DNA of 64,000 nt from Planctomycetia bacterium (GTDB lineage Bacteria > Planctomycetota > Planctomycetia > Pirellulales > UBA1268). Positions 1 through 64,000 of the stretch are shown in pieces. The notes beneath the pieces were generated by a model that saw only the letters and a program-made list of their open reading frames with translations, made no database searches and had not been told where the DNA came from. Position numbers and translations under genes: made by a program. The stretch lies in NCBI GenBank assembly GCA_021414115.1, contig JAIOPD010000120.1, positions 1 through 64,000 on the forward strand. The letters run 5' to 3'. Numbering within the stretch: position 1 is the first letter of the stretch; each line of letters opens with the position of its first letter.

Positions 1-918
1 GATCGGATCGACGCGATGCGGGAGATGATCCTCGCCGAGAGCGAGGTGGCCCGCCGTGCGGCCCTTGCCAAGCTCCTGCCCTACCAGCGGGACGACTTCG
101 AGGGCATCTTCCGGGCGCTCGACGGCCGTCCGGCCACGATCCGCTTCCTCGATCCCCCGCTGCACGAGTTCGTGCCGCACGACGAGAAGGCCCAGGCCGA
201 TCTCGCCAAGAAGCTGAAGATGCCAGTCGAGACGGTTGCGGCCCGCGTGCATTCCCTGCACGAGTTCAACCCGATGCTCGGCCACCGCGGCTGCCGCCTC
301 GGCGTCAGCTATCCCGAGATCTCGGAGATGCAGGCCCGGGCCGTGTTCGAGGCCGCCGCCAAGGTGCAGAAGGACGGCGTCAAGGTGAAGCCGGAGATCA
401 TGATCCCGCTGGTCGGCTTCAAGAAGGAGCTCGACAACCAGGTGGACATCGTCCATCGGGTGGCGGCCGACGTGCAAAAGGAGACCGGACAGAAGATCAA
501 GTATCTCGTCGGCACGATGATCGAGATCCCGCGCGGCGCCCTCACGGCCGACGAGATCGCGGAGACGGCCGAGTTTTTCTCGTTCGGCACCAACGACCTC
601 ACCCAGACCTGCCTCGGCATGAGCCGCGACGACATGGGTTCGTTCCTGGCGAAGTACACCGACGAGGGCATCTTCAAGGCCAACCCGTTCGCGTCGATCG
701 ACGCCACGGGCGTGGGCCAGTTGATGCAGATCGCGGTGGACAAGGGCCGCAAGACGCGGAAAGACATCAAGCTCGGCATCTGCGGCGAGCACGGCGGCGA
801 TCCCCACTCGGTGCTGTTCTGTCACCACCTCGGGCTCGACTACGTGAGCTGCTCGCCGTTCCGTCTGCCGGTCGCCCGCTTGGCGGCGGCCCAGGCGGCG
901 CTCGGCAAGACATGGTGA
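1..918 (+). CDS. ppdK: Pyruvate, phosphate dikinase, C-terminal part (gene starts before the window)
   Basis: Frame open to base 1; translation has PPDK/PEP-utilising C-terminal motifs ([60 protein letters not shown]). Confidence 0.93.
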
Positions 919-986
919 TGCTTGTGCTTCATGGCCGCCGGGGCCTCCTGGTTCCGGCGGCCTGAGGCTTGCGCGGCTGCTGGTGG

Positions 987-1273
987 GCGAGGGGCTGCCC
1001 CTGCCCCTTCGCCGGACGTTCGTGGGGCTCAGGGCTGCCCACGCCCCGTCGCCGGACGTTCGTTGCGCCCATCCTGGGCTTCACTCACTCGGATGCCGCC
1101 TGCGCTTCGCCCTCCAGGCTTCGCTTGGCGTCATACGCCGGCGACGGGGCATGGGCAGCCCCTCGCTGAGTTCATGCCTTGGGAAGCCCCAAGCGCGAGC
1201 GCGGGGTATACGGGTTGCCTCTTGGTGGCGCCGGATTGGCTTGCCGAGGGTCGGGGCACGGGCAGCCCCTCGC
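987..1273. repeat. Intergenic REP/BIME-like cluster: four copies, both orientations, of GGGCTGCCCnnGCCCCnTCGCCGGnCG
   Basis: Direct copies near 991-1020 and 1031-1060, inverted copies near 1135-1167 and 1252-1273 (GGGGCACGGGCAGCCCCTCGC). Confidence 0.65.
1181..1206. repeat. Dispersed repeat GGGAAGCCCCAAGCGCGAGCGCGGGG (copy 1)
   Basis: Identical 26-mer occurs at 7174-7199. Confidence 0.8.
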
Positions 1274-1316
1274 TTGATGCCGTTTTGCGGAGGAGCGTGG
1301 GGATACACTCCTGCTC

Positions 1317-2729
1317 ATGGATCTCTCCCCGGAAGCACAGCGGCTCGCGGGCATCGTTGCGGTCGTGATCGTGCTCTGGTTTACGGAGGCGCTGCCGTTG
1401 GCGGTGACGGCGCTGCTCGGCGCGGCGGCCTGCGTGATCCTTGGCGTGGCGCCGGCGAAGGAGGTCTTTCGCCCGTTTGCCGACCCGCTCATCTTTCTCT
1501 TTATCGGGTCGTTCCTGCTTGCCGAGGCGATCCGGCTTCACAGGCTCGATCGACGGCTCGCCTTCGCCGTGCTCGCGGTGCCCTGGGTCGGCGGCCGGCC
1601 CGTGCGGATCCTCGCCGCCGTGGCGGTCGTGTCGGTGCTGATCAGCGCGTTCATCTCCAACACCGTGACCGCGGCGATGATGGTGGCGATCGTGTCAGGA
1701 ATCCTCGGAGCCGTTGAGGATGCTTCAAAGAGGAGCGAGCGGCGGCTCAATCCGGCGTTTGCCACGGGATTATTTCTCTGCATCGCCTTCGCCGCCTCGA
1801 TCGGCGGATTGGCCACGCCGATCGGCACGCCCACCAATCTGATCGGGCTTGGGTTCATTCGTGATCAGTTAGGAGTGGCCATTTCCTTCCCCGCGTGGTG
1901 TGCGATCACCCTCCCGCTCGTCGGGATCCTGGCCACGATCCTGGTGGTCGTTCTGGCGTGGCTGTTTCCCGCCGGTGTCGCGCGGCTCGACGGCGTGGAG
2001 GAGTTCGTGCGTGTGGAGCGGGCGCGGCTTGGCCGCTGGACGACGGGGCAGCGGTCGACGGCCCTCGCCTTCGGGATCACGGTGCTGCTCTGGGTGGTGC
2101 CAGGTGCGCTGCTCTTCGTGGTCGGGTCCGATCATCCGCTGAGTGCCTGGTTCCGCGAGCGACTGCCGGAGGGCGTGGCGGCGCTCGTTGGTGCGATCCT
2201 GCTCTTTCTCCTGCCGGGGGATCGGTCGGCGGATGGCCGTTGGCGGCCGGCGGTGGTCTGGCACGAGGCCCGGATCGACTGGGATATCGTGCTCCTCTAC
2301 GGCGGCGGGCTGGCCCTCGGCGAGCTCTGCTTCTCCACGGGGCTCGCGGCGTCGGCCGGCGCGGCGATCACGGGATGGATTCCCACGGGGCCGTGGGGAG
2401 CCACGGTGCTCGTCGCCGTGGCGGCGCTCGTCGCCGTCGTCACGAGCGAGTTTACGAGCAACGTCGCCAGCGCCACGATGGTGGTGCCGATCGTGATCGC
2501 GATGGGCCAGACCATTGGCCAAGAGGCCACCGCCGCGGCGCTCGCGGCCACGTTGGCCGCGAGCCTGGGGTTCATGATGCCGGTCAGCAGCCCGTGCAAT
2601 GCGATCGTCTACGGCTCGGGACGGATCCCGCTGCGGTCCATGATGGCCGCGGGGGCGGTGCTCGACGTGATCGGCGTGGTCGTGATCATCGCCGCGATGC
2701 TCATCGTGAGCCGGGTCGCTGGGCTGTAA
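1317..2729 (+). CDS. SLC13/DASS-type anion permease
   Basis: 470 aa, many TM segments; ATPIGTPTNLIGLGF and SEFTSNVASATMVVPI motifs typical of DASS transporters. Confidence 0.85.
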   Translation: MDLSPEAQRLAGIVAVVIVLWFTEALPLAVTALLGAAACVILGVAPAKEVFRPFADPLIFLFIGSFLLAEAIRLHRLDRRLAFAVLAVPWVGGRPVRILAAVAVVSVLISAFISNTVTAAMMVAIVSGILGAVEDASKRSERRLNPAFATGLFLCIAFAASIGGLATPIGTPTNLIGLGFIRDQLGVAISFPAWCAITLPLVGILATILVVVLAWLFPAGVARLDGVEEFVRVERARLGRWTTGQRSTALAFGITVLLWVVPGALLFVVGSDHPLSAWFRERLPEGVAALVGAILLFLLPGDRSADGRWRPAVVWHEARIDWDIVLLYGGGLALGELCFSTGLAASAGAAITGWIPTGPWGATVLVAVAALVAVVTSEFTSNVASATMVVPIVIAMGQTIGQEATAAALAATLAASLGFMMPVSSPCNAIVYGSGRIPLRSMMAAGAVLDVIGVVVIIAAMLIVSRVAGL

Positions 2730-2847
2730 CGCGAGCCATGCTTCGGAAACGACGCCGCGGCCCGGCCGGGGGCACAGCCGGCCGGACCGCGTGAAAGGGT
2801 GTCGTCGTCTGCCGCCGAATCAGGCGTCGCGTCGAAGGGGGCCGAGC

Positions 2848-3264
2848 TCAGAAGCCTCCCTCGATGGCCGCGCCGCACTGATGGCAACGGGGTTGGGCCA
2901 GCGGCCGGGGCGCGGGCAGCGCGCCCTCCGCCCACATCGCATGCAGCCGTGGGAAGCACGGCGGCATCACCAACGGCTGGCACTGGTGGAGGTGCTGCCG
3001 CGGATGTAACTGGCCGCACGGATCCGCATGAAACACGCGGCCCGGGGGACAGGCGGGCCGGCACTCCGACCCATGCACGCTTCCATGCCACGGTGGCTGC
3101 TGCGTGTTCCGGCACCCGCAGGCTTCGCCACGACCGTCCATTCCTATCATCGCGGACTCCTCCGTGATCGCCATCGGCCCTTGGGCCGCCGCGGACCGGA
3201 TCGCGAGGATCGACGGCATGGCGGCGAGGATGGCGACGGCGATGACGGGTCGGATGGTGCGCAC
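2848..3264 (-). CDS. Small secreted Cys/His-rich protein (GTG start proposed)
   Basis: VRTIRPVIAVAILAAMPSILAIRSAAAQ signal-like N-terminus after GGGAGA-type RBS; Cys/His/Pro-rich remainder. Confidence 0.45.
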   Translation of the reverse strand: MRTIRPVIAVAILAAMPSILAIRSAAAQGPMAITEESAMIGMDGRGEACGCRNTQQPPWHGSVHGSECRPACPPGRVFHADPCGQLHPRQHLHQCQPLVMPPCFPRLHAMWAEGALPAPRPLAQPRCHQCGAAIEGGF

Positions 3265-3391
3265 GAGCGGTTCTCCCGGAAGGCGTGGTGCAGGCCTCAC
3301 TGACCACGCCTCGGTCTTCGACGCAGCCGCGCTGCCGGGATGAGCGAACGCACCGTGAAGACGGGTCGTAACGGTCGGGAAAACTCTGCGG

Positions 3392-5803
3392 TCAGTCGAG
3401 GGCGACGTCGGCGACTTCGAACGCCTCGAGAGCATCCTTCGTGGCGAGGACGATGTGGCCTCGGTCGCCGGCGCGAAAGCCACCGATGCCGACGAGCGGC
3501 CTGCCGTGCTGGTAGCGATCGACCACTCTGCCGTCGGCCCAGGCGACCGTGACCGACCCGTCGGGGGCCGCGATCAGCCACTGCCGCCGAGAAGTGCCGA
3601 GCAGATCCGCCCAGGCGACGGGGTCGATCGGGCCGTCGCGGTGGACTCCGTCCCCAAGCGGGAGTTCCCAGGAGGTGGCGAGCGAATCGGGTTCGATCCC
3701 GACTGCCGACTGCTTGCCGAGCGACGCCCCTGCGATTCCGAGCAGGGCCCATGCCGCGTCCGGAGCGACCGGACCAAAGCGGAGCGCCTGAAGCGGGCCA
3801 GACTCGCGTCGGCCATCGTCGGCTTCAGATTCGCCGCCGCTGCGATCGGCCCTGACGAGACGGCCGTCGCCGGTGACACAGAGCACCTCCCGAGCGCCGC
3901 CTGCCTCCACCGGCGCCCCCACTGCCACGTCCGCGACCGAGCCCACGGAGCGGTCGCGCCACAACCGCCTGCCGTCGAGGCTCGCGGCCTGTACGCCGAC
4001 GGTACCGAGGTAGCCGACGACGATTTCCAGAGTGCCGTCGCCATCGAGATCGGCCAGCTCGGCGGCGGTGATGCCGTCGTGTGTCGTGCCCCCGGGCGCC
4101 GGATAGGTGGTGTGGAGTTTCCAGTCGGAGGAGAAGACGAACACATGCTGCCCGCCGCGCCGGCCGCCGAGCCACCACCGCCGTCCCTCCTGATCGACGG
4201 CGGTCCGCAGGAAGGCGATGCCCGCATCGCGGGGCAGCGGGAGTTCGTGGCGGCCGACCCCTTGTCCCTTGGCATCGAGTTCGACGACGGTCCGCCAGCC
4301 GTCGAGGGCGACGACTATCGGCGCCGCGGCGTGGGGCGCATCGATGCACACGACGTTTCCGGGGAGCGACACACCCTCGGCCCGCCAGACCCGCTCGAGC
4401 TTGAACCGCACCGGCTGCCGCCGCGGCGCGATCACCTGCTCGGGCAGTCGTTCGACCGTGCTCCCCGAAGCGGCCCTGTCGAGATCACGGCGGTATTCCT
4501 GCAGCCGGCGGGCATAACGGTCACGCACCCGTTGAGCGGCAGCCGCACCGTCCTCCGCCGCGGCGAGCGTCTCGGCGACGTCGGCGGCGATCCGGCCATG
4601 GCGACCGGTGATCACGTCGGCCACGGTGCCGTCGGCCGCGATGATCACGGTCACGGGAAACGACTCGAGGGCGAGCTCCTGCGGCAGCACGCCCTGCGGA
4701 TCGCGAACGAGCGTGCCGACTCCGCCGAACTCGGCCAGGGTCTTGCGGAGCGCAGCGGTCGGCACGTCGGCGGGATCGAGGCTGACGGCAAAGTGCCGCA
4801 CGATGGGCCGTTCACCCCCGTGAGTCCGCGCATGAGCCGCGCTGAAGTCGGCGATGCCTGTGGCAACCTGCGGCATCGAGTATGCGGCAGGACCGCAGCC
4901 CTCGAAGAAGAAGTCGAGCAGGGTGGGGGCGCCGGCGAGCGACTTTCGGTCGAGCGCCTCGCCATCGACGGTGGTGAGTGGTGTCGTCCATTCGGCCTTG
5001 CGGCCGACGAGACGATGCACGGCCGATGGCGGCTCGAGCGGCTCGAGTCGCGAGACCTGCGCGGCGCCCGGCGGCATCTCGAAGGCAAACGCCTCGGGAG
5101 GAATCGCCGCGCCGAACGCGGCGTTGGTGAAGTCCACCACCACCGAGATTCCCACCGGCGCGGCCGCCTGACGGGAGAGTTCGTCGGCATAGGCTTCGGT
5201 GGGCACCTTCATCCGGCGGAGGATTTTGTCCTGCCGATCGATCCAGAGTTCGAGCACACCGTCCTGCTTCGGAATCGAGATGTGGTCGCAGGCATGTCCG
5301 TCGACGGTCTCCCGGCCCTCGATCCGCGGCGGGCTGGTCGTGCCGGCCACGATGAGCTCGACGGTATCGTCGGCGAGCAGCAACGGAAGCTGTGTCGGGC
5401 AGCCGGCTTCCCCCTCGGCGAGTGCCACCTGCACGGCCTCGTCCGCAAAGATCTGATCGAGTGAGAGCGGGCTCTTCACCGGCTCGGTGAGCACCTGCCC
5501 GGGTACGGCACCAACGGCCCCGCGGAGGGTCACGCCATCCGCCGCGATCCGCGTGTCATAGGCGTCGATCCGGATCCTGTCGGGCCGCGAGAAGGCGACG
5601 CGGAATGGGAAGGTCACGTCCGACGACACGTCGCCCCGAGTCTCCTTGACGACGACCACACCCTCGTCTGAGTAGGCCTCGGCCGTGCGATAGGCCCGGC
5701 CCATGGCGTCGATCACCGCGCGTGGATCCTCGACGCATCCGGCGAGGAACAGGGCGAAACCGGCCGCGGCGAACGCCGGCCGAGGAAATCGTGTCGGTTT
5801 CAT
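3392..5803 (-). CDS. Lipoprotein: LolA-like N-region, thioredoxin-like domain, C-terminal FG-GAP-like region
   Basis: Lipobox FALFLAGC from start at 5803; LLDFFFEGCGPAAYSMPQV (TlpA-like); AELADLDGDGTLEIVVGYLG (FG-GAP). Confidence 0.7.
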   Translation of the reverse strand: MKPTRFPRPAFAAAGFALFLAGCVEDPRAVIDAMGRAYRTAEAYSDEGVVVVKETRGDVSSDVTFPFRVAFSRPDRIRIDAYDTRIAADGVTLRGAVGAVPGQVLTEPVKSPLSLDQIFADEAVQVALAEGEAGCPTQLPLLLADDTVELIVAGTTSPPRIEGRETVDGHACDHISIPKQDGVLELWIDRQDKILRRMKVPTEAYADELSRQAAAPVGISVVVDFTNAAFGAAIPPEAFAFEMPPGAAQVSRLEPLEPPSAVHRLVGRKAEWTTPLTTVDGEALDRKSLAGAPTLLDFFFEGCGPAAYSMPQVATGIADFSAAHARTHGGERPIVRHFAVSLDPADVPTAALRKTLAEFGGVGTLVRDPQGVLPQELALESFPVTVIIAADGTVADVITGRHGRIAADVAETLAAAEDGAAAAQRVRDRYARRLQEYRRDLDRAASGSTVERLPEQVIAPRRQPVRFKLERVWRAEGVSLPGNVVCIDAPHAAAPIVVALDGWRTVVELDAKGQGVGRHELPLPRDAGIAFLRTAVDQEGRRWWLGGRRGGQHVFVFSSDWKLHTTYPAPGGTTHDGITAAELADLDGDGTLEIVVGYLGTVGVQAASLDGRRLWRDRSVGSVADVAVGAPVEAGGAREVLCVTGDGRLVRADRSGGESEADDGRRESGPLQALRFGPVAPDAAWALLGIAGASLGKQSAVGIEPDSLATSWELPLGDGVHRDGPIDPVAWADLLGTSRRQWLIAAPDGSVTVAWADGRVVDRYQHGRPLVGIGGFRAGDRGHIVLATKDALEAFEVADVALD

Positions 5804-5931
5804 GCCGATATCTTGCCGGAAAAACCGGCCATGAGGCCAGATCATTCTCCGCCGTCGCACCGACGATAAGATGACGCCCGTCAAGTGCCTGAGTTCGTCG
5901 GTCTCCTCCCACTCCCCGGTTTTATCCACTC

Positions 5932-7146
5932 GTGCATCGCATCACGCTCGACTACGGCGCCGCCGATCCGCTCGTCCTCGAATGTCGTGATGACGCCAGC
6001 ATGGTCGCCTTTGACACACCGCGCGGCGTCACGGGCGACGAGGCCCGGCGGATGACCGCTGACGCCCTTGCCGCGAGCATCCATGCCCCGCCGCTGGTCG
6101 CCCACGTCGTGCCGGGTGACCGTGTGGTCGTTGCCCTCGCCGGCGACGTCCCGCAGCTGGAGCACGTCGCCGAGGCGGTCGTCGGCTGCCTTGTGGCGGC
6201 CGGTGTCGATGCGGGCGACGTGACCCTCCTGCAGGCGCCGCGACTCGGAGCCGATGCCGGCGGATTCGCCCGCGTGAGCCCGGCGATGATCGCCGGTGCG
6301 GAGATGTTCGACCCGGTGCTCGACGATGCGACGTCCTACCTGGCCGCCGACGAGTCGGGCCGGCCGCTCTATCTCGCGCGGCCCTTGGTCGACGCAGACG
6401 TCGTGGTGGCCGTCGGGGAGTGGAGCTGGAACGCGGCCCTCGGGGGCCGGGCGATCGAAGGTGAACTCTGGCCGACGTTCGCACGGGCCTCCTGCCGCCG
6501 CGACCTGCTTCTGTCACTTGCCCGGCGCGGCCGCGGCGCGCTGGCCGACTGGAAGTCGGGCCTGCACGACGTCCTCTGGCAGCTTGGCGTCTGCGCCAGC
6601 CTCCGGCTCGTGCGCGGTGCGCACGGCACGCTGCATGCGGCCTGCTTCGGCCTGCCCGACGAGGCCAGCCAGCGGAGCCGCGCCGCTGCCGCCGGCTGGA
6701 GCCCCTCGATCGCCGCCGACGCGGGGCTCGCGATCGCGTCCCTCTCCGACCCGACCGCGGATTTTGGCGCCATCACCGCGGCCGTCGCCGCCGGTGCACG
6801 GGCCACGCGGCCCGGCGGAACGGTCTGCGTGGCAAGCCGCCTCAGCGAGAAGCCGGGCATCATCTTCGAGCGGTGGCGGCAGGGCGCCCCCTTGGAAGGG
6901 CTTGTGCACGAGGCCATCTCCAGCGGCGACAACACGCTCCTTGCCGACGCTCTCCAGACCCGGCTCTTCGCCCGGGCTCTCGACGACCGCCGGCTCGTGC
7001 TCCTCTCCGACCTCGACGAGTCGACGGTCGAGGATCTGGAGTTCGGTCACGCGGCCACGCCCGACGTGGTCGAGCGGCTCGCGCATCGAGCCGAGAGCCT
7101 CGTCGTGCTCCCCGAGGCCGACCGCTGCTTCCCGCGGCAGGCGTGA
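5932..7146 (+). CDS. LarA-like (DUF2088) protein
   Basis: 404 aa; PGDRVVVALAGDVPQLEHVAEAVV and overall layout as in LarA N-terminal domain proteins. Confidence 0.65.
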   Translation: MHRITLDYGAADPLVLECRDDASMVAFDTPRGVTGDEARRMTADALAASIHAPPLVAHVVPGDRVVVALAGDVPQLEHVAEAVVGCLVAAGVDAGDVTLLQAPRLGADAGGFARVSPAMIAGAEMFDPVLDDATSYLAADESGRPLYLARPLVDADVVVAVGEWSWNAALGGRAIEGELWPTFARASCRRDLLLSLARRGRGALADWKSGLHDVLWQLGVCASLRLVRGAHGTLHAACFGLPDEASQRSRAAAAGWSPSIAADAGLAIASLSDPTADFGAITAAVAAGARATRPGGTVCVASRLSEKPGIIFERWRQGAPLEGLVHEAISSGDNTLLADALQTRLFARALDDRRLVLLSDLDESTVEDLEFGHAATPDVVERLAHRAESLVVLPEADRCFPRQA

Positions 7147-7173
7147 CGGCTCGCTGAGTCGCGTCTCTCCCTC

Positions 7174-7285
7174 GGGAAGCCCCAAGCGCGAGCGCGGGGA
7201 ATGCGGCCCGCAGCATCGTGCGGCTCCGCGCTGCCGATGGGGTCACCACCCGGCTACCCGTCGCTCGCGCTCCGGGCTTCCAGGG
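7174..7285. repeat. REP-like inverted pair: GGGAAGCCCCAAGCGCGAGCGCGGGG ... TCGCTCGCGCTCCGGGCTTCC
   Basis: Left arm 7174-7199, right arm about 7260-7281, between convergent genes. Confidence 0.75.
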
Positions 7286-8243
7286 AACCTGTAACCACGA
7301 CTTCGTGGACCCGGTGCACGAGCGCCGTGCGATGCAGCGGGCCCCAGTGGCGAGAATCGCGGCTGACGGTCGGGAAATCACCGAGCACGAAATACCCGTC
7401 GCGTGGGATTCGCCACTCGGTGGTGCCGTCCGCCGCGGGGCGGTAGAGGATGTCGCGCCAACGTGTCAGCCGCTCCACGACGGCAGCGTCGCCCTCCACA
7501 TCGACGGCGATGGCGGGGGCGTTGGTGTCGAGAGCGCCGTGGATCGGCCAGGGCTTGGCGTGCGTCCATGAGTCCGCCGCGGCGGCCGGCAGGCGGCCGC
7601 GGGCAGCCGCAGTCGGCGCGGCGTGCAGCCTCCAGCCCGTGGCGACGAGATGGCCATCGAGCCGACCGGCCACAAAGCAGCCGCGCTGGTGCGGTTCAAG
7701 CCGCCAGGTGATCCGCGTGTCGCCCACGCGGATGCACACGTGGGTGTCCGTTGCCGCCGAGCGGACGGTGGCGGCGATCCCGACGTCGCGGACCGGAAGG
7801 AGCGACCGGTTCACCTCGGTGGCGAAATCGACGTCGTCGAGCACCTCCGCGGCATCGAAGCGGACGTGCTTCGGGTCCTGGGGTGCAATCGGCTGCGGCA
7901 CCTCGACGGCGGTCTCGGCGAGCACTCGCGGGCTTTTGAGGCAGATCCGGCCGTCGATCGAGAGATCGCCGTCCGCGATCGAGACCGTCTCGCCCGGCAG
8001 GCCGACGAGCCGCTTGAGGGCGATGCCCCCCTCCGGCGTGCTGATGATCCAGCGGTCGAACCGCCGCGGCTGCCGAAGCACATCGGCGCTCGGAAACACG
8101 TCGCTCGTCACGATATCGCCAGGCAGGAGTCCCGGCGCCATCGAGAGTCCGTCCACCTCGTATCGCGCCGGCCGAGCCAGCCATCCGACGGTCAGCGCCG
8201 CCAGGCAGGCCGCCACAGCCGCCACGATCCGTCGAGGCGTCAC
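7254..8243 (-). CDS. lepB: Signal peptidase I (S26 family)
   Basis: DGLSMAPGLLPGDIV (catalytic Ser), GGIALKRLVGLPGETV (catalytic Lys), GYFVLGDFPTVSRDSRHWGP; N-terminal TM. Confidence 0.85.
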   Translation of the reverse strand: MTPRRIVAAVAACLAALTVGWLARPARYEVDGLSMAPGLLPGDIVTSDVFPSADVLRQPRRFDRWIISTPEGGIALKRLVGLPGETVSIADGDLSIDGRICLKSPRVLAETAVEVPQPIAPQDPKHVRFDAAEVLDDVDFATEVNRSLLPVRDVGIAATVRSAATDTHVCIRVGDTRITWRLEPHQRGCFVAGRLDGHLVATGWRLHAAPTAAARGRLPAAAADSWTHAKPWPIHGALDTNAPAIAVDVEGDAAVVERLTRWRDILYRPAADGTTEWRIPRDGYFVLGDFPTVSRDSRHWGPLHRTALVHRVHEVVVTGSLEARSASDG

Positions 8244-8247
8244 GACG

Positions 8248-9384
8248 TCACTTCACCGTGACCCACTGGTGGCTCTTGGCACTCGCGAGCACGGCGTCGC
8301 AGATCTTCTGCGTCTCGAGCGCGTCGCGGAACGTCGGATGGGCGGGCTGCTTCTTGGCGTAGGCCTCGAGGAAGTCGGCCACCTGGTGCACGAACGAATG
8401 CTCGTAGCCGATCGCCAGACCCGGCACCCACCACTTGTCCATGTAGGGATGGTCGCCGTCGCTCACGTGGATGCTCTTCCAGCCCCGCATCGGACCGGCG
8501 TCTTTGTAGTCAAATACCTGCAACCGGTGCAGATCGTGGAGATCCCACTTGAGGCTCATGTTTTCGCCGTTGATCTCGAACGTGTAGGCCGCCTTGTGGC
8601 CGCGGGCATACCGCGTGCTCTCGAACAGCCCGAGCGACCCGTTCTTGAAGTGGCAGAGAAACGAGCAGGCGTCGTCGATGCTCACCTTCTCAACCTTGCC
8701 CGTGAGCTGGTGCTTCCGCTCCTTCACGAACGTCTCGGTCATCGCCGTGACGTCGCTCACCATCCCATTGAGCCAGATCGCCGTGTCGATACAGTGAGCG
8801 AGAAGATCACCCGTCACGCCGCTGCCCGCGGCCGCCGCGTCGAGACGCCAGAGGGCGGCGCCCCCCTGCGGCAGGTCGGCGTTGATCGTCCAGTCTTGGA
8901 GGAACTCGGCCCGGTAGTGAAACACCCGCCCGAGGGCGCCGGAGTCGATGATCTGCTTGGCGAACGTCACCGCCGGAATGCGGCGGTAGTTGTACCAGAC
9001 CATGTTGGGCACGCCGGCTTTCTCGACGGCCTCGCACATCCGCTCCCCTTCGGCCGCGTCCATCGACAGCGGCTTCTCGCAGAGGATCGCCTTGCCGTGC
9101 TTCGCCGCCTCGATCGCGATCTCGGCATGGAGGTTGTTGGGCGTGCAGATGTCGATCGCGTCGATGTCGTCGGCCGCCACCAGCTTCCGCCAGTCGGTCT
9201 CGACCCGCTGGTAGCCCCAGCGGTCGGCGAAGGCCTTCGCCTTTTCGGCGTCGCGGGCGGCGACGGCCTGGAGCACCGGCAGGTATTCCAGGTCGAAGAA
9301 ATCCTTGACGCGGTTGTAGCCGTTGGAGTGGGCGCGGCCCATGAAGCCGTAGCCGATCATGCCGATGCGGAGGGGTTTGGCCAT
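8248..9384 (-). CDS. Gfo/Idh/MocA family oxidoreductase
   Basis: [17 protein letters not shown] Rossmann start; [15 protein letters not shown]. Confidence 0.92.
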
Positions 9385-9610
9385 GGTGTGGGGGTCCTTT
9401 CCTCGAGCTGTTTGATGGTGATGGATCTAGTGGGGTGGTCCGGCGAGGGGATGGCAGAAGTCTCCTCGCCGAGATATTTCCCGTTGCCGCTCGTGGCGGT
9501 TCAGGGCCGCATGGGGGAAATCTCCAAGGCTCGTCGAGCTTCAGCCAGTCCCCTCGCCTGCGTTCGCCAGCGCTTTGGCATTTGATTGCAGTGAGGTAAT
9601 GGTCAGTGTC

Positions 9611-10642
9611 TCATGCCCAGCCGTGGGCGTTGCGGACGGCGATCATGGTTTTCAGGATCGTGTTCCAGGTCTCGGGGTTTTCGAGGGTGGCGTTGGGGAA
9701 CATGCAGCCGTCCCTGCAGATGTGCTTGATGCCGCGGTTGGCCGCGCCCTCGAGCCACTCGCCCGAGCACTTCACGATGTCGAGCTTGCCGGCCGGATCG
9801 TCGGCCCGGCAGTGCTTGCCCGTCTTGTCGTGGGCCCCCGCGCCGTGGACCTCGCCGTCGTTCTGCGCGACGTGGAAGTCGATCGTCCAGGGCCGTAGTT
9901 TGGACACCATCTCGCGGTAGGCCGGCCAGAACTCCGCCTCGGAGTAGCCCGGCTGCACGAGGGCGTGCTCCGGGGCGTTGTAGCCGAGCAGGTAGAGGTA
10001 GGTGTGGGCGAGGTCGGCCTGGAAGCCGAGTGCCTCGGGCATGCCCACCGCCTCGAGGAGATCGAGCATGTCCTTCCACGAGTGCATGCCCGCCCAGCAG
10101 ATCTCCCCCTCGGCTGCCAGCCGCTGACCGTGGTCCTTCGCGATCGTGGCGGCCTCGCGAAACGTCGCGGCGATCCTCGCCGTGTTGGCCGCGGGATTCT
10201 CCCGCCACTTGTTGACGCCAAACTCGGCCGAGTCGATGCGGATCACGCCATACTTCCGCACGCCGTGCCGCTCGAAGACCTTCGCGATCCGGCAGGCCAT
10301 CTTCACGGCCGAGAGAAACTTCTCCCGCGCCGCCGCGTCGCCCATCGCCGAGTCACCCACCGTGCCCGGCCAAACCGGGGCCACGAGCGACCCGACGGCG
10401 AAGCCGTAGGAGGCGATCTTGTCGGCGATGGCCATCAGCTCCGAGTCGCTCGCCTCGGGATTGGTGTGCGGCAGAAAGAGGAAGTAGTCGATGCCGTCGA
10501 ACTTCTGGCCGTCCACTTCGGCCGCGGCGGTCAGTTCCAGCATCCGCTCGAGCGAGATGGGCGGCTCCTGGCCGGGATCGGTGCCCTTGCCGACGAGTCC
10601 GGGCCACATGGCGTTGTGGAGCTTGGGGGCGGAGTGGCTCAT
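9611..10642 (-). CDS. Sugar phosphate isomerase/epimerase (TIM barrel)
   Basis: Start [23 protein letters not shown]-barrel isomerase-like; stop/start overlap with the upstream gene. Confidence 0.75.
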
Positions 10643-11898
10643 CGCTTCTTTCCGTGCTTGGGGAGATCGGGGTGGACGTCGGGTCCGAAATAGCGGAGCG
10701 AGACGAGCGGGCCGGGACCCGTGTTCTCCACCGTGTAGCCCGTCGCCGCGGCGTCGGCCGAGATGAAGAGTTCGTCGGCGGTCATCTGGCCGAAGCGGAT
10801 CAGGGTCGGGGTGGCCACGTCGTGACAACCGACCCGGCCCTCGCCCTGCACCGTGATCCAGCCGCTGGCGCCGGCGTCCTTCACCGTCACCTTCGCGCCG
10901 GGATCGAGCGTGAGCTCCTTGGCGCTGAAGAGCTGCCGGCCGTCCACATGGCCGTAGACGATCCAGCGGTCATGCACGCCGTCGCCGGAATGCGACTGGT
11001 CCAGGATCGGCTCGAGATAGTTGGCCTCCTTGAAGTGCGTGTCGACGTTCTTGTCCCAGTCGAGTTGGCCGATGATGAAGTCGAGGTCCTGATGCTTCTC
11101 CTGCGGCATGTCCTTGACGAGCAGGCTCCACGGCACCGCTCGGCCCTCGACGAGCGACTGGAACATCGCGAACACGTCGCTGCCCCACTGGGGCTCGTAG
11201 GTCAGCAGCGAGCCTGGGGCATGCAACACGCCGGGCGGGATCAGCCAGCCGGTACCCCGCTTGAGGCGGTAGGCCTTGGCAAGGTCGATGATGCCGTTGT
11301 CGCCGCGATTCCAGTTCTCGAGGCAGCGGCGGACGTCGGCCTTCGTGGTGCCGGGCTCGAGGCCCATGAAGGTGTAGGGGAAGTTGTTGTCGCAGTTGTT
11401 GTACTGCGGCGGAAAGTAGTAGCTCTCGGGCTTGCCTTCCTGACCCACCAGTTTCGCATCGTCGAACGACTGGTGCATGTGATGGGGAATCGGCCCCATG
11501 TTGTCGAAAAACTTGGAATAGACCGGCCACTTCTGGTAGCGGTCCCAGATCGCCTTGCCCACGAGCCGCGACTTGCCTTCGGCCACCGCGTCCCGAAGCA
11601 GAAAACGCTCGCCGCCGAACACGCACCATGACAGCCCTTCGTCGGGCACGCGGCCCTCGTTGGCCGCCTCGGTCGTGCTGGCGAACCACCGCTCGTCGAT
11701 GCCGCCGCGGTTGAGACCGTAGGAGTAGTAGTCGTCGGGATGCAGACGCACCCGCTTGCCGGGATGGAGAAAACTCCGCGGCACCCAGGTGGGCGAGAGT
11801 CGCAGGATGCCCTTTCCTGCGTCGAGTGCCTTGTCGAGAGCCGCTCCGACGTTGGTAACCTCGGGCAGAACGGCTGTTTTCGTGGTGGCAGCGGCCAT
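10639..11898 (-). CDS. Cupin/mannose-6-phosphate isomerase-like protein
   Basis: Start [16 protein letters not shown]; cupin-like [27 protein letters not shown] overlap with the 9611-10642 gene. Confidence 0.5.
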
Positions 11899-12038
11899 GC
11901 AGTGACTCCGGGCAAAGACTGGTGAAGAGAGTCTGTTGTTGTAAGGGGACACCGCCGAGGTCGCAAGCAGACCGGCCGAGCAGCGACCGCCGCCGCTGCG
12001 CGTTTTCAGCCGGTCTGGTGGTGGCATACACTCGACGC

Positions 12039-14084
12039 ATGGGAAGCCGGGTGATTCGACGCGATGGTCTGATCATTGCCTGCGCGGCATGCGTCTGGGC
12101 AGCATCGCTGAGTGCCGCGGACGAGCCCCTCGGGCCCGTGTTCGTGTCCGACCTCGCGGACCGAGTGCTCGCCTCCACGGTCGGCATCCAGTCGTCGATC
12201 GATGGCGGCGGGTTCTCCGGTTCCGGTACGGTCATCTCTTCCGACGGGCACATCCTCACGTCCACCAGCGTGGTGCCACGCGACGCCGGAAACGTGACCG
12301 TCCTGTTTTCGGATTTCATCCGCCGGCCGGCGACCGTCGTGGCGGTCGATGACGCGCTCTCGACCGCGCTGATCAAGGTCGACGCCAGGGATCTTGCCTG
12401 CCTGACGCTTTCGCGTGAACTGCCCGACGTGGGCACGGTCGCATTTTCGGCGGGCGATGTCGACGACGTGATGCTCGCCAATGGCCGCGCGTCGTTCAGC
12501 CGCGGCATCGTCAGCGGGATCTACGCCGTCACGAAACAAGGAGAGGCGGCCTACGAGGGCGACGTCGTCGAAACCACGGCGGCCGTCAATCCCGGATCCG
12601 ATGGCGGGCCGCTCGTCGATGCGCACGGCCGGCTCTGCGGGGTGATCAGTCTCTCGGTGTCGCGGCTGCGGTGGCAGGGGGTAGCGGTACCGACGAAGGT
12701 GATCGTTCAACGGTTCGAGCCGTTGAGTTCCGGCCGGGTGAAGGTTGCAGCGGGCTCCACGGCTTCGCCGGTTGCCGCCCCCGTGCAGCTCGTCGGACTC
12801 CGCCGGAATGCCGAGACGCTCGTGCCCCACCTTGTCGGCCTTGAGGTGGAGCGGACGTGGAAGCCCGAGCAGCTGCCGCGAATCTCCTGGGGAGACGAGC
12901 GGCGGACGATCGCCGACTGGAACAACCTCGCGGAGGCGGCACGACGGCAGCGCTTCGCCGCCTTCGCCAACACCGCGCGGGCGCTGGACGTGAACCAACT
13001 CCTCCGGCGGCCGCCGGGGATGGTCACGGGGATCGTCGTTTCACCGGATGGTTTCGTGCTCACGAGCCTGTTCAACGTCGGTGACGACACGGCCTTCGTC
13101 GCCAGAAAGACCGGTCAGCCACGCGTGATCGATGCCGGCGAGCCGCTCGAGAAGCTGCTTGCGGAACCCGAAGGAGGTTTCGAACAGAAGCCCAACACGG
13201 TCCGCAAGCTGACCGTGTCGCTGGCCGACGGCAGTCGCCACGAGGCACGGATCCACGCCCGTCACGAGCCTCTCGGGGTCGCGCTGCTCAAGATCGACGC
13301 CGCCGCGCTGCCATGGTTCGATCTGGCCGCGGTGGCGACATCACCACAACTCGGCGACCCCGTCGCCGTGCTCGGATGCCCGCCTTCCGCAGGGGCCCGG
13401 CCCACGCTTAACGCTGGCATCGTCAGCGCACCCGCCCGCAATCGTGGCCAACAGTTCCAGACCGACGCGCTGCTCAACTACGGCAACTCCGGCGGCCCGG
13501 TGTTCGACGCCGCGGGCAACTTCCTGGGCGTGGCAGCGGCGCCGATCGAGCCCGACACCGTGCTCGGTCGGATCTTCACGCTCCCGCAGTTGATGCGCTG
13601 GACGCGGGCCCCCAACTCGGGCGTCGGCCTCGTCGCCCGGGCCGACCGCATCCGGGCCGTGCTCGAGGAGATGAAGCAGGGCCGCTCGTTCGCTCGGATT
13701 CCGGGGCCGTTTCTCGGCATCCAGCCCGATGAGTCCCGTGCCTTCGGCGAGAACGTGGTGATCGGCGGGGTCGCGGCGGGCTCGCCGGCCGCCGAGGCCG
13801 GCCTCAAGAAGGGCGACGTGCTGCTCGAGTTCAACGGCTTCGAGCTCCGTCAGTGGCGCGACCTCACCGAGCGGGTCGCGGCCGCCAAGGCGGGCGACGT
13901 CGTCACGCTCAAGGTGCAACGCAAAGGCTCGGGGCCGAGGCTCGTGATCGCGGGCCGCGACATCGAGACGGCCGCCGACCTCGAGAAACTGAAGAAGTCG
14001 TTGAAGCCCGGGGACACCTTCGAGGGCACGCTCAGCAGCGACGACTCGCGGGAGTTCAAGGCCGTCCTCAGGGAGCAGAAATGA
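12039..14084 (+). CDS. HtrA-like protein with two trypsin-like domains and PDZ, catalytic residues apparently lost
   Basis: Domain 1: ILTSTSVV and NPGSDGGPL; domain 2: VLTSLFNV and GNSGGP; PDZ-like GVAAGSPAAEAGLKKGDVLLEFNG. Confidence 0.8.
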   Translation: MGSRVIRRDGLIIACAACVWAASLSAADEPLGPVFVSDLADRVLASTVGIQSSIDGGGFSGSGTVISSDGHILTSTSVVPRDAGNVTVLFSDFIRRPATVVAVDDALSTALIKVDARDLACLTLSRELPDVGTVAFSAGDVDDVMLANGRASFSRGIVSGIYAVTKQGEAAYEGDVVETTAAVNPGSDGGPLVDAHGRLCGVISLSVSRLRWQGVAVPTKVIVQRFEPLSSGRVKVAAGSTASPVAAPVQLVGLRRNAETLVPHLVGLEVERTWKPEQLPRISWGDERRTIADWNNLAEAARRQRFAAFANTARALDVNQLLRRPPGMVTGIVVSPDGFVLTSLFNVGDDTAFVARKTGQPRVIDAGEPLEKLLAEPEGGFEQKPNTVRKLTVSLADGSRHEARIHARHEPLGVALLKIDAAALPWFDLAAVATSPQLGDPVAVLGCPPSAGARPTLNAGIVSAPARNRGQQFQTDALLNYGNSGGPVFDAAGNFLGVAAAPIEPDTVLGRIFTLPQLMRWTRAPNSGVGLVARADRIRAVLEEMKQGRSFARIPGPFLGIQPDESRAFGENVVIGGVAAGSPAAEAGLKKGDVLLEFNGFELRQWRDLTERVAAAKAGDVVTLKVQRKGSGPRLVIAGRDIETAADLEKLKKSLKPGDTFEGTLSSDDSREFKAVLREQK

Positions 14085-15319
14085 GCCGCCATCGAGGGCT
14101 TCGTCGCGTGTGGATGCGGGCGGCGTGGCTGGCGGCCGCGGGCAGCGTCGCGGCCGCTGCTCCCGAAGCGACACCCGACATCGCCGCACTCTGCGTGCAG
14201 GTTCGCCCAGCGTTTGTGTTCATCGCCGGCGGCAGCGGCGTGTTGATGCGTCCCGACGGACTGATGCTCACCAACGACCACGTGATCGAGAACCGCCGCA
14301 CGTTCGACGTCCGACTCGGCGACGGCCGCTCGTTCAAGGCGAAGGTGCTCGGCCGGGATCCGGTCGGCGACCTGGCCGCGCTGCAACTCGATCTGCCCGA
14401 GGGCGAGACGGTGCCGCATCTCGAACTTGGTGATTCGAAGGCGCTCCGCGTGGGTGACGAGGTGCTGGCCGTCGGCAATCCCTTCGCCCTCGGCGTGCTC
14501 GACCAGGCGCCGACCTTTACGCTGGGCATCGTGTCGGCGGTGCATCACACGCAGGGCACCTACACCGAGTGCATCGTCACGGATGCCGAGTTGAATCCCG
14601 GCAACTCGGGCGGTCCGCTGGTGAACATGGCCGGTGAGGTGATGGGCATCAACGGCCAGATCAGCACCCGCTATGGCCTGCGGAGCAACACCGGCCTCGG
14701 CTTCGCGATCAGCGCGCGGCAGATCGGGCTCTGGCTCCCACTGCTCGAGGCCGCGGAGGGGGGAGAGGTGAAACACGCGATTCTGGCCGGGCTCGATTTC
14801 GAGAGCCGCGAACGGGAGACACCTGAAAGCGTCGTGGTGAAAGACGTGGCCGACGGGTCGCCGGCTGCGGAGGCGGGTTTTCTGCCAGGGGACCGCATCG
14901 TCGAGCTCGACGGGGCTGCGGTGGCCAATGGGCACAGGCTCGCCGGGCTCTTGGGCATCTATCCCGACGGGCAGCGGGTTTCGGTGGTGGTCCGTCGCGC
15001 CGCCGGCGATGTGACGCTCGCGGCCCTGCTCACCGCGGCCCGCCGCTGCCGCGTCGGCCTCGACCTCGGGCGGCCGCGGGGGGCGGACCTCCTGCCGGTG
15101 GTGGAGGGCGTGGATGCGGGCTCATCCGCCGCACTGGCCGGCGTCGTGGTGGGCGACGTGATCGTGGCCTTCGGCGGCCGGCGACTCGAGTTCTCCAGCC
15201 GTGACGAACGCAAGGCCTTCGACCGCGCGCTGCGGACGAGCATCAAGGTCGGCGACATCGTGCCGCTCACCGTCCGCCGTGGCGATGACGAGGTCGAGCT
15301 GCGACTGGTCGCAAAGTAA
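14081..15319 (+). CDS. HtrA/DegP-like serine protease with PDZ domains
   Basis: Intact triad motifs LTNDHVI, DPVGDLAAL, NPGNSGGPL; ATGA overlap with the upstream gene. Confidence 0.9.
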   Translation: MSRHRGLRRVWMRAAWLAAAGSVAAAAPEATPDIAALCVQVRPAFVFIAGGSGVLMRPDGLMLTNDHVIENRRTFDVRLGDGRSFKAKVLGRDPVGDLAALQLDLPEGETVPHLELGDSKALRVGDEVLAVGNPFALGVLDQAPTFTLGIVSAVHHTQGTYTECIVTDAELNPGNSGGPLVNMAGEVMGINGQISTRYGLRSNTGLGFAISARQIGLWLPLLEAAEGGEVKHAILAGLDFESRERETPESVVVKDVADGSPAAEAGFLPGDRIVELDGAAVANGHRLAGLLGIYPDGQRVSVVVRRAAGDVTLAALLTAARRCRVGLDLGRPRGADLLPVVEGVDAGSSAALAGVVVGDVIVAFGGRRLEFSSRDERKAFDRALRTSIKVGDIVPLTVRRGDDEVELRLVAK

Positions 15320-15468
15320 GCCCGCATGGTGCCCCGGTCCATTCAGGGCTTCCCGAGCACCCGATCGGCCAAAAACGTAAATGCGTCGGTGGTTCGCCCG
15401 GTTGCGGGCTTCCGCCCGCGGCCGGATGATAGCGGCCGAAGTCGCGCCCTCGCCCATCCACCGCCCGC

Positions 15469-18414
15469 ATGTCGACCATCCCGCTTGCCGAACTCGCCGC
15501 CCGCTTCGAGGGAGAGCTCCTCGTCGACGACCTCGCGCGGACGATCTACTCGACCGATGCGTCGGAATACCAGGAGCGGCCATGCGCGGTGGCCCTGCCC
15601 AGATCGGAGGCGGATGTTCGGGAACTGGTCCGCTTCGCCGCCGCCCGGCGGATCGGCCTGATCCCGCGGGCCGCCGGCACGTCGCTCGCCGGGCAGGTGG
15701 TCGGCGACGGGATCGTCGTCGATCTCGGTCGCCATCTCAACCGCATCCTGTCGCTCGACGTCGAGCGGCGGCGGGTCCGCGTCCAGCCCGGTGTGGTCCG
15801 CAACGATCTCAACCGCTTCCTCGCTCCGCACGGTCTGTTCTTCGGTCCCGAAACGTCGACCGCCAACTGGGCGATGATCGGTGGCATGGTGGGCAACAAC
15901 TCCTGCGGGTCCAACTCCATCGCCTACGGCTCGACCCGGGACCACCTGGTGACGCTCCGCGGATTCCTCGCCGATGGCAGCGAGGTGACGTTCGGTCCAC
16001 TCGCCCCGGACGGCTTCGCGGTGAAGTGCGGCGGCCCCGACTCGCTGGAGACGAGGATCTACCGCGAAATCCGGACGCTCCTCGGCGACGAATCCAACCG
16101 CCGGCTTATTCGCGAGTCGTTTCCGCGACCCGAGGTCACCCGGCGAAACACGGGCTACGCGCTCGACGCCCTGATGGATGCTTCGTGTTTCGATCCCGGT
16201 ATCGACAATGCCTTCAACCTCTGCCGCCTCGTCGCGGGCTCTGAGGGCACGCTGGTGCTGGCCGTCGAACTCGAACTCAACCTTTTGCCGCTGCCGCCGC
16301 CCGCGGCGCTGGTGGTCGCGCACTGCACGACGGTCGACGAGGCGTTGCGGGCCGCGGTGGTCGCGATGCGGCACCGGCCCACGGCCTGCGAACTCATCGA
16401 CGACAAGATTCTCGAGTGCACGAAGGCCAATCTCGAGCAGGCCCGAAACCGCGACTTCGTCGTGGGGGATCCGGGTGCCGTGCTCGTGGTCGAACTGCGG
16501 CATGCCGACCCGGCAACGCTCGCGACGATGCTTGCCGCGGTCGAGGCGGAGTTTCGTGCGGCAGGGCTGGGCTACGCCTATCCCGTGCTCCATGGCGACG
16601 ACGGCACCAAGGTCTGGGAGCTCCGCCGCGCGGGGCAGGGGCTCGTCAACAACTTGCCCGGCGCCGCCAAGCCGCGTGAAATCGTCGAAGACACGGCCGT
16701 CGCCATCGAGGACCTGCCCGCCTACATCGCCGAGTTCGACCGGCTCCTCGCCGATCGCTACGGGATTGACTGCGTGCACTATGCCCATGCGGGAGCGGGC
16801 GAGCTGCATCTCCGGCCGCTCTTCGATCTCCACACGGCAGCGGGCCTGAGGATGTTTCGCGACGTGGCCACTGATGTCGCCGCGCTCGTGAAGAAGTATC
16901 GGGGAAGCCTCAGTGGCGAGCACGGCGACGGCCGGCTGCGTGGCGAGTTCATCCGTGGGATGGTGGGCGATGCCTGTTACCAACTCCTGACGCGGGTGAA
17001 GCGGGCGTTCGATCCGCAGGGCATTTTCAATCCGGGCAAGATCATCGACGCGCCGCCGATGGATGCGTTCTTGAGGATCCTGCCGGGAGAGCCCGAACCG
17101 CGGCACGAGACCGTGTTTCGCTTCGCCGACACCGGCGGCGTGCTGCAGGCTGCAGAGAAGTGCACCGGCGTCGGCCAGTGTCGCAAGTCGCATCTCGCCG
17201 GCGGCACGATGTGCCCGAGCTACATGGCGACGCAGGACGAGGCTCACACGACCCGAGCCCGGGCCAACGTGCTGCGGCAGGCCCTCGCCGGCCCGCCGGA
17301 GGCCGCCGACCCGTGGAGCCGCCCCGAGCTGGCGGCGGTCATGGACCTGTGCCTCTCCTGTAAGGCCTGCAAGAGCGAGTGCCCATCGAACGTGGACATG
17401 GCCAGGCTCAAGGCCGAGTGGCAGCAGCACTGGCACGATTCCCACGGCGTGCCCCTGCGGACACGGCTCGTGGCAGGTGCGGCGGCGGCGCTGCGGCGGG
17501 CGGCCGTGGCCCCCTGGGCCTACAACTTCGCCGTGCGGACGCCCGGCCTCTCGCGGCTCGTGAAGATGGTGATGGGCTTCGCACCACGGCGGTCGTTGCC
17601 GCCGCTCTCCCGCACGACGCTCTCCGCATGGATGCGCCGTCGACCGGCCCGCGGGGCCGCTCCCAACGGCCGGGTGCATCTGTTCTGCGACGAGTTCACC
17701 GACACCCTCGACGCCCACGTCGGCATCAAGGCGGTCGAGCTGCTCGAGGCGCTCGGCTACGAGGTCGTGATCCCGCGGCATGTCGACAGCGGCCGGGCCC
17801 AGATCTCGACGGGCATGCTGCGTGAGGCCCGAAAACTCGCGACCACCAACGTCGAACTGCTCGACCCGGTGGTGACCGACGACGCCCCGCTCGTCGGCAT
17901 CGAGCCGTCGGCGATCCTCGGCTTCCGCGACGAGGTTCCCGATCTCGTGCCGGAGCGGCTGGCTGAGGCGGCCCGCCGACTGGCGTCGCGGGCGTTCCTC
18001 GTCGACGAGTTTATCGCCCGCGAGGCCCGTCGGGGCCGGGTGACGTCCGCTGCCTTCACCGACCGGTCGCGGCGGGTCGTCCTCCACGGCCACTGCCATC
18101 AGAAGGCGCTCGCCTCCGTGGACGACTCGGCGGAGATCCTGCGGATGCCGCGCAACTACGCCGTCGAGATCATTCCCAGCGGCTGCTGCGGTATGGCCGG
18201 CTCGTTCGGCTACGGCCGGGAGCACTTCGACGTGTCGATGCGGATCGGCGAGCTGGTGCTCTTCCCGTTCGTGCGGTCGGCCTTGGCCGACACGCTGGTC
18301 GCGGCGCCAGGCACGAGCTGCCGGCACCAGATCGAGGACGGCACCGGACGGACCGCCCTGCACCCCGTCGAAATTCTCCACGACGCGCTGCGGCGGCCTA
18401 CAATCCGGCCATGA
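15469..18414 (+). CDS. FAD-linked oxidase fused to 4Fe-4S/CCG-domain reductase (glycolate oxidase/D-lactate dehydrogenase-like)
   Basis: FAD-binding RAAGTSLAGQVVGDG; CLSCKACKSECPSNVDMARLK; SGCCGMAGSFGYGREH. Confidence 0.92.
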   Translation: MSTIPLAELAARFEGELLVDDLARTIYSTDASEYQERPCAVALPRSEADVRELVRFAAARRIGLIPRAAGTSLAGQVVGDGIVVDLGRHLNRILSLDVERRRVRVQPGVVRNDLNRFLAPHGLFFGPETSTANWAMIGGMVGNNSCGSNSIAYGSTRDHLVTLRGFLADGSEVTFGPLAPDGFAVKCGGPDSLETRIYREIRTLLGDESNRRLIRESFPRPEVTRRNTGYALDALMDASCFDPGIDNAFNLCRLVAGSEGTLVLAVELELNLLPLPPPAALVVAHCTTVDEALRAAVVAMRHRPTACELIDDKILECTKANLEQARNRDFVVGDPGAVLVVELRHADPATLATMLAAVEAEFRAAGLGYAYPVLHGDDGTKVWELRRAGQGLVNNLPGAAKPREIVEDTAVAIEDLPAYIAEFDRLLADRYGIDCVHYAHAGAGELHLRPLFDLHTAAGLRMFRDVATDVAALVKKYRGSLSGEHGDGRLRGEFIRGMVGDACYQLLTRVKRAFDPQGIFNPGKIIDAPPMDAFLRILPGEPEPRHETVFRFADTGGVLQAAEKCTGVGQCRKSHLAGGTMCPSYMATQDEAHTTRARANVLRQALAGPPEAADPWSRPELAAVMDLCLSCKACKSECPSNVDMARLKAEWQQHWHDSHGVPLRTRLVAGAAAALRRAAVAPWAYNFAVRTPGLSRLVKMVMGFAPRRSLPPLSRTTLSAWMRRRPARGAAPNGRVHLFCDEFTDTLDAHVGIKAVELLEALGYEVVIPRHVDSGRAQISTGMLREARKLATTNVELLDPVVTDDAPLVGIEPSAILGFRDEVPDLVPERLAEAARRLASRAFLVDEFIAREARRGRVTSAAFTDRSRRVVLHGHCHQKALASVDDSAEILRMPRNYAVEIIPSGCCGMAGSFGYGREHFDVSMRIGELVLFPFVRSALADTLVAAPGTSCRHQIEDGTGRTALHPVEILHDALRRPTIRP

Positions 18415-19781
18415 GTGATCCCACGATCGTCTGGTTTCGACACGATCTCCGCCTCGACGACAACCCGGCGCTCGCCGCCGCGGCGGCGCGGGGTCCGGTG
18501 GTGCCGGTGTTTATCTGGGCGCCAGAGGAGGAGCATCCGTGGGAGCCGGGCGCCGCATCGCGGTGGTGGCTGCACCACTCGCTCTCGGCGCTTGCCGCCG
18601 CGCTCGACAAGGCTGGCATGCCGCTCGTCGTCCGTCGCGGTCCTTCGCTCGAGGCTCTGCGGTCGCTCGTGAAGGAGCATGCCGCCACGCACGTCGCCTG
18701 GAACCGGCGGTACGAGCCGGCCGTCATCGCCCGCGACACCGGGATCAAGAAGGCGCTGGCAAAAGATGGAGTCGCGGCCGAGAGCTTCAACGGCTCGCTG
18801 CTCTTCGAGCCGATGCATGTCGCCACGAAGGAGGGCCGGCCCTATCAGGTGTTCACGCCCTTTTGGCGGGCGCTGCTCGCTCGCGACGAACCCGTGGAGC
18901 CGGTGGCGGCGCCAAAGAAGATGAAGGCGGCGCCGGGCCGCGGCGGCAAGAGTGTCTCGATCGAATCGCTCGGGCTGCTGCCCGCGATCGACTGGGCGGG
19001 CACGATGGAAAAGACATGGAAGCCGGGCGAAGCGGCTGCTGCGAAGCGGCTCTCACGGTTTCTGGAGCAGGGTCTATCGGGCTACGCGGCCGGGCGGGAC
19101 CGTCCCGACAGCGACGGCACGAGCAGCCTCTCGCCGCACCTGCATTTCGGGGAGATTTCGCCGCGCCGCGTCTGGCACGCCGTCCGCGATGCGGTCGGCG
19201 GCAGGCCGGCGAAGGCGATCACGACCGGCGGCGCCGAGAGCTATCTCCGCGAGCTCGGCTGGCGGGAGTTCGCCAATCACCTGCTCTACCACTTCCCGCA
19301 CACGCCCGACGCGCCCCTTCGCGTCGATTACGCGCGGTTCCCCTGGGTGAACGACCCGGTGGGGCTCCGCGCCTGGCAGCGGGGCCACACCGGGTTTCCG
19401 ATCGTCGATGCCGGCATGAGGCAACTCTGGGCGACCGGCTGGATGCACAACCGCGTGCGGATGATCGTGGCGAGCTTTCTCGTCAAGGACCTCCGGATCT
19501 CGTGGCTCGAGGGGGCCCGCTGGTTCTGGGACACGCTCGTCGATGCCGACCTCGCCGCCAACACGCTGGGCTGGCAGTGGGCGGCCGGCTGCGGTGCCGA
19601 TGCCGCGCCCTACTTCCGGATCTTCAATCCAACGACCCAGGAGGAGAAGTTCGACCCCGACGGTGTCTATGTGCGGAAATGGATCGATATGCAGCGGGGC
19701 TATCCCGAGCCGATCGTCGACCACGCGGAGGCGCGCAAACTCGCCCTCGAGGCCCTCAAGACCGTGTCGCGGAGCACGTGA
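18411..19781 (+). CDS. phrB: Deoxyribodipyrimidine photolyase
   Basis: TIVWFRHDLRLDDNPAL, TGFPIVDAGMRQLWATGWMHNRVRM, DADLAANTLGWQWAAGCGADAAPYFRIFNP. Confidence 0.95.
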   Translation: MSDPTIVWFRHDLRLDDNPALAAAAARGPVVPVFIWAPEEEHPWEPGAASRWWLHHSLSALAAALDKAGMPLVVRRGPSLEALRSLVKEHAATHVAWNRRYEPAVIARDTGIKKALAKDGVAAESFNGSLLFEPMHVATKEGRPYQVFTPFWRALLARDEPVEPVAAPKKMKAAPGRGGKSVSIESLGLLPAIDWAGTMEKTWKPGEAAAAKRLSRFLEQGLSGYAAGRDRPDSDGTSSLSPHLHFGEISPRRVWHAVRDAVGGRPAKAITTGGAESYLRELGWREFANHLLYHFPHTPDAPLRVDYARFPWVNDPVGLRAWQRGHTGFPIVDAGMRQLWATGWMHNRVRMIVASFLVKDLRISWLEGARWFWDTLVDADLAANTLGWQWAAGCGADAAPYFRIFNPTTQEEKFDPDGVYVRKWIDMQRGYPEPIVDHAEARKLALEALKTVSRST

Positions 19782-19790
19782 AGACGTCGC

Positions 19791-20726
19791 TCAGTCTTTG
19801 AGCGCTGCTTCGAGAGTTCGCACTTCCTGCATCGCGTCCTTCTGCTGCTCCGCGTCGGAAATCTTCCCACCCGTCTTTTCGGCCTCGGCGGCCAGGGCGG
19901 TCGCCCCCTTCTTGTCGCCGGCGGCGATCATCGCGTTGGCGACGGCGATCAGGGCGTATGTCTTGTTCGCCGATCCGTCGATCGCCTTTGCGGCCGTGGC
20001 CGCCTCCTTGAGCAAGTCGGCGGCCCGCGGCTTCTCGCCGCTCTTGAATCGCACGTTGGCCGCCGCGGCGAGCGCCTCGGCCTTTGGGCGGAGTTCCTCC
20101 AGCGACGTGGCGAGGGTCTCGAGTTGGTCGATCACCTTCGTCGCGTCGCCGGCGAGGTTGGCGTCGGCGTAGCCGAGGGCCACGGCTGCGAGCGCCTGAG
20201 GCCGGAAACGGTCGGAAACATCGTCGCCCGCGGCGATTTCCGCCGCCTTTGCGAGGCTGTCCTTGGCCTTGGTGGTATCGCCGAGGCTGCCGCCGTAGAT
20301 CCGGCCCGCCTTCGAGAGCACCTCCACGCGGGCGACGGGATCGCTGACAGACGCCGCCATGACCACGGCCTTGTCCACGCCTTCGCGGGCCGCCTTCTTG
20401 TCGTCGACCGTCGCGTAGGCCGCCGCGATCTCGATCAGTCGCGGCGCGAAGACAGCCGGATCGGCATCGTCGGCGATCGTCTTGCGAGCCTCTTGGAGCG
20501 TCTTCTTGGCACCTGCCTTGTCACCCGACTTGAGCTGCAGCCGCGCGACTCTGGCCAACTCCCGCGCCGGCCCGCCGGGCGTGGTGTCTTTCTTGGCCTT
20601 TTCCACCATGTCGCCGAAGGTCATCCGCGGCTTCTTTTTCTTGGTGCCGCCGCAGCCGACGAGCGGCGCCACCACGACGAGGCCACAGACCGCGAGCAGC
20701 AGGCAGGAGGCGAAGGAACGGATCAT
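19791..20726 (-). CDS. Lipoprotein with TPR-like helical repeats
   Basis: Lipobox VVVAPLVGCGG; Ala/Asp/Lys helical repeats. Confidence 0.6.
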   Translation of the reverse strand: MIRSFASCLLLAVCGLVVVAPLVGCGGTKKKKPRMTFGDMVEKAKKDTTPGGPARELARVARLQLKSGDKAGAKKTLQEARKTIADDADPAVFAPRLIEIAAAYATVDDKKAAREGVDKAVVMAASVSDPVARVEVLSKAGRIYGGSLGDTTKAKDSLAKAAEIAAGDDVSDRFRPQALAAVALGYADANLAGDATKVIDQLETLATSLEELRPKAEALAAAANVRFKSGEKPRAADLLKEAATAAKAIDGSANKTYALIAVANAMIAAGDKKGATALAAEAEKTGGKISDAEQQKDAMQEVRTLEAALKD

Positions 20727-20790
20727 GAGGAGAGGCTCCGGGAGTTGGGCAGACGATGGGGGTGGATCGACGCAACGAGACCGCGGCCGG

Positions 20791-22050
20791 CTATGAGAAC
20801 TTCAGCCGGGCACGCTGCAGACGGGCGTGGAGTTCGGCCATCAGGTCGTCCTCGGCTCCTTCGTCCTCGGCCTCGTAGGTGGCCGAGAACCGCAGGTAGG
20901 AGCCGCAGTCGTCCCACGGCACGGTCGAGATCGAGAGATCGTGGATCAGGAACTGGCTCGCTTCCTGTGCCGTGGCAAACAGCCGATCGCCGGCGGCCTT
21001 CGGGCTCCGGGTGTAGAGGAAGTAGGTGCCGCCCGGCATCTCGCAATCGAAGCCCGAAGCCCGTAGCACGCCCACCAGTTTCTCGAGCCTGCGGCGATAC
21101 TTCTCCCGCACCAGCCGCGGAATCTCCGGGTCGGCGAGTGCCGCGGCCGCGGCTTTCTGGATCGCCATGAACTGGCCGGAGTCGCAGTTGTCCTTGACGT
21201 CGGCGAAGGCCCGCACGATCCGCTCGTGGCCGCAGACCCAGCCCATCCGCCAGCCGATCATGTGAAAGCCCTTTGACATCGAGTGGACCTCGACGCCCAC
21301 GTCCTTTGCGCCGTCGACCGAGAGAAACGACAGGGGCTCGTCGTCGTACGAGAGCATGATGTGGGCCGCGTCCTGGACGACGATCACCCGATGCTTGTGC
21401 GCGAAGTCGACCACCCGCTTGTAAAACTCGCGGGTGGCCGTGCGGCCGGTCGGGCTGTTGGGGTAGCAGAGCACGAGCATCTTCGTCTTCGCGAGCACGT
21501 CGGCCGGGATGCCGTCGAGGTCGGGGAAGAAGGCGTTTTCGGGCAGGAGCGGCAGCCGGTGGACCACGCCGCCGAACCACCGCGTGGCCGTGCCGGCGAC
21601 GGGATAGCCGGGCACCGTCATGAGTGTGACGTCGCCCGGGTCGATGAAGGCGGCAGGCAGCATCGCGTAGGCCGTCTTCGAACCGATGCAGTGGTTGACC
21701 TCGGTCACGGGGTCGAGAGTGACGTTGAACTCCCGCTGCATGAAGGCGGCCGCGGCCTCCTTGAACGCCGCGATGCCGTTGTCGGCATAACCGCGGTTCT
21801 CGGGTCGATCGACCTCCCGCTTCATGACGGCCCGAATGTGGGCGGGTGCCATCTCGTCGTTCTCGCCGATCCCGAAGTCGAGCATCCGTCGCTCGGGATG
21901 ATCGGCAATCGCCTTCCGCTTGGCCCGCTTGATCAACTCGAACTTGTAGATCTCGGTGCCCTTCCCGAAAGCCGCCCCGCCGATGCGCTGGGCGAAGCGG
22001 TCCTGGAACCAGGGGTCGGCGGCGGTGGCCGGGGCGGTCGCGGTGGACAT
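20791..22050 (-). CDS. dapL: Class I/II aminotransferase, LL-diaminopimelate aminotransferase-like
   Basis: Start MSTATAPATAADPWF; DFGIGENDEMAP, GYADNGIAAFKEA, YPNSPTGRTAT, SMSKGFHMIGWRMGW. Confidence 0.85.
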   Translation of the reverse strand: MSTATAPATAADPWFQDRFAQRIGGAAFGKGTEIYKFELIKRAKRKAIADHPERRMLDFGIGENDEMAPAHIRAVMKREVDRPENRGYADNGIAAFKEAAAAFMQREFNVTLDPVTEVNHCIGSKTAYAMLPAAFIDPGDVTLMTVPGYPVAGTATRWFGGVVHRLPLLPENAFFPDLDGIPADVLAKTKMLVLCYPNSPTGRTATREFYKRVVDFAHKHRVIVVQDAAHIMLSYDDEPLSFLSVDGAKDVGVEVHSMSKGFHMIGWRMGWVCGHERIVRAFADVKDNCDSGQFMAIQKAAAAALADPEIPRLVREKYRRRLEKLVGVLRASGFDCEMPGGTYFLYTRSPKAAGDRLFATAQEASQFLIHDLSISTVPWDDCGSYLRFSATYEAEDEGAEDDLMAELHARLQRARLKFS

Positions 22051-22174
22051 CGTGTCGGGGGTTTCCGTGGTGGGAACGCGGAGGCGGAAGCTCCGGCAGG
22101 ATAGCGGTTCGTCGGCCGCTTTCCAACGGTTTCGGCGGGGCGGCCGGACCGTGCCCTCGACGGCTGGGCGGGAT

Positions 22175-22774
22175 CTAGCAGGTCCGCAGCCAGGAGGCGT
22201 GAAGGCGGTTGATCGCCGTGTTGAGCCGGCTCTTGACGGTGCCCAGGGGGATCCCGAGCGCGGCTGCGACTTCACGCTGCTTGAGGCCTTTGCGGTAGAC
22301 GAGCGTGAGCGTGTTGCGGAACGGTTCCGGGAGACGGTCGACCGCGGTCAGCATCCAGGCCTGCGCGTCGCCGTTGGCGACGACGTTGTCGCTCGTGGGG
22401 CAGCGGTCGGCGACCGTCTCCGCGAGTGTGCCACCTTCGGCCGCGCCTGGCCGTTGCTGGTCGAGGCTCGCCATGCGGTGGCGGCGGTTCTGCCGCTGCG
22501 TGTCGATGGCCTGGCGTGTGGCGACGGTGTAGAGCCACGGTCGGAATGAACGGCTGTCCTGGAAGCTATTCCGTTTGCGGTGGATGCGTAGAAATGTCGC
22601 CTGAAACACATCTTCCGCCATTTGGGCATTCCCGAGGTAGCGGCGGAGATAGGCGAAGAGTTCACGCTCATACCGGTGCACGAGCACGGCAAACGCCTCG
22701 TCATCGTTCTGGCAGACCCGCCGCATCAATTCTTCGTCGGTCAGCGGTTCGGCTTCGACACGAGAGAATGGCAT
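22175..22774 (-). CDS. ECF-type RNA polymerase sigma factor
   Basis: Start MPFSRVEAEPLTDEEL; sigma2 AEDVFQATFLRIHRKRNSF, sigma4 LKQREVAAALGIPLGTVKSRLNTA. Confidence 0.92.
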   Translation of the reverse strand: MPFSRVEAEPLTDEELMRRVCQNDDEAFAVLVHRYERELFAYLRRYLGNAQMAEDVFQATFLRIHRKRNSFQDSRSFRPWLYTVATRQAIDTQRQNRRHRMASLDQQRPGAAEGGTLAETVADRCPTSDNVVANGDAQAWMLTAVDRLPEPFRNTLTLVYRKGLKQREVAAALGIPLGTVKSRLNTAINRLHASWLRTC

Positions 22775-23033
22775 GGTGTGGCACTCCTGCTGCGCTCGGC
22801 GGAGCCGGCGATGCGCCGCGAGAAAGTCCCGCCGCCGGCACATGGGCGGAGGTGCACGTCGCGTGCCAAAACACATGACACACGTTCGACCCGCGGCAAT
22901 CGGCGGGAAACGCATGCACCGCTGGTTCCGGAGCGAATCGCTCCCCTGCGGTGCGCGCCGCATCCTGCAACAACTGCGGAGCGATTTGCAACGTTTTCCG
23001 GTCCGGTCGGGGTGAGTGCGGTTGGATCGCGGG

Positions 23034-23801
23034 TCACCGTCCGCCGCCGAGGGCGTCCCAGAACTCGGGCGTGTCGGACACCGAGTTGTGATCGGTGCCG
23101 TCGATCGTCCGCAGCGTGGCCACGCCCGGCCGGAAGGCGTCCAACAGTTTTTGGGTGTCGTCCGGCGGCACCAGTTCGTCGTGCGAGGCGGCGATCAGGA
23201 GCGCCGGGCAGTCGACACGGGAGGCATACCGCCACGACTCGTACGGGTCGCGAAGGAGCAGGCCCATGGGCAGGAACGGCGCCACTCGCTTTGCGATCGC
23301 GAGGATGCTCGCGAAGGGCGTGATGAGCACGAGTCTGGAGACGGGTTCCTCGGCGGCCAGTTGGATGGCGAGGCTGCTGCCGAGGCTGCGACCGACGACC
23401 ATGACGTCGGGATGGCGGGCGTGGACCATCTCGAAGAGCGCCCGGGCATCGCTGCGCAGCGATGCTTCCGTCGGCCGTCCGGATGAGCCGCTATAGCCCC
23501 GGTAGTGCAGGGCGTAGACGGCCCGGTCCGGAAACGCGGCCGCGAGTTCCGGCAGCGTGTAAGCGACGTCCTCGGCGTTGCCGCCGAAGAAGATGAGCGC
23601 CTGCGGTCCGTCGTGCGGCCGGGAAGAGATCCGCAGCCGGGCGTCCGGTACGTCGAGCAGGAGTGCCGCGGTGTGCGCATTTATCGCCCGCGTGGGCATG
23701 TAGATGAACGACCGCTGGGCGACGAAAAAGAAGACGCACAGGCCCACGTAGACCCCCAGCGCGATCGTCAGCAGGCTCCAGAGCATGCGGCGGTATCTCA
23801 T
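23034..23801 (-). CDS. Alpha/beta hydrolase, membrane anchored
   Basis: N-terminal TM; VVGRSLGSSLAIQLA nucleophile elbow; AASHDELVPPDDTQKL. Confidence 0.88.
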   Translation of the reverse strand: MRYRRMLWSLLTIALGVYVGLCVFFFVAQRSFIYMPTRAINAHTAALLLDVPDARLRISSRPHDGPQALIFFGGNAEDVAYTLPELAAAFPDRAVYALHYRGYSGSSGRPTEASLRSDARALFEMVHARHPDVMVVGRSLGSSLAIQLAAEEPVSRLVLITPFASILAIAKRVAPFLPMGLLLRDPYESWRYASRVDCPALLIAASHDELVPPDDTQKLLDAFRPGVATLRTIDGTDHNSVSDTPEFWDALGGGR

Positions 23802-23895
23802 CGGTGGGACGGTCGTCTGAGAGCCACGGCTGCTGTCCCGGTGTGGTCACCAATCGTTGCAGGCGACACGTCGCGCCCGTTAGAATCCGGTCACC

Positions 23896-24378
23896 ATGCG
23901 ATCGTTCCTCGTGCTGCTCGTCAACGCCCATCTGCTGCTCGGCGGAATTGCGATGCCGCATGCGCATGGGGTGCATGCCGAGGCCCCGGGGCATTCCAAT
24001 CGGGCGCATGTCCATCTGTCGGGTCATGATCACCGCCACCGTCATGAACATGGCCATCGTCACGACGGCCATGGCGATTTACGAAGCCGTGGCCACACGC
24101 ATCACGGCGAGTCGAGAGATCATCTCGTAACCGCCCCGGTTCATGAACCATGCCCTGAGCATGATCAGGATGCTGTCTATCTCGACGACGATGGGCTGGT
24201 CATCGTGACCGGGGAGCGCGCGTCGCCGCGGCTTACGGCGGCCCGCTCGCTCGCCTTACCCGCCCGCAGCGTGGACAACACTTCCCCGGTCCTCGGCCTC
24301 CAGCCTCGCCGAGTGCGACCGCCCGGCGACGGTGCCCCCACGATTCACACGCTCTTGCCGCACGTGCTTCGCGTTTGA
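23896..24378 (+). CDS. Secreted His-rich protein upstream of RND efflux genes
   Basis: Signal peptide then HDHRHRHEHGHRHDGHGD stretch. Confidence 0.7.
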   Translation: MRSFLVLLVNAHLLLGGIAMPHAHGVHAEAPGHSNRAHVHLSGHDHRHRHEHGHRHDGHGDLRSRGHTHHGESRDHLVTAPVHEPCPEHDQDAVYLDDDGLVIVTGERASPRLTAARSLALPARSVDNTSPVLGLQPRRVRPPGDGAPTIHTLLPHVLRV

Positions 24379-24523
24379 TCGCGAGGCCTTCTTCCGGTGC
24401 GCCGGCTCGGGGGCGATCTTCCCCGTGGCCGTGGTGACGGCCCGTCGTGGGGCGTCTTCTGCCCCTCGCTGAGCCCTCTGTCCGTTTCGTGACGAGCCCG
24501 ACCTCATCTCTGCCGAGTATTCC

Positions 24524-25936
24524 ATGCTCAACGCCCTCGTTCGATTCGTGCGCGGGATGCTCATGGTCGCCGTTCTCGGCGGCCTGATCACGGCCGCGAC
24601 GTGGTATCGCGATCTGTGGCTGCCCTTGCTCCCGCCGCCGGTCGACAAGCCACCCGCTGCCGCCTCGGGCGACGAGCAGCCAGCAGCACGGGCTGAGGTG
24701 CTCGAACTGAGTCCGCAGGCTCGGGCGAATCTCAAGTTGGTCGCCCGCCCCGCGAAACTCTCGAACTACTGGCGATCGATCATCGTGCCGGGCGAGATCA
24801 TGGACCGGCCGGGGCTGTCGGATCGGGGCGTCACCTCGCCGGCCGTGGGCGTCGTGACTCAGATCCATGCGTTCCCCGGCGACACGGTGCGGCCTGGCGA
24901 CCGGCTCTTCACCCTGCGGCTGGTGAGCGAGTACATCCACAACACGCAGTCGGAACTGTTCAAGGTCACTCGCGAGATTGAATTCGAAACGGAGAAGCGG
25001 CAGCGGCTTGCCCAGATCGGCGAAGGGGCGATTCCGCAGGTACGACTCATCGAGGTCGACCAGCAACTCCGCCGGCTCCAGGCGGCAAGCGAGAGTTACC
25101 GGCAGGACCTGCTCACCCGTGGCTTGAGCCTCGACCAGATCGCGCAGGTGGCGGCCGGCACGTTCGTCGCCACGGTGGACGTCGTGGCGCCGCCGCCTCT
25201 CGCTCTTTCGCCGTCAGCGTCAGCGGTGTCGGTGCCCGCGGCAACGGCCGCCCCCGCTCCCGACATCGTGTACGAGGTTCAGGAGTTGAAAGTCGACCTC
25301 GGCACGCAGGTGCAGGCCGGCCAGCTCCTCGGCATGCTCTCGAACCACGGCACGCTCTACATCGCCGGACACGCCTTCAAGCGCGAGGCCACGTCGCTGG
25401 AGCGGGCCGCCCAGGACCGCTGGCCGATTCGGGTCGAGTTCGCCGAGGACGACGCGGCGTCGTGGCCGACCCTCGACCAGATATTCGAGATTCGGCACCT
25501 TTCCAACACCGTCGATCCCACGAGCCGGACATTCGATTGCTTCGTACCGCTTGCCAACCAGTCCCGCTCCTACGCGAAGGACGGCAAGACGTTCGTCGTC
25601 TGGCGGTTTCGGCCCGGCCAGCGGGTGCGGCTGCACGTGCCGGTGGAAGAGCTCAAAGAGGTGATCGTGTTGCCGGCCGAGGCGGTGGTGCGGGAAGGCC
25701 CGGAAGCCTATGTCTTCCGTCAGAATGGCGACTTGTTCGACCGCCGGCCCGTCCGTGTGCTGCACGAGGACCGTCTGAACGTCGTCATCGCGAATGACGG
25801 CAGCGTGGCGCCCGGATGGTATCTCGCACAAGGGTCCGCGGCGTCGCTCAACCGGGTGCTCAAGGCCCAGTCCGCCAGCGGCACTCCCGTGGGCGTTCAC
25901 GTCCATGCCGACGGCACCGTGCATGGAGCCCACTGA
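24524..25936 (+). CDS. RND efflux periplasmic adaptor (CusB/CzcB-like)
   Basis: PGEIMDRPGLSDRGVTSPAVGVVTQIHAFPGDTVRPGD biotinyl-lipoyl-like; hairpin region; PGQRVRLHVPVEE. Confidence 0.85.
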   Translation: MLNALVRFVRGMLMVAVLGGLITAATWYRDLWLPLLPPPVDKPPAAASGDEQPAARAEVLELSPQARANLKLVARPAKLSNYWRSIIVPGEIMDRPGLSDRGVTSPAVGVVTQIHAFPGDTVRPGDRLFTLRLVSEYIHNTQSELFKVTREIEFETEKRQRLAQIGEGAIPQVRLIEVDQQLRRLQAASESYRQDLLTRGLSLDQIAQVAAGTFVATVDVVAPPPLALSPSASAVSVPAATAAPAPDIVYEVQELKVDLGTQVQAGQLLGMLSNHGTLYIAGHAFKREATSLERAAQDRWPIRVEFAEDDAASWPTLDQIFEIRHLSNTVDPTSRTFDCFVPLANQSRSYAKDGKTFVVWRFRPGQRVRLHVPVEELKEVIVLPAEAVVREGPEAYVFRQNGDLFDRRPVRVLHEDRLNVVIANDGSVAPGWYLAQGSAASLNRVLKAQSASGTPVGVHVHADGTVHGAH

Positions 25937-26069
25937 CATCAACGTCGAAAAAACCATCCCTGGCTTTTTCCGACTCGGTCGGCCGCAACGAACGCCAAGG
26001 GTTCGCCGGGCCGACACCCGCCGCATCGTACGGCGAAGCAACGCATCATCACCCTGAAACATCCCCCGC

Positions 26070-29000
26070 ATGCTCAACGCCGTCATCCGCTTCGCCCTGC
26101 GATACCGCCTGCTCGTGGTGGTGGCGAGCCTCGTGCTGCTCTTCTACGGCAGCTACCTGGCGACGCTCATGCCCATCGACGTGTTTCCCGATCTCGATCG
26201 CCCCCGGGTCGTGATCATCACCGAATGCCCGGGCTTGGCGGCCGAGGAGGTGGAAACGCTCGTCACGCAGCCCATCGAAATCGCCCTGCTCGGCGCGAAT
26301 GGCGTGGAAGCGGTGCGTAGCCAATCCACGGCCGGCCTCGACGTGATTTACGTCGAGTTCAATTGGGACGTTGACGTTCGCGCAGCGCGGCAGACCGTGC
26401 AGGAGCGGCTGACGACGGTTGCCGGCATCCTTCCCGAGGGCATCCGCCCGCAGATGACGCCCACGGCCTCGATCATGGGCCAGATCGTGATCGCAGGCAT
26501 GTACCGCCAGCAGGGCCCCGGGGGCGGCGATCTCGCTGTGATTCCCGGGACGCCCTACCTCGCCGAGTTGAGCAGCGCCGGCGGAGAACCCGCGGTGCAT
26601 GCGTGGAAGGTCATCGACCGCCATCGCCCCGCCACGTGGGAGCGGGTTTCGGTGGAGCACACGCGGTGGATCACGCCCGCCGGAGCCCCGGATGACAATG
26701 GCCAGGCGGAATCCCCACGTGCGGCCACGCTCACCGTCGCCGGCCGCGACTACGACGTGGTGTTCCCCACGAAGCTCCAGCAGTCGATGAACCTGCGGAC
26801 GACCGCCGACTGGGTCGTGCGGCCGCGCCTCCTGAAAATCCACGGCGTCGCCGAGGTGTTCATTCAGGGTGGCGACCGCAAGCAGTACCAGATCCTCGCC
26901 GACCCCGCGGCCATGCTCGAATATGGTGTCTCGCTGCAGATGGTCGAGCAGGCCCTGCGCGACAGCAACATCAACTCCAGCGGCGGGTTCGCCGTCCAAG
27001 GCGAGCAGGAGCGGCCGATCCGAGTGCTGGGTCGGCTCGGCCCCGATGCGGCCCGCGTCCTCGAGGATCTCCGCAAGGTGCCGGTGGCGGTTCACCCCAA
27101 GCGCACGGTCCTCCTGGGGCAGGTGGCCGACGTCGTGGAGGGCCCGCAGTTCAAACGTGGTGACGGTGCCGTCAACGGCGTGCCTGGCGTCGTGTTTACG
27201 ATCGCCAAACAGCCCCACGTCGATACGCGTACCCTCACCGATCGGATCACTGAGGCGCTTCGGGAGGTGGAGGCCGCCCTGCCGGCCGACGTCGTCGTGA
27301 ACTCGGAGCTCTTCCGGCTCAAGAACTTCATCGACCGGGGCATCTTCAACGTCGGCGAGGCCCTCGTGATCGGGGCGGTGCTGGTGCTGATCGTGCTGTT
27401 CCTGTTCCTCATGAACGTGCGGACCACGTTCATCACGCTCACGGCGATCCCGCTCTCGCTGGTGATCACCACGCTGGTGTTCAGGATTGCGGGGATGCTG
27501 ACTGGTACGCATCTCTCCATCAACGTGATGACGCTCGGTGGCATCGCCGTCGCGATGGGAGAACTCGTCGATGACGCGATCGTGGACGTGGAGAACATCT
27601 TCCGGCGGCTCAAGGAGAACAACGCCCTCCCTGAGCCGCGGCCGGCCCTCCGCGTCGTCTACGACGCCAGCCGGGAGATCCGCAGCGCCATCGTGTTCGG
27701 CACCGCCGTCGTGATCCTCGTGTTTCTGCCTCTGTTCGCGCTCTCCGGGGTGGAAGGCCGCCTGTTCGCGCCACTCGGCGTGGCCTACATCGTGTCGATC
27801 CTCGCGTCGCTCCTCGTGTCGCTGACCGTGACGCCAGTCTTGTCGTACTACCTGCTACCACAGTCACCGGCGACCCACCACGACCAGGACGGGCTGCTGC
27901 TGCGGATCCTGAAAACCCTCACGACGCCGCTGATCCGATTCAGCATGGCAGTGCCGGGCCTCCTCCTTGTGGCGACGTGGCTGGGCGTGGCGTTCGCCGG
28001 CTGGGAGCTTTCCCGGCTGGGCCGTGACTTCCTGCCGCCGTTCGACGAGGGCAGCGTGCAGGTGAACGTCACGCTCCCGCCGGGGTCGTCGCTCGATGCT
28101 TCCAGTCGGGTGTCGTCGCTGATCGACGCGAAACTGCGGGCACTGCAGAAAACCGATGATCGACCGGATGGCGAGATCGTTCATTTCGTGCGGCGAACGG
28201 GCCGGGCAGAGATGGACGAGCACGCGTCACCGGTGAACGCGGGCGAATACATCCTGAGTATCAATTCGTACTGTGGTCGGCATCGCGACGAGATCATCAA
28301 GGACCTGCTCGCCGAACTGAGCAGCGAAGTTCCCGGCGTCGCCATCGAGGTGGAGCAGCCGCTCGCCCACCTCATCAGCCACATGGTGTCGGGCGTCTAC
28401 GCCCAGATCGCGATCAAGGTGCACGGCGACGATCTCGACATCCTGATCGAGGCCGCCGACCGCATCAAGTGGGCCATCCAGTCGGTGCCGGGCGTGACAC
28501 CGCCCGTGATCGAGCCGATCCAGCAGGCCGAGGAACTGCACATCCGGCTGCGGCCCGACGACCTCGCCTTCCACGGCGTCACCCGCGAGCATGTCGCCCG
28601 TATTCTCCAGACGGCGCTCCAGGGCGAGGTGGTCTCGCAGGTACTCGAGGGGCAGCGACGCTTCGACCTCCTCGTGCGGCTCGAGGAGGGCTACCGGACC
28701 GACTACGCAAACCTCGGCCGCCTCCGCATCGACCTACCGGACGACCGAGGGCAGATCGAGCTGCGGGAGCTGGCCGACATCGGCGAGGGCACGAGCCCAA
28801 ATGCCGTGAACCGCGAGAATGCCCGCCGCCGGATCGTCGTCCGCTGCAACACGCAGGACCGCGACCTGTCGAGCGCCGTGGCCGAGATCCAAGCCCGCAT
28901 GCGGGATCGAGTGGAACTGCCGGAGGGGTATTTCATCGAGTACGGCGGTCAGTTCGAGAGCCAACAGCGTGCCACGACGCTGATCGTCGTCCTCGCGGCG

Positions 29001-29537
29001 CTGTCGGTGGCCGGAATGTTCGTGGTCCTGATGATTCTCTACCCGTCCGTGCGGATCGTCCTTCAGTTGCTCAACGCCTTGCCCACCGCCTTCATCGGCG
29101 GTGCCTTGGCGCTCGCGATCACCCGTCAGCCGCTCTCCGTGGCCAGCCTCGTGGGGTTCATCTCGCTCGGCGGCATCGCCGTGCGCAACGGCATCCTGCT
29201 CGTGACGCACTATTTCCACCTCATGCAGGACGAGGGCGAGGAGTTTTCACAGCAGATGGTGCTGCGGGGCAGCCTCGAGCGACTCGCCCCGGTCCTGATG
29301 ACGGCCCTGACGGCCGGCATCGGGCTCGTGCCGCTCGTCATTGGCGGCCAGGAGCCGGGACGCGAGATTCTCTATCCCGTCGCCACCGTGATTCTCGGCG
29401 GCCTCGTGACCTCGACCTTCTGCGAGTTCCTGATTCATCCGGGCCTGTTCTGGCGGTTCAGTGGCCGGGATGCGGTGCGGCTCGCCCGAGCACACGGCGA
29501 CGACGAAGAGAACCTCGACACCGACGACGATCGATGA
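26070..29537 (+). CDS. RND heavy-metal efflux permease (CusA/CzcA-like)
   Basis: 1155 aa; MPIDVFPDLDRPRVVIITECPGLAAEEVETLVTQPIE; DDAIVDVENIFRRLKEN. Confidence 0.93.
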   Translation: MLNAVIRFALRYRLLVVVASLVLLFYGSYLATLMPIDVFPDLDRPRVVIITECPGLAAEEVETLVTQPIEIALLGANGVEAVRSQSTAGLDVIYVEFNWDVDVRAARQTVQERLTTVAGILPEGIRPQMTPTASIMGQIVIAGMYRQQGPGGGDLAVIPGTPYLAELSSAGGEPAVHAWKVIDRHRPATWERVSVEHTRWITPAGAPDDNGQAESPRAATLTVAGRDYDVVFPTKLQQSMNLRTTADWVVRPRLLKIHGVAEVFIQGGDRKQYQILADPAAMLEYGVSLQMVEQALRDSNINSSGGFAVQGEQERPIRVLGRLGPDAARVLEDLRKVPVAVHPKRTVLLGQVADVVEGPQFKRGDGAVNGVPGVVFTIAKQPHVDTRTLTDRITEALREVEAALPADVVVNSELFRLKNFIDRGIFNVGEALVIGAVLVLIVLFLFLMNVRTTFITLTAIPLSLVITTLVFRIAGMLTGTHLSINVMTLGGIAVAMGELVDDAIVDVENIFRRLKENNALPEPRPALRVVYDASREIRSAIVFGTAVVILVFLPLFALSGVEGRLFAPLGVAYIVSILASLLVSLTVTPVLSYYLLPQSPATHHDQDGLLLRILKTLTTPLIRFSMAVPGLLLVATWLGVAFAGWELSRLGRDFLPPFDEGSVQVNVTLPPGSSLDASSRVSSLIDAKLRALQKTDDRPDGEIVHFVRRTGRAEMDEHASPVNAGEYILSINSYCGRHRDEIIKDLLAELSSEVPGVAIEVEQPLAHLISHMVSGVYAQIAIKVHGDDLDILIEAADRIKWAIQSVPGVTPPVIEPIQQAEELHIRLRPDDLAFHGVTREHVARILQTALQGEVVSQVLEGQRRFDLLVRLEEGYRTDYANLGRLRIDLPDDRGQIELRELADIGEGTSPNAVNRENARRRIVVRCNTQDRDLSSAVAEIQARMRDRVELPEGYFIEYGGQFESQQRATTLIVVLAALSVAGMFVVLMILYPSVRIVLQLLNALPTAFIGGALALAITRQPLSVASLVGFISLGGIAVRNGILLVTHYFHLMQDEGEEFSQQMVLRGSLERLAPVLMTALTAGIGLVPLVIGGQEPGREILYPVATVILGGLVTSTFCEFLIHPGLFWRFSGRDAVRLARAHGDDEENLDTDDDR

Positions 29538-29593
29538 ATGGCGGCCCCGTCGCGTGACGGGGCCGGACATGACCTGGAGTAGGAGACGAAATC

Positions 29594-30127
29594 ATGAATC
29601 GACAGAACACTGTCTCGGCCGCGGTGGTCATCACCTCGATGATCTGCGGAGCGGGATGCACGCAGGCCCCGACGCCACCCAAGTCTGCCGCCAAGGCGGC
29701 GGCAGCCAGGCCCGACGATCACGGGCACTCCCACGACGACGGCGACCACCACGGCCACGGCGCCGGTCCGCATGACGGCACGCTCGCCGACTGGGGAGGC
29801 GGGAAATACCATGTCGAGTTCACGGTCGACCACGACAAGAAGGAAGCCGTCATCTACGTGCTCGGCAGCGACGAGAAGACTGCGGCTCCGGTGAAGACGG
29901 CCGACGGGAAACTCCTGCTGACGATCCGTGAGCCTGCATTCCAGGTCGAACTGGCGGCTCGTCCGCTCAACGGTGAAGCCGAGGGCATGTCGTCGTGTTA
30001 CGGCGGCACGCACGAAAGCCTCGGCATCGTCAGGGAGTTTGCCGGCACGATCAGCGGCGAGGTGGACGGCACGCCGTTCGCCGGTGAGTTCACGGAACAG
30101 CCGCACGGCGACCACGACCACAAATAA
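29594..30127 (+). CDS. His-rich lipoprotein, probable metal-binding accessory
   Basis: Lipobox MICGAGC; DDHGHSHDDGDHHGHGAGPHDG. Confidence 0.7.
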   Translation: MNRQNTVSAAVVITSMICGAGCTQAPTPPKSAAKAAAARPDDHGHSHDDGDHHGHGAGPHDGTLADWGGGKYHVEFTVDHDKKEAVIYVLGSDEKTAAPVKTADGKLLLTIREPAFQVELAARPLNGEAEGMSSCYGGTHESLGIVREFAGTISGEVDGTPFAGEFTEQPHGDHDHK

Positions 30128-30215
30128 TCCCCTTCCCTTTGACGCATGCCACTGCCCTCGTCGCAGACGCACGCGGGCAGTGGCGGTGCCGTTGCCCAAT
30201 CCTGGAGGTGTATGC

Positions 30216-30549
30216 CGTGACTTCTCTGCTCTTGCGGACGATCATCGCTGCGGCCGTCATCGCGGCGGCTACGGAGTTCGGCCGTCGGTCACCCCGTCTC
30301 GGAGGATTCATTCTGTCGCTACCGCTCGTCAGCATGCTGGCCATGCTGATGGCGTGGTTTCGCGACCATGACATCGTGGCGATCTCCCGCTTTGCACGCG
30401 AGACGCTTGTGTTCGTCGTGTGCGGGCTACCCTTTTTCGTGCCGCTGGCCTTCGCCCAACAGCTTGGCTTGGGGTTTTGGGCGGCGATGGGGGCCGGAAC
30501 GGTCCTCGCGGCGGCGACGACCGCTGTTGGACTTTTCATCTTGGGGTAA
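30216..30549 (+). CDS. DUF3147-like small membrane protein (GTG start)
   Basis: TSLLLRTIIAAAVIAAATEFGRRSPRLGGFILSLPLVS; GGAGGT 7 nt before GTG. Confidence 0.7.
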
Positions 30550-30627
30550 AGGTCCATCCGGGATGTTCATGGGTTCCAGGTGGCCGACGCCCTCGAGCCA
30601 CTCTTCCGCCCCGACATCCCCGGTCCC

Positions 30628-30757
30628 TCAGATCCGCGACCTGTTGAACGCCCGCAGGCCAGCGATCAGGACGATTGCACCGACCGTCGCCGTCACGAGG
30701 CTGCTGACGAGGCTGCTGACGAGGCCGGCTGCCGAGAAGCCGACATGGGCACGAGTC
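30628..30757 (-). pseudogene. 3' fragment of a GlsB/YeaQ/YmgE-family gene, candidate att junction
   Basis: Minus-strand frame reads RAHVGFSAAGLVSSLVSSLVTATVGAIVLIAGLRAFNRSRI-stop, like the GlsB C-terminus; no N-terminal half follows upstream. Confidence 0.6.
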
Positions 30758-30915
30758 CCCAGGGAACGGACCCCCGACAGGGATCGAACAAACGCAGTCT
30801 CACCCGGAGAAAACCTGAAAAGGGGAAGTCACCCGGCGCAAATTCCGGCACCACCAAACGGAGCCGCCGCGGGGCTGCCAAGAAGGCCAATGGCCAGAAC
30901 GGAGGTGCGAAATGA
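30745..30915 (+). CDS. Small basic protein coupled to the recombinase
   Basis: MGTSPQGTDPRQGSNKRSLTRRKPEKGKSP...; overlaps the recombinase ATG. Confidence 0.45.
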   Translation: MGTSPQGTDPRQGSNKRSLTRRKPEKGKSPGANSGTTKRSRRGAAKKANGQNGGAK

Positions 30916-32921
30916 TGCACCTCCGCCAACCCATCCAATTGCCGAAGGGCCGCGAGCTTCGCGTCCTCATCCACGCCCGGTTCTCCACCGAGGAGCAGCG
31001 GCAGTCGAGCATCGACGATCAGGTCGCCGCCTGCCGGACGTTCCTCGAGACCAACCTGCCAAAGGGCACCAAGCCCGCACAGGTGGCGGTCGAGGTCATC
31101 AAGGAGCCCGAGGTCAGCGGTGAGATCGCCGACCGCCCGGGCATCAATCAGGTCTGGGCTGGCATCGAGGCCAAGCGGTGGGATCTGATCATCGCCGAGG
31201 AGTCGAGCCGCCTCTACCGCCACCACACGAAGGCGGGCGAACTCTTCGAGTCGGCGGTCGATGCCGGCGTGCGGGTGATCTGCCCGTCGGACTACATCGA
31301 CACGGCCGACGACGACTGGCCTGACCGGCTGCACATGTGCCAGATGCAGCACGCCCGGTCGAACTTCTATACCCGGCAGCGGATCAAGCGGGCCCATGAC
31401 GGCCTCTGGGCCCGCGGCGCCGCCGTGGGCAATACGGTCATCGGGTACAAACGCCGGTGCACGGTGCCGGCGACGGAGAGCGAGCCCGCCAATGGTCCGT
31501 TCTACGACGAGATCGATCCGGAGAAGGCGGCGGTGATCCGTGAGGTCTTTGAGCGGATCGCGGGTGGCGAGAGGGCGGCGGAGGTGGCCGAGTGGTTGGA
31601 CTCCATCAAGTTTGCCAAGGCTAAGTGGTCACGGCAGGCCAAGTGGACCAACTACAACGTCACCTCGATCATCCGCCGAACGATCTATCGTGGCTTCGAA
31701 ACCTACCGCAAGAAGGTGGCGAAGCGGAAGCTCAGGACGGGCAAGTCGGAGTTCGTCTGGAACGACACGGACAAGATCCAAACGCGGGAGAGCCCGCACC
31801 TACGGATCGTGTCGGACCATCTCTGGTACAAGGCGAATGAGGTCGTCGACTCCAGGCGGATCAAGTTCCAAGCCGTCCGTGGAGCTGGGCATCCACTCTT
31901 CGGCACGGCACGCAATCGTCGGGGGCTCCTTTCCGGCGTCTTCGTTTGCGGCACCTGCGGTGCAACGATGTACTCGACCGGCAAGACGGAAGGCACGTTC
32001 CGCTGCGCGGCTGCATCGCAGGGAAAATGCTGGTACCGCGGCTACTGCATGCGGGAGCGGGTTTTCCCAGCCGTGCTTGGGGCGGTGGTCGACGCGGTTC
32101 TATCGCTCGACGGCGTCCGCGACGCGGTGCTCGCCCGCGTGCAGGAATTACACGCGAAGGGCGGGTCGGTGGCCGCCGAGCTCAAGAAGCTCGATAAGGA
32201 CGAGAAGAAGCTCGTCGCCGCGATCGAGCGGCTGTCGGCGGCGGTCGAGAGCGGCGACGGGACCTTGGCCTCGCTCACGTCCCGGCTTGCCGAGCGGGAG
32301 CGAGACCTTGCAATCGTGCGGTCCCGCCGGCGGGAAGTGGAGGAGCAGGCGGGCCGCAAGGAGAAGCTTCCTTCGGCGGCGAAGCTCCTCGAGCACCTCG
32401 AGGCCGTGAAGCTTCAACTGCTCGGCCACGAGGCCCGGGCGGCGGTGATCCTGCGGCAGCTTCTCGTCGGGCCGATTCGCGTGATCCCGTACATGCGGAT
32501 CGACGGCAAGCGGGTGGTGCCGCGGTTGGAGTTCACCATCAACCTCGTGTCGGCTCTGCCGTCGGCTGTTGCGGGCCCGCTCCGCCAGGGCGATTCGAGC
32601 GCGGACGAGCAGCCGTTGATGCTGAAGCGGACGTTCCTCATCAATGCCTTCCACGAGCCAGACCTGGTGCGGCACGCCAGGCTGATCGTGGAGCGGCGGT
32701 TGCAGGGGAAGACCTACAAAGCGATCGCCGAGGAGGTTGGCCTCACGAAGTACCACATGGAAAACTGCGCCCGGATCACGAAGTTGATGGAGGAAGCGGG
32801 GCTTCCCGAGCCGTACCGCCGGTTGACGGAGAAGCCCGACCATGTGCCGCAGTGGTGCAGCAAGCACTGGCTGAAGGCGGGCGAACGCAAGGGCGGCGGC
32901 AAACGCCGCCGGGCGTCATGA
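30912..32921 (+). CDS. Large serine recombinase/integrase
   Basis: LRVLIHARFSTEEQRQSSIDDQ resolvase N-domain; recombinase domain; zinc-ribbon FVCGTCGATMYSTGKTEGTFRCAAASQGKC; coiled coil. Confidence 0.95.
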   Translation: MMHLRQPIQLPKGRELRVLIHARFSTEEQRQSSIDDQVAACRTFLETNLPKGTKPAQVAVEVIKEPEVSGEIADRPGINQVWAGIEAKRWDLIIAEESSRLYRHHTKAGELFESAVDAGVRVICPSDYIDTADDDWPDRLHMCQMQHARSNFYTRQRIKRAHDGLWARGAAVGNTVIGYKRRCTVPATESEPANGPFYDEIDPEKAAVIREVFERIAGGERAAEVAEWLDSIKFAKAKWSRQAKWTNYNVTSIIRRTIYRGFETYRKKVAKRKLRTGKSEFVWNDTDKIQTRESPHLRIVSDHLWYKANEVVDSRRIKFQAVRGAGHPLFGTARNRRGLLSGVFVCGTCGATMYSTGKTEGTFRCAAASQGKCWYRGYCMRERVFPAVLGAVVDAVLSLDGVRDAVLARVQELHAKGGSVAAELKKLDKDEKKLVAAIERLSAAVESGDGTLASLTSRLAERERDLAIVRSRRREVEEQAGRKEKLPSAAKLLEHLEAVKLQLLGHEARAAVILRQLLVGPIRVIPYMRIDGKRVVPRLEFTINLVSALPSAVAGPLRQGDSSADEQPLMLKRTFLINAFHEPDLVRHARLIVERRLQGKTYKAIAEEVGLTKYHMENCARITKLMEEAGLPEPYRRLTEKPDHVPQWCSKHWLKAGERKGGGKRRRAS

Positions 32922-32923
32922 CG

Positions 32924-33118
32924 TCAGGAGGTCGGAGGAACAGTCGTTGATTGCGGCTTTGCCTTCGGTCGCCAGATCTCGCGTCCGGAGGCGGCTTGCC
33001 GCTTTTTGGCGTCCTCGAGAATCGCCGAGAGATCGCCACCAAACTTTTCTGCGATGCGGCGTCGTGTCTGGTGAATGTCCTCGATGGTCGTATCGCGATC
33101 AGGGACTGTCTGTGTCAT
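32924..33118 (-). CDS. Putative antitoxin of a PIN-toxin TA module
   Basis: 64 aa; overlaps the 3' end of the PIN gene by 20 bp. Confidence 0.55.
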   Translation of the reverse strand: MTQTVPDRDTTIEDIHQTRRRIAEKFGGDLSAILEDAKKRQAASGREIWRPKAKPQSTTVPPTS

Positions 33119-33518
33119 CGGTCAACAGCTCCTCGGGAGTACAGATGATCGGCCTCGGGAGCCCGCAACCGTCGAGCACGTCAAAGACGCTGGGAAGGAT
33201 TCGTGCATTGGCTATGTGGGAGCAATTCCACGTTAGAAGATAGTCTACTCGGTGATGGGCCACCATCGCGATATGCAACGCATCGACACTCGCAGATGGC
33301 GGCAAGATCGCCTTCCGCAGAATCTCTTCGGCGATCGTCAGGATTCCATTCTCGACGGGTAGAAGTGGCAGGCCCGCGAGCGCTTCCAGCCGGCTCGCGG
33401 CCACATCGGGGTCACCGTCAGCTGCTTCGTCGAGAACGTACTGCGACGTCACCAGTTCATAGTTGGGCCGCTCGGTCTCCCACCATTTGCGCGTCAGCAG
33501 TTGGCGGGCTGCGGCCAC
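33099..33518 (-). pseudogene. VapC-like PIN-domain toxin, N-terminally truncated
   Basis: ASVDALHIAMVAHHRVDYLLTWNCSHIANA and PIICTPEELL typical of PIN family; N-terminal acidic motif (ETT..SYL) absent. Confidence 0.7.
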
Positions 33519-33524
33519 GACCGC

Positions 33525-33587
33525 AGTAAGCCCCGACTGAAGGCCGGCGACCGCAAGAGCGGGGGCAAACGCCGCCGGGCGTCATAG
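33525..33587 (+). pseudogene. Second copy of the serine recombinase 3' end
   Basis: SKPRLKAGDRKSGGKRRRAS-stop versus recombinase SKHWLKAGERKGGGKRRRAS-stop. Confidence 0.8.
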
Positions 33588-33614
33588 CCCAGTTGGCTCT
33601 TTGATGTTCGTCAC

Positions 33615-33648
33615 GGCAGGGGCGGTGCCTTCGGGTGCCGCCCCTGCC
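33615..33648 (+). terminator. Hairpin with UUCG tetraloop (copy 1)
   Basis: GGCAGGGGCGGTGCC-TTCG-GGTGCCGCCCCTGCC (two G-T wobbles). Confidence 0.65.
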
Positions 33649-33749
33649 TCTTCCCAGGGGGCGACGCACGGCGTGACCTACCGGATGCGTCCTCGCGGCA
33701 AGTAGATTGCCACTGCTTCGCGCATCGCTCCCGCCAGGACCCTCACGCC

Positions 33750-34094
33750 ATGCCCGTCATGCTCCAGACGACCCTCCTGCTGATCTGCTCGAACGTGTTC
33801 ATGACGTTCGCGTGGTACGCCCACCTCAAGGACATGAGCGGCAGGCCGTGGTTCATCGCGGCCTTGGTGAGCTGGGGCGTCGCGCTCGCCGAGTACCTTC
33901 TGCAGGTGCCTGCGAACCGGATCGGCTACACGACGATGAACCTCGGGCAGCTGAAGATCCTGCAGGAGGTGATCGCGCTCTCCGTGTTCGTGCCGTTCGC
34001 GGTGCTCTACATGAAGCAGCCGCTGAAGCTCAACTACCTGTGGGCGGCTCTGTGTATCTGCGGGGCCGTCTACTTCGTGTTTCGGGAGTCGTGA
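33750..34094 (+). CDS. DMT-family (DUF486) small membrane protein
   Basis: MFMTFAWYAHLKDM-like region; LNLGQLKILQEVIAL-like and NYLWAALCICGAVYFVF. Confidence 0.85.
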   Translation: MPVMLQTTLLLICSNVFMTFAWYAHLKDMSGRPWFIAALVSWGVALAEYLLQVPANRIGYTTMNLGQLKILQEVIALSVFVPFAVLYMKQPLKLNYLWAALCICGAVYFVFRES

Positions 34095-34115
34095 GGTTCA
34101 CCCGCCCGACGCTGC

Positions 34116-34520
34116 TCAACGCCGCATCGCCCGGCAGGCGTCGTGGCACTTCTTGCAGGCCGCAGCGCACGCCTTGCAGCAGGGCTCGTCGCCGCACTTC
34201 GTGCATTCGTCGGCGCACTGTTCGCACGCCTCCTCGCAGACCTCGCACATCTCCTCGGCCATCGCGGAGTCGTACTCCAGGAGCGCGACGCACGTCCGGC
34301 AGGTCTCGATGCAGGTCAGACATGTTTTCTCGCAGCCCGGGCAGTCGCAGCCCAGGACGCATTCGCGGCAGGCACGCAGGCACTCGTTGCAGGCCTTGAT
34401 GCACGCATCCTTGGCGGCGGCATCAGCGTGCGGGGCGTCCGCGGCGTAGGTGGCGGCCGGCAGCGTCACTGCGGCGGCGAGAACGAAACGCATCATGAGC
34501 GGGGTGGTCGGCGACAGCAT
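34116..34520 (-). CDS. Four-helix-bundle copper-binding (Csp-like) secreted protein
   Basis: Start MLSPTTPLMMRF; Cys pattern KDACIKACNECLRACRECVLGC...CIETCRTCVALLEY...CEQCADECTKC. Confidence 0.85.
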   Translation of the reverse strand: MLSPTTPLMMRFVLAAAVTLPAATYAADAPHADAAAKDACIKACNECLRACRECVLGCDCPGCEKTCLTCIETCRTCVALLEYDSAMAEEMCEVCEEACEQCADECTKCGDEPCCKACAAACKKCHDACRAMRR

Positions 34521-34633
34521 GGGTCGGCCCTTTTCAACGAGGGTTAGGTAAGGCGGAACCGGTCGCCGGAACTCTACGCAACCCCGATGCGGGCCGGCCA
34601 ACGACCTAGCGGGGTCTCGCCGGCGGGCGTCGC

Positions 34634-34708
34634 AGCCCCGTTCGGCTCTTTTTTTCTCTCACGGCAGGGGCGGTGCCTTCGGGTGCCGCCCCTGCCTTCT
34701 TTTTTTTC
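34634..34708 (+). terminator. Tandem terminator-like hairpins in the leader of ORF 34722 (copy 2 of the element at about 33586-33650)
   Basis: AGCC-CCGTTC-GGCT + T7, then GGCAGGGGCGGTGCC-TTCG-GGTGCCGCCCCTGCC + TTCTTTTTTTT, 14 nt before ATG. Confidence 0.75.
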
Positions 34709-34721
34709 ACGGAAGGTTTCC

Positions 34722-34946
34722 ATGGTGAAAATCACCACATTCAACGACCGACCGTTGCGGCATGTTCGCTACATGCCGGACGGCTCGGTCATTCTGAAAC
34801 TCTACGAGCGGCAGTCGACTGGCCGTGCTCGCTATCTCCGCGTGTCGCTGGCCCAGTGGCTGGCCGGCCGCGGGAACTATCTCTTGGAAAGCCACGCCTC
34901 ACAGCGGGCTCAGGCCCGGCAACTCGCCCGCCGCCGCTGTGGATGA
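34722..34946 (+). CDS. Small hypothetical protein
   Basis: MVKITTFNDRPLRHVRYMPDGSVILKLYERQ; GGAAGG RBS upstream. Confidence 0.55.
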   Translation: MVKITTFNDRPLRHVRYMPDGSVILKLYERQSTGRARYLRVSLAQWLAGRGNYLLESHASQRAQARQLARRRCG

Positions 34947-35128
34947 CGAAAACGCCGGGAAATTCGGCGGAGTAAGCAGCCGGGAAGAGGTGCGTTTCCC
35001 GAACGGGTAACTCGCTTATTCCCGGTTCCCTGCGCCGCTGGTTTTCCCGGGAGTGTCGCGGGGAAATGCCTGCCGAATCGGCCCGTCGTCCATGCCGTCC
35101 ATGGCCTCGGCTGGCGACCGGCCGCGGA

Positions 35129-35296
35129 TCAAAGTGGCAATCGCCCCAACAAGGCAAGAATCAGCAGGATGACCAGGATCAGGCCAAGCAGCCCGCCTCC
35201 CGCCCCGAGAACGGTGTTCCCGCTCCGGAAGCCGTAGCCACCGCCTAGCAGTGACAGGATCAAGATCACAACAAGGATCAGTACGATCGGACTCAC
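35129..35296 (-). CDS. DUF3309-like tiny membrane protein (GTG start)
   Basis: VSPIVLILVVILILSLLGGGYGFRSG...LLGLILVILLILALLGRL. Confidence 0.75.
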   Translation of the reverse strand: MSPIVLILVVILILSLLGGGYGFRSGNTVLGAGGGLLGLILVILLILALLGRLPL

Positions 35297-35498
35297 AGTT
35301 CGCTCCTTTGCAAAGAAGAATAAAAACGCCTTTGTGGAGTCCTTGCCCAGAACGCTCGGAATGCTTTCCGGGCGCCGACGAGCAGAGCAGCGGTCTGTCC
35401 TCCCACCTGCGCTCACACATGCCCTGTGCGATAGGTTCCTTTCGCACAGGGCATGTGTTTTGCGCTTCTGACGTCTCCCACTCCGCGATGGCGGAACG

Positions 35499-36041
35499 CT
35501 ACGGCAGGATTACCTTGTCGATGACGTGAATGACACCATTGATGGCGTGGATGTCCGAGTTCTGGACATGGGCCATCTCTTTGGCGGTGCCAATGTGCAC
35601 GCCTGTCAGCATGTTGTAGGTCACGTCGACCTTTGCTCCTCCGACGGTCTTGGCATCCTTGATCTTCTTCACATCAGCGATCAGAAGATCTTCTGGCACG
35701 ACGTGCATCAACAGCACCGCCTTCAACTTGTCCTTGTTTTCCGGCTTGAGCAGGTTCTCCAACGTCCCCGACGGCAGTTTCGCAAACGCCTCGTCGGAAG
35801 GGGCGAAGACCGTAAACGGTCCCTTTCCCTTGAGCGTTTCCGCGAGCCCTGCCGCTTCAAGAGCCTTCACAAGCGTCTTGAAGTGACCGGCCTCCACTGC
35901 AGTGGCAACGACGTCTTTCGTCGCTCCCTGGGCGCCGGCCGCCCGTTCGCTGCCGGGTTCCGCATACGCATTGGTCGCAGCCATGCTGACCCCAAGCAGT
36001 GCCACCGTCGCAAGGGCACTCGTCAAAATAAAACTCTTCAT
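35499..36041 (-). CDS. Secreted fasciclin-domain protein
   Basis: Signal peptide; [39 protein letters not shown]. Confidence 0.93.
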
Positions 36042-36385
36042 GGGTCAGTTACCTCTCGAGGAAAAAACAGCCGTCGGTTCAACGAATGAACCGTTTCGGA
36101 CTCAAAGCACCCTACACCTGCCGCCCCAATGACTACGGGCAAACCACGTGCGAACGTGGTTGGCTGACTCTGACGAAGCGGACATTTTCGCTCCAGCAGG
36201 TGTTCGCTGTGGCGCTGCCCGCTGTGAGCGAGCGTGACTGAAAACGAGGGCAGACACAGTACGCGATCAGAAACAGCCGTTCCGCACCTCTTGCGCAATG
36301 AGTTGCTTCAGCCTGGAAATGTCCTGCTGCTCCGTTGCTTTTGCATCCATCCAGAACTGCCGCAAATCGTCTCGCCACTCGGCGT

Positions 36386-37871
36386 TGAGCTATAACCGAA
36401 AGTCGTGTTCCGTAGAGGGAAAAGAAAAAGGCGGCGTATCCTGCTGTGACTTGTTCACCAACAGCAGCCCACGACGGGCCGAAAGGATACGCCACCATGC
36501 GAGGTTTTACGGTTCGAGGTTCGAGTTGTCCATCAGATAAGAAGCGCGCCAGGAGGCGAGCTCGGCAGGAGGCGATCGAGATGGCACGGGGTGAGTCCCT
36601 GGGCCAGGCGATCGCCGACGAGAGTCGCAGCGCCTTGGACGCCTATGTACGCGAGGGAGCCCGGCAGATGCTCCAGGCAGCCTTGGAGTGTGAAGTGGAC
36701 GCCTTCCTGGCGGAGTACGCCGACAGAGCGGATGAGCATGGCAGGAAGCAGGTCGTTCGGAACGGATACCTACCGGCCCGCACCATCATGACAGGCGCCG
36801 GGCCGCTCGAGATCGAGCAACCGCGAGTGCGGGACAAGTCTCGGCACGCCGATGAGCGCGTGGTCTTCACGTCGGGGATCCTGCCACCCTATCTGCGGAA
36901 GAGCCGGTCCATCGAGGAGTTGGTCCCATGGCTCTACCTGAAGGGCGTCTCGACAGGCGATTATCCCGAGGCCCTGCAGGCGCTGCTCGGGAAGGATGCC
37001 AAGGGGTTCAGTCCCAACGTCGTCGTGCGTCTCAAGGAGAAGTGGGGCCAGGAGTACGAGGAGTGGAGCCGCCGCGACCTCTCGGACGAGGAGTACGTCT
37101 ACATCTGGGCCGACGGCATTCATGTGAATGTGCGGCTGGAAGACGCGGCCAATCCGAAGCAATGCCTCCTCGTCCTCATGGGAGCCACGGCCGAAGGCCG
37201 GAAGGACCTGATCGCCGTCATCGACGGCGTCCGTGAGAGCAAGCAGAGCTGGCAGGAGCTGCTCCTCGATCTCAAGCAGCGGGGGCTCTCGACGCCCCCG
37301 AAGCTCGCCGTCGGCGATGGGGCCCTTGGCTTCTGGGCCGCACTGCGGGAGGTCTACCCGACGACGAAGGAGCAGAGGTGCTGGGTTCACAAGACGGCCA
37401 ACGTGCTCAACAAGATGCCCAAGACCCTCCACGCAAAGGCGAAGAGCGACCTTCACCAGATCTGGCTCGCCGAGACCAGGGATGCGGCAATCAAGGCCTT
37501 CGACCACTTCCTGGAGAAGTACGGTGCGAAGTACGAGGGGGCGTGCAGCGTCCTCTCGAAGGACCGAGACGTCCTCCTGGCCTTCTACGACTTCCCCGCT
37601 GAGCACTGGGGCCACCTGCGGACGACCAACCCCATCGAGAGCACCTTCTCCACGATCCGCCTGCGGCATCGACGCACGAAGGGGAGCGGCTCGAGGAAGG
37701 CCAGCCTCACCATGATGTTCAAGCTCGCGCAGTCAGCCAGTCGACGTTGGCGACGACTCAACGGCCATCACCAGATCATTCTTGTTCTCGAAGGAAAAGT
37801 GTTCACCGATGGAGTCCTGCAGAACGCCGCCTGATTCAGATCCCTTGAACACAACTCTTGATAATAGCTCA
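36386..37871 (+). mobile_element. IS256-family insertion sequence with about 26-bp imperfect terminal inverted repeats
   Basis: Left TGAGCTATAACCGAAAGTCGTGTTC; right end reverse complement TGAGCTATTATCAAGAGTTGTGTTC; transposase inside. Confidence 0.82.
36446..37834 (+). CDS. IS256-family transposase (true start may be internal)
   Basis: VYIWADGIHVNVRLED, GDGALGFWAAL, RCWVHKTANVLNKMPK, TTNPIESTFSTIRLR. Confidence 0.95.
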   Translation: MTCSPTAAHDGPKGYATMRGFTVRGSSCPSDKKRARRRARQEAIEMARGESLGQAIADESRSALDAYVREGARQMLQAALECEVDAFLAEYADRADEHGRKQVVRNGYLPARTIMTGAGPLEIEQPRVRDKSRHADERVVFTSGILPPYLRKSRSIEELVPWLYLKGVSTGDYPEALQALLGKDAKGFSPNVVVRLKEKWGQEYEEWSRRDLSDEEYVYIWADGIHVNVRLEDAANPKQCLLVLMGATAEGRKDLIAVIDGVRESKQSWQELLLDLKQRGLSTPPKLAVGDGALGFWAALREVYPTTKEQRCWVHKTANVLNKMPKTLHAKAKSDLHQIWLAETRDAAIKAFDHFLEKYGAKYEGACSVLSKDRDVLLAFYDFPAEHWGHLRTTNPIESTFSTIRLRHRRTKGSGSRKASLTMMFKLAQSASRRWRRLNGHHQIILVLEGKVFTDGVLQNAA

Positions 37872-37970
37872 GTGAGGACTGCGGCCATACTCAAGGCCTT
37901 CAAAGCTGGCGAACGGGACCATCCGGCTACCTTGGCTGAGGGTCGACGGCCTTTTCCACCGGGCAGCAAC

Positions 37971-39392
37971 ATGCCGAAGACAAACGCAAAGACGCGACGG
38001 ACAAAACGCCCGTCCGTGAGACCACCCACATTGAAAGGAGCTCAGGGACGAAAGCCGAAAACAAGCCGTGGGCCTCGCGCCTCAGCGGCATCCGCAGGTG
38101 CCGCTGAATTGCTGCGGTTTGCACGGGGGCTCCGTGAGCTCGCGGCGGAGGCAGAGGATCTTGAGGCCGATGCCATTGAGAGCCGCCTGAGAGTGGCGAA
38201 CACCCGAAACCTTGAGACGAGATTCCGCAACCGGCTGCGTTTGCTCGCGACGACGCTTCGTGAGAAGCAAAGCGACTTCGACGCACTTGTCACTAAGCAC
38301 GGCAGCGGCGACTACGAGACCTACTCGCTGATCGTGCGTGAGCTCGAACAGGCAGGACTCGCAACCCTGCTCAAGACGCTCACGAACGAGGTTGAGGCTA
38401 TAGCGTCTCGCTCTCGCACCCTCGTTGGCACGACCGCAAGAGAAGACCTGCAGGAGGACCTACGAATTGTTTGCAAGCTTCTCGCAGGTCTCTATAGCAT
38501 CGCTGACGAGATCGAACGGCAAGTGAGGACACTAAAACAAGAACACGCCTCCAGCACGACCCAGCGATCGGCGCTCCCCAAGGAGATCGAGGAAGTACTG
38601 CTGGACTCGGAAGCTGCCGCCCGGCTGTTCCTCGCTACGGTCGCAAGCCGACCAATTAGTTTTGACAAGCAGGCCACGCACAGCACGCTGCGGTGGGTGC
38701 AAGACATCGAGGCCGAGCGAAAGCGGGTCTTTGATGCCGCAGAGAGATTCGAAAGAGTTCTCAGCGCATTCACAGACACGCATCGCGAACTTGCCAACAA
38801 GTCAGGGCAACAGGAAGCCGAGCGGTTGATCGCAGATGTTCTGCAGATCACTCAACGAGTGAGGGCGAGAAGAAATATCGGGCAAGCAATTATTCGGACG
38901 ATTGTGCATGGTCTGCGGGAAAAACTCTCGCTCAGTGACAGGGCCAGTGAGGCGGCCGGGAGAGTTGGGCATCTGCTAGGCGATATCGAGCGACGACTTG
39001 CCGAGGAGGGAGTTGTGCTTGCCCGACAAGAAGAACACGCGCAGGCCTCTCGCCGCGCTCAGCAGGCGCATAACGGCAGGCTGCCCGAATGGACCGAATT
39101 GGACTCACCCGGCAAAGACAAGCTCAGGCTGCTAATAAAGGCGTTCTTTGAATGCATGGACGACGACGGCCGCAACGACTTCACAAAGATACAGCTCCAA
39201 GCTCGGCTTCAGGGTATTAGGCCTCGGTCGCAATCATGGGACTCGCATACCTATCGTTGGCTAAAAAAGGCAACTGATTTGGGTGTCGTCATCCCCAGTC
39301 CGCCCGACAAGAATCGCAGGGTCGCCCATAGATTCCGGCTATCGGATGCCGCCATAGAGAAGTATCGGGCTGCTGCAATCGAGTCTCGTTAG
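37971..39392 (+). CDS. Hypothetical coiled-coil protein, possible C-terminal winged-helix
   Basis: About 470 aa helical; C-terminus WLKKATDLGVVIPSPP...HRFRLSDAAIEKY. Confidence 0.6.
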   Translation: MPKTNAKTRRTKRPSVRPPTLKGAQGRKPKTSRGPRASAASAGAAELLRFARGLRELAAEAEDLEADAIESRLRVANTRNLETRFRNRLRLLATTLREKQSDFDALVTKHGSGDYETYSLIVRELEQAGLATLLKTLTNEVEAIASRSRTLVGTTAREDLQEDLRIVCKLLAGLYSIADEIERQVRTLKQEHASSTTQRSALPKEIEEVLLDSEAAARLFLATVASRPISFDKQATHSTLRWVQDIEAERKRVFDAAERFERVLSAFTDTHRELANKSGQQEAERLIADVLQITQRVRARRNIGQAIIRTIVHGLREKLSLSDRASEAAGRVGHLLGDIERRLAEEGVVLARQEEHAQASRRAQQAHNGRLPEWTELDSPGKDKLRLLIKAFFECMDDDGRNDFTKIQLQARLQGIRPRSQSWDSHTYRWLKKATDLGVVIPSPPDKNRRVAHRFRLSDAAIEKYRAAAIESR

Positions 39393-39654
39393 CCTCCCAG
39401 CCCCTCCTTCACAGCGGGCTTTTGCTGGCTTTCACTCCGTCTCGGTGAAAAGCGAACTGAAAAGCGAAAAACGCTTCTCGGCGACCTTCTACTTCGGCTG
39501 CTCGATGTGCTCGTGCATCGGCCGTGATGGACGGTAACGCCAACCCGCTGGCCACGATCCCGCAGGGTGGCAAGCCAAGCACGGCTCAATGGCGGCGGTC
39601 GAGCCCGGCCAGCACGGTGCTGACTGGCAAAGTGAAACCTTGAGGAGCCACACC

Positions 39655-40086
39655 ATGGCTACGTTTTTCGTAAAGAGCGACGACTATGAGGCGGATTCGG
39701 TGTCGCGCGTCGGCTTGTTGGCCGACAACCCCGACTGCCGGCAACTACTGACCGAACTGGATACTCTTGGGGTAGAGAGCCTGCGACTGTTCTACCGAGA
39801 TGGGTTTGGCCGCGACCCCACCGTGCACGTCTTCGACATCGAGCCGAGAAAGGGCGTACGACTCTCCGCTCGCCAACTCCGTCAGATCTACGGCTTCTGC
39901 TATGCATTCACGTATCTGCTTCCGGACGTCTTGGCGAAGGCAGTCGAAGATACCGAGGCCGCCGACCACGAAGTGATCGTGGAGGTGTTTATCAGGATTG
40001 GCCCTACACCGGTAATGTCGGCGGCTGTAGAAGCCATTGAGGTGGTTGCGGATTTTGCGACCGGCCATCTTCTCAAACTCGTGTGA
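39655..40086 (+). CDS. Hypothetical protein
   Basis: MATFFVKSDDYEADSVSRVG; coherent ORF start. Confidence 0.5.
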   Translation: MATFFVKSDDYEADSVSRVGLLADNPDCRQLLTELDTLGVESLRLFYRDGFGRDPTVHVFDIEPRKGVRLSARQLRQIYGFCYAFTYLLPDVLAKAVEDTEAADHEVIVEVFIRIGPTPVMSAAVEAIEVVADFATGHLLKLV

Positions 40087-40100
40087 GTGGGCCCGCATTC

Positions 40101-40181
40101 GCCTGCGGCATTACGCGTCGTGATGCCGCAGGCAGTGCGCTCTGCCCCGCGCTGCGATTAACTCTTGCGGCAACGCGGGGC
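40101..40181. other. Two tandem hairpins
   Basis: GCCTGCGGCAT/ATGCCGCAGGC (40101-40133) and GCCCCGCG/CGCGGGGC (40144-40181). Confidence 0.6.
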
Positions 40182-40275
40182 GACTGGGATGGCACGACGC
40201 ATGAAATCACATCGCAGCTCGGCCTGTATCCGCGTGTTGCGGGCAGTGCCGCAGCCACAAACACAAAGGTGCTAA

Positions 40276-40662
40276 ATGGCTTCCAAGTCTTTTCCCTTGC
40301 GATATCCCGTATCGGGGATTGCGAAATCCCTGCTCGGTCAACTCAAGGATCGTGGTGTCGTCGAGATTGGCGGCCAATTCTTCAGCGGCGATTCCGGGCT
40401 CGGGCAGCCACCTGAGGGATCTTTGTCGTCGACGTTCGTCATGGCGCCGACGGCTTGCCCGCTATTACCGGGTGAGTGCGCCGCGGCCGTCACCGCGATC
40501 CGTGACGAAGTCCTTGGCTTTGCTGAACGACTAACGGATACGGCTCCCATCACCGGCACGTTGCTGCATGCTCGGTACTGCGTCCGCCCAGCCGTCGGTA
40601 TCGATTGCGATATCGAGTTGCTCGGGCTAGTGGACCGGATCGTTCGCATATCACTCTTTTGA
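40276..40662 (+). CDS. Hypothetical protein
   Basis: 128 aa MASKSFPLRYPVSGIAKSLLGQL. Confidence 0.5.
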   Translation: MASKSFPLRYPVSGIAKSLLGQLKDRGVVEIGGQFFSGDSGLGQPPEGSLSSTFVMAPTACPLLPGECAAAVTAIRDEVLGFAERLTDTAPITGTLLHARYCVRPAVGIDCDIELLGLVDRIVRISLF

Positions 40663-40719
40663 GATCCCACAGAAGCCACTAAACCACGATGCAGTGAATG
40701 GCCTTCGCTGATCTCCGCA

Positions 40720-42408
40720 ATGAAGCTTAACGACGTACCGCCCGGTAAATACCGGGCCCGCCTAGTAGGACGGCGCACCGACCGTGACGGCAAGGCGGCC
40801 GCGATCGAATTGACCTTCGAGGTCATCGACCGGCATCTTGCTGGACGGCGGGTGGCGGGCAAGTTCTGGAATCGCAATCTCGTGCTGCGAGCCAACGATC
40901 TAACCAAGAATCAACTTGTCGACATCGACGTGGCCGTCCGGCGTTCACAACGAGGCAAGGCATACGTCAACGTCATTGATTTCCGGCCGGCTGGTAAGCC
41001 GACGGCTGTCACGTTCGTGAACGGGCTCTGTTCGCACGATTGGGAAAACGAGAATGCCGTTCACCACGAGTACGGGCCGGCGGCATTGTGCACCGACCTC
41101 GATCTGCCGGAACTCGAATGGGAGCTTCGTGAGCGTGAAGCGGAGGGCATGCAGGTTGATGGGCTGCCGCTGCCGCTCCTCGAGTCGTTTACACTCCGTG
41201 AACTAAACAGGTTGATTGTTCGGGGTTCGCAGGCGGCTCCGTCGCCGCAGGATCATGCCTGCGGCGATGGTTGCGGCGGCTACAGAGAATACGCAACTCG
41301 TTTCGCCGCCACGCATGGTTTGGGAATCCTTGTCACGGGCAACACGGCCGGCCCATGGCAGCTCGTGCCGTTGGACGAGAGTTTTGCACGCTTTGCCCGG
41401 GCGGACTCTTCCGTCGGCCTGCATCTGCCCGCCCGACTTTCAGTTTTCCAGTATTCCGAGGACCTGCAGAGTTACTACTCGGCCCATGGCGGCTCGGTGG
41501 CGGGCTATCGCGGCGTAACGTGGGCCCGCTGGTGCATCGTCGAGCTCAACGGCAGCGACGGGCTGATGGATGTCCTCGAGACGAGTCGCTACCTCGTCAC
41601 CGCGCTAGGCCGACTAGGGCTACCCGAAGAGCAGATTCTCGTGTTTTATTCGGGCGATCGCGGGGTGAGCGTGATGTTTCCGTCCGGCATCGCAGGAGCC
41701 GTGCCTCAGCCAAACTTCGAGTTTGCTCTCGGCCAGTTCTGCCAAGTCATCGTCGACCAAGCAGCGATCATGCTCGGCAAGAAGCCGGCCCCGGGCAAGC
41801 CCGACGCTGCGGACGATCCCGTTTGGCACGAGCCGATCGACTGGAGCGTTTACAAGCCCAACGCGATGTTCCGAGCGCCCAACACGCTGCACGAGAGTAC
41901 CGGCTTGTTCAAAGTGCGAATCCAACACGATGAACTCTTCGCCCTCGACGAGGCAAGCATTCGATTGCTGGCCAAGCAGCCGCGGCCGTTCGAGCCGCCC
42001 TTATGGCAGGCATGCCCGAAGGAGCCGCTGAACGAGCTTTGGGGGTATGCCTTGGCGGTGGCACACAGCCGTCCATGGGCCATCGAACAGACGATTGGCC
42101 GTGGAAGCTGGGTTTACGCCGATACGTTTGACTTCATGCACAACGGAGCACCGAAGCCGACAGGGAACATGCGACTGTTCCGGGCGGCGGTAAATCTGCT
42201 GCAGGTCGGCTGCCCACGGCATGCTGTCTACCAATTGCTTTCGCCAGCTGCCCTGATGAGCGGTCTAAGCCCGGCGGCCGTGGATCGGCAGCTGAAAGGA
42301 GCTGTGCGCTACATGCGAAAGCCGCGGCAGGTCGTGCTGGATGCAGCCTTCACCCCGCAGTGGAGCCAACGAGACGGCCACAACGCTGGCGACGGAGGCA
42401 GTTCATGA
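40720..42408 (+). CDS. AEP-primase-like protein with N-terminal DUF669-like region
   Basis: N-term PPGKYRARLVGRRTDRDGKAAAIELTFEVID; primase-like RWCIVELNGSD, ILVFYSGDRGVSVMFPS, IDWSVYKPNAMFRAPNTLHESTGLFKV. Confidence 0.65.
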   Translation: MKLNDVPPGKYRARLVGRRTDRDGKAAAIELTFEVIDRHLAGRRVAGKFWNRNLVLRANDLTKNQLVDIDVAVRRSQRGKAYVNVIDFRPAGKPTAVTFVNGLCSHDWENENAVHHEYGPAALCTDLDLPELEWELREREAEGMQVDGLPLPLLESFTLRELNRLIVRGSQAAPSPQDHACGDGCGGYREYATRFAATHGLGILVTGNTAGPWQLVPLDESFARFARADSSVGLHLPARLSVFQYSEDLQSYYSAHGGSVAGYRGVTWARWCIVELNGSDGLMDVLETSRYLVTALGRLGLPEEQILVFYSGDRGVSVMFPSGIAGAVPQPNFEFALGQFCQVIVDQAAIMLGKKPAPGKPDAADDPVWHEPIDWSVYKPNAMFRAPNTLHESTGLFKVRIQHDELFALDEASIRLLAKQPRPFEPPLWQACPKEPLNELWGYALAVAHSRPWAIEQTIGRGSWVYADTFDFMHNGAPKPTGNMRLFRAAVNLLQVGCPRHAVYQLLSPAALMSGLSPAAVDRQLKGAVRYMRKPRQVVLDAAFTPQWSQRDGHNAGDGGSS

Positions 42409-43520
42409 GCGAAACAAATGACGAGTATGCCCGTCACCGTCCCGACCGGTACGACCTCGGCATGGCCTCGTTCGAAGGCGGTGACTTCGGCGACGAGTTC
42501 CCGCCAGCCAGCACGACACTTTTGGCGGACGTTCTAGACGCGGTCTTCAAGGACATCGAGGAGGCTGTGCCTTGCGTCGAATGGCCGGTGGGTGACGACG
42601 GATGGGGCACATTCGCGTTTCGCCCGAACACGGTCATCGTGGTGGGCGGCCCCACGAACGTCGGCAAGACCCCGCTGATCCTGAATTTGCTGTGGCAGGC
42701 GATGCACATCACGCCAACGCTGCGGGTTCTGATCGCCAACAACGAGAGCATGACCCGAGATTTGATCAACCGGCTCATCGCCATGCTCACGGAAATAGAC
42801 CTGCGGCACATTCGACGGCGGGACCGTGCGTACTGCTCGCCTGCCAAGCTCGCTGCGGCTCAAGCTGCCCTCCGGTTCGTTGCCGACCGGCTGGAGTTCA
42901 TGGAGATGCCCTTCACGCTCGAGCAGGTCGTTCAACGTGCCGCCTACTTCCGGGCGGACGTTGTGTGCGTGGACACCCTCCAGAAGCTCAGGCTCGAGGG
43001 CTACGACGGTGAAGCGGGCGACACAGTCGGCCGGATCATGCCCATGCTTCGTGATCTTGCGAATAAGGGGCCCTGTGTGGTCGCGGCGGCGTCGATATCG
43101 CGGGAAGGCGTGCGGCACCTCAAGCATCGCGTCGGGAAGACAACATACGACGAATTGGACGCCGGCGTGTTTTTGCACAACTCAGAAATCGAGAGTTCCT
43201 GCAACGACGCCTACACGCTCGCGGTCGAGTCTGGTGCAAAGGCGGCTCAGCGCGTCGACGAGGACTATCAGCTAATCAAGATGTGGCTCCATCACGTGAA
43301 GGCCCGGGATGAATTGAAGGTAAACATCCCGCTGTCGTTCGACGGTCGCTATCAGAAGTTCTCGCTGCGGGCGGCTGAGCAGGTGCGGGGGCCCACCTCG
43401 ATCACGGCCTTGACCCAGCCGAACGTTCAGGCCAGCCAACCATACAGGTCGCGGGCAGCTGCGGCTAAGGCGAGTATTCCCAAAAAAAAGGAGGACGGCG
43501 ATGACCACTGGCTCCGTTGA
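42405..43520 (+). CDS. DnaB/RepA-like RecA-fold ATPase (replicative helicase-like)
   Basis: Walker A VVGGPTNVGKTPLI; Walker B ADVVCVDTLQKL; overlaps the primase gene end. Confidence 0.75.
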   Translation: MSETNDEYARHRPDRYDLGMASFEGGDFGDEFPPASTTLLADVLDAVFKDIEEAVPCVEWPVGDDGWGTFAFRPNTVIVVGGPTNVGKTPLILNLLWQAMHITPTLRVLIANNESMTRDLINRLIAMLTEIDLRHIRRRDRAYCSPAKLAAAQAALRFVADRLEFMEMPFTLEQVVQRAAYFRADVVCVDTLQKLRLEGYDGEAGDTVGRIMPMLRDLANKGPCVVAAASISREGVRHLKHRVGKTTYDELDAGVFLHNSEIESSCNDAYTLAVESGAKAAQRVDEDYQLIKMWLHHVKARDELKVNIPLSFDGRYQKFSLRAAEQVRGPTSITALTQPNVQASQPYRSRAAAAKASIPKKKEDGDDHWLR

Positions 43521-43989
43521 TGGCATGTCAGAGCAAATCGGTGAGGGGCCAGAAAAGGCCGTTGGCTGCGCTCTTGGAACTGGCGATCGTGATTCCCGTG
43601 ATGCTGCTTGTGACGTTGCTGACAATGACCCAAAGGATTCAGCCTCGTGCACAAAAAAAGTTGCCATATTCAATCAGTTCATCGACAAGACTCTTGCCGG
43701 CCTGCCGCCAACTGCCGCCGTGCTCTGGCTGACATTGTTTCGTTTTGAGAAGCAGGGCGTCGCATGGGTAAGTCAAGGCACCCTTGCGAAACGGATGGGC
43801 GTGAATGAGAAGACCGTGTATCGGAATATGAAGATCCTGCTAGCGAAGAAACTCGTGCGGATCGAGTATCACGGCCGACTTGGGCAGGGTAGCCATAAGT
43901 ACCGGCTCGGACTCCCGCCGCTTGAACCCAGAACCAATCTGAATCGCTTCAAGAACAAAAGCTCGCCACGGGAGCGAAAGCCAAAGTGA
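43501..43989 (+). CDS. Winged-HTH protein, replication/regulatory
   Basis: WVSQGTLAKRMGVNEKTVYRNMKILLAKKLVRIEYHG. Confidence 0.75.
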   Translation: MTTGSVDGMSEQIGEGPEKAVGCALGTGDRDSRDAACDVADNDPKDSASCTKKVAIFNQFIDKTLAGLPPTAAVLWLTLFRFEKQGVAWVSQGTLAKRMGVNEKTVYRNMKILLAKKLVRIEYHGRLGQGSHKYRLGLPPLEPRTNLNRFKNKSSPRERKPK

Positions 43990-44033
43990 CTGCTGGCCGG
44001 CTCAGCAAGAAGCAGGTGCCGGCCCTGTCTGGC

Positions 44034-44049
44034 GATTTAGATATCAAAA
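44034..44049. promoter_or_regulatory. 16-bp motif GATTTAGATATCAAAA (site a)
   Basis: Exact inverted copy at 44527-44542; variants at 46973, 52880, 59405. Confidence 0.6.
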
Positions 44050-44394
44050 CAAGCCAGTTGCCGTAGTCGAGGCTCGGGGTTCCGTAGACAACGGGCTATG
44101 GACATTTGAGTCCTCGGCTACGGACACCCAAGCACTTCATTCATAGTAAGCGGGCCGGATGCCTGACGGCCCCGGCCCTTCTACAAGAATGAAAACCAAG
44201 AGACGCACAAAGATTAGAGGGAAATCTGGCTCTGCACTGTCTATGGCACTGCGTCACCGCGAACAAACAAGAGAAAAACTGCCCGTAGGGCGTAGATGAT
44301 CGGGAGTTCGTTGGCGGAGGTGAGCGGCCGCCTTCTGATTCGCGATAGAAAGGCGATCGACCGTCGAGCCAGCCGAGGCCGACGTTCCATTATT

Positions 44395-44432
44395 CGCCCG
44401 TCTCAAGCCAAGCCTGTGGCTCTATTGCGATC
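44395..44432. repeat. 38-bp repeat (copy 1), about 92% identical to 45071-45108
   Basis: CGCCCGTCTCAAGCCAAGCCTGTGGCTCTATTGCGATC, 3 mismatches to copy 2. Confidence 0.75.
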
Positions 44433-44526
44433 GCAGACGCTGGCGGTCGTCGTGGGCTCGGGCCTGCGGCGACACGAGTCGTTCGACGCCTGCACGTCGA
44501 TCCTTCGATGGCGAGGCAGCAAATTA

Positions 44527-44542
44527 TTTTGATATCTAAATC
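44527..44542. promoter_or_regulatory. 16-bp motif TTTTGATATCTAAATC (site b)
   Basis: Exact reverse complement of site a. Confidence 0.6.
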
Positions 44543-44658
44543 CGGCCCGAACGCGTGCAGGGGGGTAAATCGGCAACAAAGTCACGCCTAATCCGTTGAT
44601 GTGACACGACTTGCGACGAGCGCCGCCGCGGTTTTTTTGTAAAGTTGTGTGGACCTAG

Positions 44659-44783
44659 TGTAGGTGTTCCACCTACACGGGAGCTTTCAGAGTCCTAACT
44701 CCTGAAAACTAGCCCCTCTGTTTGATGATCGGGACGACGTTGGCAGCTACGTTTGATGCCGGCCTTAAGAAGCCGGCATCAAA
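44659..44783. other. Origin-like structured region with two perfect hairpins
   Basis: GTGTAGGTG-TTC-CACCTACAC (about 44659-44679) and TTTGATGCCGGC-CTTAAGAA-GCCGGCATCAAA (44752-44783). Confidence 0.5.
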
Positions 44784-45070
44784 TAACGTTGGTTGAGGTC
44801 GCTGCACATCACCAGACTCACGTCGACTCGTTTTGCTGGTGACGAGTTCGGCAGCGTCCCATCTTTGGCATTCGAGGCTCATTGTGATTCTGGGATCTGT
44901 GACGAGGCCCTGAATACATCCCGGAAGTGTGTCGCAGGGTTGGCGGCCAAGCCCGACGTCCTAGCCCGGTCTTTTTTCGACCAGCCATCGGTGCCGCTCT
45001 CTTGGCGACGAGGTCTTCATTGTGCGCCCGCAGAGGCATCTAGCCGCCATGGGGCCGCTTCGCCGTCGAT

Positions 45071-45108
45071 CGCCCGCCTCAAGCCAAACCTGTGGCTCTA
45101 ATGCGATC
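45071..45108. repeat. 38-bp repeat (copy 2), spans the stop of the HExxH gene
   Basis: CGCCCGCCTCAAGCCAAACCTGTGGCTCTAATGCGATC. Confidence 0.75.
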
Positions 45109-45619
45109 TCAACACCGGCAGGATGTTTCTCACGAAGACCCGCCAGACGGTCGCGAATGCCACGCCGAATTCAGGGCCATGAGCGAGGTCTTCGAAGTCG
45201 GCCTGCTCGATATAGCCAAAAGTCAGATCAGCAGCAGCTTTTTCGAGCGAGTAGTTCCACGCGAGGCTGTGCGCCCACTCGTGAATCAGGGTGTTTACGA
45301 CCGAATCGCACGCCAAGGTGTAGTCGATCGTGATCACAAACCTGTTGTCGCGGCGAATACAGTAGCCGTCGAGGTCCGGGTCTGTTTTTCCGGCACGAAC
45401 GATGACGGGCAGGGCAGGTGGGCAGTGAATCCGTAGGTTTTCAGCTACGAGCCCAACGCTCTCGTAGCCCGGGCGGTTACGAAACGTGCAGAGCGACGAC
45501 TTGGCCGAGCTGCCTCCTTCGATGGTGCCCTGACTGTGATGAACAAGAGTAGTCGCTCCGGGGAAAGCCCGCCGGTGATGGCAGATGACGACGCCCGGCC
45601 GGCACTGCGTTGATGGCAT
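45098..45619 (-). CDS. HExxH (zincin-like) putative metallopeptidase
   Basis: VVNTLIHEWAHSLAWNYSLE motif; start MPSTQCRPG. Confidence 0.65.
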   Translation of the reverse strand: MPSTQCRPGVVICHHRRAFPGATTLVHHSQGTIEGGSSAKSSLCTFRNRPGYESVGLVAENLRIHCPPALPVIVRAGKTDPDLDGYCIRRDNRFVITIDYTLACDSVVNTLIHEWAHSLAWNYSLEKAAADLTFGYIEQADFEDLAHGPEFGVAFATVWRVFVRNILPVLRSH

Positions 45620-46157
45620 ATCACGGTGGCCCTTAGGATAAGATCCGGTGCTGACCGCGATCTTATCGATGCGCCTGTCGAGCGCAACACCTCCGAGAGT
45701 GGCCGTGTTCAACATTTTCTGCCCCCAACACCCCCTTCGGACTCAAGTGTGCAAATAACTGTACATCTGCCACCCCTCGAATAACGCACGCGATTTCGAC
45801 CCTGATCGGCCCGCTGGCGAACGGTTTCGCAGTCAAAAAGCGGCTCATGAACTCGATACCGAGGCCGAAAAGCTGTGCTTGCCCCTCGAGTGCGCAGTTA
45901 TTTGCGGCGTTGCTGACACGCTCGAAATACGCGGAATAAGGCGGTTTGCCGGGTTTTCTGCGTGTTGGGTGTCGTTGGCAGACGTGCTCATGGGTGCCGA
46001 ACAGCATCCTTTTTGAAGCGCACGGCAGATAACGGGGTAATGAAGCGATACGCAGTGACCGCAGCCCTCGCTGCTCACCATGGGCTGGCCTCGAATTGAC
46101 CGTGATCATCCAGCATAGGCGGCGGCCATGCTTGTAGATCCACCGCTGGAGCGACCC

Positions 46158-46787
46158 TCAGCCCACGGTTCCGATTGCCTTGGCGATCATCTCCTGAGCT
46201 TCCTGCCATTTTCTTTGGACCGTCCGGCGTGACAGCCCGAGGGCGTGCGCCGTCGCGTTCTGGTCTAGCCCCAAGTACCACGCAAGTTTGAAGACCTCGC
46301 GATGGTCATCCGGCAGTTGCTCGACTGCCGCATGAAAACTTTCCCAGCGATCTAGTGGGATTTCTTCGTCGGAGTCAGTCTCTTGAGCTACCTCGTCGAC
46401 ATGGAAAACATCTCCCTGCGAGCCTTCCCGGGCATTGGTTCCGTGATTAACGGCGTAGCTCATCGGCCCCGAGTGCTTTCTCGCCAAGTCGATGAGTTCC
46501 CGCTGGATCTGGGTCGCCAGCAGGCCCATGAGGCCTCGCGGTGATTCCGGCACGGTGTCTCCCAGCGCCCTGTACAGCCTGATGGCGGCATTCTGGGCCA
46601 CGTCGTCGGTGTTGTCCCATCTCCGGACCTTGGCGAACTTTCCAAGGAGCCGGCTCGATAGCTCTCGCAGTCGGCCTTGGCAGAGTTCGATGATCTTGTC
46701 CCGGGCGCAACTTTCTCCGGCCGCCAAGCGATTCAGGCACTGGGCCAGCTCGTGGGCGAGTTCGGGGGGTAATGCATCGGCAGGCAT
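46158..46787 (-). CDS. ECF-type RNA polymerase sigma factor
   Basis: DDVAQNAAIRLYRALGD, QRELIDLARKHSGP, KLAWYLGLDQNATAHALGLSRRTVQRKWQEA. Confidence 0.85.
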   Translation of the reverse strand: MPADALPPELAHELAQCLNRLAAGESCARDKIIELCQGRLRELSSRLLGKFAKVRRWDNTDDVAQNAAIRLYRALGDTVPESPRGLMGLLATQIQRELIDLARKHSGPMSYAVNHGTNAREGSQGDVFHVDEVAQETDSDEEIPLDRWESFHAAVEQLPDDHREVFKLAWYLGLDQNATAHALGLSRRTVQRKWQEAQEMIAKAIGTVG

Positions 46788-46972
46788 GGCCGGGCGAGGG
46801 TTTTATGGGTGATGACCGGGCTACTCGCGATCGGCCCAGAGTCTAGCCTCCGGCCGGTTTTCCCAAGCCGGCGTTCGCGTGCCAGTCCAAATCGGGGGCA
46901 CGGTCTGTGGGCCTTTAAAGAAGTCTTGGCGCCCGAGGCCAGCCATTCTCGCCATCTAGGTTAGCGGAGCGA

Positions 46973-46988
46973 TTTTCATATCTAAATC
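46973..46988. promoter_or_regulatory. 16-bp motif variant TTTTCATATCTAAATC (site c)
   Basis: One mismatch to site b; about 45 bp before ATG 47034. Confidence 0.5.
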
Positions 46989-47033
46989 GTGCCGCCGAAT
47001 GTCCGCCCTGAAACATCCCTGACGGAGTCAGCC

Positions 47034-47309
47034 ATGGGTTCCCTCGCCAGCACGAATCGCCAGCCGATTACCGGCGTAAAGCCTGTCGGCCGGTTGAATC
47101 CATTTCCGCCCGCCCCAAAAAGTGTTCGCGTCGTGAGCGTGTTCAGCGAAGAACAGCACGAGCTTTCCCCAGCCGGCAGGGTGGGCGAGTGCCCGCGAAG
47201 TCACCATGGCGCGCTATGGTCGCTGTGGCTCCTTGGAATCACGGTGTTTGCTGGACTCGTCATCGCAGCTCTTTTTCGTGCCCACCTCTGGAATCATCTG
47301 AGCAATTGA
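47034..47309 (+). CDS. Small single-TM protein
   Basis: MGSLASTNRQPITGVKP...LWSLWLLGITVFAGLVIAALF. Confidence 0.55.
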   Translation: MGSLASTNRQPITGVKPVGRLNPFPPAPKSVRVVSVFSEEQHELSPAGRVGECPRSHHGALWSLWLLGITVFAGLVIAALFRAHLWNHLSN

Positions 47310-47459
47310 ATGTCTGTTTGGAGTTCAGCCTAGGTCGTGGTCGCGGCTATCAGGCACCCTTTGCGGGGCCGTACACTACCGCCGCGGTGCTTGCCCGGAG
47401 TTTTTAAAGGCTTGGGGCCGGGGCTAGATCCCGCCGAGTCACACGTTCGCAACTACAAG

Positions 47460-49442
47460 ATGTCGTTCCCCGCGCACCACAACCCCGACGAACTGGATAA
47501 CGAGAGCAGCTCAGACTCTCGCTCACCCATGCCGTTTCCGGGGCAGGGCAACGATTTCGGCTTAACTCCCAAGCCCAAAGTGCGGGCCCAGCGAGTCGAC
47601 CCGCTCTTGGGCATGGACTTGGGCGGCGTAAAAATCGTCAGTCTTATCGGCGAAGGGGGCATGGGGCGTGTCTACGAAGCCCTGCAGGAAAGACCATCTC
47701 GCTCGGTGGCCGTGAAGGTCATTCGGCAGGGCATCACCAGCGAAAAGACGATGCGGCGGTTCGAGCGTGAGGCTGAGTTTCTTGCGAAGCTCCAGCACCC
47801 GGGCATCGCACAGATTTTCATAGTCGGCACGTATTCGAGTGACTTTGGCGACGTGCCGTTCTACGTGATGGAATTTATTCCCGACGCCAAGCCCATCACG
47901 AACTACGTCCATGAAGGCACTTTTTCGCTCGAGGAAAAGCTCACGCTCTTCAAGCGGGTGTGCGAGGCCGTGTCGCATGGGCACGACAGGGGCATCGTCC
48001 ATCGGGATCTCAAGCCCGGGAACATTTTGGTGGATGCGAGCGGCAACGCGAAGGTGATCGATTTCGGCGTAGCCCGAAGCACGGACTCCGACTTGGCCCT
48101 GACGTCGATGAAGACAGACACGGGCCAACTGATCGGCACCGTGCAATACATGAGCCCGGAGCAATTCGGGCCTGATCCAGACGACCTCGATGACCGGGCC
48201 GACGTGTATTCGCTTGGAGTTGTGTTCTACGAGCTCATGTCGGGTTCGCCGCCGTATTCAGTCCGCAGGAAAGCCCTGCACGAGGCTTCGCGGGTCGTTT
48301 GCGAGGAGGTGCCTCCGCCGCTCAGGTCACTCGACAAAGCGATTCCAAGAGAGGTCAGCGCGATTGCCGAGCGGGCCCTGCAGAAGGATCGCCGGCTTCG
48401 GTATCACACCGCAGGCGAACTTGCGGCAGACATCGGGCGGTTTCTGGACGGCAAGCCCTTAAAAGCCCAGCCGCGAGGCCTGCTCGACCGAATTCAACGC
48501 CGAGGTCAACTCAGCAAGCCAATCAGCAGGCGGGCCGGACTGGCTTTGATATTTGGGACTGTTGGAGTTGTCGGGCTAGGTCGCCTCTTGGGGCCCAGCC
48601 TGCTCGACTTCGAAGGGTATTGGCCTCAGGCCGCCAATGTGCGGGCTTCTGCGGCTTGGACCGAGACCACCCTGAGCGTTCACGAGGGAAACTGCTACCG
48701 GCTGACGGTTGCCGGCTCGTGCAAGGACAACGCAGGAAACACTTTCGGCCCAGAGGGCACTGCTTCGCCGGAGTTGCGATCACTGCTTGGGCCACCGGCC
48801 AATCTGGAAGCGTCGCTCAAAAAAGAGGCATTCGTAAACGAGCTTCCCCGCCGCATGTTGCTTGCCAAGGTTCAGGATTCCCGATTTGTGATTCCCGCGG
48901 GGGATGGGATCGACTTTATGGCGCCTTCGTCGGGTGACCTGTCTTTCCGCATCAATGAAGAGACCGAAGCGGACGCGGCTATCTCCGGGGATATTCGAGT
49001 GACGCTCGAGAGAATTCACCGGCCGGCGTTCATCGACGCAGGTGGCAAGACGACGATCTCCACGCGAGTAAGCCAGACCAAGTACCTGCTATTCGAGGCC
49101 GAGGGCATCCGCTGGCAGTACCCAAACTTCAAGGGCGGCATCGAGGAGGCTGAATATCCGACTCTTCTCAATGGAATCGCTTGGTGGCCGCTGCCGGATA
49201 AGCAGAACACCGAGGGCTGGCGAGAGTTCACGGTGACGAGCCGTACACCATTGCTAAAGACGCGGGCTTTCGCATGGGCAGCCGATCCCGATGGGCCCAT
49301 GCCCGTTGTCGAGATTGCTGGAAAGAGCACTGTGGGTGAGCTGGTAACTGTTGAAAGCACGCCTTCTGGCGATCGCCGCATTACTTTTACTGCGGCCGAC
49401 CAAGCCGGCGAGGTCGTGTCGTATACCCTGTCCCGGCCATGA
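47460..49442 (+). CDS. Ser/Thr protein kinase with C-terminal LecA/PA-IL-like region
   Basis: IGEGGMGRVYEAL, GIVHRDLKPGNILVD, VIDFGVARS; TM; TLSVHEGNCYRLTVAGSCKDNAGNTFGPEG. Confidence 0.9.
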   Translation: MSFPAHHNPDELDNESSSDSRSPMPFPGQGNDFGLTPKPKVRAQRVDPLLGMDLGGVKIVSLIGEGGMGRVYEALQERPSRSVAVKVIRQGITSEKTMRRFEREAEFLAKLQHPGIAQIFIVGTYSSDFGDVPFYVMEFIPDAKPITNYVHEGTFSLEEKLTLFKRVCEAVSHGHDRGIVHRDLKPGNILVDASGNAKVIDFGVARSTDSDLALTSMKTDTGQLIGTVQYMSPEQFGPDPDDLDDRADVYSLGVVFYELMSGSPPYSVRRKALHEASRVVCEEVPPPLRSLDKAIPREVSAIAERALQKDRRLRYHTAGELAADIGRFLDGKPLKAQPRGLLDRIQRRGQLSKPISRRAGLALIFGTVGVVGLGRLLGPSLLDFEGYWPQAANVRASAAWTETTLSVHEGNCYRLTVAGSCKDNAGNTFGPEGTASPELRSLLGPPANLEASLKKEAFVNELPRRMLLAKVQDSRFVIPAGDGIDFMAPSSGDLSFRINEETEADAAISGDIRVTLERIHRPAFIDAGGKTTISTRVSQTKYLLFEAEGIRWQYPNFKGGIEEAEYPTLLNGIAWWPLPDKQNTEGWREFTVTSRTPLLKTRAFAWAADPDGPMPVVEIAGKSTVGELVTVESTPSGDRRITFTAADQAGEVVSYTLSRP

Positions 49443-49475
49443 GTCTTATCGATCCCAAGAGACGAGGATGACCGA

Positions 49476-51305
49476 ATGTCTGAATCACAGATGAAAGAGA
49501 ATGCAGCGGCGGTCAGGAAGCTACTGGGCACCACCGCCAAGCTCGCCCAGAAACAGGCGGCTCTTGCGGCGCTCAACAACGTCACGCTGCCCAAGATCTA
49601 CCATGCGATCGGCAAGAAGATCTTCGGGATCGAAAAACTGCCACCCGAGCTCTCGTCACACCGTGAAAAGATCCGGGGCTTGGAGGCCCGCATTGCCGCA
49701 AGGCCCCCGGAACCAACAGCTCCACCGGCCGAAGGATTCGCAGCGAAAGCCAAGCACCTTGCTCAGCAGGCAGCGCAGAAGGCTTCCAAAGCCTCAGCCG
49801 ACGCTGCCGCCTCGATGCAGATTCAGGCAGCCTACGTAACGCTCGGGAGAGAGGCCGTCGAGCGTTACGGGGAAAAGGCGGTGCCCAAGGATCTTATTGC
49901 AGGCCTCTCAGAGGCACGCCAGTCGCGTGAGGCCTTGGAAAAGGAAATTGCCGTCCTCAAGGAGGCGTCCAAATTCGGAATCCTCACCCCCATGCGAGCA
50001 CTTATAGGCACACTGACACTCGCGGCCCTGCTGCTCGTATACGTCTTCGTGTTTCGAGGGGGCAGCAGCAACAAGCAAATCTATAAGGAGTTTGCGAGAA
50101 CACCGACGTCGGGTGCTGGCGATAGCCGGAAGGCAATCGCCGATTCACGTTCAGCGTCCTCTGGGCAAGGGTCAGCACAGTCCGGGGTAGCAGCGATCTC
50201 CTCTGGATCGCCGCATCTGGCTGTGGAAGCACTGCTTGGCGAGACGTCACAGCACTACCTCGAAAATGGATTCAAGGGCATAACCCTTGGCGAGTCCTTT
50301 GAGCAAGTAAATGCCCGCACGCCGCTCACACAGACAGCGCCCGGCGAGCCCTTCCGCTACGTCACGAGCAACGGAGAGAGCTTCTGTTTCACGGAGGACA
50401 ACAGATTGGTGTGTTTCTCGCGATCGTACGAAGGCGGCGAGGAAGACTATCTCGGCAAATTGAAGGAACTGTTTGGCACCACAGACAAACCAATCCTTGA
50501 GCGCGAGGATGTGCGGTATCGTTCGGCAGGGCGAAGGACCTACGTCCGCTACACATTCCCCCAGACGCTCGTGCTTCTCGAGTTTGCAGGCGCTGTAAAT
50601 CTCACGGGCGGATTAGCCCGCAAGAGGGAAGCCACGCACGTCGTGTTTCTTGACCGCAACTGGGCTGAGGATGTGCTCTCGCGATTATCTACAGCTCAGC
50701 AAACGTGTATCGACTGGGCCAAGAAGGCATCACTGCAGGTAGGGGCAGGAAAGATCGACGCCTCAGAATTGGGTGATCTAGGCGGCGTTAGAGTTCATGT
50801 GTGGGATGGCAATCGGCCGGGGCTTTCGATTGTTGATCTTGCAACCGAAGCGAAACTAAAAGCGCAGAGAGGAGGAGACCAAGCGAAGGACCAAGAAGAC
50901 TTGAGTGGTCAGCCAATCGGCACATGCGGGAGAGCTGCGCTCGCAAGGTCGCTGCCGGCTGAAGTGTTTTTCAACATGGAACGATACGAAGGTGCCCAAG
51001 TTCCTGTCTTTCTTCGCGCGGCGGCTGCTGAAAACAATGAGGATGGGAAGAAGTTTTACGCCTCACGCAGCGCCCCATTGCTCAGGCTTCTGGCAGGTGA
51101 GCTTCGGTGCTTGCAAATGCAGCAGATGTTTCCTCCCAAGACCGACGAGATTCGTTTCATGCAACGGGAGAGGGCTGGGATGACGATGGGCAGCGGCTGG
51201 TACGAGTGGAATCACGAGGACGAGACCGGTGGCTCATGGACGGTACGAAGCGGCACGGTCGACGACGCAATTCAGTTGGAATTCTTGGGAAACCGCAGCC
51301 TATAG
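49476..51305 (+). CDS. Hypothetical membrane protein, Ala-rich coiled coil plus central TM
   Basis: 609 aa; TM ALIGTLTLAALLLVYVFVF; follows the kinase gene. Confidence 0.6.
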   Translation: MSESQMKENAAAVRKLLGTTAKLAQKQAALAALNNVTLPKIYHAIGKKIFGIEKLPPELSSHREKIRGLEARIAARPPEPTAPPAEGFAAKAKHLAQQAAQKASKASADAAASMQIQAAYVTLGREAVERYGEKAVPKDLIAGLSEARQSREALEKEIAVLKEASKFGILTPMRALIGTLTLAALLLVYVFVFRGGSSNKQIYKEFARTPTSGAGDSRKAIADSRSASSGQGSAQSGVAAISSGSPHLAVEALLGETSQHYLENGFKGITLGESFEQVNARTPLTQTAPGEPFRYVTSNGESFCFTEDNRLVCFSRSYEGGEEDYLGKLKELFGTTDKPILEREDVRYRSAGRRTYVRYTFPQTLVLLEFAGAVNLTGGLARKREATHVVFLDRNWAEDVLSRLSTAQQTCIDWAKKASLQVGAGKIDASELGDLGGVRVHVWDGNRPGLSIVDLATEAKLKAQRGGDQAKDQEDLSGQPIGTCGRAALARSLPAEVFFNMERYEGAQVPVFLRAAAAENNEDGKKFYASRSAPLLRLLAGELRCLQMQQMFPPKTDEIRFMQRERAGMTMGSGWYEWNHEDETGGSWTVRSGTVDDAIQLEFLGNRSL

Positions 51306-51406
51306 GAACCGGGAGATGCGTCGTTCTTACATGCTGATCCAGCGTGCTGATACCTAGAAAAAAGCGGCCGTGGTTTTTTGCCCCGGCCGCTCTTTCCTCC
51401 AGCCCA

Positions 51407-52261
51407 TCACCCCCCCCACGCCCGGCACGCAGCCCGATAGCCGCATGACGAGCACGACATGACAGACGGCGCCGGATAGAACTGCCCGCCTTCGATCGCC
51501 CGCCAGACCCGGCCCAACCCCGCCAAAGTGCGTTTCACGGCGGCTGGCTCGACCTCACGGACATGCTCCTCGACGACTGGCTCCTTGGTCTTCGTGAGCA
51601 CCAAGAACCGGGTCGCGATCTTCTTCCCCGGGCTGATCTCGCTGGCCAACTGCGCGTACAGCAACAACTGCTCACCTGAATCCTCGACCTGCTCCTGACT
51701 CCATTTGCCACGTGAAGTCTTGATGTCGGTCACCACCAGCGTGTCGCCATCCTCGGTCAGCAGATCGACCCTCCCGTACAGGTCCGGCACACCCTCGACC
51801 AGCATGCCCCGGATCTCCTCCTCGACGCCCAGCACCCGCCCATGAACGCTCGCCGCAGGGCTACTCAGGAACGCCGTGAGCATCCGTGCGGCCAGAGCAT
51901 CCAGCGAGGCCCGTGTCTCTGTGCTGCCGAACTGGATCGCGTCCGGGTCGTGCGGCAGCCATGCGGAGCGATAGGCGAACAGCAGTGCATCGAGGTCGGG
52001 CTTGGGATCGCCGGACAGAATCGCTTGGTAGTGGTGCTCGACGGCCGCGTGAATACCGGTGCCGAATACCAACGCCGCCGACACGCTCTCCTCGGGCAGG
52101 CCATCGACGTACCGGAACTTGTATTTCAGCGGGCAGGTTCGGAACATGCTGATGGCCGACCACGAGATGTAATCCCTGCCTGTGATCTTCCGGGCGACCT
52201 CATTGGCGGGGTTGGTGTTGGCGGGCGTGAGCACCGGCAGCAGGTCAGCGCCGGCGATCAT
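51407..52261 (-). CDS. PD-(D/E)XK nuclease, RecB/Cas4-like
   Basis: SWSAISMFRTCPLKYKFRYVDGLPE, VFGTGIHAAVEHHY, LVVTDIKTSRGKWSQEQ, CSSCGYRAACRAW. Confidence 0.9.
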   Translation of the reverse strand: MIAGADLLPVLTPANTNPANEVARKITGRDYISWSAISMFRTCPLKYKFRYVDGLPEESVSAALVFGTGIHAAVEHHYQAILSGDPKPDLDALLFAYRSAWLPHDPDAIQFGSTETRASLDALAARMLTAFLSSPAASVHGRVLGVEEEIRGMLVEGVPDLYGRVDLLTEDGDTLVVTDIKTSRGKWSQEQVEDSGEQLLLYAQLASEISPGKKIATRFLVLTKTKEPVVEEHVREVEPAAVKRTLAGLGRVWRAIEGGQFYPAPSVMSCSSCGYRAACRAWGG

Positions 52262-52797
52262 CGAGCACCCCCAGTCGCCGCGTAGGCCCCGTTGCCGTTC
52301 GTGCTGGTGCTGGCGGTCGACTCGTCGCTCTTCAATTCGTCGATGAGGCTGCTGGCCTGCCGGATGCCGAGTTCGTCCGCCGTCTGGATGCCGAATCGCC
52401 CCCGCAGCAGCCCCACGAGGTCAATCTTCCGACGCGCGGTGATGGCCCGGAGAGCGCGAATCTGACTCACGGTGGCGGGACGGGAGCTGGGCTGGCTCGT
52501 GAACTGGGCCGGCTGGATGCGCGAAACCGTGGCGCCGCTGATGGCCGGGCTGGTACGGACCTCGATGACCTCCTGCGGCTGACTGAGTTCGCTCTCGGGT
52601 TTACTGGTCAGCCTCGCGATCTGTTCCTGCACGGCTTGCTCGCACGACTGGTAGGCCTTCTTTACGACGATCTGAAAGCCCTCGGTGTCGTTGAGGAGCG
52701 TGCTGTCGAGTTCTGCCTCGATAACGCAGGAGGCCGAGGCGCTTGAGAAATTGGGCAAGCCAACTTTCTTCGAGACGCCTGCATGGAGTTTCAACAT
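52258..52797 (-). CDS. Hypothetical protein coupled to the RecB/Cas4-like nuclease
   Basis: 179 aa; ATGA overlap with the downstream nuclease. Confidence 0.7.
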   Translation of the reverse strand: MLKLHAGVSKKVGLPNFSSASASCVIEAELDSTLLNDTEGFQIVVKKAYQSCEQAVQEQIARLTSKPESELSQPQEVIEVRTSPAISGATVSRIQPAQFTSQPSSRPATVSQIRALRAITARRKIDLVGLLRGRFGIQTADELGIRQASSLIDELKSDESTASTSTNGNGAYAATGGAR

Positions 52798-52879
52798 GGG
52801 ATGAAGTTCCTGTTCGGGGTTGGGGAGAGATCACGGCGGCGTTGATTTCACCGCCGCCATCAAATGCCCGTGATTCACT

Positions 52880-52895
52880 GATTTAGATGTTAAAA
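52880..52895. promoter_or_regulatory. 16-bp motif variant GATTTAGATGTTAAAA (site d)
   Basis: Two mismatches to site a; upstream of the 52797 (minus) start. Confidence 0.45.
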
Positions 52896-52898
52896 AGC

Positions 52899-52952
52899 GA
52901 CGGGCGTGGGTGCAGTGAGGCTTGGGCACCTCCACCACACTCCACGCCCGTC
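52899..52952 (-). terminator. Candidate intrinsic terminator downstream of the 52994 gene
   Basis: GACGGGCGTGG/CCACGCCCGTC 11-bp stem, followed on the minus strand by GCTTTTTAA. Confidence 0.55.
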
Positions 52953-52993
52953 ACTTGTTGGGATCGCGGGGAATCTTCGAGCCGGTCAGCAGG

Positions 52994-53269
52994 TCACGCC
53001 GCTCGGGCCACCTGCTTCTTCGTGCCGGCCGTGGGCTTCCGCCGGGCCTTCAGCGTGCTCGTGTAGAACGGCTCACGGCACCCAAAGCCGAGCGCGTCCC
53101 AATCGACCATGCCCGTCTCCGGGAGGTCGATCAGGTCGAGCATGCACTCGGGATCGATGTCAGAGCCAGACTCTTCGGGCCCGGTCAGCATGAAGCCACG
53201 ACGACGAATCTCGTGGGAGTCTTCGCCGGTCTTCTGGGCCACGGCGTCAAACAGGTCGATGTCAGACAT
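52994..53269 (-). CDS. Hypothetical protein
   Basis: Start MSDIDLFDAVAQKTGEDSHEIRRRGF. Confidence 0.6.
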   Translation of the reverse strand: MSDIDLFDAVAQKTGEDSHEIRRRGFMLTGPEESGSDIDPECMLDLIDLPETGMVDWDALGFGCREPFYTSTLKARRKPTAGTKKQVARAA

Positions 53270-53478
53270 ACAGACTTTCCTCCTAAGAAAAGAGATGGAA
53301 CACGGACAGGAAACACGCCCGGCAGCCAGATGGGCCGACGGGGATACGAGAACGGCTGCTTGGGAACACCCCAGCGCGGCCATGAGTTCAAATTACTTTT
53401 GCTACTCCGACCGGATGAGCCGGAGGCATCGATGGGCTATGCTGATAGCCAGTCGATCGTGCTATTGCTCGCTGAGAT

Positions 53479-53943
53479 TTGCCGATGCAGCCTTCCGCCA
53501 AGATTCCTGCGGTTCTCACCGGCGTGGCAGGCGAGTATTTCGTGGCTGCGGAGTTGTCGCGACGAGGCTACATCGCTTCGATCTCATTGCGCAACACGCG
53601 GGGCATCGACGTTCTGGCGACCAACCAAGACGGGTCGCGGTCAGTCACGATTCAGTGCAAGACGAGCCAGAAAAAACGGAAGGGCTGGTTGTTGAACGAC
53701 AAAAGCGAAGCCTTCGTCGCAGAGAACCACTTCTACGTGTTCGTTTTGCTGGGCAACGTGACGGACAGGCCCCGATACCACGTTGTTCCCAGTCAGGTTG
53801 TGGCGAAACGCGTGAAAGCCGGTCACCGCAAATGGCTCGACACGCCGGGAAAAGGCGGCCGCAAGCACGCAGACAATGCCATGCGCCTGTTCACGGATGG
53901 CGATGACGAGTTTTTAGAGCGTTGGGATTTGTTGGGGCTTTGA
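53479..53943 (+). CDS. Restriction-endonuclease-fold (PD-(D/E)XK-like) small protein
   Basis: GVAGEYFVAAELSRRGY...NTRGIDVLATNQDGSRSVTIQCKTSQK. Confidence 0.7.
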   Translation: MPMQPSAKIPAVLTGVAGEYFVAAELSRRGYIASISLRNTRGIDVLATNQDGSRSVTIQCKTSQKKRKGWLLNDKSEAFVAENHFYVFVLLGNVTDRPRYHVVPSQVVAKRVKAGHRKWLDTPGKGGRKHADNAMRLFTDGDDEFLERWDLLGL

Positions 53944-54027
53944 GGCGTACTGCAGCCACAGATGATCGCGTTTGTCCATTTACTGCTTGGCGTGATCTGC
54001 TCTTTTCATACGGAGGCTTGAGCGGGA

Positions 54028-54606
54028 ATGGCTGATCTAGAGTTGCACTTTGATGGACCGTACACATTCACGGCCGGAGACAGGTCGCTCTTTCATTCGT
54101 CGTGCGCTACTGCAGCGGGCGTCTATCTCTGGACGTTTCGGCAGCAGAATGACGGAGGCCACCTGATCCATTACGTTGGCGAAACTATCTCGTTCGCCAA
54201 GCGTCAGCGGGAACATCTGATCCACGTTCTGAGCCTCAACTATGGCATGTTCGACCCAGAAAAGGCGCAGCATGGCATCGCGGAGATTCTCTGGCCCGGT
54301 TTGTGGCGAAAGAAATCAGCAGATGGCCCAGCGGAATGCCTAGAGGCCTACGGCGCTTTGAACGAAGTTGTGAAGCGGTATGTTCAGGCTTTGAATGTGT
54401 TCTTCGCGCCAACAACCGTCGAGCCGCTCTTGAGAAAGCATGTCGAGGGATGTGTCGGGTGGAATCTCCGCATGCGGCATCCGGAACACAAGGTGCTCTA
54501 TCCGGACGACAACCACATAGGGACGAGCAAGGACAAGACGAACGGCTTTCTCCGCATCACGAGCGCAGAGCCGATCCGCGGCCTTGATGTGGAGATTGCC
54601 TACTGA
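54028..54606 (+). CDS. GIY-YIG-like domain protein
   Basis: AGVYLWTFRQQNDGGHLIHYVGETISFAKRQREHL. Confidence 0.6.
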   Translation: MADLELHFDGPYTFTAGDRSLFHSSCATAAGVYLWTFRQQNDGGHLIHYVGETISFAKRQREHLIHVLSLNYGMFDPEKAQHGIAEILWPGLWRKKSADGPAECLEAYGALNEVVKRYVQALNVFFAPTTVEPLLRKHVEGCVGWNLRMRHPEHKVLYPDDNHIGTSKDKTNGFLRITSAEPIRGLDVEIAY

Positions 54607-54850
54607 TAGTGCCTGTGCTGGCCAGCCACCCCCTCTCCGCCCCCAACGCCTCCGTCCGGCTCCTGAATGGCCCCAGCACCGGCCCGCCTGACGGCCCCAT
54701 GTCAGCGAACCAGTAGCCCTCAGCATCTGGCTCGACATGGCTTGCTCGGGTGATCTGCAACTTCCCAATCTCCCGCAGGTCCAACTCTTCTCCATAGATG
54801 CACCGGACATCACCGCCTGCATCCACGACCAACTCCATCTCGCTGGTCAT
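54557..54850 (-). CDS. Hypothetical protein
   Basis: Overlaps the start of 54847-55866; 3' end overlaps the opposite-strand gene by 50 bp. Confidence 0.55.
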   Translation of the reverse strand: MTSEMELVVDAGGDVRCIYGEELDLREIGKLQITRASHVEPDAEGYWFADMGPSGGPVLGPFRSRTEALGAERGWLASTGTISRQSPHQGRGSALRS

Positions 54851-55866
54851 GCGGCACCTCCAACATTCCCACGACGGAGAATGTTCCTGCGGGGCCGATC
54901 CACGAGCATTTCTCCGACGCTCGCCTGAATCTGCTCGAAGTCCCGGGCGACCATCTGCCGAAGCCTGTTGGAGTCCCTGAGCGTCTGCGGCTCGACGCCA
55001 TTGATCGTCTGCTGGGCCTGTTCGACGAGGGCATCCAGTTCCGGGCTAGACCGGATGTTCAACCGCCGGAACCGCTCGAAGAACTCCCGGAGGTTCTCGA
55101 CGGCTGAGTCACGAAATACTTTGGGCTGACCGTCGTGAAGGCCCGTGAGCCTTTCAGCCAGATGAGCCGTGAGTCGCTGGAGTTCCGTGGCGAAGGCTTG
55201 TTCAGCGAGTTCGACGGCATTCTCGAAGCGTTCACGCACCCGGGCTTGTTCCTGCTGGAAAACGTCGGGACTCAGGGCCACGAGATAATTCGGCGGCTCG
55301 ATCGGCACGACGCTCCACTCCATGTCGAACAGGCCGTCGAGCGTGGAGGGATAGTCGGCTTGGTTGAAGAGCGTGCCAAGGCGCCGCTGGGCTTCTGACT
55401 TGATCTGGTCGTATTGGCCGCTGAGTTCCCGGGCAGCCTCTTGGAGCCTCTCGCGGTACGTCTGCATGGTGGTCGCGAACAGGCCGAGGGAGTTCTGTGG
55501 AAGGAGCCGAATGCCTGCCTCGGGGAATGGCAGCGTGACCGTGCGCCAGTAGGAAGAAGCCTCTGAGCGAACGGCAGCCACGGCACGATAGGCGGGGTTC
55601 TTGGTGTCGAGGATGAGTTTGCTGGCCGAGAGCAGTTCCCGGTCGGCATGGAACGCTCGGGCTGCTGTTGTTCGCTGTTCGGGGGCCAAGGTCTTACGAA
55701 CCCCGAGCCACGTGAAGGCAAGTTTCACGGCGGCCATCGTTGTGCGGAGTCTGTTGGCGGCGTTTCTCTCCTGCTGCGTGACCGGCTGCTGGGATTCACG
55801 CTGTCGGCCGCGATGGGAAACCTGCTGGCCGGTGTCGTGGGAAGTGGTGGTGGTTGCTGTGGACAT
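54847..55866 (-). CDS. DUF3150-like protein
   Basis: 339 aa; YPSTLDGLFDMEWSVVPIEPPNYLVALSPDVFQQEQARVRERFENAVELAEQAF. Confidence 0.55.
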   Translation of the reverse strand: MSTATTTTSHDTGQQVSHRGRQRESQQPVTQQERNAANRLRTTMAAVKLAFTWLGVRKTLAPEQRTTAARAFHADRELLSASKLILDTKNPAYRAVAAVRSEASSYWRTVTLPFPEAGIRLLPQNSLGLFATTMQTYRERLQEAARELSGQYDQIKSEAQRRLGTLFNQADYPSTLDGLFDMEWSVVPIEPPNYLVALSPDVFQQEQARVRERFENAVELAEQAFATELQRLTAHLAERLTGLHDGQPKVFRDSAVENLREFFERFRRLNIRSSPELDALVEQAQQTINGVEPQTLRDSNRLRQMVARDFEQIQASVGEMLVDRPRRNILRRGNVGGAA

Positions 55867-55949
55867 GGGGTTCCTGTGGGTGAAAACATTTCGGTGCTAT
55901 AGGTTCTAGAGTTGCGGGGCGATCTGCATGCGAACAGGAAGGTTGTGAG

Positions 55950-56627
55950 ATGGGTGTTGAAGACGACTTCACAAATGCACTGATAGATGCTTACCGACGA
56001 AGTGGTGAAGAGACGGGCTACTGGGCGAGACGTTTTCTCGCCGCAGTCAGACGACACGGTGGGCTGTCCACCGCGAAGCGCATGCTCAAGCCCCGTACGG
56101 CGGGGCAGCGGGCGGGGCTGGACACTCTCTTGGAAGCAGGCCGCCCCGACCTGACAATCGAAGCGATCATCCTTCGGCCTGAATATCGTGGTCTTTTCAC
56201 GGAAGCCGAGTTAGCCACGGCAGAGCAACGACTCGGTGATTATGCCCGGCAGTCGGATAGGATCCGGAGTGAACGGGAGCGGCTCTATCCCGATGAATTG
56301 GAACCCGGTCTTCAGTACACCGAGGGCGCACGAAAGTCGGTGCGGGTTAACGCCGCCGAGCGAAATCCGCGTGCGCGGCGGGCATGTATAGCCAACCATG
56401 GCCATGCATGCAGCGTGTGCGGGCTAGACTTTGGCCAAAGATACGGCGAGGTGGGTGTCGGGTTCATTCACGTGCATCATGTGAAGCCGCTATCACTGAC
56501 TGACAGGGAATACACCGTTGACCCTGTGAATGATCTCCGACCTGTATGCCCAAATTGCCATGCGATGCTTCACCGTACTGAGCCGGTCCTGACGATTGAG
56601 CAACTACGCGAGCGGCTGAGAGACTGA
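55950..56627 (+). CDS. HNH endonuclease
   Basis: CSVCGLDFGQRYGEVGVGFIHVHHVKPLS...VNDLRPVCPNCHAMLH. Confidence 0.92.
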   Translation: MGVEDDFTNALIDAYRRSGEETGYWARRFLAAVRRHGGLSTAKRMLKPRTAGQRAGLDTLLEAGRPDLTIEAIILRPEYRGLFTEAELATAEQRLGDYARQSDRIRSERERLYPDELEPGLQYTEGARKSVRVNAAERNPRARRACIANHGHACSVCGLDFGQRYGEVGVGFIHVHHVKPLSLTDREYTVDPVNDLRPVCPNCHAMLHRTEPVLTIEQLRERLRD

Positions 56628-56650
56628 CACCACAACAACACACGCACGAT

Positions 56651-58201
56651 TCAATTCACCCCCGGCTCTCGAACCACTCTCCGCACCCGCCCGCCACTGC
56701 TTCCCTCCGTCCGCGAATACACCCCCCCCCGATCCGCCGACAGGCACCGACCGGAAGCCCACTGGCGTAGCCCCTCGATCTTGTCGCCCGCAGTGACAGC
56801 CACGGGTACGACGTTCTGAGCGGCCTGAACGAGCGGCACGTCCAGAAGACTTGCCAGCCTGCAGCACGACTTGATCTCGGCCCCGGTCCAGTTGGCGTCG
56901 TCCGGCCGGGCCTGCTTCGCGTCCAGCCCGTAGTGCCGCGCGTAGATGCCCCAGATCGCGTCCTTCTGGTCTCGGCCGGGTAAGTCCACGAAGAACACGC
57001 CGTCGAACCTCTCGGCCCTCGCGAATTCCGGTGGGAGTTTGCTGGCGTCGTTGCAGGTACCCACGAAGAAGACGTCGCTCTCGTGGTCGTTCAGCCATGT
57101 GAGCAGACTCCCGAACACCCGAGCAGTGACGCCGGAGTCTGTCTGGCCGGATGACGTAGCCCCGGCCAATGCCTTCTCGATCTCGTCGGCGAACAGCACG
57201 CACGGGGCCATCGCGTCAGCCAGTTTCAGTGCCGCCCGGACGTTGCTCTCCGACTGGCCAACGAGACTTCCCAGCAGCGCGCCGACATCGAGGACGACCG
57301 TGGGCCTGCCAGTCTCGTTGCCGAGGGCCTTCGCGAACTGGGACTTGCCGCAGCCGGGAGGAGAGAGCAGAAGGACGCCGCGAGGCCGATTGTTGATTGT
57401 GCCCTCACTCTGCCGCCTCATCGCCCGCAGGCAGAACGCCTTGAGGTTGTCGAGGCCGCCGAGCTGGTCGAAGGACTCAGGGCCGCGGTGGATCGAAACG
57501 AGGCCGCTTTTCTTTAGCTGCTGACCCTTCAGCTCCCAGAGCGTTTCGGCCTTGAGCGTGCCGTGCCTGACCAGCGACAGCGAGTAGGCATTCTCGGCCT
57601 CGCTGCGCGTCAGGCCTTTCGCGGCATCGATCACCCGGGGGAGTTCGTCGGGACTGGGAAGTTCACCGTCCTGTGTGGCAACTCCGCGGGCGATCTCTTC
57701 CAGCTGAGCATGGTCCGGTAATTCATGGTCGACGCACACGAAGAGTTTGGCGAGTTCCGCGGGTATCTGAGTCACGGGAGCCAGCACGACGATAAAGGCC
57801 CGGTTGTGCTTGCCCGCGATAGCCTGCCTCGCGATGGCTTGGATGAGTTCGACGCTGCCCATGAAGCGGTGCAGGTTTTCAAATAACATAATCGTCGTGC
57901 TGGACCCGTTAGCGAGCTGCGGCATGGCCCGGATGACAGCCAGTGGGTCTTGGGTTTCGGTGACGCCCGGGATCGCGATCTGTTCGATGGGGAACTGGAC
58001 CCCGGAGTCGCAGTTCCAGACTCCCACCCGCCAGTTCTCAGCGCGGCACAGGTCGGTGATTTCCCGGGTGGCTTCGTGGGGTTCGTGAGTTTGGACCCAG
58101 ATGCCGGTGAAGCAGGCTGAGATGAGTTCGTGGAGGCGGGAGGTGAGCGTGGGTTTGGAAGGAGGGGTGGGTGGTTGTCGAGTTGTGGTGGTCTTCGGCA
58201 T
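56651..58201 (-). CDS. Ycf46-like AAA+ ATPase
   Basis: GVLLLSPPGCGKSQFAKAL, CVLFADEIEKAL, FVGTCNDASKLPPEFARAERFD; degenerate N-terminal AAA-like half. Confidence 0.82.
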   Translation of the reverse strand: MPKTTTTRQPPTPPSKPTLTSRLHELISACFTGIWVQTHEPHEATREITDLCRAENWRVGVWNCDSGVQFPIEQIAIPGVTETQDPLAVIRAMPQLANGSSTTIMLFENLHRFMGSVELIQAIARQAIAGKHNRAFIVVLAPVTQIPAELAKLFVCVDHELPDHAQLEEIARGVATQDGELPSPDELPRVIDAAKGLTRSEAENAYSLSLVRHGTLKAETLWELKGQQLKKSGLVSIHRGPESFDQLGGLDNLKAFCLRAMRRQSEGTINNRPRGVLLLSPPGCGKSQFAKALGNETGRPTVVLDVGALLGSLVGQSESNVRAALKLADAMAPCVLFADEIEKALAGATSSGQTDSGVTARVFGSLLTWLNDHESDVFFVGTCNDASKLPPEFARAERFDGVFFVDLPGRDQKDAIWGIYARHYGLDAKQARPDDANWTGAEIKSCCRLASLLDVPLVQAAQNVVPVAVTAGDKIEGLRQWASGRCLSADRGGVYSRTEGSSGGRVRRVVREPGVN

Positions 58202-58279
58202 GGGAACCTACTGCAAGGGAAAGATGTGGTGCTGGTAGCCTGATGAAGACCTGCTGGCACTACGCAAGAGGACATCAGC

Positions 58280-58639
58280 ATGAAGCGAGACATGGACTTG
58301 GTGCGGGCCATATTGCTCGCCGTGGAATCGCATCAAGACGGTTATGCGCCGTCCGATCTAAAGGTCGACGGATACACGGAAGACCAAGTTGCCTATCACT
58401 GCTATCTCCTAGGCCAAAGCGGCTTGGTCGAGGCGATCGACACAGCTCATATGGGCTCTGCATCGCCTACCGCCTCAATCCGCACACTGACTTGGGCCGG
58501 CTACGATTTTCTTGAGGCTTCGCGTGAGCCGTCGATTTGGCAGCAGGCAAAGGAGGTTGTCGATCGTGTCGGAGGTGCCTCGCTGACGATTTGGACCGCA
58601 GTCCTCACGGACCTCGTGCGAAGGAACCTAGGGCTGTAA
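58280..58639 (+). CDS. DUF2513-like protein
   Basis: MKRDMDLVRAILLAVESHQDGYAPSDLKVDGYTEDQVAYHCYLLGQSGLVEA...LTWAGYDFLEASRE. Confidence 0.85.
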   Translation: MKRDMDLVRAILLAVESHQDGYAPSDLKVDGYTEDQVAYHCYLLGQSGLVEAIDTAHMGSASPTASIRTLTWAGYDFLEASREPSIWQQAKEVVDRVGGASLTIWTAVLTDLVRRNLGL

Positions 58640-58641
58640 CG

Positions 58642-58977
58642 TCACGACTCAGTTTGCCCCCGCCCCAGCATCCAGCTCTCGGGCTGAATCCTGCCGAGCC
58701 AGTCTTGGAGCGTTGGGATCCTGCCCAAGTCTTCGAGGACGTGCTGCTCGCCGATGAATCTCACCGGGAGAATCCTGCCGGTCGAGAGCACTGTTGTGTT
58801 CCCGAAGAACTCCTCCAGCAGGAAGATGCCCTCGGAATGGTGCCTCAAGGCCCGGTGCCGGAAGTCCGCCATGTGGCTCTTGGATGCGTCCAGAAAGTCA
58901 TGAAACCTCAGGTACTCCTCCGGGATGCCGCCGAACTTCTTGGCCGATGAGACAGCGTGGTGATAGGAGTGTGCCAT
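58642..58977 (-). CDS. Hypothetical protein (DUF6915-like by memory)
   Basis: MAHSYHHAVSSAKKFGGIPEEYLRFHDFLDASKSHMADFRHRALRHHSEGIFLLEEFFG; abuts the next gene. Confidence 0.6.
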   Translation of the reverse strand: MAHSYHHAVSSAKKFGGIPEEYLRFHDFLDASKSHMADFRHRALRHHSEGIFLLEEFFGNTTVLSTGRILPVRFIGEQHVLEDLGRIPTLQDWLGRIQPESWMLGRGQTES

Positions 58978-59408
58978 TACAGGTCGAACTCCCGGGTGCT
59001 GTCGCGGGTCTCAGTGTAGTTCTCCTGATGCTGGATCGTGACCTTGGCCGTCTGGGTGTCGATCGTGAGCGTGCCTTGGCCGCCGTCGTTGATCTCGAAG
59101 CCAGAGGGCAGGAACTCGTAGATGCACGCCTCCAGTTGCTCGACAAGCGGCTGTGGAATCGTCGTTCTGTCTACGCGTTGTCCAACTGAGTCTCGGTACT
59201 GCAGGCCGTCGATGGCTCCTGAATCGCCGTAGCCCGAGTAGGCGGCTTCTACGGTGGCAACCCGGTGGGTTCGCAGGGCCGGGAGGACTTCTGCTCGGAG
59301 ATTGGCTTTTGCCCGCTCCAGCCGCGCCTGCTCGCATTGTTGGTAGTGGGCGAGGAGTTGCCGGACGTTCTCGCTGACGTGCTCTTCTGGGGGCTCGGAA
59401 TCGGCCAT
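58977..59408 (-). CDS. Hypothetical protein (DUF6878-like by memory)
   Basis: MADSEPPEEHVSENVRQLLAHYQQCEQARLERAKANLRAEVLPAL. Confidence 0.6.
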   Translation of the reverse strand: MADSEPPEEHVSENVRQLLAHYQQCEQARLERAKANLRAEVLPALRTHRVATVEAAYSGYGDSGAIDGLQYRDSVGQRVDRTTIPQPLVEQLEACIYEFLPSGFEINDGGQGTLTIDTQTAKVTIQHQENYTETRDSTREFDL

Positions 59409-59420
59409 TGATATCAAAAT
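59405..59420. promoter_or_regulatory. Partial motif copy GATATCAAAA next to the 59408 start (site e)
   Basis: 10-bp core shared with sites a and b. Confidence 0.3.
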
Positions 59421-59509
59421 CCTGTCGGGGGTTGGGTTGTTGGAGACGGCCGGCGTCCACAGCGGCGCAGATTTCATCGCCACCGCAAGACAGCGGAGCG
59501 GGGGGATAT

Positions 59510-59713
59510 TCAGTTCCCCTCGTGGAGCCACTCACTGGACTGGGCCTCCGCGTAGAACTGCTGCAGCAGGGTTTCGCGGCTAGATATCCCTAGGGCTCGC
59601 TCGAGGTCCCGGGTGGCGTCCCTGCAGGAACCGCCAGTGAAGCCCAATGTCTTGATGCTGGTTGCGCCTTCCGGGCTGACCGTGATCTCGATTCGCTTCT
59701 CGTTGGTGCTCAT
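59510..59713 (-). CDS. DUF2997 protein
   Basis: RIEITVSPEGATSIKTLGFTGGSCRDATRDLERALG. Confidence 0.85.
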   Translation of the reverse strand: MSTNEKRIEITVSPEGATSIKTLGFTGGSCRDATRDLERALGISSRETLLQQFYAEAQSSEWLHEGN

Positions 59714-60081
59714 CAGGCAGCACCTCCCACACGCACCGTCACGCGGATCGAGCCGTCTTGGATCGCAGTCTCGGTAACCATGTGGCCCTTCTTCCGGGCC
59801 TCGATCTTGGCCTTCTCGACGGCGTACGCCTGCAGGAACGAGTTCAGCCGGGACCAGTCGCCCCAGTGGCCGTTGTAGTTGTCGTAACTCAGTTGGCCGG
59901 TCTGGAGGTTGGCTACGACGGGGTACTGCCAGCCCGGAAGCTGGACGCAAAAGCCCGTCGCCGCCGCGTTAAACAGCCGGACGGTCTTGTGTTCAGGCGC
60001 AGCGAGTTGCAGACGAGTGCAGGCGGCCCGGACGGCAGCCTCGTCGCGTATTTCAGTTTTTATCTCGACTATATGGCTCAA
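59713..60081 (-). CDS. DUF1257 (Ycf35-like) protein, TTG start proposed
   Basis: LSHIVEIKTEIRDEAAVRAACTRLQLAAPEHKTVRLF...GWQYPVVANLQTGQLSYDNYNGHWGD. Confidence 0.82.
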   Translation of the reverse strand: MSHIVEIKTEIRDEAAVRAACTRLQLAAPEHKTVRLFNAAATGFCVQLPGWQYPVVANLQTGQLSYDNYNGHWGDWSRLNSFLQAYAVEKAKIEARKKGHMVTETAIQDGSIRVTVRVGGAA

Positions 60082-60122
60082 TGCTGGTTCTCTTCTGGGG
60101 TAGTGGATGGCTCGAGGTGAAT

Positions 60123-60287
60123 TCACATGAGTCCTGTAATCGCACCGAGGCCGACGACGGTTGCCCAGAGCGGCCATGTGAGATAGGCGACCCAGCGAGC
60201 CAGAAGCCAGCCGCCGAAGAACGTGAACTTGGCCAGCCAGAACAAGGCCGACAGAAGGGAAAGCGGAATTGCGATCAGGGTGCTCAC
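60123..60287 (-). CDS. 54-aa small membrane protein (GTG start), below the ORF-track cutoff
   Basis: VSTLIAIPLSLLSALFWLAKFTFFGGWLLARWVAYLTWPLWATVVGLGAITGLM; AAGGAGG upstream. Confidence 0.6.
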   Translation of the reverse strand: MSTLIAIPLSLLSALFWLAKFTFFGGWLLARWVAYLTWPLWATVVGLGAITGLM

Positions 60288-60335
60288 GAGAGCCTCCTTG
60301 GAGGAATGTGGGGAAGTTGGAATCGGGACACCGGC

Positions 60336-60440
60336 CTATCGGCGCGTTCGACGGGCACGAACGTAATGTGCGAGATACAGCGCGCCGGCAATCTCGGTGG
60401 CCAGCAGTGCGCATACGAAGAGCCCAGTTGTCAGGACCAT
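60336..60440 (-). CDS. 34-aa small membrane protein, below the ORF-track cutoff
   Basis: MVLTTGLFVCALLATEIAGALYLAHYVRARRTRR; AAGGAG 6 nt before ATG. Confidence 0.5.
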   Translation of the reverse strand: MVLTTGLFVCALLATEIAGALYLAHYVRARRTRR

Positions 60441-60470
60441 GGGGGACTCCTTGCGGGTGAAGTAAGCGGG

Positions 60471-60824
60471 TCAGGGCTTGGTGCCGGCAATCAGAGGAAG
60501 TTGCGGGAAGGCATACGGTGCGCAGGTCCCCGGCACTGTGATGCGCACCAGACCGTCCTGAGCCTTGGCCGTCTTGATCTGGCCTTGTATGCCGGGAATC
60601 GGGACCTTCGTGCAGGTCGGCTCCCACTGGCCGGATGTGCTGAACCACGCGACCGGCTTCTCATGCAACTCGATCTTGGCGGTCGTGGGCCTGATGCAGC
60701 CGGAGTTAATGATCTGCCGGAGTTTCAGGCCCGTGGTGAAGTGGTAGACGTGCTCGGGAGGGTCGGGACTGGGCGGGGGCTGATCGGTCGAGGAAATCGG
60801 TATGAGCGTGACGTGGATTTGCAT
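60471..60824 (-). CDS. Small protein with HFTT..L..II..G.I motif (ART-like fold speculative)
   Basis: VYHFTTGLKLRQIINSGCIRPTTAKIELHEKPVAWFSTSGQWEPT. Confidence 0.55.
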   Translation of the reverse strand: MQIHVTLIPISSTDQPPPSPDPPEHVYHFTTGLKLRQIINSGCIRPTTAKIELHEKPVAWFSTSGQWEPTCTKVPIPGIQGQIKTAKAQDGLVRITVPGTCAPYAFPQLPLIAGTKP

Positions 60825-60993
60825 ACGAGGCTCCGGATGGGCGCAGACGAGGAGCGCAGGCAAGGGACAGGAAGCAGCCGCCGAAAGTAGTCAGCGGCTA
60901 CGGGATCGCGAGCGATGCCTGCTGATGGCGATTTTTGCGCTCACTGAATATGCCGTGGAAATGGGACGAATTTAGCTGGCGTCCGCTCTGCAA

Positions 60994-62175
60994 TCACGGC
61001 AAGGAGCGAATCCACTCCGTATCGTGTTTCTGATCGACTTTGAGCGACACCAGCACTTGGACTTTCAAAGGCGTGACGCGATGAAAGTAGACTCGGCCGT
61101 TGCTGCGAGTGCCAGTTGCGACGTGTACTTCAAACCAATCGTGGCGCCTGCCCCGGACCGGGTTTTCCCGCGTCGACGGATCGTCCCCGAGAATGACTTT
61201 CAGCGTACTGCCAAGCATCCGGACGCTAGTGAAGTCCTCGTCTATCACTGTGGCACTATCGCCAAGGAATTCGATTTCCGGAAATATCTCCCCGAGCACC
61301 TTGGAGACACTGACTTTTTTCACGACTCGTGTCTGTAAACGATCTCTCTCGCGTGTCATACCATCCAGCTGTTGATTCAGCCGGCTATTTACCTCCTCCG
61401 CTTTGACAAGGTCTTCGAAAAGCTCGACGGCAAAGCGTGGGCCATCGGCGACCCTCTCCCGCCACTTGGCGATGTTGATCGCAGAGAGGGGACTCTCGCC
61501 GCCTGCGCCTTTCGATACGTTCACGGACAGTAGTGCGTGAAGCCTCTCAATCACCAACCGGCAGGTTGCAGACGGCTGTATGTCTTCAGGTACGGCTGCT
61601 CGCGAAGACCTACGCACCAGCCGTAGGCCATCGCTGGAGACTTCCACATTCGCACTGGTCAGGCCGGCTGTGCCTGCGTTGCCGCGTTGCATCAACCCTG
61701 TGTCGGTCCTCCCCGCAAGAGGCAGTGCCGCGCAAAGTGCGTCGACATGATGTTTTAGCTCAGCAGCGATGTCGTCCTTTTCCAACTCAAAGCACCAGTC
61801 GTAGCAACGACCATCGGCGGCCGGAGTGTTTGCTGCGGGCGATGCCTTCGCAAATACAGACGCCTCATCGAGCACAGAGGCAACGTAGTCCCTGACTACC
61901 ACATCCCCATCGACCATCAGGCGAGAGGAGCTTCCCGAGTCGTCCATGTACAGACGAATCGTGTGGTTAACCGGCGCACCAGACTCAAGCGGCGACACCC
62001 CTTCCAAAAGGTGCCGGTCCCCCGACAAATCAATTGATGACCCGGGGCGTTTGACCGGAAAGAGAATCCCCGCGTAAGACACAGCATCGCGGCCGTCTGG
62101 CAGGGAAATCATACGACGGCGAACGCAGTCAATGACCTCGCCCTCGCTCAGAACGCGGACAATGCACTCGGGCAT
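60994..62175 (-). CDS. Hypothetical protein, coiled coil, C-terminus RelE-like (speculative)
   Basis: NGRVYFHRVTPLKVQVLVSLKVDQKHDTEWIRSLP C-terminus. Confidence 0.55.
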   Translation of the reverse strand: MPECIVRVLSEGEVIDCVRRRMISLPDGRDAVSYAGILFPVKRPGSSIDLSGDRHLLEGVSPLESGAPVNHTIRLYMDDSGSSSRLMVDGDVVVRDYVASVLDEASVFAKASPAANTPAADGRCYDWCFELEKDDIAAELKHHVDALCAALPLAGRTDTGLMQRGNAGTAGLTSANVEVSSDGLRLVRRSSRAAVPEDIQPSATCRLVIERLHALLSVNVSKGAGGESPLSAINIAKWRERVADGPRFAVELFEDLVKAEEVNSRLNQQLDGMTRERDRLQTRVVKKVSVSKVLGEIFPEIEFLGDSATVIDEDFTSVRMLGSTLKVILGDDPSTRENPVRGRRHDWFEVHVATGTRSNGRVYFHRVTPLKVQVLVSLKVDQKHDTEWIRSLP

Positions 62176-62210
62176 TTCTGCAGACTCCTACAGGCGTTCC
62201 TTGGGTATGG

Positions 62211-64000
62211 TTACGAATGAGTCGTGACGAATCGCACCGGCTCCGCCATCACGGCACTGAGACGTGCCATGTCCATCGCTCGTACCTGCAGCATGCGCTG
62301 GGCAAGTTCGGGGGGCAGGCAGTCAGAGAACTTGAGGGCAGTGATGGCGTCGGCGTCGATCGTGGGTAGCAGCGTCTCCGGGGGTGCGCGTCGCAGGTCA
62401 ACGACCAGCGGCTCGATCTCGGCCATCGCGGACCCCGTCTCGATCTTCACGGCGTAGTTGTCGTGGCTGATCTTGCCTTCGATCTGACGCTGTAGAGCAG
62501 TGGAGAGACTCGCGTTCACTGCTCTGCCAGCGAACGTCCACCAGCACAACTCTCCATTTGGCTCGGCCGTGACGGTTGTTCCGTCGGTCGTGAGCCACGG
62601 GTATTCGAGCCGCGCTTCGGCAAGGGTGTCGCGGGCCCGCCGTGACCACCAATCCCGGTCGACATCGGTCGCCAGCAGATCGCGGACTCGGCGACACATC
62701 GTGAAGCCAAGACCGACTCCGGGGCTACGCCACCGGGATCGCCCGGCGTCGGCTGCTGGCTCGACGTAGGCTATGCCGTGCTGCCAATCGACGTTGCGCA
62801 GGAGCCACGGGCGTCCACCGAGCGCAAGGATGACCGGCGCTCCCCGGCTTCTCGGGATGAACGACGAGCTGTCCACGAGCCCGAGTTCCCGTCGCCCGTA
62901 GCGCACCTGAAACAGTGGTGGCGTCAGAAAGACGCTCATCACCTCCATGTAGTTCCGCCAGCCGTACTCTCGCTCGCCGGCTTCCCCCATGCTCAAGATG
63001 CCGGCGTCTTCCCAGAGGATCGTCTGTTCGAGCATCGCGGCGATGACCGCCTCGACATCCTCCGGGGGCAGGTTGGCAAACCCGGGCATCCTGCCGATCC
63101 AGTCGCGCCACGCGGTCCTGCCGATACCCCTCTCCTGAAGAATGAGAGCGATGAGTTGCTGCGCCAGCACGTGGAACGGCAGCGGCGGAGGCTCGATCGG
63201 CTCGACGTAGCGATCTCGCCAGAGGTCGATGAGCGCCGCCGCCTGTAGGAGGCCGTTCTCATTGGTGGCGAGGAACAGGCAGTTGCGTGTCGTGCCCGAC
63301 CGCCTCCCGGTCCGACCCATGCGCTGGAGAAAGCTCGCCACCCGGCCGGGGGCGTCAATCTGGATCACACGGTCGAGATCGCCGACGTCGATGCCCAATT
63401 CGAGCACGCTCGTGGCGACGATTACACAGTTCTCCCTGTTTGCGAACGCGTCTTCAGCCTGTCGTCGCTGATCGACCGAGAGCGAACTGTGGGTCACGAA
63501 GGCCGTGGTGCCGAGCCGCGTGAGTTCGGATCCCAGTTCCTCGGCCCGGGAACGGCTCTCGCAGAACACAAGCCGCTTTTCCCCACGGTGGAGCCGAGAG
63601 ATCACGATCGCGGCGTTGGGGATCGAGCCCACGTAGTCGAGGGTGACGTCGGCAGGAGCTGCGGTCGATGCCTCTGGTGCGTAGACGCGCCGCGGACCGC
63701 TGCACGAACCCGCCAACCAGTCACACAGAGCCTCGGGATTGCCCACCGTGGCCGACAGGCCGATCCGCTGCACATCGCGGCCCGCCAGCCGGCTGACCCG
63801 CTCCAGCACCGAGAGCAGGTGCCAGCCACGGTCATCACCAGCGAAAGCGTGGATTTCGTCGATGACGAACGCCTGCAGGTTGCCGAACAGCCGCTCCTCG
63901 TCGATGCGGCTGGATACGAGCATCACCTCCAGCGACTCAGGGGTCGTCAGCAGGATGTCAGGAGGATCGAGCGCGATCTTGCGTCGAGCACCCGCTGAGG
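62211..64000 (-). CDS. Lhr-like superfamily 2 helicase, C-terminal part (gene continues past the window)
   Basis: Frame open to window end (PPDILLTTPESLEVML); VIDEIHAF, GLSATVGNPEAL, VLELGIDVGDLDRVIQIDAPGRVASFLQRMGRTGRR. Confidence 0.9.
   Translation of the reverse strand, partial: SAGARRKIALDPPDILLTTPESLEVMLVSSRIDEERLFGNLQAFVIDEIHAFAGDDRGWHLLSVLERVSRLAGRDVQRIGLSATVGNPEALCDWLAGSCSGPRRVYAPEASTAAPADVTLDYVGSIPNAAIVISRLHRGEKRLVFCESRSRAEELGSELTRLGTTAFVTHSSLSVDQRRQAEDAFANRENCVIVATSVLELGIDVGDLDRVIQIDAPGRVASFLQRMGRTGRRSGTTRNCLFLATNENGLLQAAALIDLWRDRYVEPIEPPPLPFHVLAQQLIALILQERGIGRTAWRDWIGRMPGFANLPPEDVEAVIAAMLEQTILWEDAGILSMGEAGEREYGWRNYMEVMSVFLTPPLFQVRYGRRELGLVDSSSFIPRSRGAPVILALGGRPWLLRNVDWQHGIAYVEPAADAGRSRWRSPGVGLGFTMCRRVRDLLATDVDRDWWSRRARDTLAEARLEYPWLTTDGTTVTAEPNGELCWWTFAGRAVNASLSTALQRQIEGKISHDNYAVKIETGSAMAEIEPLVVDLRRAPPETLLPTIDADAITALKFSDCLPPELAQRMLQVRAMDMARLSAVMAEPVRFVTTHS

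What the first reader, a model, noticed from the sequence alone, without database searches (positions are those of the whole stretch)
51407..60081. Minus-strand AAA+/DUF1257/DUF2997 gene set resembling a mobile Ycf46-Ycf35 module
In order of transcription: DUF1257 (Ycf35-like), DUF2997, two small coupled unknown genes, a Ycf46-like AAA+ ATPase, a DUF3150-like protein, a small protein, then two further unknown proteins and a RecB/Cas4-like nuclease. Most neighbours in the same strand overlap or abut. The Ycf46, Ycf35 and DUF2997 families are poorly understood. Finding them together with a nuclease on an integrative element suggests an uncharacterised macromolecular system, possibly defence or element maintenance.
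Basis: partly seen in the sequence, partly recalled or inferred. Interest (0 to 1): 0.75.

Follow-up and report, generated by a model that had tools for sequence, protein, structure and literature searches.

The report
Phage-derived backbone of planctomycete defence islands
A conserved set of about ten bacterial genes, most of them shared with giant phages, sits beside a different large antiviral system in almost every planctomycete genome examined and carries swappable extra genes in the gaps between its own genes, so it looks like the frame of a mobile defence island; what the core proteins themselves do is still unknown.

Summary
The gene set is real and under purifying selection. It reads DUF1257-like, DUF2997, DUF6878, DUF6915, a CDC48-type AAA+ ATPase, a DUF3150-like protein, three small proteins and a PD-(D/E)XK nuclease. 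The same order recurs across Planctomycetota, including closed genomes, where the neighbouring large defence system differs between loci (BREX, Hma, type I RM, DISARM, CRISPR-Cas). A relative of the module sits near the terminase of ~200 kb phages, and looser versions occur on plasmids. In the window's own family the gap genes turn over and flanking gene ends are duplicated: 44 of 49 partial AAA copies hold the 3' end, many fused to the upstream or 5' part of the DUF3150-like gene. Breakpoints vary, so this looks like homologous or microhomology recombination, not a site-specific integrase. Best reading: a phage-related module serving as backbone of integrated islands that ship interchangeable defence systems and single-gene cargo. 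Whether the core proteins defend, or only maintain the island, is open.

The parts
59713..60081 (-). DUF1257-like (Ycf35-type) protein, 122 aa, TTG start, first gene of the conserved core
   Evidence: Pfam DUF1257 E 0.12 only; conserved position and 46-82% identity in relatives and phages
59510..59713 (-). DUF2997, 67 aa
   Evidence: Pfam PF11211 1.2e-11; phrog_23133 8e-8
58977..59408 (-). DUF6878, 143 aa
   Evidence: Pfam PF21798 6e-11
58642..58977 (-). DUF6915, 111 aa
   Evidence: Pfam PF21866 5.5e-44; phrog_8143 5e-41; 60-69% identity in ~200 kb phages
58280..58639 (+). cargo gene in the AAA/DUF6915 gap: DUF2513 protein
   Evidence: Pfam PF10711 1.4e-28; gap content differs in relatives
56651..58201 (-). 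AAA+ ATPase, CDC48-type ATPase domain with a long N-terminal region; hub of the gene-end duplications
   Evidence: Pfam AAA 2e-27; phrog_8638 7e-85 over residues 7-511; second copy in the genome at 84% identity
55950..56627 (+). cargo gene in the AAA/g339 gap: HNH endonuclease
   Evidence: Pfam HNH 1.8e-6; other genes in this gap in the relatives
54847..55866 (-). g339, DUF3150-like protein, 339 aa
   Evidence: family member hits DUF3150 2.7e-4; fold match to phage DUF3150 protein 4.7e-12
54557..54850 (-). g97, small conserved protein, also in the phages
54028..54606 (+). cargo gene in the g97/g91 gap: GIY-YIG-like motif (GVYLW...HYVGET), no Pfam match
   Evidence: motif read from the sequence
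53485..53943 (+). cargo gene in the g97/g91 gap: Mrr-like (restriction endonuclease-like), weak match
   Evidence: Pfam Mrr_cat 1.2e-3, below its cut-off
52994..53269 (-). g91, small conserved protein with an AGGAGG-type ribosome site
52258..52797 (-). g179, conserved protein overlapping the nuclease gene; no family match
   Evidence: structure prediction too poor to use
51407..52261 (-). PD-(D/E)XK nuclease, RecB/Cas4/phage exonuclease-like
   Evidence: PDDEXK_1 4.8e-34; phrog_69 exonuclease 1.9e-28
60471..60824 (-). g130, conserved protein upstream of the core in several relatives of this family
   Evidence: dN/dS 0.09
62211..63998 (-). BrxHI helicase (continues past the window), last gene of a BREX type 2 operon pglW-pglX-brxC/pglY-pglZ-brxD-brxHI in the same contig
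   Evidence: PADLOC BrxHI 1.6e-220, PglW 0, PglX 0, BrxC 0, PglZ 1e-229, BrxD 1e-198

Best explanation
The set is a phage-related gene module that serves, in planctomycete chromosomes, as the conserved backbone of an integrated island that carries interchangeable antiviral systems. Shown: (1) the core order is conserved and the genes are under purifying selection; (2) most of its members form a module near the terminase in a clade of ~200 kb tailed phages whose ATPase is the sister group of the window's clade; (3) a large defence system lies beside the core in 8 chromosomal loci and its type differs between loci; (4) small cargo genes occupy the gaps between core genes, mostly on the opposite strand, and differ between genomes; (5) in the window's family, partial copies of the core gene ends that border the gaps are repeated with cargo between them, often joined as [g339 upstream/5' end]::[AAA 3' end] at varying breakpoints. 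Inferred: cargo enters and is exchanged by homologous recombination in the gene ends bordering each gap (two crossovers swap it cleanly, one crossover of a circle or tandem unit leaves a second gene end), and circles or tandem units form by short homologies. Inferred with low confidence: the ATPase with DUF3150-like, DUF1257-like and DUF2997 partners is a remodelling complex used in DNA maintenance or replication of the element, and the exonuclease aids recombination.
For: Core order in 30+ loci. dN/dS 0.09-0.37. Phages: 78 IMG/VR loci, DUF1257-DUF2997-AAA-DUF3150-like-g97 in order in roughly half of them, many contigs of 197-205 kb; terminase 6e-44 near the module; tree 97/92 for the join, 100/99 and 100/100 for the two clades. 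Defence neighbours: BREX 2 in the window, BREX with BrxC/PglZ/BrxL in G038 and CRISPR-Cas type I in C65, Hma, type I RM twice, BREX 2 and DISARM in L229, L233, L236, L234, L235. Cargo: 43 minus to 17 plus relative to the core; families include CBASS NucC and cyclase, macro domain, DUF4062, reverse transcriptase, FGE-type and PEP-CTERM proteins. Gene-end copies: 44 of 49 partial AAA matches at 65% identity or more hold the 3' end, one the 5' end (my count); g339-arm sequence next to about 16 of 31 AAA 3' fragments with at least nine different coordinates; g91::g97 junctions. The four gap genes of the window are poorer in GC (0.56-0.59) than the core (0.60-0.65).
Against: No integrase or att sites were found for the window's island. 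Closed genomes show the core plus defence system but no gene-end arrays, so the arrays rest on metagenome assemblies of one family. Fewer than fifteen loci were looked at for defence neighbours, not a random sample. Only 2 of the 7 pglW genes found in 149 genomes of the phylum lie beside this module, so the partnership is one-sided. The nuclease gene was not found in the phage records. No function of any core protein was tested.
Confidence: 0.6

Rival explanations
1. The core is itself part of the immune response: an accessory AAA+ and nuclease module that works with, regulates or backs up whichever large defence system lies beside it.
For: Different, mostly DNA-modification-based systems sit beside the same conserved core, and in five loci of closed or near-closed genomes a 65-74 aa HTH protein stands between the two divergent operons. 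The ATPase domain is distantly like IetA of the IetAS defence system (4e-19).
Against: Relatives of the module sit in ~200 kb phages near the terminase, and looser versions on plasmids, where no link to defence was seen. IetA similarity is confined to the AAA domain, and no protease partner was seen.
Confidence: 0.2
2. The core is a decaying prophage or plasmid remnant with no present function, and defence genes accumulate there because the site tolerates insertions.
For: Broken copies exist (L093; AAA with a stop in G107; frameshifted copy in G043) and fragments are common.
Against: Intact copies with dN/dS of 0.09-0.37 across all core genes, including those of 67-122 codons, and conserved order across families.
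Confidence: 0.1
3. The gene-end arrays come from assembly errors or ordinary pseudogene debris.
For: All arrays are in draft, mostly metagenome-assembled genomes; closed genomes of other families lack them.
Against: Independent assemblies, arrays inside long contigs (233 kb and 69 kb), fragments diverged 10-20% from the full gene, strong 3'-end bias (44 to 1) and the same junction (g339 +240 :: AAA codon 432) in three genomes.
Confidence: 0.1

Closest known systems
Core defence hotspots and defence islands (P. aeruginosa cDHS1/2, PMC10250203; E. coli defence islands, PMC10121019)
   Same: conserved flanking genes with interchangeable antiviral systems between or beside them
   Different: here the conserved genes are a phage-related module that also carries small cargo in its own internal gaps and, in one family, is multiplied as gene-end repeats
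Cargo ('moron') loci of phages, P4-type satellites and SXT-type integrative elements (from general knowledge)
   Same: extra genes inserted between conserved element genes, often on the opposite strand, many of them defence genes
   Different: no virion, satellite or conjugation genes were seen beside the core; the backbone is the AAA/DUF1257/DUF2997/DUF3150 module
AAA-DUF1257-DUF2997-DUF3150 set on the Candidatus Manganitrophus plasmid CP114554 and, without an annotated DUF3150 gene, in Rhizobium phage RHph_I4 and a Bacillus licheniformis plasmid
   Same: three to four of the same families side by side
   Different: no DUF6915 gene, g91 or PD-(D/E)XK nuclease is annotated beside them; AAA comes first; about 30-39% ATPase identity
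Integrons
   Same: arrays of gene units separated by repeats
   Different: the repeats are coding ends of core genes, breakpoints vary, and no conserved palindromic site was found
IetAS defence system
   Same: AAA ATPase domain, weak similarity
   Different: similarity confined to the ATPase domain; no protease partner seen

Membership tests
DUF1257 (Ycf35) | match to the family profile above its cut-off | tested here: not met
   Pfam E 0.12, 13.1 bits against a cut-off of 22.2; called 'DUF1257-like' on position and homologues
Ycf46 | sequence membership in the Ycf46 family | not tested
   no Ycf46 sequence or model was compared; the ATPase domain scores best against CDC48 models and Cdc48/p97 structures
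DUF3150 | profile match or same fold | tested here: met
   one distant member 2.7e-4; fold match 4.7e-12 to a phage DUF3150 protein; the window protein alone gives no profile match
BREX type 2 (neighbour) | pglW, pglX, brxC/pglY, pglZ, brxD, brxHI together | tested here: met
Known defence system for the core itself | core proteins match PADLOC models of a described system | tested here: inconclusive
   of the core only the AAA protein was scanned; IetA hits confined to the ATPase domain
Prophage or phage satellite | virion or packaging genes beside the core | tested here: inconclusive
   none seen among the window genes scanned, but not all flanking genes were scanned
Integron | one conserved recombination site with integron integrase | tested here: not met
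   at least nine different junction coordinates; no conserved palindromic site; integrase not searched for systematically
Integrative element | integrase and att repeats at a defined target | tested here: inconclusive
   serine recombinase at window 30912-32921 and GC step but no ends; integrase next to tRNA-Met in L234, no repeat found within the 60 kb held

The most novel reading that the evidence does not exclude
In this planctomycete family the core operon acts as an integrase-free cassette platform: the coding ends of its own genes (last 50-120 codons of AAA, upstream/5' part of the DUF3150-like gene, ends of g97, g91 and the nuclease) serve as short homology arms through which circular or linear gene units are captured, stacked and exchanged, possibly driven by the operon's own exonuclease in the manner of phage Red recombination, while the core genes stay intact.
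Probability: 0.17. Interest if true: 0.88.

Novelty: new variant of a known kind. Interest (0 to 1): 0.68.

Why it matters
It gives planctomycete defence islands a recognisable backbone: the module can be used as bait to find defence systems and unknown cargo. It links a group of widely distributed but uncharacterised families (DUF1257, DUF2997, DUF3150, DUF6915 and their AAA partner) to phages and to antiviral islands, so that their long-open function becomes testable. The gene-end arrays, if confirmed by long reads, would show how genes can be collected without a dedicated integrase.

Tried and rejected
A single site-specific recombination site was tested and rejected: breakpoints vary. An attC-like hairpin at the array junctions: the X region folds no better than shuffled sequence (z -0.3 and -1.3) and part of it is a dispersed repeat found also without core genes. 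Rfam found nothing in the window region. PDB fold search with the DUF3150-like model gave nothing. The g179 model was too poor (mean pLDDT 46.5) to test whether it is an annealing protein, so the Red-like idea stays untested. Literature searches found no description of the set. A paper on a lineage of large aquatic phages, the moraphages (PMC12619734), was consulted; its predicted hosts are Bacteroidota and no link was established. Conserved recombinase next to the core: only a fragment in L010 and a distant one in L022. A Terminase_6N search of the large phages was empty for nine of ten, but a PHROG terminase match was found.
Full report
What is there. In order of transcription they are a DUF1257-like protein (59713-60081), DUF2997 (59510-59713), DUF6878 (58977-59408), DUF6915 (58642-58977), an AAA+ ATPase (56651-58201), a DUF3150-like protein here called g339 (54847-55866), g97, g91, g179 and a PD-(D/E)XK nuclease (51407-52261). 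Four plus-strand genes lie in the gaps: DUF2513 between DUF6915 and AAA, an HNH endonuclease between AAA and g339, and a GIY-YIG-like and an Mrr-like gene between g97 and g91. The cargo genes have lower GC (0.56-0.59) than the core (0.60-0.65).

Neighbours. The helicase at 62211-63998 is BrxHI, and the contig continues with BrxD, PglZ, BrxC/PglY, PglX and PglW: a complete BREX type 2 system directly upstream of the core. A second copy of the core in the same genome (84% identical ATPase) has CRISPR-Cas type I genes (Cas3, Cas8, Cas7) about 8 kb upstream. The ratio of amino-acid to silent change between the two copies is 0.09-0.37 for each core gene, so all are under purifying selection.

Relatives. 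A scan of a collection of 84,980 species genomes with the ATPase found 32 loci, nearly all Planctomycetota, with the order DUF1257 - DUF2997 - (DUF6878 - DUF6915) - AAA - g339 - g97 - g91 - g179 - nuclease where the contig is long enough. A search of 149 genomes of the phylum found window-like copies (E below 1e-200) also in closed genomes of the same class. There, in five loci, the core is preceded by a divergent 65-74 aa HTH gene and a defence operon on the opposite strand: Hma in L229, type I restriction-modification in L233 and L236, BREX 2 in L234, DISARM in L235. With BREX 2 in the window, BREX in G038 and CRISPR-Cas in C65, eight scored loci have a defence system beside or close to the core. 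Loci with a broken or shortened core (L230, L231, L232) do not obviously have one and were not fully scored, and G011 and G012 gave at most a weak candidate hit. In the other direction, only 2 of 7 pglW genes in those genomes lie beside a window-like core.

Phages and plasmids. The ATPase matches phrog_8638 over its length (7e-85). A scan of viral contigs gave 78 loci; roughly half hold DUF1257-DUF2997-AAA-g339-g97 in order, and DUF6878 and DUF6915 follow in 26 or 27. Many contigs are 197-205 kb long. The terminase large subunit lies a few kb from the module, so these are tailed phages. In a tree of the ATPase the window's chromosomal clade (100/99) is sister to the phage clade (100/100), joined at 97/92; other chromosomal and viral rows are intermixed. 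More distant sets occur on a Manganitrophus plasmid, in a Rhizobium phage and on a Bacillus plasmid. The nuclease gene was not found in eleven phage records.

Cargo and gene-end copies. In the window's family the gaps hold different genes in different genomes, 43 of 60 antiparallel to the core (p about 0.001). They include NucC and a cyclase (CBASS) in L025, a reverse transcriptase with an Avd-like protein and an FGE-type protein in L028, a macro-domain protein, DUF4062, protoglobin, PEP-CTERM proteins and LRR-like repeat proteins. Homology between loci stops at or just after the stop codon of AAA and, in several pairs, at the start codon of g339. In 72 genomes of the family, 44 of 49 partial AAA copies of at least 65% identity contain the 3' end, and one the 5' end (counted by me). 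Solo 3' ends of the nuclease and 5' ends of g339 are also frequent. Arrays such as L085, L086, L087 and L101 show AAA 3' ends every 1.3-5 kb with different genes between them. About 16 of 31 fragments are preceded, directly or within about 100 bases, by g339 upstream or 5' sequence, with at least nine different junction coordinates; two junctions show 5-7 bp of shared sequence. g91::g97 junctions occur in L025 and L099. C65 has the mirror form: g339 5' part, cargo, full g339. Closed genomes of other families lack such arrays.

Interpretation. Single crossovers of circular or tandem units carrying a gene end would give a full gene plus a partial copy; double crossovers would give clean swaps. 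Variable breakpoints argue against a site-specific integrase. Whether the operon's own exonuclease takes part is unknown; the g179 structure could not be predicted. The DUF3150-like identity of g339 is supported by one profile match and by fold. I found no paper that gives a function for this set; a role in DNA maintenance of the element is my inference from its place in phages.

Limits. The defence-neighbour count is small and not random. Gene calls in relatives come from a simple caller written here. Array evidence is from draft assemblies. Ycf46 membership was not tested.

Noticed in passing
window 30912-32921 and 31-36 kb: Large serine recombinase; GC falls from 0.66-0.68 to about 0.61 and below by 34.5 kb, a possible edge of the island that continues to the contig end at 82.5 kb.
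   Followed up: partly
window 39655-43989: Separate plus-strand block with a DnaB-like helicase (PF03796 3e-10) and uncharacterised neighbours, possibly a phage or plasmid replication module.
   Followed up: no
L028:5313-7985: Diversity-generating retroelement-like set (reverse transcriptase, Avd-like protein, FGE-type protein) as cargo between AAA and g339.
   Followed up: partly
L025:2558-4068: NucC nuclease and CD-NTase (minimal CBASS) inserted between g97 and g91.
   Followed up: partly
L085:619-703: 85-base piece of a longer dispersed repeat found about ten or more times in G038 and in related genomes, at least twice next to core gene-end fragments.
   Followed up: partly
L086:10336-10408: A tRNA gene stands directly before the array of AAA 3' ends in G038.
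   Followed up: no
L230:3559-4886 and L232:14935-16266: JAB and ThiF/E1-like pair beside the core, where other loci have g179 and the nuclease.
   Followed up: no
L104:1292-3361: Large serine recombinase and a HicA/HicB-like pair just before an AAA 3' fragment with FGE-type cargo.
   Followed up: no
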